Source: Candidatus Poribacteria bacterium
GTDB taxonomy: Bacteria; Abyssobacteria; SURF-5
Reading direction: 5' to 3'
Assembly: GCA_016215705.1 (NCBI GenBank)
Contig: JACRIR010000205.1
Coordinates: 1-30,913 of the forward strand
DNA length: 30,913 nucleotides
Program-made: the position numbers and the translations under genes
Part shown: piece by piece, positions 1-30,913 of the stretch
How the letters are laid out: every line of letters begins with the position of its first letter
Position numbering within the stretch: the first letter of the stretch is position 1
The notes under the pieces: generated by a model
The model's database searches: none
The model's input: the letters and a program-made list of their open reading frames with translations, nothing else
What the model was told of the DNA's origin: nothing

Positions 1-200
1 CCGCACACTTCCTCGCCGTAGTTCTCTTCTATGTTCAGAAAATAGACGACTTCGCCGGCGATGTCGCGCTTGCACGTGTAATGCCTGAACTGGTCCTTGA
101 CGACGCTTTCCGTGGGAAGGCCAACGTCGTGAGTCCATGTGTACCGGACTTCGACCGAGCCATCCGCGCGTTCCTTCACGTCAAATTCGATTTGGTGCAT
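1..200 (-). CDS. Partial hypothetical protein (runs off the left edge)
   Basis: The first 66 codons of a leftward gene start at ATG 200-198, preceded by GAGGAGG eight bases upstream, which is a strong ribosome binding site. The visible N-terminus (MHQIEFDVKERADGS...) is polar, has no signal peptide or membrane segment, and alternates charged and hydrophobic residues as in a beta-rich soluble domain. I do not recognise the family. It follows the glycoside hydrolase gene in the same direction after about 150 bases, so it could be the distal gene of that unit. The C-terminal part lies outside the window. Confidence 0.6.
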   Translation of the reverse strand, partial: MHQIEFDVKERADGSVEVRYTWTHDVGLPTESVVKDQFRHYTCKRDIAGEVVYFLNIEENYGEEVC

Positions 201-351
201 TCCCGATGCCTCCTCAGAATAGGTTTGGGGGTTTGGGGGTTTGTAGTTTGTGGTTCATGGTTCATGGTTTATGGTCTAAGAGCCGTCACTACAAGAGCGC
301 GTGACAAACTGACGAAATAATGAGTACATTCCGGAGACGCGAGAGAGAGCG
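201..351. repeat. G/T-rich low-complexity spacer
   Basis: The spacer between the two leftward genes contains tandem GTTTGGGG units (about 221-245) followed by degenerate GGTTCATGGTTTATGG-type repeats (about 245-275). It has two long G-runs, too few for a standard four-run G-quadruplex. No promoter or clear terminator is visible. It looks like decaying short-tandem-repeat DNA. Confidence 0.45.
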
Positions 352-3300
352 TTACTCCGCGAAACGGATTCTGTGGCGCCAATAGGGAACCACGTAGGGC
401 CTGCCTATGAGCCCTGCCGGCTCGGGCCGGGCGAGCAGGTTCGCCGCTGTGTTTGCGACTGTTATCTCGATGAAGTTTTCGCCCGGCTTCAAGAAGGTCG
501 TAACGTCGAGAGCGTATGGCCTCCACAGGATCACACCGGCGATTTGACCGTTAACTCTTACTTCGGCTGCCGAGCACACGCGGTCGAATTTCAGGAACAA
601 CTGCCGGCCAATATATTTCATCGGAAGATCGAAAGAGGACCGGTACGTGAGGCTGCCGATGTAATTTGGAAAACCTATTTGCGCCCACGGCATTGCAGGA
701 ACGCCGTATTTCTGCTCGACAATCCTCCCTTCGATCACCCTGAAAGTTCCTGCGAGACAGACGGGCTCGATGCCATGCACACTAGGGAATAGGGTTTCAT
801 ATGAGGGTTGCCGCCATACGAGGCGGAGACGATTGCGTCCTTTCTTGATGAAACGGGCGACCGGTAAGGCAACATTCGAGGCATCCCATATAAAACAGCG
901 CCCGGGTTGCCCTTCGACCTTGAGGCCATTGAGTTGCACGGACCGCGGGCCGCTTTCGGAGCTTTCAAAGACGAGCGCGAGGTCTTCGGGGATATGCTCC
1001 GCATGAAACGTGGCGCTCATCGCAAACTCGCTTCCGGGGGGTGGAAAGTCATAGCCTATAAGAAGTCCGGCGTGCCTCGAGAGGTTGAGCAGCAGTTCAT
1101 TCAACTCATAAGGCTCGAGTTGGGTGGAGTCGATGCCGAGCCATGCGACCCATCGGTCGGCAACGTCCGTCGTGACGTCCATCGGCTCATATTTGGTTGT
1201 CGGGAAGGTCAGTTTCCCAAGCGATTTCTTGATCGCTTGCCCCATCGCGGACGCTGCGCGGACCGCCTCTATCATGATGCGCGCCCGTGCGCCCAGTCGG
1301 GAGTCGCGTCGGGGCGCCCAATCCGTGGGCGCGCCGTCTGACAGGATATCGATGTCCCAATCGTCGAGCAGCATGATGTTTTTGACGGGGTAGTCTATCT
1401 CCCATCTTTCAGGCAGAAAAATTGGCGGCATCGCTTGCTCGACGGTGCGCGTGTGTCTGCGAGCGCCACGCATGAGTCGGACCTCGAGGGCGCTCGTGTA
1501 GCCGTCGGCATATTCGGTCGTAACCGACGTGAGATTCAGATTGGTGGAGTCGACGTGGTCAACCGGCGGCTCATCGGTGAACGCGAAGAACATTGCCTGG
1601 TTGGGGTGGAACCGAGCGGATATCCTCGTATGCTCTTCGTCAACCTTATAGGCAAGTGTGTTCTTCACCGAGCCGTCTTCTGGATTCCACACCTGCGGAC
1701 GCCCTTTGCAGCGGAACGCCAGGTCCGCTTGTCCATCCTCTTCGCTGAGATTCGCAACGAAATAGCTGTCGCCGCCTTCGAGTTTGCGATGCAGACAGAT
1801 AAGACTTCTTGCAAAAGCACCCTCGGCGACCACGTCGCGACTTGCAGACTCTTTCGTGATTCCGGCAAGACACTTGATTAGCCACTTGAGGTCGGCGTCA
1901 CTGTCCGGACTTAGCCTGCGGCAAACGACATTGGACGCTCTTTTTTCTGCAAAAAGGACTCCCACCCGCTCGGAAACGGGTTCACCGTATTCATTGTGAG
2001 CGGGCATTTCATAGCCTAATCCTATCAGATATCCGCCCGCTGAGACGAATTGTTCGGCCAACTCGAGCATTTTGGCCGAAATGACCGCTGCCAGTGGCAG
2101 CAGAAGCAGTGAGAATTGCTCTCCTTGAATCTTGATCCTGCCGTCCTCGATTGTAGCTGCCCCTGCATCAAGGACCTCGTCGAAAAGGTAGTCGAAATCA
2201 AACTGGTTTCTCAGAAGAGTTTCGGAGGCCGCCTCGATGAAATCGGCCAACGCAGAGTTCTTTGCCCGAAGGTCGAAATCAGCCCAGAGACTCTTGAGGG
2301 GAAACGCGAAAAGAATCTCCGCTGTGTGGGCTCCCATCGAATTGACGAGGCTTAAGCGGGCAATATATTCGGAGAACTTGCCGTAGAACCGCCACCACGG
2401 CTGCGGGGGAAAGTGCGAGGAGGGATAGTCGCGCTTGCGAAGTCCACGGAGCGACATGAACGCGGCGTGGGGATTCACAAAATTTATTCCGCAGCCCTGG
2501 GCCCAATGGAGCACAGCCTTGAGCTTCTCGGGCGAGGACGCCCAACCGTTTCCGCCCCAGATTTCGCAAAGGGTACGGCGGGCGCCGCAGTGGTGGGCGA
2601 CGCTGCTGAGGGCCTTCGGGCTGAAGTTTGCGTGTGTGAGGGCAGGGTGCTCTTTTTCAAACCCATGCTTGTCGCAGAGCAGATCGATTCCAGGCATATG
2701 CATCCGGCTCAAAGGGGCGAAGAAACTCACGTTCGTCGCGGGCAGACGCTGAATATTATCGTCGTCCATCAGGTGTCCGGTGAAAATGAGCCCCCGTTCC
2801 GACGCCCACGCGGATATCTTCTTGAAGAACGACTCGGCGTATAAATCGCGCGCGAGCTCGAAATAATTCGTTCGGTTGCGGACAATGGTTTCGAGCGGGA
2901 TTCCATCGAGACGGCCCGCGAGAGAGGGGAGCGCTTCACGGAACTCGCGGCCAAAGCGATTCCGGAATGCGTCGGGCATGCAGCCGGTGTAAGGGAGCGC
3001 GCTGTAGTTCTCGATCTCGTCGGTAAAGACGCCGATGATCGGTGAACCGTAATATTCCTTCAACCGACGGTCGTACTCGAGGTGTGTGAGCCGCATGAAC
3101 TCGTCAACTGCGGCCGGATTGAGAACGTCGAGGTATCCACGCTCGCCGCGCGCCCATGGCGCACTGCGGCTCACTTGCATAAGGTCGCGGACTTCCCGAA
3201 GAAAGAAGATGAGCATTCGGCCATGCTGAACGGCGGCTGCGCCGGTCGTAAGAGCATCCGTCCTATCAACTATCTCTTTCGCAGTCAGGGAGAATGCGCC

Positions 3301-3705
3301 GACGAGGCTGCCTGGAAGCTCTTGAAGAAGCTTCGCCGCCTGCGATGCGGGAACCAGTTTGTAGTCGAGCCCGGATTGCTTGAATTCCGGATGTTCCCTC
3401 AGCAGCCTGCCGCCGACGGGACCGCTCGGCCAATTGTATTCATCATAAATCCAGCCTTGCATCCGAAGCCGCTTGAGGGTCTCGCATATGAATCGGAGCT
3501 TTTCCCAGAAAGCATCGGAGAGGTATTCCACTTCCATTCCTGTGCGTGGGTGAATTATGACGCCCGCTATCCCCTTTGCTTTCATCTCTTCGAGTGAAGA
3601 GGACAGGCGTCCCTCATCGAGTTCGTCATTGAGAAACCAGAATGGAGTAGGGCCGTATTCGGCCGGCGGACGAGCGAAAAGCTCTCTTATCGTGTCGATG
3701 TGCAT
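352..3705 (-). CDS. GH106-like glycoside hydrolase with C-terminal sugar-binding domain
   Basis: Large (1117 aa) protein resembling GH106 alpha-L-rhamnosidase-like hydrolases. The N-terminal signature 'PTPFWFLNDELDEGRL' with 'GIAGVIIHPRTGM' (residues about 18-57) is typical of this group. It is followed by a TIM-barrel-like region with candidate acidic catalytic residues in 'VFTDEIE' (E230) and 'CEIWGGNGW' (E381), then 'GINFVNPHAAF'. The last ~130 residues look like a galactose-binding/GH2-type beta-sandwich. No signal peptide is seen, so it is probably cytoplasmic and would act on imported oligosaccharides. I chose ATG 3705 over an in-frame GTG at 3759 because the likely promoter (3769-3797) would put the GTG almost on the transcription start. 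The exact substrate and GH family assignment are inference. Confidence 0.8.
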   Translation of the reverse strand: MHIDTIRELFARPPAEYGPTPFWFLNDELDEGRLSSSLEEMKAKGIAGVIIHPRTGMEVEYLSDAFWEKLRFICETLKRLRMQGWIYDEYNWPSGPVGGRLLREHPEFKQSGLDYKLVPASQAAKLLQELPGSLVGAFSLTAKEIVDRTDALTTGAAAVQHGRMLIFFLREVRDLMQVSRSAPWARGERGYLDVLNPAAVDEFMRLTHLEYDRRLKEYYGSPIIGVFTDEIENYSALPYTGCMPDAFRNRFGREFREALPSLAGRLDGIPLETIVRNRTNYFELARDLYAESFFKKISAWASERGLIFTGHLMDDDNIQRLPATNVSFFAPLSRMHMPGIDLLCDKHGFEKEHPALTHANFSPKALSSVAHHCGARRTLCEIWGGNGWASSPEKLKAVLHWAQGCGINFVNPHAAFMSLRGLRKRDYPSSHFPPQPWWRFYGKFSEYIARLSLVNSMGAHTAEILFAFPLKSLWADFDLRAKNSALADFIEAASETLLRNQFDFDYLFDEVLDAGAATIEDGRIKIQGEQFSLLLLPLAAVISAKMLELAEQFVSAGGYLIGLGYEMPAHNEYGEPVSERVGVLFAEKRASNVVCRRLSPDSDADLKWLIKCLAGITKESASRDVVAEGAFARSLICLHRKLEGGDSYFVANLSEEDGQADLAFRCKGRPQVWNPEDGSVKNTLAYKVDEEHTRISARFHPNQAMFFAFTDEPPVDHVDSTNLNLTSVTTEYADGYTSALEVRLMRGARRHTRTVEQAMPPIFLPERWEIDYPVKNIMLLDDWDIDILSDGAPTDWAPRRDSRLGARARIMIEAVRAASAMGQAIKKSLGKLTFPTTKYEPMDVTTDVADRWVAWLGIDSTQLEPYELNELLLNLSRHAGLLIGYDFPPPGSEFAMSATFHAEHIPEDLALVFESSESGPRSVQLNGLKVEGQPGRCFIWDASNVALPVARFIKKGRNRLRLVWRQPSYETLFPSVHGIEPVCLAGTFRVIEGRIVEQKYGVPAMPWAQIGFPNYIGSLTYRSSFDLPMKYIGRQLFLKFDRVCSAAEVRVNGQIAGVILWRPYALDVTTFLKPGENFIEITVANTAANLLARPEPAGLIGRPYVVPYWRHRIRFAE

Positions 3706-3768
3706 GATTGAGGACAGGCATCCTTGTGGGTCAGGATTGCTTCCCACGATGTGCGGCACCGTGCCGAT

Positions 3769-3797
3769 ATGATAGCACAGACCATAAGGGGATGCAA
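3769..3797 (-). promoter_or_regulatory. Sigma-70 promoter of the glycoside hydrolase gene
   Basis: On the minus strand TTGCAT (3797-3792), a 17-bp spacer and TATCAT (3774-3769) form a good sigma-70 promoter. Transcription would start near 3762, giving a leader of about 55 bases to ATG 3705. Confidence 0.65.
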
Positions 3798-4097
3798 GCC
3801 CGCAAAAAGCTACTTTTGCAGCGCGCGCCCGGTCACACGGTGACCGCCAAAAAGCCCGTTTCCGCCAGATCAGTAACAGAGAAAAAAAGCGCTGAGTCGC
3901 CTTGACACCTTTAACTCCGAATGTTAAGATTCTCCCGTTTTCTCTTCATAGAAGTCTCGCCGCAGAGGGCACGACATTCTTTTGGTTGCCGCGAGAACGG
4001 GAATCCACTTCGGCCCCGCTAAATCAGGGTTCTTGCTTTTGGGAGAACAGCAGGAATCCACCATGATTATTGGAAAGCGAATCGGAACAGGAAAGAG
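3798..4097. other. Divergent intergenic region with two outward promoters
   Basis: Between the leftward hydrolase and the rightward membrane protein there is no supported gene. It holds the hydrolase promoter at its left edge, the rightward promoter at 3902-3930 and a leader of about 160 bases in which I see no recognisable riboswitch. Confidence 0.5.
3902..3930 (+). promoter_or_regulatory. Sigma-70 promoter of the M28-like gene
   Basis: TTGACA (3902-3907), a 17-bp spacer and TAAGAT (3925-3930). The -35 box is a perfect consensus and the orientation fits the gene at 4098. Confidence 0.7.
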
Positions 4098-5297
4098 TTG
4101 ACGCGGCTTATGAATCCGGGAGAGCTTTTCGAGAAAATCATCAGTCTGCGCAGCGGGGCGGCTCCCGACAAAGATGTCGCGGAATACGTGGCGTCGACCC
4201 TGATGTCCGCGGGGGCGCGCGTTCAGGTTCAGCCGTTTCGTTACTCCGTCCACACAGACGTATTCGTGGGCGCAGCCGCCCTTCTGCTGTCGGCGCTCTT
4301 CTTGTTCAGCCTCTTGAGGAGATGGCGTCGCGCCGCGTTTTCTCTGGGCTTGGCCATCCCCCTGATACTTCTTTTTGAGCTTGCTCTCGACATTCACATG
4401 GTGAGCCGGCCGGGGGTCAAGAAAGCCGAGAACGTGGTGGCGCAATTCCCGGTGCAAAACCCAGCCCGGAGAGTCATTGTGGGGACACACTACTCCATCG
4501 AGAGCGGCCTGCCGGAACATAGAGGTCGCTTCGAAGCGACCGTCTCGGCTTTCTTGTTGCCGATGAGCCTTGCGATGGCGGCCCTTGGGTTGCTGCAACT
4601 CATCATGTATCTCGGCAGCTTTGAATCGGAGGACGCGCGAACGGTCATGTTTGTCATGGGGGCGGTCTGCATGCTCTACTACGCGCTGTGGTTCGGGAAA
4701 TCACTCGAAGCTGATATGAGACCGCGGTCGCGCACCGGTGCGCAAACCGGGGTCTCCGAGAATGCCGGCTCGATAGCCGCGCTGGGTATGGTCGCGCGCG
4801 ACTTATCGATCCAAGACCCGCGTCTTCAGAGTACGTGGGTCACGATTGCGTTCTTCGGGGGGAGCAAAACGGAAGGAACCGGAGCGCGGACATTCGCGCG
4901 GAAGCTTCCGGGTAAACGCTCAGGCGGAATCTCAAGCGAGCAAGAGCGCGGCCTGCCCACGTATTTCATAGGATTCGACGAGATCGGGCGAAGCGCCCGA
5001 TTCAGTTGCGTAGTCCCTGACAACGTCAGCATGAACTCGCTATATGTGGACCGTGAATTGATTCGTATCCTCAACAGGGCGGCAATTGCGACAACGGGGC
5101 GGCAGATCGAGACCGTAACTGCGGCGGTGACCGATTCAAGAGGCTTCGTCGAGCGCGGATTCCCCTCGGTCACGGTTACGGCCCTCGAGGAGGGAAACGC
5201 CTCTCAAACCGGGCAAGCGGACGAGAAATACCTCCCTGCCGGCGTTGCAATGCTCGAAAAAACGCTCCTTGCGTTTGACAGCCTGCAAATGCCTTGA
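4098..5297 (+). CDS. Degenerate M28-type membrane protein
   Basis: A 399-aa protein whose soluble parts follow the M28 zinc aminopeptidase layout, interrupted by about four hydrophobic segments (roughly residues 55-74, 78-99, 150-175 and 181-200). The normal HxD metal motif is 'GTHYSIE' (H131 kept, Asp replaced by Ser133). The DN(A/G)SG motif is 'SENAGSIAAL' (Asp to Glu221). The EE catalytic pair is 'SKTEGTG' (one Glu, E259). These changes suggest a protein that keeps the fold but has weak or no peptidase activity; that is inference. The start is TTG 4098, five bases after AGGA; ATG 4110 (MNPGELF) is the alternative. It precedes the M48 lipoprotein gene in the same direction, suggesting envelope protein handling. 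Confidence 0.65.
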   Translation: MTRLMNPGELFEKIISLRSGAAPDKDVAEYVASTLMSAGARVQVQPFRYSVHTDVFVGAAALLLSALFLFSLLRRWRRAAFSLGLAIPLILLFELALDIHMVSRPGVKKAENVVAQFPVQNPARRVIVGTHYSIESGLPEHRGRFEATVSAFLLPMSLAMAALGLLQLIMYLGSFESEDARTVMFVMGAVCMLYYALWFGKSLEADMRPRSRTGAQTGVSENAGSIAALGMVARDLSIQDPRLQSTWVTIAFFGGSKTEGTGARTFARKLPGKRSGGISSEQERGLPTYFIGFDEIGRSARFSCVVPDNVSMNSLYVDRELIRILNRAAIATTGRQIETVTAAVTDSRGFVERGFPSVTVTALEEGNASQTGQADEKYLPAGVAMLEKTLLAFDSLQMP

Positions 5298-5348
5298 CAT
5301 AATTTCATAAGCGTGGCCCTTAATCGGGGATACCATGCCGCATGGCGC

Positions 5349-5387
5349 TTTTTCGGGGACACGATGCAGCATCGTGTCCCCGAAAAA
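5349..5387. repeat. Dispersed palindrome, copy 1
   Basis: GGGGACACGATGC-A-GCATCGTGTCCCC with flanks TTTTTC and GAAAAA that extend the pairing. It lies just upstream of the M48 ribosome binding site. The T-run precedes the stem on both strands, so this copy is not an intrinsic terminator. Confidence 0.9.
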
Positions 5388-5421
5388 GGGGTTGCTCCTT
5401 GGAAGGAGGAAAGAGAGTGAA

Positions 5422-6228
5422 ATGAAACGGTTGCCCGTAGTATTAGTGTTTCTTATCGCTTTGTCGCTTGCCGCGACGGCGTGTGAGACAACAGGCATGA
5501 ACGTCGGCCAGATAAACTTTGTATCGCCTGAAGAGGAAATCCGCCTGGGAAAGAACGTGGCGGCCGAGGTTGAGAAGAAGGAGCGCGTCCTGCAGAACCC
5601 GGCGCTTACGGCCTACGTAGATGAAATCGGGCGGAGGATCGTGGCGCAGACCGAAAGACCCGGCATTCCTTACACATTCAAGGTAATCGACAATGACAAG
5701 GACGTGAACGCATTCTCACTACCCGGCGGTCCCGTGTACGTGAACACGGCTCTGCTCAAGTACGCGGATAACGAGGCGGAGTTGGCCGCTGTGATCGGGC
5801 ATGAAGTCGCGCATGTGGTTGCGCGGCACGCGACCGAACAGATGACCAAAGCCTTTGGGCTCGAGCTTCTTGCCGAAATAGCTTTGGGGAATAACCCTAA
5901 TGCGGCTGCGCAGATGGGCGCCGACATCGCCGGCTCCTTGGGCATGCTCAAGTTTTCGCGCAATGACGAACTCGAGGCTGACCGGTTGGGGCTTCGCTAC
6001 ATGTTTGAGGCCGGATACAGCCCGAACGCCATGACCACATTCCTGGAGAAGTTGGGCAACCTAGAGAAGGAGCATCCAAGCCGTGTGGCGACTCTTTTTA
6101 GCTCTCACCCGGTGTCTCAACAAAGGGTAGATGCGCTTCGGCGAGAAATCTCGATGTTGCCACCCGGCCGAAGCGTAGGCTACTACGCCGAGCGTTACAG
6201 GGAAATAATAGATAGGGAACTCAAATGA
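5422..6228 (+). CDS. M48 family (BepA/LoiP-like) lipoprotein metalloprotease
   Basis: A 268-aa zinc protease of the M48 family. Start ATG 5422 has GGAGGA upstream and opens a lipoprotein signal peptide with the likely lipidated Cys at residue 21 (AATAC-ETT). The zinc site is HEVAH (H127, E128, H131), with the third ligand Glu183 in 'NDELEADRLG'. The later 'SSHPVSQQRV' segment is the motif seen in BepA-like proteins, where a His can gate the active site. The length fits single-domain M48 lipoproteins without TPR repeats. The likely role is periplasmic quality control of outer-membrane proteins. It is followed 87 bases later by the DUF3568 lipoprotein. A TTGACA at 5294 overlaps the previous stop codon, but no good -10 follows at 17 bp. 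Confidence 0.88.
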   Translation: MKRLPVVLVFLIALSLAATACETTGMNVGQINFVSPEEEIRLGKNVAAEVEKKERVLQNPALTAYVDEIGRRIVAQTERPGIPYTFKVIDNDKDVNAFSLPGGPVYVNTALLKYADNEAELAAVIGHEVAHVVARHATEQMTKAFGLELLAEIALGNNPNAAAQMGADIAGSLGMLKFSRNDELEADRLGLRYMFEAGYSPNAMTTFLEKLGNLEKEHPSRVATLFSSHPVSQQRVDALRREISMLPPGRSVGYYAERYREIIDRELK

Positions 6229-6270
6229 GAGTTGTGTTTGCCGAATGCTGAAGCAGGTTTTTCGCAGTGG

Positions 6271-6284
6271 CGCAATTCATTGCG
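6271..6284. repeat. Short palindromic repeat, family 2
   Basis: The core CGCAATTCATTGCG is also found at 13917-13930 and 26257-26270. It lies in the gap between the M48 and DUF3568 genes. Confidence 0.75.
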
Positions 6285-6315
6285 TCCAATCGATTCAGAA
6301 AGGAGAAATACTGCC

Positions 6316-6708
6316 ATGAATCGTAGAACCACATCCTTAGTTGCCGGGCTTGTTCTTGCATCATTCATGATATCGGGCTGCGTTGCGGCGGCAGCCGCCG
6401 GAGCCGCCGGCGGAGCGGGCACTTATCGGTGGGCGCGAGGCAAACTTACGTTCACATCTAATTACACCGTGACTGAATGCCACGACGCAACCATCTCTGC
6501 TTTCAAGGAGCTCGGCATAACAGTTGTGAGCGACAGCACCGATAAACTGTCGGGCAGGATCAAAGGGACGACGCCGACGGGCGAATCGGTGTCCGTCGAC
6601 CTCGAGCCTCAAGGCATGCGTATCACTAACATCGATGTTCGCGTGGGGTTCTGGGGCAACCAGGGTCAGTCGACAAAGGTGGCTGACACGATCAAGAAGT
6701 ACCTGTAG
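6316..6708 (+). CDS. DUF3568 family lipoprotein
   Basis: A 130-aa small lipoprotein. ATG 6316 has AGGAG ten bases upstream and starts a signal peptide with lipobox 'MISGC' (Cys about residue 22), then an Ala/Gly-rich stretch and 'GTYRWARGKL'. The rest ('TVTECHDATISAFKELGITVVSD...', '...VSVDLEPQGMRITNIDVRVGFWG...') matches the DUF3568 pattern. That family has no established function. It would sit in the periplasm, anchored to a membrane. It may be cotranscribed with the M48 protease. Confidence 0.82.
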   Translation: MNRRTTSLVAGLVLASFMISGCVAAAAAGAAGGAGTYRWARGKLTFTSNYTVTECHDATISAFKELGITVVSDSTDKLSGRIKGTTPTGESVSVDLEPQGMRITNIDVRVGFWGNQGQSTKVADTIKKYL

Positions 6709-6713
6709 CAACG

Positions 6714-6731
6714 AATCCATTTTGGATTTTT
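6714..6731 (+). terminator. Weak intrinsic terminator
   Basis: AATCCA-TTT-TGGATT followed by a short T-run, just after the DUF3568 stop. The stem is short, so support is modest. Confidence 0.35.
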
Positions 6732-6844
6732 GATTGCCCGCGAAGAATAGAAGAAAGATTCCGGGACAAGCAAAAGATTTGTGTTTGAGAAGGGGAATAT
6801 GCCCGGCAGCATGAGATGCGCCGTTATAGGACGCACCGATGCTA

Positions 6845-8017
6845 TCACGCGCGGCAGAATTGCATGAGGGCGTCGACCAATGTGTCCAGTTCTTCTCGAG
6901 TGTTGAAGTAGTTCACTGATATCCGCAGGTAAGAGGGCGGCGGCGTAAAACGTGTGATAATGCCCTTCTTAAGCAGCGCCGAGAAGACATCGCGTGAACT
7001 CTTGCCGGTGGTTTCCACGGCTACGAGGCCCGCCGATCTTTCCCATTCTCGAGGAGTTATGATCTTTACGCCTTTTGTGCGCGCGAGGCGTCTCTTCAAA
7101 TAGCCCACATTGGCGCAGATTGCCGATTCTATGTTGTCCGCCCCATACTCCTCAGTGAATTCCAGCGCCTTTATCCAGCCGGCTATCAGCGCAGCGTTGA
7201 AGTCACACATCTCGAATTTCTTTGCGGTCGTGTGATATGTGACATTGCCCGCCCGGTCCGCCTTCCTGGCCGACTCGTTTCCGGCAAAAGTGAGTTTCAG
7301 ATGTGGGATTCTGTCTTTTCGCACATATAGGGCGCCCGTCGCATCGGGTCCCAGCATCCACTTGTGGCCCGGAAAAGAATAGTAGTCGCATCCGGTATCG
7401 TGCAGGTCGATGCGGAACACGCCGACCGCTTGTGCGCCGTCCACGAGAAGCTCGGCTCCGTGCCGCGCGCACAATGCCGCCAGTTCTTTGATGTGGAGGC
7501 GGAGGCCGGTATTAAAACTGACGTGGCTGACTACGACAAGACGTGTGCGGGCGTCGATCGCTCGGGCCAGCTTGCGTATGGGATCATGTGCGTCGGCCAA
7601 GTCCACGATTTCCAGGTCGACCCCATATCTATCGCGAACAGCGTAGGCCGGTATCAGTCCGGCGCCGTGCTCGATGTTCGTGGTGACAATCTTTTTGTCG
7701 GGATGCCATTCGACTCCGCCGAGGACGATATTTATTGCTTCGGTTGTGCTTCGGGTGAGCGCTATCTCGCTTGGGTCAGCGCCGAGGAAACCGGCAAGCC
7801 GCGCGCGAAGGGTCTCTATGCTCTTCCTCATGTGGCGGTAGACGTGATGCGAAACCCCTTCGGAGGAAAGCCAGTCCAGAACCCGTTTTTGTTCTTCCAG
7901 GACCCGTACCGGCGATGGCCCCGACCAGCCAGTGTTGAAAAAGATTTTTCTACTGACCACCGGGATCTCTTCACGAGCGCGCCGGAAGGTTTCTTCGAAT
8001 TGTGCATTTCGGTTCAT
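6845..8017 (-). CDS. Aminotransferase class V-fold PLP enzyme
   Basis: A 390-aa PLP enzyme of the class V (fold type I) group. The cofactor lysine is Lys219 in 'SFPGHKWMLGP'. The pyridine-binding Asp193 and nearby Gln196 lie in 'LLVDGAQAVG', and the phosphate-binding region is 'ALTRSTTEAIN'. The N-terminus 'FFNTGWSGPSP' is typical of the isopenicillin-N-epimerase-like branch. No active-site Cys loop is visible, so a NifS/SufS desulfurase role is unlikely. Start ATG 8017 has AAGGA eight bases upstream. It lies downstream of the M24 peptidase gene in the same direction, separated by a 257-base gap with palindrome copy 2. Substrate unknown. Confidence 0.83.
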   Translation of the reverse strand: MNRNAQFEETFRRAREEIPVVSRKIFFNTGWSGPSPVRVLEEQKRVLDWLSSEGVSHHVYRHMRKSIETLRARLAGFLGADPSEIALTRSTTEAINIVLGGVEWHPDKKIVTTNIEHGAGLIPAYAVRDRYGVDLEIVDLADAHDPIRKLARAIDARTRLVVVSHVSFNTGLRLHIKELAALCARHGAELLVDGAQAVGVFRIDLHDTGCDYYSFPGHKWMLGPDATGALYVRKDRIPHLKLTFAGNESARKADRAGNVTYHTTAKKFEMCDFNAALIAGWIKALEFTEEYGADNIESAICANVGYLKRRLARTKGVKIITPREWERSAGLVAVETTGKSSRDVFSALLKKGIITRFTPPPSYLRISVNYFNTREELDTLVDALMQFCRA

Positions 8018-8202
8018 GAAGGCGATCCTTCTTTCGGTACTGTGTCGAGCCTGAACTGGTGCGCAGCATCTTTCGTAAGTTGTCCAGCAGACAGTTCCGC
8101 AATTCTAACAGGTGGTGGTTGTAGCGTCAAGGACAACTGTGGCGGGACAACTGTGAATTTGCGGATGGTGTTGCCGGGTGTGCGGAAGAAGCAAGAAAGA
8201 AG

Positions 8203-8237
8203 AATCGGGGACACGACAGCGCATCGTGTCCCCGGTT
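8203..8237. repeat. Dispersed palindrome, copy 2
   Basis: Core GGGGACACGA-CAGC-GCATCGTGTCCCC with flanks AATC and GGTT (one wobble position). It lies between the M24 peptidase and aminotransferase genes. Confidence 0.85.
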
Positions 8238-8274
8238 TTCTGCGTCAGGTCCCCGAAAGAAGCATCAGAGCGAA

Positions 8275-9528
8275 CTAGCAGCAAGCTGTCTGTATTATCT
8301 CTCTTGGGAGGCCCATGACGGGGGTGGCGCCAGTTTCTGTTATTATGAGAAGGTTCTCGAACTGGAACCCGCCTTCGCCGCCCATCCTTCTCAATCCCAT
8401 GGCGCTAAGCGATTCTATCTCGAAGGTCATCCCCGCCTCGAGCACGGTTTCGTCCGTGCCCGCGACGACGGGCGGCTCCTGCACGTCTATTCCTATGCCG
8501 TGTCCGTACATCTCGAATCCCATCATTTCGGCATCCTCGATGACGGTGTTGACCGCGCGCCAGACATCCATGGCGCGAACGCCCGGTTTCGCCGCTTGCA
8601 CTGCGGCGTCGAACCCTCTGCACACGTTTTCCCAACATTTCTTGAAACTGTCCGTGGGCGGCCCGACATTGATCATTCTGCCCATGTCGGCCCAGTATCC
8701 CTTGTAGTTCATAATCATGTCGATCGACAGGCAATCGCCCTTGTTAATTATCACACCGTCGAAATGGTAGCCGGTGTCATACATTCCTTCTTTCTCAGGG
8801 CCGCACATGATGTGACCGGGCACCACCCATTCCGCATCGTTTTCATAAGCTTTCAAGAGGAATATCTTGCCGACGTCTCGTTCCGTCATCCCCGGTCTGT
8901 ACTGCTCGGCGACTGCGGCCATCGATTGTCGATGTATCGCAGCGGCCTTCATGAGTCTGTCTATTTCGAGAGGCGATTTGACCATGCGGCATCCCCAAAT
9001 TACCTTGTCGCCGTCCACAAACCGCGCCTCGGGCAAGTCTTTCATCAGCGTTTGGATATCGTTCAGCGGCCTCGGAATCCACGTGTGGCCGAGTGAGCCC
9101 TTCTCGAGGGCGATGTTTCCCTTGCCATAGCCCATTTCTTTGACGGTTGCGGCAACCTCACCAGGGAATTCCCTCTCCGACTTCACCTGGTGCACATCCG
9201 ACTGCGTTCTGATGTCCCTTATCCAGCTCTGCCCCTCGACGGTCCATCGAAAGAAGTCTCCCGTGATGGCAACGGGCTCGCCCTCTATCGGGATCAGAGT
9301 GACGAGCGGTTGGATGCTCGGGAGATGCCAATGTATGGACGTGAAACCTGCGAAGTATCTGCAGTTCTGCATGCTCCAGAGCATGAGAAGATCAATCTTG
9401 TTCTCGCGCATGAGCTTTCGAGCTTTGTTTATCCTTGCTTTCCATTCGGCATAGGGAACGTCGGGAAACCGTGGTTGAGGCCCAAAAAGCACATATCCTT
9501 GCGGTTCCGGGGCTTTCGTTAGAGTCAT
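8275..9528 (-). CDS. M24 family metallopeptidase (Xaa-Pro/creatinase type), copy 1
   Basis: A 417-aa protein with a creatinase-like N-terminal domain (about 1-175) and a C-terminal pita-bread M24 domain. All five metal ligands are present: D270 ('LSIDMIM'), D281 ('WADMGR'), H343 ('MYGHGIGID'), E372 ('TFEIES') and E391 ('FQFENLLIITE'), so a two-metal hydrolase is expected. The family cleaves Xaa-Pro peptides or related C-N bonds. The unusual shared N-terminus 'KAPEPQGY' and the close copy at 14812 suggest a specialised subgroup. Start ATG 9528 follows AAAGGAGG. It lies downstream of tetR1 in the same direction, the same gene order as tetR2 and the M24 fragment. No clear operator is seen upstream; only a TGTCTGA half-site is present. 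Confidence 0.88.
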   Translation of the reverse strand: MTLTKAPEPQGYVLFGPQPRFPDVPYAEWKARINKARKLMRENKIDLLMLWSMQNCRYFAGFTSIHWHLPSIQPLVTLIPIEGEPVAITGDFFRWTVEGQSWIRDIRTQSDVHQVKSEREFPGEVAATVKEMGYGKGNIALEKGSLGHTWIPRPLNDIQTLMKDLPEARFVDGDKVIWGCRMVKSPLEIDRLMKAAAIHRQSMAAVAEQYRPGMTERDVGKIFLLKAYENDAEWVVPGHIMCGPEKEGMYDTGYHFDGVIINKGDCLSIDMIMNYKGYWADMGRMINVGPPTDSFKKCWENVCRGFDAAVQAAKPGVRAMDVWRAVNTVIEDAEMMGFEMYGHGIGIDVQEPPVVAGTDETVLEAGMTFEIESLSAMGLRRMGGEGGFQFENLLIITETGATPVMGLPREIIQTACC

Positions 9529-9713
9529 GGCTGATACCTCCTTTATACTACTCTTGTCTGACTTCCTGAATTTGTGTCGAGACTTTCTGAACGAGTGATG
9601 TTCAGGCTCATTGATGTTGCTCGCGGCACACTATGAGTGGTTTTGAGGGTGCGCAACGCTGGAAACGTCCCATGCTTGCGGACAGGGATCGAACGCCGGC
9701 CTGACCGCGGACT

Positions 9714-10328
9714 TCAATCGACGATGGTACGTTTCTTCGGATCAAGCTGAAGCGAGGCGATCTCGCATAAGAGATCGAAAATCGCCTTCTTGCTTGAAAG
9801 GGCCGGGTCCATAGCCACCTGTAGAAATAAGCCTTCCATGCAACCGACGAAGAGCAGCGCGGACTTCTCGGGGTTGACACGCGCAAACTCTCCTTGCAAA
9901 ATCCCATACTCGATGATATCGCGGATCGCCTTCCTGAAATGTTTGTAGGAATTTTTCATGCAGCGTCGGATGTCTTCGTCATTGCTTGCCATTTGGTAGA
10001 GATTGAGAAAGACCCTGTCGACTTTCTGGTCAAAGATGAACTTCTCCACAAGGAACAATAGTGTTTTCTTGAGGCGTTCCCATGATGGATCATCAGGCGC
10101 CACCAGGCCGCGCAGTATTTCTTCCTGTTGGCTCACATAGTCTTCGACAAAAGCGAAAACGATCTCCTTCTTGCTTTTGAAATAGTAGTGCATTACACCA
10201 TAGCTGACGTTGGCGGCGTTAGCGATATCTTTGATGGTGATTTGCTCGTGCCCCCCACGCGCCAGGCACTCGAAGAACCCCTCGAGTATTTGTTTCCTTC
10301 TTTGGCTCGTGATTTTTTTTCTTGGCAT
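9714..10328 (-). CDS. TetR family regulator 1
   Basis: A 204-aa TetR-type repressor. The helix-turn-helix is in 'ITIKDIANAANVSYGVMHYY' (about residues 29-49) followed by 'FKSKKEIVFAFVEDY'; the rest is the ligand-binding domain. ATG 10328 has AGGA seven bases upstream. It is clearly paralogous to TetR2 at 24425: the HTH regions are almost identical, so both probably read the same or a very similar operator. Its own promoter region lacks the 16-bp operator seen at six other promoters, so it is probably not autoregulated through that site. Ligand unknown. Confidence 0.88.
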   Translation of the reverse strand: MPRKKITSQRRKQILEGFFECLARGGHEQITIKDIANAANVSYGVMHYYFKSKKEIVFAFVEDYVSQQEEILRGLVAPDDPSWERLKKTLLFLVEKFIFDQKVDRVFLNLYQMASNDEDIRRCMKNSYKHFRKAIRDIIEYGILQGEFARVNPEKSALLFVGCMEGLFLQVAMDPALSSKKAIFDLLCEIASLQLDPKKRTIVD

Positions 10329-10375
10329 GCACTATTCCTGAAAGCGTATTTTGGACAACGGGCTAACAATCACTC

Positions 10376-10405
10376 AAAATATCATTAGTAAGCGCCAAAT
10401 GTCAA
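10376..10405 (-). promoter_or_regulatory. Probable promoter of tetR1
   Basis: Minus-strand TTGACA (10405-10400), an 18-bp spacer and TATTTT (10381-10376). The -10 box is only moderate and no regulon operator overlaps it. Confidence 0.5.
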
Positions 10406-10634
10406 ATCACCCTTCTGTATTTTCTCCTTAAACACTTCCGTTGGAACTCGTTTCGTGCGTTCTGATTTTCGCGGGTTGACCGCGACGCCAGGCGACGTCT
10501 CGCCCCCGACGTCACAAGTCGGGATATTCGTCCAGAGAAGGCGTGGACATCCGCGGATACAGAAGAAGGGGAAGACTTGCCGTCTTCCCCTTTCCTGGTA
10601 TAACGAAAGGTGCAGGGGGAATACTTATGGAAAA
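10406..10634. other. Intergenic region between tetR1 and pseudopilin
   Basis: No supported gene. It contains a GC-rich stretch and, near its right end, the pseudopilin terminator hairpin. Confidence 0.4.
10566..10592 (-). terminator. Hairpin downstream of the pseudopilin gene
   Basis: AAGGGGAAGAC and GTCTTCCCCTT form an 11-bp stem with a 5-base loop about 45 bases after the pseudopilin stop. On the minus strand it is followed by a weak CTTCTG tail, so it is a plausible but imperfect intrinsic terminator. Confidence 0.5.
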
Positions 10635-11540
10635 TCAATCAACTGAAGGACAGTCCGGCAGATCAGTCGCCTCGACGCCGCCATTGACCGCCGCATACAG
10701 AGGCGATGTCGGGAACTTTGTCGAAGCCCTGTCATAACGAATGAACTCGACGTGCCCGTCCATGAACAACACGTTCTGACCAGCGGGAACATGGCTGAAC
10801 TCGCTGATGTTCGTTGAAATCTGGTCCCACATGAGCGGTATCACGCTCGAGCCGGACTCTGAGCCGGTGAGAATCGTGTTGATGTCGGTGACGAGGAACC
10901 TGTCAACGCTCGTGGACAGCCTGTTAATGGTGCTGCTTCTCGCATTGCCCGAGCCGGTGAACCCGAAGGAGGCCAGGTTCACGTTGCGGTCGCGCCAGCC
11001 GTTGGTGTTCGCAGTGCTGATTGCCAACGCCATATCAGTCAAAAGGTACGTGCTGAGCCCAGACGCCATTTCGCTGTTGTTCATGATCATATAGCTGGCG
11101 TACACATAGCTGTTGGTGCTGATGCAGTCAGGGTGCACTGTGCCTTTGCCGAACGACGCCGTTGTGGCGCCCCACGTGTTGTCGCTCAAGCTCGTGTTCT
11201 GCGTCAGGCGGAAATTCGTCTTCGGATTTGACTCAGGGTCCGAAGGACACATCATAATCGCGGCATCCGTCAAGTACTCAGGATACACACAGTTAGCGTC
11301 AAACATGAACCTCGGGGAGAATTTCGCGAGCGGCGGGAATATTTCCTTATTCTCCGTCGCATACAGGCCCAACACGAGACCGAGCTGCTTGAGGTTGTTC
11401 ACGCAAGCAGAACGGCGGGCCGATTCTCTTGCCTTCGCCAGCGCCGGCAGTAGGATCGCAGCTAAAATACCGATAATAGCTATTACCACCAGCAGCTCGA
11501 CAAGAGTGAACCCCTTGCGGCCATGAAACAGTTTACTCAT
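10635..11540 (-). CDS. Type IV pilin-like / pseudopilin protein (H-X9-DG type)
   Basis: A 301-aa protein with a classic prepilin leader: a basic [10 protein letters not shown], cleavage before Phe11 in '[19 protein letters not shown]', and the conserved Glu at mature position 5. Near the C-terminus '[13 protein letters not shown]' is the H-X9-DG-type tail found in the large pseudopilin families of Planctomycetes, Verrucomicrobia and other environmental phyla. ATG 11540 has AGGAG seven bases upstream and is preferred over the in-frame start at 11570. It would be processed by prepilin peptidase and assembled at the inner membrane. No other secretion or pilus gene is nearby. It is driven by a perfect consensus promoter overlaid by the regulon operator, which is unexpected for a pilin. 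Confidence 0.85.
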
Positions 11541-11583
11541 CTCATTGCTCCTTTCATTCAAACAGTACACTAGAAACCGCCAA

Positions 11584-11618
11584 CATCTTCCCCCCGCGCC
11601 TTGCGATTAGCAGGACTT
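11584..11618 (-). promoter_or_regulatory. Conserved leader motif, copy A
   Basis: A 35-base G/C-rich element in the pseudopilin leader matches the leader of the FAD oxidoreductase unit (20824-20858) at 26 of 35 positions by eye. Both lie about 100 bases downstream of their -10 boxes. The core on the minus strand is CGCAAGGCGCNGGGGG. Function unknown. Confidence 0.5.
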
Positions 11619-11712
11619 ATCACGTCACGGAACCGTGTGACTCCTAGGTTGTTTCTCTCTTAAGTCACCTCCCCCCATTGTGCTTGTCCACGTCTCAATC
11701 TGTGCGGCCAGC

Positions 11713-11747
11713 ATTATACCACAACAATATCTGTCTGTCAACAGACA
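11713..11747 (-). promoter_or_regulatory. Regulon promoter/operator P1 (operator on -35)
   Basis: Minus strand: TTGACA (11741-11736), a 17-bp spacer and TATAAT (11718-11713), a perfect sigma-70 consensus. The -35 hexamer lies inside the perfect inverted repeat TGTCTGTCAACAGACA (11732-11747), so a bound TetR dimer would block RNA polymerase. It faces the pseudopilin gene, with a leader of about 165 bases. Confidence 0.85.
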
Positions 11748-11812
11748 TAATTAACTTTTCAGAGATTTTCCCGCCTGTCGAGATCGCGGCAGGCGAGAAC
11801 TCTGAGGAGCTT

Positions 11813-12226
11813 TCAGGAAGTTGGTTCGATACGAACGCTCATCAATACATTGCCTAGGCCGCCTACGTCCATTCCGGGGTCGGTGCAGGTAATGCCCTCG
11901 ATGGGAGACGTGAGGTCCCGGTTGTGGCTGCAACGGTCCAGGTAGACGGAGACGCATCGCGCAAGCGGGGCGATTGCGCCCGGACACAGGGGACAATCTG
12001 TAGCTTCCTTGTCGATTTGAGATCCGACAATGACTATCTTTTGACCGATCTTCATGCCGACCGTGCAATACTTGGACTTCACGACCTCTGCGACCAGCCG
12101 GTATTTGGCCATATTCTCTATTGCGTTCTTGAATGCTTGCTCTCGCTCCGGAGAGACGCTTGCGATGTCCTCGTCTGACATTTGGAGCATGTCCTTCGCC
12201 AAAGCCGTCAACATCGGATCTTTCAT
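11813..12226 (-). CDS. Small cysteine-rich protein, TIGR04076-like
   Basis: A 137-aa soluble protein. The N-terminal third is helical ('EREQAFKNAIENMAKYRLVAEVVKSKYC'-type, residues about 28-54). The remainder carries six cysteines (C54, C78, C81, C91, C99, C114), including CPLC, and the segment 'TVGMKIGQKIVI' resembles the TIGR04076 group of small proteins of unknown function. The cysteines could bind metal or a cluster; this is inference. ATG 12226 is preceded by AAAGGAGG at seven bases. Just upstream lies a truncated duplicate of its first third (12283-12459). It is probably the last gene of the unit starting at promoter P2. Confidence 0.6.
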   Translation of the reverse strand: MKDPMLTALAKDMLQMSDEDIASVSPEREQAFKNAIENMAKYRLVAEVVKSKYCTVGMKIGQKIVIVGSQIDKEATDCPLCPGAIAPLARCVSVYLDRCSHNRDLTSPIEGITCTDPGMDVGGLGNVLMSVRIEPTS

Positions 12227-12282
12227 AGTTTTGCCTCCTTTGAGTTACCCCGGGAAAGATAAGAACCGGATTTCTGATAGGA

Positions 12283-12459
12283 TCATGTTTTCGGGTTCAC
12301 CACACTTTGCAGTGGAAGCCGGTATTTGGCCATATTCTCGACGGCGTTCTTAAACTCGCGTTCTCGGACGAGAGTTTCCTTTGTGACGTCTTTGCGGGTT
12401 GTTTGGAGCGTGTCGTTTGATAAGACCGTCAACACAGGATTTGTTGTTTCGCACTTCAT
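12283..12459 (-). CDS. Truncated duplicate of the small cysteine-rich protein (58 aa)
   Basis: A short ORF from ATG 12459 (GAGGT seven bases upstream) to TGA at 12283. Its product NPVLTVLSNDTLQ...REREFKNAVENMAKYRLP... aligns with the N-terminal third of the neighbouring 137-aa protein (MLTALAKDMLQ...REQAFKNAIENMAKYRLV...). It then diverges and stops, and none of the conserved C-terminal cysteines remain. It still has an intact start and ribosome binding site, so a peptide may be made. Most likely it is a decayed partial tandem duplication. Confidence 0.6.
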   Translation of the reverse strand: MKCETTNPVLTVLSNDTLQTTRKDVTKETLVREREFKNAVENMAKYRLPLQSVVNPKT

Positions 12460-12529
12460 TCAGGTTACCTCAACATATGGGCCAGAATCCGAAAGGCCGG
12501 TTTCTTTTTGCGTTCAGCGGAGCAATAGT

Positions 12530-13543
12530 CTAACGACTCATCCATGCGATCACTGGGAAGAAGAATCGCAAGACCGCTGCGAACACCAGTGGTTTCATCC
12601 ACAAGACTTTCTTAACCTCATCGAATTCTATGAGGGTGCCATCGGGGTCTTTGATATAAGCGAAGAAAGCATTGGTCCCTGCTCCCATATCCATATACGT
12701 CGGAGAACAGTACGCCTTTGTTTTCATGCTTCTCTCAACTTCGGCCACTGCGGCTCGAATGTCATCCACCTCAAAGCAGCACTCCATTTGTCCAATGTCT
12801 CCCCATCGGCGACCCGCGAACAACTCCTTTCCCTGATAGCCGAGCACTTGCACGAGCCGTATTACGCCGCCGTCCGACGTGACAAAGGGGCCATTAAGCC
12901 GCTCGGTTCTTTGGAGAAGCACTTGTCTTTGCGCGAAACTTCTCCCGAAAAGAGGCTGCAAGCCCGGCTCCTCCTGGACGATATCAAGAAGTGTCACATT
13001 GTAACCCAGGATATCCCGGTAGAAAGGAAGAGATTTGTCGATGTCCCGGACTCCGACCGTAACTTGCACGAGACCACTGACGTTCGGCTCCACTGGAGCC
13101 CCCGGAGAAATATCAACGAGTTCGATAAGGTTCCCGTCGGGGTCAGCCAGAAAAGCGGATTCCCATCGCTGACGGGAAGCGAGTTCGGTGACGTAAGAGC
13201 GCACTTTGGGTTTTACGCCAATTTGTTGCAGTCGGTTTATAAAGCCGGGAAGATTGTCCACCCGATATCCGGTGGCCAAAAACCCGATGTCGCCCCATCG
13301 CATTTCGAGTGGACGGGGGGATGTCGAGAGGTATTGGACAAGCTCTACCAGTCCCCTTCCACGGGCGCTGAGAGCCATGATAATGCGCATTTTCACCAGT
13401 TCTCCGATGATCGGCTCCATCTCCTTACTGGCGCCCACGTAGTCGGATATTTTGACGGGGAATCCGAGAACCTTTTTGTAGAAATCGTAGCTGGCGGCTG
13501 CGTCGGTGACTCCCAAGCCAACATGCTGTAATGAGGTGATCAC
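12530..13543 (-). CDS. Two-domain VOC (glyoxalase/dioxygenase superfamily) protein
   Basis: A 337-aa protein with two vicinal-oxygen-chelate domains: residues about 4-145 ('LQHVGLGVTDAAASYDFYKKVLGF' to 'AFLADPDGNLIELVD') and about 157-312 ('VTVGVRDIDKSLPFYRDILGY' to 'IKDPDGTLIEF'). Domain 1 keeps possible metal ligands H7, E67 and E141; in domain 2 the first His position appears replaced. The last ~20 residues (MKPLVFAAVLRFFFPVIAW) are strongly hydrophobic, unusual for VOC proteins, and suggest membrane association. The start is GTG 13543 with GGGGAGGAG just upstream. It could be an epimerase, dioxygenase or lyase; the family does not say which. It is the first intact gene after promoter P2. 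Confidence 0.8.
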   Translation of the reverse strand: MITSLQHVGLGVTDAAASYDFYKKVLGFPVKISDYVGASKEMEPIIGELVKMRIIMALSARGRGLVELVQYLSTSPRPLEMRWGDIGFLATGYRVDNLPGFINRLQQIGVKPKVRSYVTELASRQRWESAFLADPDGNLIELVDISPGAPVEPNVSGLVQVTVGVRDIDKSLPFYRDILGYNVTLLDIVQEEPGLQPLFGRSFAQRQVLLQRTERLNGPFVTSDGGVIRLVQVLGYQGKELFAGRRWGDIGQMECCFEVDDIRAAVAEVERSMKTKAYCSPTYMDMGAGTNAFFAYIKDPDGTLIEFDEVKKVLWMKPLVFAAVLRFFFPVIAWMSR

Positions 13544-13643
13544 TTTTGCTCCTCCCCTGAATCAAGCCACTTTGTTTGACTGCGCTGATAACTGTCTTTG
13601 CAGTTCGGACACATTCTCAATCTCTGTCCATAAAGAGGAAATT

Positions 13644-13829
13644 TCAAGAAATCTCCATTCTCTCCAGTTTCTTTTTAAGAATCTGAAGGAACTTGGCCGC
13701 AGGCGCTCCATCCACAGGCCTGTGATCGAAAGAGAGAGAGAAAGCTTCATGATCGGCGCGATCTCTCTTATCGTTCTTGACCACGGGTTTTTTCACGATC
13801 GAGCCGACTCTCGGGAATCCACAGTCATT
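13644..13829 (-). pseudogene. Remnant of 2-oxoacid dehydrogenase E2 acyltransferase (C-terminal end)
   Basis: Reading leftward, one frame gives 'CGFPRVGSIVKKPVVKND'. A shifted frame gives 'IREIAPIMKLSLS', and the first frame then resumes with 'FDHRPVDGAPAAKFLQ' and 'ILKKKLERMEIS' before a stop. Together these are the end of a lipoate-dependent acyltransferase catalytic domain, including the hallmark DHRxxDG motif. Two frameshifts break it: one after KND and one in a CT microsatellite (about 13729-13745). Everything upstream (lipoyl and E1/E3-binding domains) is gone. The fragment sits between promoter P2 and the VOC gene, so it was probably once the first gene of that unit. Confidence 0.75.
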
Positions 13830-13867
13830 TTAATATCTCTTCACAGCCAGACACAGCGTAGTTTCAG

Positions 13868-13936
13868 TGCGATGAATCGCGCCCCCACGGAATCATCTGA
13901 TTCATGCCCGCAGGGACGCAATTCATTGCGCCCTTG
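13868..13936. repeat. Family-2 palindromic repeat cluster
   Basis: GATGAATCGCGCC (13871-13883) is followed by GCAGGGACGCAATTCATTGC (13910 on), whose core CGCAATTCATTGCG is at 13917-13930. The same two modules recur at 26180-26276. It lies within the 5' leader of the P2 unit. Confidence 0.75.
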
Positions 13937-14005
13937 CTGGCAGAAGCGTCCTTGTGCAATTATCTTCTCATTAAGCTCAGGGTGATTCGGGATTCAGGCT
14001 CTGTA

Positions 14006-14049
14006 TGTTGGTTGACAGACATAGTATCACAAAAGGGGTTGGCTGTCAA
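14006..14049 (-). promoter_or_regulatory. Regulon promoter/operator P2 (operator on -10)
   Basis: Minus strand: TTGACA (14049-14044), a 17-bp spacer and TACTAT (14026-14021). The operator at 14006-14021 (TGTTGGTTGACAGACA on the plus strand) begins exactly at the last T of the -10 box. It faces the E2 remnant and the VOC gene; the distance to the VOC start is about 460 bases, consistent with loss of most of the first gene. Confidence 0.8.
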
Positions 14050-14132
14050 GAGCTTCTTGCGATAATCTGGGGGAGAAAATATTGCAAGGAATTCAGGCGA
14101 AGGGGGATTTCCGGAATCATTTCGACAGTTGC

Positions 14133-14609
14133 TTAGCCGGCGTTGTCCGCTTTCTTCCGGAAATCGGGAACATAGCCGGTCTTCACAAGGTTTGAATCTC
14201 CTCGGGCGACCAGGTTGCCTTGGTCGTCGAGAATCTCGCAGACCGCATGAGCGATGCGCCTGCCTGAGCGGATGAATCGCGCTCGCGCGGTGACAGTTTT
14301 GCCGACTTCTACTTTTCCAATAAAGTTCACGTGCAGATCAATGGTCAGCATGAAGCCTTCCTCGCCCAAAGTGGCCGCGGTCATCCCGATGAGGTCGTCG
14401 ATGATGGCCGCCTGAATGCCGCCGTGGAGGAGCCCGGTGGGATTTGCCATTTCAGGCCGTATCTTGAAAGTCATTTCGATTTCGCCCGGGTTGCAGGATA
14501 CGATACGTCCGTCAAGCCAATTGGTGAAAGGCGGCGCATTTTCAAGTTTCTTTCCTACGAACGCGCGGAATACCTCGACCATGGGGTTCGTGCCTGATTT
14601 GTCTTCCAT
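14133..14609 (-). CDS. PaaI-type hotdog-fold thioesterase
   Basis: A 158-aa acyl-CoA thioesterase-like protein. The hotdog signature is 'NPTGLLHGGIQAAIIDDLIG' (residues about 57-76), with H62-G63-G64 and D71/D72 as likely oxyanion and catalytic residues. The second half ('MLTIDLHVNFIGKVEVGKTVTARARFIRSGRRIAHAVCEI') is the usual beta-sheet of the PaaI/YdiI group. ATG 14609 has GAGGAG six bases upstream. It probably hydrolyses an acyl- or aryl-CoA and may relieve CoA sequestration during catabolism. It is divergent from M24 copy 2; its own promoter is not clear, but operator O3 lies in the shared gap. Confidence 0.85.
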   Translation of the reverse strand: MEDKSGTNPMVEVFRAFVGKKLENAPPFTNWLDGRIVSCNPGEIEMTFKIRPEMANPTGLLHGGIQAAIIDDLIGMTAATLGEEGFMLTIDLHVNFIGKVEVGKTVTARARFIRSGRRIAHAVCEILDDQGNLVARGDSNLVKTGYVPDFRKKADNAG

Positions 14610-14709
14610 TTCTCACTCCTCGCTAAATAGTGTCATAGTGCGCTGCCCGGTTAAGTAATTCTACGAAATGGCGCAGCCTTTGTCCAGTAGAGGGAAGTGA
14701 AACTTGCAC

Positions 14710-14753
14710 TTGACAGGCGACAAGAGTCAAGATAGAATGTCAGTTGACAGACA
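14710..14753 (+). promoter_or_regulatory. Regulon promoter/operator P3 (operator on -10)
   Basis: TTGACA (14710-14715), a 17-bp spacer and TAGAAT (14733-14738). Operator TGTCAGTTGACAGACA (14738-14753) starts at the last T of the -10 box, the same geometry as P2, P5 and P6. It drives M24 copy 2, with a leader of about 65 bases. Confidence 0.85.
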
Positions 14754-14811
14754 TAACTACTATTGCAAAAGCAAGAATCAAGGACTAGTTCTGACAAAAG
14801 GAGGCGTTCAA

Positions 14812-16065
14812 ATGGCACTCAAGAAGGCGCCAGAACCACAGGGTTATGAACTGTACGGGCCGACCCCCAAATTTCCGGATGTTCCCTATGCCGAATGGAA
14901 GGCAAGAATCGACAAGGTGAAAAAGCTGATGCGGAAGGAGGGCATCGACCTTCTCATGCTTTGGATGAAGCAGAATTGCCGATACTTCGCCTGTTTCACT
15001 TCCGGCCACTGGGAGCTCCCGAGCATCCAGCCACTTGTGGCATTGATTCCGGTAGACGGCGAGCCTGTCGCGCTTACCGGAGAGTTTTTCAGGTGGACGG
15101 TAGAGGCTCAGAGCTGGATTCGCGACATCAGAACACAGCTTGACGTTCACCAGGCCGATTCGGAGCGGGCATTTCCTAAAGACGTCGCCCAGGCCGTGAA
15201 AGACATGGGCTATGAAAAAGCGACCATCGCTCTGGAGAAAGGCCCGCTGGGACACATGTATATTCCCCGGCCGCTGAACGATATCGAGACGCTGATGAAG
15301 GCGTTGCCTCATGCAAAGTTTGTGGACGGTGACAAGGTGATCTGGGAGTGCCGTATGATCAAGTCGCCGCTCGAGATTGAAAGACTGACCAAGGCCGCCA
15401 TGATCTACAAACAGGCGCTGTCGACGGTGGTCGAGAAGTACAGGCCGGGGATGACGGAAAACGACGTAGGCAAGATATACGTCTGCGCCGCTATCGAAAA
15501 CGGAGCCGACAAGACTGGTATCGGCCATATCATGTGCGGCTCCGACCGCGAAGGGATGTGGGATACCGGTCACTATTTTGACGGATGCACGATAAACAGG
15601 GGCGATTACCTGTCGCTTGACACCCCTGTCCGGTACAAGGGATATTGGGCCGATATGGGGAGAATAATCAACGTCGGTCCCGCAACTGAGAGTTGGAAGA
15701 ACTACTGGGACGCCATCGGACGCGGGTTTGACGCGGCCGTCAAGGTGGCAAGGCCCGGTGTCAAGGCCAAGGAAGTCTGGAAAGCCGTCAATGACGCAGT
15801 CGAGGAAGGGGGACTCATGGGCTTCGAAATGTATGGCCATGGGATCGGCATAGATGTGCAAGAACCGCCTGTCCTCGGGATGACCGGTGAAGATATTCTG
15901 GAAGCGGGAATGACATTCGAGGTCGAATCGCTCGGGGGTTCGGCGCTCAGAAAATTCGGGGGCCCCGGGATATTCCAGTACGAGAACCTGGTGATCATAA
16001 CCGAAAACGGTTGCAGCCCCGTTATCGGTCTTCCTCACCATATTATCGAAACAACACACTGCTAG
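14812..16065 (+). CDS. M24 family metallopeptidase (Xaa-Pro/creatinase type), copy 2
   Basis: A 417-aa protein, the same length as the copy at 8275-9528 and highly similar along its whole length. The metal ligands are kept: Asp in 'LSLDTPVRYKGYWADMGR' (two Asp), His in 'MYGHGIGID', Glu in 'TFEVESLG' and Glu in 'FQYENLVIITE'. ATG 14812 has AAGGAGG seven bases upstream; an upstream in-frame start at 14704 would lie before the promoter and is rejected. It is controlled by operator promoter P3. The next gene (dehydrogenase-like) follows after about 117 bases containing palindrome copy 3. The substrate is likely a peptide or an amidino/imino compound. Confidence 0.9.
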   Translation: MALKKAPEPQGYELYGPTPKFPDVPYAEWKARIDKVKKLMRKEGIDLLMLWMKQNCRYFACFTSGHWELPSIQPLVALIPVDGEPVALTGEFFRWTVEAQSWIRDIRTQLDVHQADSERAFPKDVAQAVKDMGYEKATIALEKGPLGHMYIPRPLNDIETLMKALPHAKFVDGDKVIWECRMIKSPLEIERLTKAAMIYKQALSTVVEKYRPGMTENDVGKIYVCAAIENGADKTGIGHIMCGSDREGMWDTGHYFDGCTINRGDYLSLDTPVRYKGYWADMGRIINVGPATESWKNYWDAIGRGFDAAVKVARPGVKAKEVWKAVNDAVEEGGLMGFEMYGHGIGIDVQEPPVLGMTGEDILEAGMTFEVESLGGSALRKFGGPGIFQYENLVIITENGCSPVIGLPHHIIETTHC

Positions 16066-16097
16066 TTTTCAAGAAGCATCCAGGCCCGCGTGCGCGG

Positions 16098-16134
16098 AAA
16101 ACGGGGACGCGATTCAGCATCGTGTCCCCGTTTT
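16098..16134. repeat. Dispersed palindrome, copy 3
   Basis: GGGGACGCGATTCAGCATCG continuing TGTCCCC, flanked by AAAAC and GTTTT that pair. The T-run follows the stem on both strands, so this copy could end transcription in either direction. Confidence 0.85.
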
Positions 16135-16182
16135 ATTGGGCAAAATTCGCTATACCGATTTGAGCACAAAAGGGAGGGCGGC

Positions 16183-17301
16183 GTGGGCGTGGACCGGAAG
16201 AAGATCGTGGTCCTGGGCGGATGCGGACAAGCCGGAAGGGCTATCGTACGCTTGCTCCTTGAGCGCACGGATGCGTCCGTCGTTATCGCCGGACGGAGCC
16301 TTGAGAAGGCCCAAGCGCTGGCGAATGACATGCGAAGAATGCACGCGGGGGCTCAGGTCGCGGCTTCGTGCGCGGATGCGGTGAAGCCGGCCAGCCTGGG
16401 AGATGCCTTTCGGGGCGCCGACATTGTGATCGTCGCCTCAACAACCGCGAATTTCACGGCAAACGTTGTCAGGGCCTGCCTCGATGCTCGCTGCGACTAC
16501 TTCGATATCCTCGACAGCCCTGAAGTGGCGGACATTTTGAATCAGTTCGCTCAGCAGGCGAAAAAGGCCGGTAGGCTTTTCATCACTCAGGGCGGACTTG
16601 CTCCCGGTATGCCCGCCGCAATTGTTCGTCTTGCGCATGCTTCTCTTGACAATCTCCGTGGCGCGCGACTCGGGCTTGCGCTGAGCCTGAAGACAGCGGA
16701 GCGGTATGAACAGGTCTATGACGTTTTCGATTTCATCGTAAAGACCCGACCTGTCGCGTTCGAGGGAGGAGTCTGGCGGAAGAAATCGCTTGGGGATACG
16801 ACCACTATCGATTACGGAGACCGGTTCGGTTCCCGCCAATCGTTTGCCATCGACATGCCTGAGCTGCATGCTCTGCCCGAGCAGTTGGGGTTGGAGGATT
16901 TGAGCATTTATGCAGCCAGCCCTAACCAGATGGTGGACTATCTGTTGAAGAAGCTGATCATGGGCCTGCACAGAATCCGGCCGCGTTTAGGTTGGCCGAC
17001 CCTTGCCCGATTGATATTCCGGGCATCCAAACAAATGGCTCATGAGCCAAGCGGATTCAGCAACGTTCTGGAAGCATGGGGACAGCGAAATGGTGTGGAC
17101 AGGCGACTGCGAATCGTTATCGAGCACGAAGACAACTACTTCGCTACCGCCGTGACGGTGATTGCGTTCTTGCGCCAGTACTTTTCCGGCGCGTTCAAGG
17201 AAACGAAAGGTGTCAGGATGATGGGACACCTGATTGATCCGGAACGGTCACTTCACGAGATTCAGGAAATGGGTGTGACTGTGCGACGCGAGGGTTTTTG
17301 A
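16183..17301 (+). CDS. Saccharopine dehydrogenase-like NAD(P)-binding protein
   Basis: A 372-aa protein. The N-terminal Rossmann fold has 'IVVLGGCGQAGRAIVRLLLE' (GxGxxG, residues about 8-27), then 'VVIAGRSLEKAQALA', typical of saccharopine dehydrogenase/trans-acting enoyl reductase-like proteins. The mid-part 'LFITQGGLAPGMPAAIVRLA' matches the conserved GGxxPG region of the family. Start: GTG 16183 or 16189, both after GGGAGGG; an upstream ATG is possible but would run through palindrome copy 3. The enzyme would reduce or oxidise an amino-acid-derived or lipid-derived substrate; the exact reaction is unknown. It probably shares the P3 transcript with M24 copy 2. Confidence 0.78.
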   Translation: MGVDRKKIVVLGGCGQAGRAIVRLLLERTDASVVIAGRSLEKAQALANDMRRMHAGAQVAASCADAVKPASLGDAFRGADIVIVASTTANFTANVVRACLDARCDYFDILDSPEVADILNQFAQQAKKAGRLFITQGGLAPGMPAAIVRLAHASLDNLRGARLGLALSLKTAERYEQVYDVFDFIVKTRPVAFEGGVWRKKSLGDTTTIDYGDRFGSRQSFAIDMPELHALPEQLGLEDLSIYAASPNQMVDYLLKKLIMGLHRIRPRLGWPTLARLIFRASKQMAHEPSGFSNVLEAWGQRNGVDRRLRIVIEHEDNYFATAVTVIAFLRQYFSGAFKETKGVRMMGHLIDPERSLHEIQEMGVTVRREGF

Positions 17302-17543
17302 GTTTCACAGAGCGGCGAAGCCGCAACCAAAGAAAAAGAGGGATCCGCAGATTTCGCAGATTTACACAGATTCTAAGAAAAAGCAACAACAAAAAGAGAC
17401 CTCATCCACGAAGCGACACAAAGGAGCATCACCAAGAGAAGAAGAGGAAACGGGCTCACTGGTTTGAACTGATTTGCGCAGATTTTCAGAAAAAGAGAAA
17501 TCGCGACACAGATTCAAGATTTCGAAGGTGAGTAGTACAGAGT
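17302..17543. repeat. Non-coding stretch with degenerate tandem repeats
   Basis: No gene is supported. The stretch holds decaying copies of two short repeats common in environmental genomes: CGCAGATTTCGCAGATTTACA-type (about 17347-17372, again near 17470) and CCACGAAGCGACACAAAGG-type (about 17407-17425). Purine-rich sequence dominates the plus strand. Confidence 0.5.
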
Positions 17544-17640
17544 GGAAATCCGGGGACACGATGTCGCATCGTGTCCCCGGATTTCCCACCGCATCGTGTT
17601 CCCGAATTTCCCACCGCATCGTGTTCCCGAATTTCCCCTG
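17544..17640. repeat. Dispersed palindrome, copy 4, with two tandem half-units
   Basis: GGAAATCCGGGG and CCCCGGATTTCC enclose the ACACGATGTCGCATCGTGT core (17544-17586). Immediately right, the right arm is repeated twice more in tandem as CCCACCGCATCGTGTTCCCG-AATTT (period about 29 bases), to 17640. It lies at the end of the leftward FAD oxidoreductase unit. Confidence 0.85.
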
Positions 17641-17665
17641 GTTAAGCATTCAGGACCCGCTGGTT

Positions 17666-18988
17666 CTAATGGGCGACAATGCCTCCCCACCCACAAACTC
17701 TCTTAACCGCCGCAGCGGCGCTCATCATTGCCGCCTCCATGGCTTCTCCACAAAGGACACTACTGACAAAGGAAACGCCTCTCAGTTTCCTTGTTCCCTC
17801 CAGGAAATCCAGGATGCGGCCGTGTGCTCCAGGGGGATAGAGCGCATTTATGAATTTGTGCCGGTGGACCTTTGCATCTTCGATCCACTTTGAGAGACCC
17901 GGCACCATCAGTTCGATGTCTTCTTTGGCTTTTCTTAGCACTACGTCATCGGGCTTGTCCACCAGGTCCAGCGACATGGGGTGAATTCCGAATCCGACAA
18001 GGATGCTCTTCCCGCTTGGAACCGTTTCCGGCGCCTTTGAAAGTTGATCAACGGCGTATCCATACGTCTTCCTGAGCCTGGGGTCATTAAAGTAACACCA
18101 GATGTTCTTGTCCAGCGGTCTGTCAAGAAAGAAGACCGGCATAGGAGCTTGGGCGTAGGTTACCGATTCGAGAAAACGTCGTTGTTCCCCCATCTCTTCC
18201 GGCATGAGAGGAGCGGCGGCTGGAGGCGTGGTGGCGACTATGACGTGGCCGGCCTTAATGACCGAGCCGTCGTTCTCCAGTTGCACTCCGACCACGGTGC
18301 CTTTTTCGGTCACGAGTTTCCGGACAGGGCTCTCATATCGGACGCGCAAGAGCTTGGCTAACTCACGGGCAAGCGAGGCAGTGCCTCCTGTCAGGGTAAA
18401 GAAGCCGGGGAAGAGCATGGTTTGGAAATGCCTCATGAAGCAGTAGAAGCTCATCCACTCCGGAAGCCCGCAGGTGGCGCCCATGCTTAGGACAGTCAAG
18501 AAGTAATCCTTAAGCGGGCGGTCGTGTGGAGACTTGAATGCCTCGAACACCTCCATATTGTCGTAGTCGGGCATATCCTCCGAAATCACATACCTGGGAA
18601 GCCGGCGTCCGAACAGAAAATGTTTCAGCACAAATTGGTATATCCGCAGATTGCCGCGCAGGCCGAGAAGCTTCATATACGGATTGTGACGGTCATACAC
18701 GTAGAAGGAACCGTCTTCAAGCGAGTACCTCATGTTTCCGGAAACAGGTCTCTTGGTGGATTTCAGGTTTGTCGCATCTATAAGTTGGAGCGCGTTGCGG
18801 AAGTCGGAATGAAAGAATTGCGCTCCGACGTCTACCCGATCGCCCTTTCGCTCCAAAATGATGGTCCGTCCGCCCGGCCGCTCAGAGGCCTCCAGTATCT
18901 CAACTTCGTATCCCCTCTTCTGCAGCCAGTAGCCGGCCGACAACCCTCCCAAGCCCGCCCCAATGATTATGACCTTCCTGTTTTCCAT
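17666..18988 (-). CDS. FAD-dependent amine-oxidase-fold oxidoreductase, copy 1
   Basis: A 440-aa flavoprotein. The N-terminal dinucleotide-binding fold is 'VIIIGAGLGGLSAGYWLQKRG' (residues 6-26), followed by 'EILEASERPGGRT', the GG-motif of the amine oxidase/phytoene desaturase/protoporphyrinogen oxidase superfamily. The C-terminal FAD-closing segment is 'GVSFVSSVLCGEAMEAAMMSA'. ATG 18988 is chosen by analogy with the paralog, where GGAGG precedes the same codon; here the equivalent is AAGGGA, somewhat far upstream. It lies directly downstream of the paralog at 19243-20565, separated by a MITE-like element and palindrome copy 5, and is probably read through from P4. Substrate unknown. Confidence 0.85.
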   Translation of the reverse strand: MENRKVIIIGAGLGGLSAGYWLQKRGYEVEILEASERPGGRTIILERKGDRVDVGAQFFHSDFRNALQLIDATNLKSTKRPVSGNMRYSLEDGSFYVYDRHNPYMKLLGLRGNLRIYQFVLKHFLFGRRLPRYVISEDMPDYDNMEVFEAFKSPHDRPLKDYFLTVLSMGATCGLPEWMSFYCFMRHFQTMLFPGFFTLTGGTASLARELAKLLRVRYESPVRKLVTEKGTVVGVQLENDGSVIKAGHVIVATTPPAAAPLMPEEMGEQRRFLESVTYAQAPMPVFFLDRPLDKNIWCYFNDPRLRKTYGYAVDQLSKAPETVPSGKSILVGFGIHPMSLDLVDKPDDVVLRKAKEDIELMVPGLSKWIEDAKVHRHKFINALYPPGAHGRILDFLEGTRKLRGVSFVSSVLCGEAMEAAMMSAAAAVKRVCGWGGIVAH

Positions 18989-19026
18989 CGGTTCATGAGT
19001 CCCTTCTGTCGTTCCCATGTGCGCGA

Positions 19027-19065
19027 AAAACAGGGGACACGATGCGGCATCGTGTCCCCTGTTTT
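19027..19065. repeat. Dispersed palindrome, copy 5
   Basis: GGGGACACGATGC-G-GCATCGTGTCCCC with flanks AAAACA and TGTTTT. It is terminator-like on both strands and lies between the two FAD oxidoreductase genes. Confidence 0.9.
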
Positions 19066-19114
19066 CCGCACGGTATCTCCGATCTTCTGCACATAGAATT
19101 TCCGGCACACAACA

Positions 19115-19246
19115 CTAGTGTAGTGTCTCTAACGCTTCTTTACATTGATCTTCGGGGACAGTCCCGATTCTACGGCGCAAAGCGCCCGTAAATCTGGGAT
19201 GGTCCCCTTCGCAACGCTTCAAGTTATTTCTTAGACACTACACTAG
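19115..19246. mobile_element. MITE-like element 1 (CTAG ends)
   Basis: Perfect 14-bp terminal inverted repeats CTAGTGTAGTGTCT (19115-19128) and AGACACTACACTAG (19233-19246) bound a 132-bp non-coding unit. The interior folds as a long imperfect hairpin (GGGGACAGTCCC... pairing with ...GGGATGGTCCCC). The TA within each CTAG end fits the TA target duplication of IS630/Tc1-mariner elements. Its right end supplies the TAG stop codon of the upstream FAD oxidoreductase. No transposase is inside. Confidence 0.75.
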
Positions 19247-20565
19247 CTGGTAAGAACGCCTCCCCACCCGCAAACTCTTCTGACTGCTGCCGCGGCGCTC
19301 ACCATCGCTGCTTCGATGGCCTCTCCGCAGAGTACGCTGCTGACAAAAGAAACCCCTCTCAATGTCTTTGCTCCTTCCAAGAAGTCGAGCACACTGCGAT
19401 GCGCTCCTGGAGGATAGAGCGCATTTACGAACTTATGTCGATGGACCCTCGCATCCTCGATCCATTTCGATGAGCCCGGTATCATCAGCTCAATATCTTC
19501 TTTGGCCTTTTTCAACACTACATCATCAGGTTTGTCCATCAAGTCCAGTGTCAGAGGGTCAATCCCGAATCCGACCAGCACGCTCTTGCCGCTCGGGATC
19601 ATTTCCGGAGCTTTGGAAAGCTCGTCAATCGCGTATCCGTATGTTTTCCTGAGCTTGGGGTCATTGAAATAACACCAGATATTTCTGTCCAGCGGCCTGT
19701 CCAGAAAAAAGATCGGCATGGGGGATTGGACGTAGGTAACCGACTCGAGAAAACGCCGCTGCTCTTCCATCTCCTCCGGCATCATCGGCGCCGCTGCTGG
19801 AGGTGTGGTGGCGACTATCACATGGCCGGCCTTCTTGACTGAGCCATTGCTTTCCAATTGTACTCCGACAACCCGGCCCTTCTCGGTCACGAGTTTCCGA
19901 ACGGGAGTTTCGTAGCGCACCGACAGGTGTTTTGCCATCTCATACGCAAGTGAGGCAATGCCTCCCGTCAGAGTAATATAATTGGGGAAGAAGATATTGC
20001 TGAAATGCCTCATGTAGCAATAGTAGCTCATCCACTCGGGCAACCCGGAAGTGCCGCCCATGCTTATTACGGTTACGAGGAAGTCTTTCATCGGGCGGTC
20101 GTGTGGGGAAGTGAACCCATCAAACACTTCCATGCTGTCCCAGTCGGGCATGTCTTCGGAAATCAGATAGTGGGGGAGACGGCGTCCGAACAAGAGGAAT
20201 TTCAGGATAAACCGATACATCCGCAAATTGCCGCGGAAACCGAGGAGCTTATTGTACGGGTTTCGGCGGTCAAACACGAAAAACGAGCCGTCTTCGAGCG
20301 CATACCTTATATTCCCCGAAATAGTTCTCTTGGTCGAACCCAAGTTCATGGCGTCTATGAAGCCGAGGGCGTTATGGAAATTGGAATGATAGAATTGTGC
20401 CCCGATGTCCACCCGGTCACCCTTACGCTCCAAGAGAACCGTTCGTCCACCAGGTTGAGCCGAGGCCTCCAGTATTTCAACCGCGTATCCCCTTTGCCGC
20501 AGCCAGTAGCCGGCTGACAACCCTCCCAGACCCGCCCCAACGATTATAACATTCCTGCTTTCCAT
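19243..20565 (-). CDS. FAD-dependent amine-oxidase-fold oxidoreductase, copy 2
   Basis: A 440-aa paralog of the protein at 17666-18988, with roughly three quarters of residues identical by eye over the whole length. FAD-binding 'VIIVGAGLGGLSAGYWLRQRG', then 'EILEASAQPGGRT', and C-terminal 'GVSFVSSVLCGEAIEAAMVSA'. ATG 20565 has GGAGG eight bases upstream. The stop codon TAG lies inside the terminal repeat of the MITE-like element, so the last two or three residues may have been changed by its insertion. It is the first gene of the P4 unit, with a leader of about 390 bases. The product is likely a cytoplasmic or peripheral membrane flavoenzyme acting on a hydrophobic substrate; inference only. 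Confidence 0.87.
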   Translation of the reverse strand: MESRNVIIVGAGLGGLSAGYWLRQRGYAVEILEASAQPGGRTVLLERKGDRVDIGAQFYHSNFHNALGFIDAMNLGSTKRTISGNIRYALEDGSFFVFDRRNPYNKLLGFRGNLRMYRFILKFLLFGRRLPHYLISEDMPDWDSMEVFDGFTSPHDRPMKDFLVTVISMGGTSGLPEWMSYYCYMRHFSNIFFPNYITLTGGIASLAYEMAKHLSVRYETPVRKLVTEKGRVVGVQLESNGSVKKAGHVIVATTPPAAAPMMPEEMEEQRRFLESVTYVQSPMPIFFLDRPLDRNIWCYFNDPKLRKTYGYAIDELSKAPEMIPSGKSVLVGFGIDPLTLDLMDKPDDVVLKKAKEDIELMIPGSSKWIEDARVHRHKFVNALYPPGAHRSVLDFLEGAKTLRGVSFVSSVLCGEAIEAAMVSAAAAVRRVCGWGGVLTS

Positions 20566-20955
20566 CGGTTTACCCTCCAAGAATGGCACAAGAGCATTGT
20601 CAAAAGGGTTTTGTCTCCGCAATACGGCAGGGAAGTCTCATGACGGCATTGCAGGCATCCTGAATAAACGCAAAGCGCAGGAGGAATCGGTTGGGTCGAA
20701 AGGCTTTGCAAGGTTGACGTATGGACTTAATCCGGATCGATATGGCCGCTGTTCCGAATTGGGAAACGTTGTTTAATATGAGGACTGCAACGTGCCCTTC
20801 ATCTCAGCGGGGCGAGCCTCAAACCTTTTCCCCCTGCGCCTTGCGCGTGCTGGGACTTCCTTAAGATACAAAAAACAGTCCGATTCGATTGACTCTTCCG
20901 TTCTTGGCATTCCCGTTGGTTCCGGGATTTCAGGAACGCGTTGTCGAATTCGGTC
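20566..20955 (-). other. Long 5' leader of the FAD oxidoreductase unit
   Basis: About 390 bases of transcribed but non-coding sequence between P4 and ATG 20565. It contains leader motif copy B (20824-20858). No convincing small ORF with a ribosome binding site and no known riboswitch is recognised. Confidence 0.45.
20824..20858 (-). promoter_or_regulatory. Conserved leader motif, copy B
   Basis: A 35-base element matching the pseudopilin leader motif at 11584-11618 (26 of 35 identical by eye), about 105 bases downstream of the -10 box of P4. Confidence 0.5.
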
Positions 20956-20962
20956 AGCCGAT

Positions 20963-20997
20963 ATTGTACCACGCGAATATATGTTTGTCAACAAACC
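20963..20997 (-). promoter_or_regulatory. Regulon promoter/operator P4 (operator on -35)
   Basis: Minus strand: TTGACA (20991-20986), a 17-bp spacer and TACAAT (20968-20963). Operator TGTTTGTCAACAAACC (20982-20997, plus strand) contains the -35 box exactly as in P1. The spacers of P1 and P4 are also alike (ending GTGG before the -10), so the two promoters look like duplicates. Confidence 0.82.
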
Positions 20998-21063
20998 TAT
21001 ATTTGTTCTCGAAAAAGATGCGCTCTCCAGTTGCGTAGTCGATTTGCCAAATCCTATGCGTGT

Positions 21064-21098
21064 TTTGTACGGGCGACCCGGCGGGTCGCCCGTACAAA
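21064..21098. repeat. Perfect 17-bp inverted repeat
   Basis: TTTGTACGGGCGACCCG, one central G, then CGGGTCGCCCGTACAAA. It lies between the oxidoreductase operon (85 bases past its last gene) and P4. No T-run follows, so it is a REP-like element rather than a classical terminator, though it may end or stabilise the kor transcript. Confidence 0.85.
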
Positions 21099-21182
21099 GG
21101 TTGCTTGGATGATAGCACAAATAGGAGGTTGAGCGGTGGACCCGGATCGCCCCTACGGAGGTTGCGCGGATACGTCATCGGC

Positions 21183-21743
21183 TCACTTCAGACAGTTCGC
21201 GCTCCTACGCCCCTTTTTACCCTTTCCTATTTTGAATCCCGCGATGAGCGCGGCAAGGTTTGCGTTTCTTGTGTGTGCAGGGATGCGCCCGAACATTGAT
21301 TGTTTCAAGCTCTTGAGTTTCACCATACCAGTGACGCCTGCGATGATTCCAAGGGCTACCATGTTTACGCTCATGGGACTACTCACCTGATCCCGCGCGA
21401 TCTCGGTCATGGGAAAGCGATTGACATCCTCTTCCTTTCCGGGAGTGACGATGCTTGAGTCCACGATGAGCAAACCGTCCTCTTTGAGATATCGATTATT
21501 CTCATCGAATGCCCGCTGCGAAAGCGCAACGAGAACATCGAGCCGGGAACACTTAGGATAGTCGATAGGCTCGTCGCTTATGACCACGTCCGTCTTGCTC
21601 GAATCTCCGCGCGCGGCAGGCCCATAGTCTTGAGCCTGGGCGACCTCTTTGCCTTCATAAATACCAGCGGCCTCGGCAAGGATGATGCCCGCGAGGATGA
21701 TGCCCTGCCCCCCGGAACCGCACAATCTGCACTCTGTCCGCAT
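21183..21743 (-). CDS. korC: 2-oxoacid:ferredoxin oxidoreductase, gamma subunit
   Basis: A 186-aa gamma subunit. 'RLCGSGGQGIILAGIILAEAA' near the N-terminus is the CoA-binding GxGGQG signature of the KorC/VorC/PorG family. It continues with 'AQAQDYGPAARGDSSKTDVVISDEPIDYP', also diagnostic. The ATG start at 21743 lies ten bases after AGGA; GTG 21749 is the alternative. It is the last gene of the korD-A-B-C operon, 31 bases after korB. With the other subunits it oxidatively decarboxylates a 2-oxoacid to acyl-CoA, reducing ferredoxin. The gene names follow the 2-oxoglutarate enzyme; a branched-chain 2-oxoacid enzyme (Vor) cannot be excluded. Confidence 0.87.
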   Translation of the reverse strand: MRTECRLCGSGGQGIILAGIILAEAAGIYEGKEVAQAQDYGPAARGDSSKTDVVISDEPIDYPKCSRLDVLVALSQRAFDENNRYLKEDGLLIVDSSIVTPGKEEDVNRFPMTEIARDQVSSPMSVNMVALGIIAGVTGMVKLKSLKQSMFGRIPAHTRNANLAALIAGFKIGKGKKGRRSANCLK

Positions 21744-21774
21744 AGCCACTTTGTCCTATCGCCCGTTTCTTCTA

Positions 21775-22689
21775 CTACTGCTTCTTCTTTCTTATTGAGC
21801 CGGAACCTCGTGCGCTTCGCGCGGCCCCCCTTCGGCTCCGGGGCCCAGTTTCTGCACCTTCGGCCGCTTTTGCGGCCATCTTGTAATATTCGGTCACGAA
21901 TTCCGGCGCGTTGCGGTTCACGAATACTCCGGTCAAGAACTTCCCGGGGAACTGTTCCTTGAGCGAGTCGGCTTCTCCGGACCACTGTTGCCGCATTTTT
22001 TCAATCGGAAGCGCATTATCGCGCAGCCACCGCACCATCTCGACCGGTCCGCCCATCTTGTTCATGCGTCCGTAAATCGTCGGACACTGACTTATGATTT
22101 CGACAACGGAAAATCCCTTGTGCTCGAGCGCCATTTTGATGAATCTCTCGGTTTCACGCGCGGAATACGTCGTGCCGCGCGCGACAAAACTTGCGCCCGC
22201 GCTCGCGGCAAGATTACAGATGTCGAAGGAAGAGTCGATGTTCCCGTACGGAACCGTGGTCGCATACTCACCGCGCGGAGTAGTCGGCGATACCTGACCG
22301 CCGGTCATACCGTAGATGCGATTGTTGAACACGAGTGTCGTGATGTCTATGTTGCGCCTGCATGAATGGATGAAGTGATTTCCCCCTATGGCAACGGCGT
22401 CGCCGTCGCCCATTATGACGATCACGTGCAGTTTCGGGTTGACGAGCTTTATTCCGGACGCAAACGCAAGAGCTCTTCCATGAGTTGTATGAAGCGTATT
22501 GAAGTCAACGTAGACCGGGGCGCGCGCGGCGCAGCCAATTCCGGATATCAGGATGACGTCGTTCCTCGAATATCCGAGCGAGTCTATCGCTCGCACCAGC
22601 GCCGAGAGACCCACCCCATTCCCGCAGCCGGCACACCACAAATGCGGAAATTTCTTGGTCGAGCGAATATACTTGTGCATGACTGACAT
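21775..22689 (-). CDS. korB: 2-oxoacid:ferredoxin oxidoreductase, beta (TPP-binding) subunit
   Basis: A 304-aa beta subunit. Four cysteines at the positions that hold the [4Fe-4S] cluster are C19 and C22 ('HLWCAGCGNG'), C53 ('GIGCAAR') and C202 ('SQCPTIYGR'). The TPP-binding segment runs from 'MGDGDAVAIGGNH' (about residue 93) to 'LVFNN' (about 123), followed by 'YGMTGGQVSPTTP'. The last ~30 residues form an unusual Arg/Ala/Ser/Lys-rich basic tail not typical of the family. ATG 22689 lies nine bases after GAGGAGGAG. It acts with KorA at the active site and passes electrons to ferredoxin. Confidence 0.92.
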   Translation of the reverse strand: MSVMHKYIRSTKKFPHLWCAGCGNGVGLSALVRAIDSLGYSRNDVILISGIGCAARAPVYVDFNTLHTTHGRALAFASGIKLVNPKLHVIVIMGDGDAVAIGGNHFIHSCRRNIDITTLVFNNRIYGMTGGQVSPTTPRGEYATTVPYGNIDSSFDICNLAASAGASFVARGTTYSARETERFIKMALEHKGFSVVEIISQCPTIYGRMNKMGGPVEMVRWLRDNALPIEKMRQQWSGEADSLKEQFPGKFLTGVFVNRNAPEFVTEYYKMAAKAAEGAETGPRSRRGAARSARGSGSIRKKKQ

Positions 22690-22710
22690 CGCTATTCACT
22701 CCTCCTCCGC

Positions 22711-22765
22711 AAGATGATCGATCATCTTATCTTGCAGGCGCGAATTCATTCACACGAATCTCGCC
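22711..22765. repeat. Palindromes in the korA-korB gap
   Basis: A perfect 18-bp palindrome AAGATGATCGATCATCTT (22711-22728) is followed by a GGCGCGAATTC...GAATCTCGCC hairpin (22737-22765). Both lie inside the operon in a 78-base gap and could affect the stability or relative expression of the flanking mRNA. Confidence 0.6.
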
Positions 22766-22767
22766 AC

Positions 22768-23931
22768 TCATTCCTCCACACAAAGATGGTCAACTATTTC
22801 ATCCGGAGTGATAAGCTCTCCGTCGAAGCGGGTGAGCGATTGAACTCTTGTCTTTCCGGCTGCGAGCCGCTCGACCTCGAGCGCCATTTGCCCGAGGTTC
22901 AGCTCGACCACCGTGAAGCTTCTGACCGACTGTGCGTAGTGAACTATTGACCGGCGCGGGTGCGGCCATACGGTGATCTGGCGGATGAGCCCGGCCTTGA
23001 CACCCCGGCTGCGCGCGATATCCACTGCCGCCTTGCATGCGCGCGCCGCGCTGCCGATCGCGACCAGTATGCGCTCCGCGTCTTCACACATATACTCTTC
23101 GCTCAGACAGATTTCGCTTCTATTGTTCTCTATCTTGTCTCGCAGTCTCGTGAGCAGCGACTTGACTTCGTCAGGCCGCATCGTGGGGAACCCCCACTGG
23201 TCGTGCGTCAAACCTGTCACGTGGTAGCGGTATCCGCTGCCGAAGTCCGCGAGCGGCGGCACGAGGTCAGCGGTGATTTCGTAGGGCTGATATGCGTGCG
23301 CCGGGATATCGGGCCTCTTGCGCTCGATGAGTCTGACATCTGCTTTGCGCGGAAGGACGACTTTTTCCCGCATATGGCCGATGACTTCGTCGAGCAGCAG
23401 GATCACCGGCGTTCGGTACTTCTCTGAGAAATTGAATGCCTCGATCGTGACGTTCAGCGTTTCCTGCACGGACCATGGCGCAAGCGCTATTATCGGGTGA
23501 TCACCATGCGTGCCCCAGCGCGCCTGCATGATGTCGCCCTGCCCGACCGACGTGGGCAGCCCGGTGCTTGGGCCTCCTCTCATTACGTCGACCACGACGC
23601 ACGGTATCTCGGTAAACGAGGCAAAGCCAAGATTCTCCTGTTTCAAGGAGAACCCGGGACCCGAGGTCGCGGTCATTGCTTTCGCGCCTGCAAGAGAGGC
23701 GCCTATAACCGCGCCCATGCTTGCGATCTCATCTTCCATTTGAACAAACACGCCCCCTCGGCGCGGCAGTTCGCGCGCCATCATCTCCGCGATCTCGGTC
23801 GAGGGTGTTATGGGGTAGCCGGCGAAAAAGGACATTCCCGCCAACAATGCGCCATGCACACATGCCTCATTGCCTTGAAGGAGCCTGACATCACTGTTGG
23901 TCTTGTCGACAGTTTTATTTTTTTTTGTCAT
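22768..23931 (-). CDS. korA: 2-oxoacid:ferredoxin oxidoreductase, alpha subunit
   Basis: A 387-aa alpha subunit. 'GNEACVHGALLAGMSFFAGYPITPSTEIAE' (residues about 20-49, given in part) is the pyrimidine-domain signature with YPITPS, followed by 'FVQMEDEIASMGAVIGASLAGAKAMTATSGPG'. The middle region 'PSTGLPTSVGQGDIMQARWG' is diagnostic of the KorA/VorA group. Start ATG 23931 has AAGG upstream. It lies 32 bases after korD and 78 before korB. The complex acts in the cytoplasm and needs TPP, CoA and ferredoxin. It would convert a 2-oxoacid made by deamination into an acyl-CoA, which fits the amino-acid-like enzymes of the same regulon. Confidence 0.92.
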   Translation of the reverse strand: MTKKNKTVDKTNSDVRLLQGNEACVHGALLAGMSFFAGYPITPSTEIAEMMARELPRRGGVFVQMEDEIASMGAVIGASLAGAKAMTATSGPGFSLKQENLGFASFTEIPCVVVDVMRGGPSTGLPTSVGQGDIMQARWGTHGDHPIIALAPWSVQETLNVTIEAFNFSEKYRTPVILLLDEVIGHMREKVVLPRKADVRLIERKRPDIPAHAYQPYEITADLVPPLADFGSGYRYHVTGLTHDQWGFPTMRPDEVKSLLTRLRDKIENNRSEICLSEEYMCEDAERILVAIGSAARACKAAVDIARSRGVKAGLIRQITVWPHPRRSIVHYAQSVRSFTVVELNLGQMALEVERLAAGKTRVQSLTRFDGELITPDEIVDHLCVEE

Positions 23932-23963
23932 CGTCAGCCTTAGTTCTCGACGCTTTGCACCCT

Positions 23964-24212
23964 TTATTCTTCCAGTATATACTCCTCGATCAATTTCCGC
24001 CTGGTATCCTCATCATCTACAATAGCATAATCCGGGCACTGAATCACGCACAGGCCGCAACGGACACAACGGTCCAGATTCGTGGGGTGAGGATAGCGGT
24101 TCTTATCGAGCTCAAAGACCTGCCTGGGACACAATTCTTCACACAGTCCGCACTGCTTACACCACTTCCTGTTCACCCAGATGAACGGTTTGTCTTTTTC
24201 TTCTTTCCTCAT
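23964..24212 (-). CDS. korD: 2-oxoacid:ferredoxin oxidoreductase, delta (2[4Fe-4S] ferredoxin) subunit
   Basis: An 82-aa ferredoxin-like subunit with two cluster motifs, CKQCGLCEELCP (about residues 18-29) and CVRCGLCVIQCP (about 49-60), the classical CX2CX2CX3CP pattern. ATG 24212 has AAGG seven bases upstream. It is the first gene of the operon, with a leader of about 50 bases from promoter P5. It transfers electrons from the beta-subunit cluster to soluble ferredoxin. Confidence 0.9.
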   Translation of the reverse strand: MRKEEKDKPFIWVNRKWCKQCGLCEELCPRQVFELDKNRYPHPTNLDRCVRCGLCVIQCPDYAIVDDEDTRRKLIEEYILEE

Positions 24213-24255
24213 ATATATACCTTATATCAATCGGAAATCCATTGGCAATATGTTA

Positions 24256-24299
24256 TGTTTGTTGACAGACATTGTATCGCATGCTTCTTCAGGTGTCAA
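24256..24299 (-). promoter_or_regulatory. Regulon promoter/operator P5 (operator on -10), kor operon
   Basis: Minus strand: TTGACA (24299-24294), a 17-bp spacer and TACAAT (24276-24271). Operator TGTTTGTTGACAGACA (24256-24271, plus strand) starts, read leftward, at the last T of the -10 box. It is divergent from P6, so one intergenic region holds two separate operators. Confidence 0.87.
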
Positions 24300-24356
24300 C
24301 TGCTCTCGGCCACAACAAATCTACCGCGCTGTGCTACTTTCGTACGAGCATGACAC

Positions 24357-24400
24357 TTGACAACCTCCAGATAGGGAGATACAATGTCAGTCAACCAACA
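24357..24400 (+). promoter_or_regulatory. Regulon promoter/operator P6 (operator on -10), tetR2
   Basis: TTGACA (24357-24362), a 17-bp spacer and TACAAT (24380-24385). Operator TGTCAGTCAACCAACA (24385-24400) begins at the last T of the -10 box. It drives tetR2, so TetR2 is probably autorepressed. Confidence 0.85.
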
Positions 24401-24424
24401 TAGTTTCAAATAGGAGAAAAGGTG

Positions 24425-25078
24425 ATGACAAGAAGAAAAGTGGCCGAAGAGAGACGCAAGGAAATAATTGCTGGCCTTTATGCGTGCTTGGCAACGAAAG
24501 GATACCAGGAGGTTACCATCAAGGATATTGCCAAGGCGGCGAACGTGAGTTATGGAGCGCTGCATTACTTTTTTGAAAGCAAGAAAGACATCGTGTTTGC
24601 GTTTGTGGAGGATTTTATCCGGGAGGAGGAAATCAGGTTTCAGAACAAGTTGGCTCCGGTTGAATCCGCGTGGGAACGCTTGGAAACGATGGTAGCCGTT
24701 CTTGCGGAAGAGATGATTCTCAACAGAACTACGAACAAGGTATTCCTGAACCTGCATCATATGGGATGCTGCGACGAGGATATTCGACGGTGCATGGTCC
24801 ATTGCCATTGTGAATATAGAAAAGTGATACAAGACGCCGTCGATTACGGGATTTCCCGAGGGGAGTTTCCGAGCACCGACTCGGAAAGATTGGCGTTTCT
24901 TCTCGTCGGAATCGTCGAGGGAGTATCTCTCCAATTGTCTATAGACCCCGATCTTTACGACGACAAAAGCGTCAAGATGTATCTCTTTGAGGCTGCACAA
25001 CGACTTCTCGTAAGCGAAAATACTGTGAAGAGCCTGTCTGAACGACGGCTGCAACATTGCACAGGGAAAGGAGGCTGA
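24425..25078 (+). CDS. TetR family regulator 2, likely repressor of the local regulon
   Basis: A 217-aa TetR repressor. The HTH region 'VTIKDIAKAANVSYGALHYF' and 'FESKKDIVFAFVEDF' is nearly identical to TetR1, while the ligand domain has diverged but still aligns ('NKVFLNLHHMGCCDEDIRRCM'). ATG 24425 has AGGAG eight bases upstream; GTG 24422 is the alternative. Several Cys and His residues cluster in 'HHMGCCDEDIRRCMVHCHCEY' (partly shared with TetR1 as 'MASNDEDIRRCM'), which might influence effector or redox sensing; inference. Its promoter P6 carries the regulon operator and the kor operon diverges from it, the usual layout for a repressor next to its target. Confidence 0.9.
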   Translation: MTRRKVAEERRKEIIAGLYACLATKGYQEVTIKDIAKAANVSYGALHYFFESKKDIVFAFVEDFIREEEIRFQNKLAPVESAWERLETMVAVLAEEMILNRTTNKVFLNLHHMGCCDEDIRRCMVHCHCEYRKVIQDAVDYGISRGEFPSTDSERLAFLLVGIVEGVSLQLSIDPDLYDDKSVKMYLFEAAQRLLVSENTVKSLSERRLQHCTGKGG

Positions 25079-25081
25079 TAG

Positions 25082-25366
25082 ACGGGAGCCAGGGACGTTC
25101 TTGAAGACGCGGGACTCATGGCTTTCGAGATGTACGGACACGGTATCGGCCTGGATATCCACGAACCGCCGGTTCTCGGGATGACCGAGGAAACGATCCT
25201 CGAGGCGGGGATGACATTCGAGGTGGAAGCCCTTGGGCTTCCCGGTTTGAGGAAACTTGGTGGCGAAGGCGCATATCAGTTCGAGAATCTCCTCATTATT
25301 ACCGAGGACGGCTGCAGCACCGTTATGGGGCTCCCTCATAGTATTTTTGAGACATCATATAGCTGA
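25082..25366 (+). pseudogene. C-terminal fragment of an M24 metallopeptidase, copy 3
   Basis: Directly after the tetR2 stop (TGA then TAG) an open frame gives 'GARDVLEDAGLMAFEMYGHG', continuing 'IGLDIHEPPVLGMTEETILEAG', and ends with 'HSIFETSYS'. This aligns with the last ~90 residues of the two full M24 copies. It keeps the metal-binding His and both Glu residues but lacks the N-terminal domain and both metal-binding Asp residues, so it cannot be an active peptidase. An internal ATG at 25118 could start an 82-aa product, but no ribosome binding site is seen. The tetR-M24 order matches that of tetR1 and M24 copy 1, so the pair was probably duplicated and this copy was later deleted internally. 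Confidence 0.85.
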
Positions 25367-25446
25367 TCTCTTAGGGGCTTGTTTCATGGGAACTTAGCCT
25401 GAAACCATCTCCTACAACAGACAGTCAAAACAGGGGAGGTAAGAAT

Positions 25447-26136
25447 ATGCCAAAGTTGAAGATTCTGGGTGTCGGCGGAAGCCCGCGAAAGAACGGAAAC
25501 ACGACGAAAATGGTTCAAAAAGCGCTGGAAGCAGCGGCAAACGTGGACGGAGTGGAGACTGAACTTTATGAACTGGCCGGCAAGAAGTTGAATTATTGCA
25601 TCGCCTGCTACAAATGCCTGGAAAAGGGCGAGTGCGTATTTGATGACGCGGTGAACGAGTTCATCCCGAAATTCCTTGCGGCCGACGGTCTAATATGGGG
25701 GGCGCCCGTCTATCATATGTCTGTCCCCGCCAATATGAAGGCCCTGCTGGACCGAGTGGGGAATCTGATGCTTTCCCATTTCCTTTGGAAGGGTGAGATG
25801 ATGCCCCGGTTCAACAAGGTGTGCGGAGTCCTGACAAATGGCGGGCATCGCAACGGCGGGCAAGACCTTGTCCTGAGTTTCCTCGGTGGGAGTTGCATAA
25901 TGCTCAACGGCATCCTTATCTCCGGCGAGACCGTAATGGGCAGTTACATTGGCGCTTCCGCCTGGACAGGGAAAGGAATGGACTTGTCGGGTAAAGACAA
26001 CATACTTGAAGACAACGAGGGTCTCATGTGCGCCGAAAGTGTGGGGAAGCGGGTCGCGGAAGTCGCAAGCATTGTCAAAGCCGGTATGGTGGCGCTTGGT
26101 GACAAGCTTCCGAGCGAGTATACGTACGCATGGTAG
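25447..26136 (+). CDS. Iron-sulfur flavoprotein / NADPH-dependent FMN reductase family
   Basis: A 229-aa flavodoxin-like protein. The N-terminal 'ILGVGGSPRKNGNTTKMV' is the FMN phosphate-binding loop. A compact cysteine motif 'CIACYKCLEKGEC' (C51, C54, C57, C63; CX2CX2CX5C) matches the [4Fe-4S] site of iron-sulfur flavoproteins. 'GAPVYHMSVPANMKALLDRVG' is the conserved FMN-binding region. ATG 25447 has GGGAGG seven bases upstream. It would pass electrons between ferredoxin and a flavin, which fits the ferredoxin-reducing enzyme encoded next door. It could be transcribed from P6 through the M24 fragment; no promoter of its own is evident. Confidence 0.85.
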   Translation: MPKLKILGVGGSPRKNGNTTKMVQKALEAAANVDGVETELYELAGKKLNYCIACYKCLEKGECVFDDAVNEFIPKFLAADGLIWGAPVYHMSVPANMKALLDRVGNLMLSHFLWKGEMMPRFNKVCGVLTNGGHRNGGQDLVLSFLGGSCIMLNGILISGETVMGSYIGASAWTGKGMDLSGKDNILEDNEGLMCAESVGKRVAEVASIVKAGMVALGDKLPSEYTYAW

Positions 26137-26179
26137 CATAGCGCAGCGTAGCCGCGACCAAACAGCACACATCAGTCGT

Positions 26180-26276
26180 GATGAATCGCGCCTCAGAAAA
26201 TCGGGGACACGATATAGCATCGTGTCCCCGATTTTCTTCATTCGCGTCTGCAGGGGCGCAATTCATTGCGCCTTTG
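26180..26276. repeat. Palindrome copy 6 nested between family-2 repeat modules
   Basis: GAAAATCGGGG and CCCCGATTTTC (26196-26236) enclose the ACACGATATAGCATCGTGT core. The family-2 module GATGAATCGCGCC (26180-26192) lies on the left and GGCGCAATTCATTGCGCC (core 26257-26270) on the right. A T-run follows the stem on both strands, so it could terminate the flavoprotein transcript. Confidence 0.85.
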
Positions 26277-26396
26277 TAAGCGCGAATGAAGCCGCGCCTA
26301 CACGATTGCGGGACGGTCCCGAATCCCTCGAGCATGAAATCATAATATTTGACTGTAGTCTATATTGGAGAGTAAAGTTGATTGGAGGTGATCCAT

Positions 26397-27833
26397 ATGA
26401 TCAGAACACCGAGTCCAGGCTATAGCATGCTTGTCCGGCTTGAAATCTCGAACCGGCCCGGTATGCTTGGGAGAGTGACGTCCACCATTGGGAAAGACGG
26501 CGGAAGCATCGGCGCGGTCGATATCGTCGGATTCGGAAGAGAGACCATCATTCGGGATATCACCATAAATGTGGCTGATATCCCGATGGGCCAGAAGATT
26601 GTAGATGAGTTGAAACAGATAAGGGGAATCAAGATTCTTAATGTCACGGATCGAACGTTTATGGTTCATCAAGGTGGAAAGATCGAATTGAAGAACAAGA
26701 TTCCCCTGAAGACGCGCGAGGACCTCTCCATGGCATATACTCCGGGAGTGGCGAGGGTCTGCATGACGATATATGAGGACAAGGAAAGGGTGCACGACCT
26801 CAGCATCAAGAAGAACACGATCGCCATTGTTTCGGACGGGACGGCAGTTCTCGGCCTTGGAGACATCGGGCCGGAGGCGGCAATGCCGGTGATGGAGGGA
26901 AAGGCAATGCTCTTCAAGGAGTTTGGCGGAGTCGATGCCTTCCCCATCTGCTTGAGCACGAAGGACCCGGAGGAAATCATTTCCGCCGTCAAATGGATAG
27001 CGCCCGGGTTCGGTGGAATCAATCTCGAGGACATCTCGGCCCCGCGCTGCTTTGAAATTGAGACGCGGCTGAGAAAGGAACTGGACATCCCGGTATTTCA
27101 TGATGATCAGCATGGCACGGCAGTGGTCATATTCGCGGGTTTGATCAATGCGTTGAAGGTCGTTGGTAAGCGGCTGGAAGATATTCGCGTCGTGGTTTGC
27201 GGGCTGGGCGCCGCCGGAATATCGTCTATTCGGTTCATGCTTTCCGCAGGTGTCAGACAGATTATCGGATGTGACCGAAGTGGGACTCTCTATCGGGGCC
27301 GGAAAGAGAATATGAACCCAATGAAGGAGCAGTTGGCCGACGAAACGAATCCTGAGAGAATCAGGGGGACGCTTTCAAAGGCTCTGACCGGCGCAGACGT
27401 GTTCCTCGGTCTCTCCGGAGCATGCATGCTGCATTCAAGAGACATCAAGAAAATGGCCAAAGACGCGATCGTCTTCGCCATGGCCAACCCCACACCCGAA
27501 ATCATGCCCGAAGAGGCAGGCAGGCATGCGAGAGTAGTCGCGACGGGAAGGTCGGATTATCCCAACCAGATCAACAACGTGCTCTGTTTCCCCGGTCTTT
27601 TCCGCGGGGTTCTCGATTGCCATGCCCGGGAGATCAACCACGAAATGCTGCTCGCAGCGGCCAACGCCATAGCCCGCGTTGTGGCGGACGACGAGCTAAG
27701 GGAAGACTATATTATTCCCAGCGTTCTGAACCGGAAAGTTCCCGAGCAAGTATCTCATTGTGTGAGGGCGGCCGCGATCCGGACTAAGGTTGCGAGACTC
27801 GAAGAACGATATCTCTCATTCTATAGAATCTAA
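26397..27833 (+). CDS. Malic enzyme (oxaloacetate-decarboxylating) with N-terminal ACT domain
   Basis: A 478-aa protein. Residues about 10-85 form an ACT-type regulatory domain ('YSMLVRLEISNRPGMLGRV...'). The malic enzyme core follows: 'SMAYTPGVARVC' (catalytic Tyr region), 'VSDGTAVLGLGDIGPEAAMPVMEGKA' (given in part), 'VFHDDQHGTAVV' (divalent metal Asp residues), the NAD(P) fold 'VVCGLGAAGISSIRFML' and 'AMANPTPEIMPEEA'. ATG 26397 lies just after GGAGGTGAT, an almost perfect anti-16S match; an upstream in-frame start at 26382 is rejected. It converts malate to pyruvate and CO2 with NAD(P)+ reduction. An amino acid bound to the ACT domain may regulate it. No regulon operator is seen upstream. 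Confidence 0.92.
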   Translation: MIRTPSPGYSMLVRLEISNRPGMLGRVTSTIGKDGGSIGAVDIVGFGRETIIRDITINVADIPMGQKIVDELKQIRGIKILNVTDRTFMVHQGGKIELKNKIPLKTREDLSMAYTPGVARVCMTIYEDKERVHDLSIKKNTIAIVSDGTAVLGLGDIGPEAAMPVMEGKAMLFKEFGGVDAFPICLSTKDPEEIISAVKWIAPGFGGINLEDISAPRCFEIETRLRKELDIPVFHDDQHGTAVVIFAGLINALKVVGKRLEDIRVVVCGLGAAGISSIRFMLSAGVRQIIGCDRSGTLYRGRKENMNPMKEQLADETNPERIRGTLSKALTGADVFLGLSGACMLHSRDIKKMAKDAIVFAMANPTPEIMPEEAGRHARVVATGRSDYPNQINNVLCFPGLFRGVLDCHAREINHEMLLAAANAIARVVADDELREDYIIPSVLNRKVPEQVSHCVRAAAIRTKVARLEERYLSFYRI

Positions 27834-28031
27834 GAAACAGCCGACTGTCCCTGTGCCGTGGTTAGTTGTGAAAGAACCGGAAAAGGCGCAGATGGGATTG
27901 TCTGTTTTGTGGGGCCGAAGACTCAGAATGGCGTCGAAGGGCTCGTTGCGACGTTTTTTTGTCTGCCCTTTCATCTTTCGTCGTGACACTCTCGTTTTTT
28001 GTCGCCTTTGCCCTCTTTGCGTCTCTACGTT
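27834..28031. other. Non-coding region after malic enzyme
   Basis: No gene is supported. Around 27945-28030 it has degenerate copies of a pyrimidine-rich repeat (TTTCGTCGTGACACTC..., CCCTCTTTGCGTCTCTACG) related in style to the repeats at 17400. Confidence 0.4.
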
Positions 28032-28166
28032 CTAGTAGAGCGCTTCCTAAAGTAACGTTGCAATAGCCATAAAGAACGAGATTCTTCGCTTCGCTCAGAA
28101 TGACGGTTATTGTTAGGCTCATCCTCAAAATGCTTATGCTATGTTATTTCGGAAACGTCATACTAG
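28032..28166. mobile_element. MITE-like element 2 (CTAGTA ends)
   Basis: A 135-bp unit with imperfect terminal inverted repeats. The left end is CTAGTAGAGCGCTTCCTAAA followed by GTAAC; the right end read in reverse is CTAGTATGACGTTTCCGAAA followed by TAACATAGC. It contains the motif ATTCTTCGCTTCGCTCAGAA, common in environmental genomes. The right-end sequence recurs at 30415-30525. The ends resemble element 1 (CTAGT...GAAATAAC), suggesting one IS630-like family. Confidence 0.65.
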
Positions 28167-28220
28167 TTCCTGCTCTTCAATTCAAACCGAGACCCGACAT
28201 TTGGAATCCAAAACCTTGTT

Positions 28221-28261
28221 GGCCCTTTTGGGCCACCCGAGAAGGGCATGTGGGCCTTTTT
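28221..28261 (+). terminator. Possible terminator upstream of the porin promoter
   Basis: GGCCC at 28221 can pair with GGGCC at 28230-28234 or 28252-28256. The second is followed directly by TTTTT. It would insulate the porin promoter from upstream transcription. Confidence 0.45.
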
Positions 28262-28273
28262 GTAATTTTTTTC

Positions 28274-28302
28274 TTGACATCCCCCAAGGCTTGTGCTATA
28301 TT
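28274..28302 (+). promoter_or_regulatory. Sigma-70 promoter of the porin gene
   Basis: TTGACA (28274-28279), a 17-bp spacer and TATATT (28297-28302). It is close to consensus, as expected for an abundant outer-membrane protein. Confidence 0.8.
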
Positions 28303-28308
28303 TACTCC

Positions 28309-28675
28309 GAACTCGTAATGGCACATTGCAGCACCCAAGTAGTCAAGCCTTAGAGAATCACCCAAGCATCACCCGTAAGTGCGAATTCATCGCACCCAAG
28401 ACTCGAAAGCAACATCATCAGTAGCTCTGAATCTATGCGCGAAAGGAGGGTTGTAAAACATTTGCACGGAGCTGCTGGAAATGATGATGACTATAGAGCA
28501 AAAGAGCAATCAATATCAGGCAGCACTTGCACGTATTGAGTTGCGATGTGCTCTGTTTGATTACGTTGTATCACTCAGTTGTTAGACCAGAATAGCAGAG
28601 TAGCAGTTGACACTTTGAACTGACTGATAGAAGCACTTCAGATAAGAACTACGAATCCAGGAGGTAACTGAGGAT
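28309..28675 (+). other. Long 5' leader of the porin gene
   Basis: About 370 bases between the promoter and ATG 28676. A strong AAGGAGGG at 28444-28450 is followed at once by TTG-TAA, a start-stop pair. Possible short ORFs are TTG 28462-28539 (25 aa) and ATG 28481-28585 (34 aa, MMMTIEQKSNQYQAALARIE...). Neither has independent support. The leader may carry a translational control element or small RNA targets. Confidence 0.4.
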
Positions 28676-30265
28676 ATGAAGAAGATAACAATCTTGTTGG
28701 CTTTGGCGCTGCTGGTAGCCGTTACGCTTCCCGCCGTCGCCGAGGTCGAAGAAGTAACGGTCGGCGGAAGCATTGTGGTCCGCGGCCAGATTCAGACACC
28801 GGGCGTAGGTCAGCAAAGAGGTCCGGTCAACGTCGGTGGCTTCACCAATGGGCACCTTGTCGACGCTAACGGTAATGGCGTGATTGAGGCTAGCGACCTT
28901 ACTTTCAGCTTGGCCAATTTCAACAATTTCGTTGAGTCCTCGAGCTTTGATGACGACATCGAAAGCCTCGATTGGATTACTCAGCGGACCAGAGTCAATG
29001 TCGATGCGAAGCTGAGCGGCAATGTCCGCGCCTTCGTTGAGCTGCAGTCGTTTGATTTCTGGGGCGACGACAGTGATGATGATTCCCTTGAAGACGGCAA
29101 TGCGTCCGATGTTTCTCCGTTCACAACGGAACAGATGTTTATAACAACTGAAGGCGATGACCTTGTTCAACTCTATCAGGGCTATATTGAGATGAACAAC
29201 ATCGCGGATCTGCCGTTGCAGGCGCGCATTGGCCGTCAGGAACTGCCGTATGGTCGTGAGTGGCTCCTTGGCAACAACGATGCCGGCGTCAATTTCTCCG
29301 GCCTCGCGTTCGACGCTCTCAAGTTGAGCTATGAGACCGACCTGTTCAGGATCGATGCGTTTGCATCGAAGCTGGATGATGACACCACTCCGCTGGCTAT
29401 TCCGAATCAGGAAGAAGACGGCGACGCTGATCTTTATGGCGTGTATGGAACCTACAAAGGCATCGAGAACATGGCCATCGACGCTTACTGGCTCTTTGTG
29501 CGTGATGCGGGCAGCCTCGTCACTATAACGGGTGCGGATGCCGACACCGAGGATGTATTGGACCTCCATACCGTTGGCGCACGTATTGCCGGCCAATGGG
29601 ATGTCATGGGCCTCCTGCCCGGCATGCTCGACTACAATGTTGAAGCCGCGTTCCAGTTCGGCAACAACAACGTGGCCGACAGCGGTGGCGACGGTGGCGA
29701 TTTCGGCGGTTGGGCGTTCAACGCAATGGCTGGTTACACGTTCTCTGATGTTACATGGACTCCGAGACTCGAAGCCGAGTATGCGTTCTTCTCCGGCGAC
29801 GATGACTTCAATGATGGTGACACCGACGAATTCGTTCGCTTGTTCTCCGATGTGCACTATGGCGAACTGAACCTTGGCGGCGACCTCGACCAGCTTGCCA
29901 CCAATATGCACATCATAAAGCTCGGCGCATCGGCTGTTCCAGTGGAGAAACTCACGCTGAAGGGCGATTTCTACTGGTTCCTGCTCGCCGAGGACGACGA
30001 AGACGGTCTTGCCAAGACGTTCGGTCTGCCGCAGCTTGAGAGAACGGGCGCTGTGGTAGCCGGACAGCCGGTCGAAGTGATTGGCAGCGACGACAATGTC
30101 GGAATGGAACTCGACCTTGTTGCCAACTATCAGTACACTGAAGACCTGAATCTGCGCGCCGGCTGGGCTCACTTCTTTGCCGACGACGCGATTGAGAATT
30201 CCTGGGGCGCCGGCAGTGACGACGACATTGACTATGTCTACGTCCAGGCTGCGCTTGTGTTCTAA
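28676..30265 (+). CDS. Outer-membrane porin, alginate-export (AlgE)-like
   Basis: A 529-aa beta-barrel protein. The signal peptide MKKITILLALALLVAVTLPA-VA is cleaved after Ala22. The barrel shows alternating aromatic/hydrophobic strands. 'LYQGYIEMNNIADLPLQARIGRQELPYGREWLLG' (given in part: IGRQELPYG) is the hallmark of the alginate_exp family, and the chain ends in 'VYVQAALVF' with the terminal Phe recognised by the BAM machinery. The protein is very rich in Asp (GDDDF, DSDDDS, GSDDDIDY loops), giving acidic extracellular loops that may bind cations. ATG 28676 follows GGAGGT. It is a single-gene unit with its own promoter and terminator. Family members pass anionic polymers or small organic solutes; the solute here is unknown. 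Confidence 0.85.
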   Translation: MKKITILLALALLVAVTLPAVAEVEEVTVGGSIVVRGQIQTPGVGQQRGPVNVGGFTNGHLVDANGNGVIEASDLTFSLANFNNFVESSSFDDDIESLDWITQRTRVNVDAKLSGNVRAFVELQSFDFWGDDSDDDSLEDGNASDVSPFTTEQMFITTEGDDLVQLYQGYIEMNNIADLPLQARIGRQELPYGREWLLGNNDAGVNFSGLAFDALKLSYETDLFRIDAFASKLDDDTTPLAIPNQEEDGDADLYGVYGTYKGIENMAIDAYWLFVRDAGSLVTITGADADTEDVLDLHTVGARIAGQWDVMGLLPGMLDYNVEAAFQFGNNNVADSGGDGGDFGGWAFNAMAGYTFSDVTWTPRLEAEYAFFSGDDDFNDGDTDEFVRLFSDVHYGELNLGGDLDQLATNMHIIKLGASAVPVEKLTLKGDFYWFLLAEDDEDGLAKTFGLPQLERTGAVVAGQPVEVIGSDDNVGMELDLVANYQYTEDLNLRAGWAHFFADDAIENSWGAGSDDDIDYVYVQAALVF

Positions 30266-30300
30266 GAAGGTCCAGGAACTAGTTTAGATCCGTATAAGTT

Positions 30301-30339
30301 CCCCCGGGAGCGCGAAAGTGTTCCCGGGGGGATTTTTTT
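30301..30339 (+). terminator. Strong intrinsic terminator of the porin gene
   Basis: CCCCCGGGA (30301-30309) pairs with TCCCGGGGG (30322-30330), followed by GA and seven T (30333-30339). Confidence 0.92.
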
Positions 30340-30414
30340 CAACCTTCCTCCACGCAGCCAGCATATTGGCGTCCTGAACACCCTATCGCAATTCTGCTCA
30401 ACCCATTGCCCTGG

Positions 30415-30525
30415 CTAGTACAGCGTTTCCGAAGTAACATAGCATATATCTCGAAGGATGAGTATGACTACATATGTCATTCTGAGCGAAGGGCCGCAGG
30501 CCCGAGCGAAGAATCCCGTTTTCGG
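30415..30525. mobile_element. Partial MITE-like element 3
   Basis: Starts CTAGTACAGCGTTTCCGAAG then TAACATAGCATA, and continues through GGATGAGTATGAC and GTCATTCTGAGCGAAG, matching the reverse complement of the right half of element 2 (28080-28166). No matching terminal repeat is found at the other side. A second inverted copy of the ATTCTTCGCTTCGCTCAGAA motif follows at about 30551-30574. Confidence 0.6.
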
Positions 30526-30643
30526 TTTCTAAGTCCTTGCATTTCAAAGAGATTCTTCGCTTCGCTCAGAATGACATTCGAGTCCAGCCAGTTATGGACG
30601 GATGCAGAAACTCCAAACTTGTGATTGCAGCATTATTCAAGAA

Positions 30644-30712
30644 GCGATTTACTATAGTATGTCCGAAGACCAGATCGATAGCGATTTACTATAGTATGTC
30701 CGAAGACCAGAT
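30644..30712. repeat. Tandem direct repeat, 37-bp period, about 1.9 copies
   Basis: GCGATTTACTATAGTATGTC followed by CGAAGACCAGAT occurs at 30644 and again at 30681. There are only two copies and no spacer, so it is not a CRISPR. Confidence 0.9.
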
Positions 30713-30734
30713 TGATTTTGACGTTTTTGTGGAG

Positions 30735-30824
30735 GCGAATCTTGTGTTTGCCCGAACGCAGGATTCCATGCAATGCAGCATGTCCTTCCAGGCGTGAATA
30801 ATAGAGGGCGAACACAAGGTTCGC
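30735..30824. repeat. 90-bp inverted-repeat element
   Basis: GCGAATCTTGTGTTTGCCC (30735-30753) and GGGCGAACACAAGGTTCGC (30806-30824) are inverted copies with two mismatches around a 52-base interior. It looks like a REP/MITE-type element. Confidence 0.8.
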
Positions 30825-30913
30825 TCCTACAAAAGCTGTTTATCCCCTTGTCTTTGTCGTACCAAAATCCGCACGTAAGAAAAGACACTGCTCGACCGAT
30901 ATGTCTCATAGTA

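Follow-up and report, generated by a model that had tools for sequence, protein, structure and literature searches.

Predicted operators and their promoters in the window

Do the repeated palindromes in a 30,913-nucleotide contig of Candidatus Poribacteria bacterium mark the operators of a single TetR-family repressor, and, if they do, which of the 2 TetR proteins encoded there binds them? The contig (C136; the window, hereafter) belongs to a 5.47-Mb draft genome that is 92% complete, and our genome statistics come from pattern searches. The first-pass annotation had listed six 16-bp sites here, and all of them are found where it placed them. In a pattern search of the window, the consensus TGTYDGTYRACHRACA, which reads the same on both strands, matched exactly at 11732, 14006, 14738, 24256, and 24385, and with one mismatch, at the last base, at 20982 (P4). 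At 2 or fewer mismatches, the only further match in the window is at 8718, inside a gene. Shuffling gives an expectation of 0.48 matches, and 7 were reached in 0 of 100 shuffles.

All 6 sites also carry the near-consensus promoter claimed for them: the -35 box is TTGACA without mismatch, the spacer is 17 bp long, and the -10 box is 0 to 2 mismatches from consensus. When the flanks were shuffled around a fixed operator, a promoter (2 or fewer mismatches, 17-bp spacer) arose in 6.7% of cases. The operator is found on 5 of the 7 window promoters that have at most 1 mismatch and a 17-bp spacer. The sites fall exactly into 2 registers. In the -10 class, the first operator base is the end of the -10 box: P2 (operator TGTCTGTCAACCAACA, 14006..14021, minus strand; -35 14049-14044, -10 TACTAT 14026-14021), P3 (TGTCAGTTGACAGACA, 14738..14753, plus; -35 14710-14715, -10 TAGAAT 14733-14738), P5 (TGTCTGTCAACAAACA, 24256..24271, minus; -35 24299-24294, -10 TACAAT 24276-24271), and P6 (TGTCAGTCAACCAACA, 24385..24400, plus; -35 24357-24362, -10 TACAAT 24380-24385), the last being divergent from P5. 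In the -35 class, operator base 7 is the start of the -35 box and base 35 the end of the -10 box: P1 (TGTCTGTTGACAGACA, 11732..11747, minus; -35 TTGACA 11741-11736 inside the operator, -10 TATAAT 11718-11713) and P4 (GGTTTGTTGACAAACA, with its one mismatch, 20982..20997, minus; -35 20991-20986 inside, -10 TACAAT 20968-20963). The repeated register described earlier is therefore exact at all 6 sites. A TTGACA lies within the operator core GTTGACA, and the "same offset" seen for P1 and P4, like that of the 2 sites outside the window described below, is in part a consequence of this. What is not automatic in the -35 class is the 17-bp spacer, the TATAAT or TACAAT box, and the common TGG preceding that box.

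Of additional note, the leaders of P2 and P4 are about 400 nt or longer, one with a gene remnant within it, and the P1 leader folds no better than expected (z 0.54). On the minus strand, the leaders of P1 (11588-11604) and P4 (20828-20844) have in common the element GCAAGGCGC(G/A)GGGGGAA; apart from these two, only 1 exact copy is present genome-wide, on C145 (3 in all).

Distribution in the genome

At 1 or fewer mismatches, the pattern occurs at 9 places in the 5.47 Mb: the 6 of the window, 2 new operator-promoters, and 1 genic match. The outcome that would have counted against the annotation, matches equally common inside genes, is thus not seen: 8 of the 9 tight matches lie on promoters. 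The new sites, at C54:33542 (L054:8543; P7) and C228:43494 (L055:7495; P8), both have a perfect TTGACA-17-TATAAT promoter in the register of P1 and P4. P7 is upstream of a DAO-type FAD oxidoreductase gene (PF01266); P8, convergent with selB, has no evident gene behind it, only a 12-bp hairpin. Consequently, the 6 promoters of the annotated regulon all stand, and the set grows to at least 8. Of the 8 promoter sites, 6 fall within the same 31 kb of a 5.47-Mb genome, for which the binomial probability is 9e-13. At 2 or fewer mismatches, the pattern is no commoner genome-wide than its reversed control (86 versus 90), and therefore only the tight matrix is informative. Relaxing the operator centre to TGTYDGNNNNCHRACA gave no excess over control, with the sole exception of the SURF_5 tetR site discussed below.

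The predicted transcript at C228 (L055:7495-7600) is about 60 nt long and closes with a G+C hairpin of 12 bp (z -5.4) that lacks a T run; it is possibly a small RNA or a relic. Searches for tRNAs and known RNA families found none behind P8 and none in the window. On C54, a half-operator, GCCGACAGACATAA, lies at L054:8597-8615, about 20 nt past the -10 box of P7, and is perhaps a weak second site. A candidate at C84:15235 was ruled out as an operator site, as it lies inside an ORF.

TetR2 as the candidate regulator

The best regulator candidate is TetR2, a TetR-family protein of 217 aa (24425..25078, plus strand; ATG at 24425, alternative GTG at 24422). Its N-terminal TetR_N helix-turn-helix domain is recognized by PF00440 (E 8.4e-12, 45.1 bits against a cut-off of 24). 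The AlphaFold2 model (mean pLDDT 85.3) has an all-helical TetR fold in which helices 2-3 form the helix-turn-helix, and its PDB matches are FadR, TtgR, and EilR, with a TM of about 0.7. The paralogue TetR1 (9714..10328, minus strand) is 47% identical to TetR2.

The annotation had left the choice between the 2 proteins open, and comparison of 3 Abyssubacteria genomes, namely the source genome, SURF_5 (G001), and SURF_17 (G002), favors TetR2. P6, the predicted autoregulatory site, places the palindrome on the promoter of tetR2 itself. The closest SURF_5 homolog of TetR2 (47%) groups with TetR2 as its sister in the tree, to the exclusion of TetR1 (support 88/86), and its gene keeps a counterpart of that site: TTGACA-17-TATAAT is followed by TGTTGGGCGTCCAACA in a register identical to that of P6. 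The arms of this palindrome are TGTTGG...CCAACA, and TGTTGG is a half-site of the window operators too; its 4-bp centre is GCGT, unlike the window sites. Two more tetR promoters (L101, L097) have ACGG(G/T)CGTCCAAACA past the -10 box, resembling the SURF_5 operator centre GGGCGTCCAA.

It is also conceivable that TetR1 acts as the physiological repressor, either by itself or jointly with TetR2, with operators common to both paralogues and perhaps a different ligand for each. The recognition helices are nearly identical (VSYGVMHYYF in TetR1, VSYGALHYFF in TetR2), and TetR1 adjoins the M24 gene M24a, which is the ancestral tetR-M24 order. Yet a search of the TetR1 promoter for the palindrome found none, M24a has no operator upstream, and the SURF_5 protein with the conserved site pairs with TetR2, not TetR1. 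We thus consider this explanation unlikely; with so similar a recognition helix, TetR1 may still bind the sites as a second protein. Most likely, to judge from these comparisons, TetR2 is the repressor at the predicted operators.

The promoter-plus-palindrome layout in relatives

The fixed geometry emphasized in the annotation is real as far as the registers go, but the layout is common for tetR genes of the phylum and not unique to this regulon. We sampled 40 further TetR-family genes from the 3 genomes, accepting promoters that lie within 260 bp, have 2 or fewer mismatches, and are spaced by 16-18 bp. A TTGACA/TATAAT promoter was present in 29 of the 40, nearly always with a 17-bp spacer, compared with about 8% expected from how often such promoters occur in the window; a good palindrome past the -10 box was found in 12 of 21 testable cases, against 4% in shuffles. 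Therefore, a consensus promoter with a downstream operator appears to be the usual form of tetR autoregulation in the phylum. What is special here is a single operator common to 8 promoters, plus a second position on the -35 box. Repeated Abyssubacteria cassettes of TetR with flavin amine oxidase (and DAO) genes (L087-L091) each have their own operator right after the TTGACA-17 promoter; their layouts are alike and their palindromes differ.

A second TetR clade (C257, SURF_5 C9, and SURF_17 C16; 34-38% identity) has AGTYDGTYRACHRACT just past the -10 box in all 3 genomes. This pattern has 4 occurrences in their 15 Mb: 3 on tetR genes and 1 upstream of a quinohemoprotein amine dehydrogenase subunit gene. 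The clades differ both in the recognition helix (VSYGALHY versus LHYGVIHY) and in the outer operator base (T versus A), a parallel that hints at a recognition code. The sequence AGTTAGTTGACTGACT is found at L077:3933 (C123) and L053:7667 (C257), upstream of tetR-aminotransferase genes and of a quinohemoprotein amine dehydrogenase alpha subunit gene; this pair of sites would constitute a second small TetR regulon. Further afield, related palindromes lie just 5' of tetR homologs in Desulfatibacillum alkenivorans and in a Desulfatibacillaceae MAG, where DAO/amidase or aminotransferase genes come next, and Desulfosudis has 2 sites between tetR and an alanine dehydrogenase gene.

Predicted targets and probable origin of the regulon

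The SURF_5 promoter heads an operon, tetR-M24-FAD-small ORF (G001:C144), whose families are those behind P6, P3, P4, and P2 in the window, where they are duplicated and scattered. P3 is followed by the creatinase/prolidase-like hydrolase gene M24b (14812..16065, plus; 76% to the SURF_5 copy) and a gene for a saccharopine-dehydrogenase-like NAD(P) protein (16090..17301, plus). Downstream of P4 are the flavin amine oxidoreductase gene FAD1 (19243..20622, minus; 61% to the SURF_5 copy) and FAD2 (17666..19108, minus; 78% to FAD1). P2 reads through an E2 C-terminal remnant into a gene for a tandem VOC/glyoxalase-fold protein (12530..13543, minus) and a 137-aa ORF (11813..12226, minus) that is 64% identical to the last gene of the SURF_5 operon. 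With M24b at P3, FAD1 and FAD2 at P4, the 137-aa ORF at P2, and tetR2 at P6, every ancestral gene therefore has an operator copy; the TetR1-M24a pair is without one. A C-terminal M24 fragment (25082..25366, plus) lies directly 3' of tetR2 and is, to all appearances, a relic of the tetR-M24 operon order. Gene relics are abundant in the window: besides the E2 and M24 remnants, a degraded second copy of the 137-aa ORF lies at 12300-12460 beside the intact one.

P5 drives the ferredoxin-korA-korB-korG operon for a 2-oxoacid:ferredoxin oxidoreductase (21183..24212, minus), in which KorA, the alpha subunit, scores 570 bits with NF006412 (cut-off 411) and the beta, gamma, and ferredoxin genes were recognized by Pfam and tblastn; P1 points toward a DUF1559 pseudopilin gene (10635..11570, minus). 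Judging by the comparison with SURF_5, these 2 units, the VOC gene, the saccharopine-dehydrogenase-like gene, and the C54 DAO gene would be newcomers to the regulon. In SURF_5 and SURF_17, the orthologous operons (alpha subunit 80-83%) lie at other loci, following the 3' end of an apparent Crp/Fnr-type gene, and a search for the operator there found none; the rewiring of the oxidoreductase seems lineage-specific. The closest relatives of the C54 DAO (60-63%) adjoin tetR genes in all 3 genomes, so that its capture by the operator is coherent, and DAO and FAD enzymes appear to recur under TetR control. Overall, the regulon looks recently expanded from a single operon.

Proposed mechanism

From what the DNA shows directly, namely the sites with their promoters and registers, their rarity in the genome, the conserved autoregulatory site of the TetR2 ortholog and relatives, and the gene content, we infer binding, repression, a ligand, and a pathway as follows. 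The sites would be TetR2 operators of an amine/keto-acid catabolic regulon derived from a scattered ancestral operon, with steric repression and release by a ligand; we give this reading a probability of roughly 0.85. TetR2 seems to control its own gene along with at least 6 transcription units for amine/keto-acid breakdown through these sites, which occupy two fixed positions on strong promoters. A TetR2 dimer would bind the 18-bp palindrome ATGTYDGTYRACHRACAT. On the tetR2, kor, M24b, and VOC promoters, the operator would span roughly -7 to +9, from the last part of the -10 box across the transcription start; on those of the FAD genes, the pseudopilin gene, the DAO gene of C54, and the C228 unit, it would lie over the -35 box, formed there by the TTGACA of the operator itself. 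Sigma-70 RNA polymerase would be excluded sterically in either case. A small ligand, probably an amine, amide, amino-acid derivative, or 2-oxoacid intermediate, would then release TetR2, and induction would bring about hydrolysis by M24, oxidation of amines by the flavoenzymes FAD1/2 and DAO, and decarboxylation of keto acids by the ferredoxin-linked KOR, leading into central metabolism. The amine theme recurs in the relatives, with aminotransferases, an amidase, alanine dehydrogenase, and quinohemoprotein amine dehydrogenase. As to history, an autoregulated tetR-M24-FAD-small ORF operon, intact in SURF_5, may have been duplicated and scattered, the operator following each piece, and the regulon may have captured the kor operon. 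Several points count against this model: P8 has no evident gene, the P1 pseudopilin is off the pathway theme, P2 and P4 have long leaders, the SURF_5 operator centre differs, and the TetR1 helix is almost that of TetR2.

We tentatively suggest, as a possible though doubtful extension of the TetR2 model, that the operator is a portable module. Its dyad centre would provide the -35 box, and placing it 17 bp before a TATAAT would create a repressible promoter in one step. The module could then have spread from one operon to 8 units, including the kor operon, here the sole close ortholog of the central 2-oxoacid:ferredoxin oxidoreductase, and the C228 unit, whose sole product would be a hairpin RNA. 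Paralogous TetR-oxidase cassettes of these genomes would meanwhile have diverged to other operators of unchanged layout.

The 2 discrete operator positions, with 4 promoters each, could alternatively reflect a dual factor that represses at -10-class sites and activates at -35-class sites. However, the operator covers the -35 hexamer itself, and the -35-class promoters need no activator since they are at consensus or one mismatch off, with a TGn extension; we regard a dual factor as very improbable. Least probable of all is that the sites are a copied promoter element, a dispersed repeat with incidental symmetry and no dedicated regulator: the 4 -35-class promoters are also alike in their spacers (GTGG before the -10 box) and P1 and P4 have the leader element in common, but the likeness stops within about 40 bp, half-sites vary while dyad symmetry is kept, -10-class spacers are unrelated at the same operator register, and homologous tetR genes of other genera have symmetric sites of other sequence in the same place.

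Comparison with known systems

The genome description of the phylum (PMC6121073) does not discuss regulation, and a targeted, incomplete literature search found no earlier inferred regulon, so that this appears to be the first for this uncultured subsurface phylum. It would bring an uncharacterized group of hydrolases and flavin oxidases under a single inducer, and the paralogues allow the study of joint changes in recognition helix and operator. A close counterpart is the SURF_5 operon, which has an orthologous regulator, the same promoter and operator register, and the same gene families. SURF_5 has one operon with one site, whereas the source genome has scattered duplicates of the genes, to which kor, VOC, DAO, and pseudopilin units have been added; the pair thus offers a clean before/after view of a local repressor becoming a multi-operon regulator.

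Autoregulated multi-promoter catabolic regulons are known for FadR/BetI-type repressors. Bacillus FadR and BetI share the TetR fold and are the closest NCBIfam/PDB resemblance of TetR2, but TetR2 is far below the curated family cut-offs (FadR, 51.0 versus 200 bits; BetI, 54.7 versus 201.3 bits) and its predicted targets are not fatty-acid or choline genes. In Caenibius tardaugens, the palindromic operator of EdcR lies across the -10 box of several catabolic promoters, with a weaker version at the promoter of the repressor itself (PMC8700777). EdcR is likewise a local, TetR-family catabolic repressor with operators over -10 boxes and on its own gene (PMC8700777); the operator sequence, phylum, and pathway differ, and half of the operators here overlap the -35 box, with TTGACA built in. 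Because operators over the -10 box at catabolic promoters and the repressor gene are known from EdcR (PMC8700777), the regulon predicted here is of a known type: new and well supported by sequence comparison, it would be an ordinary kind of TetR control circuit.
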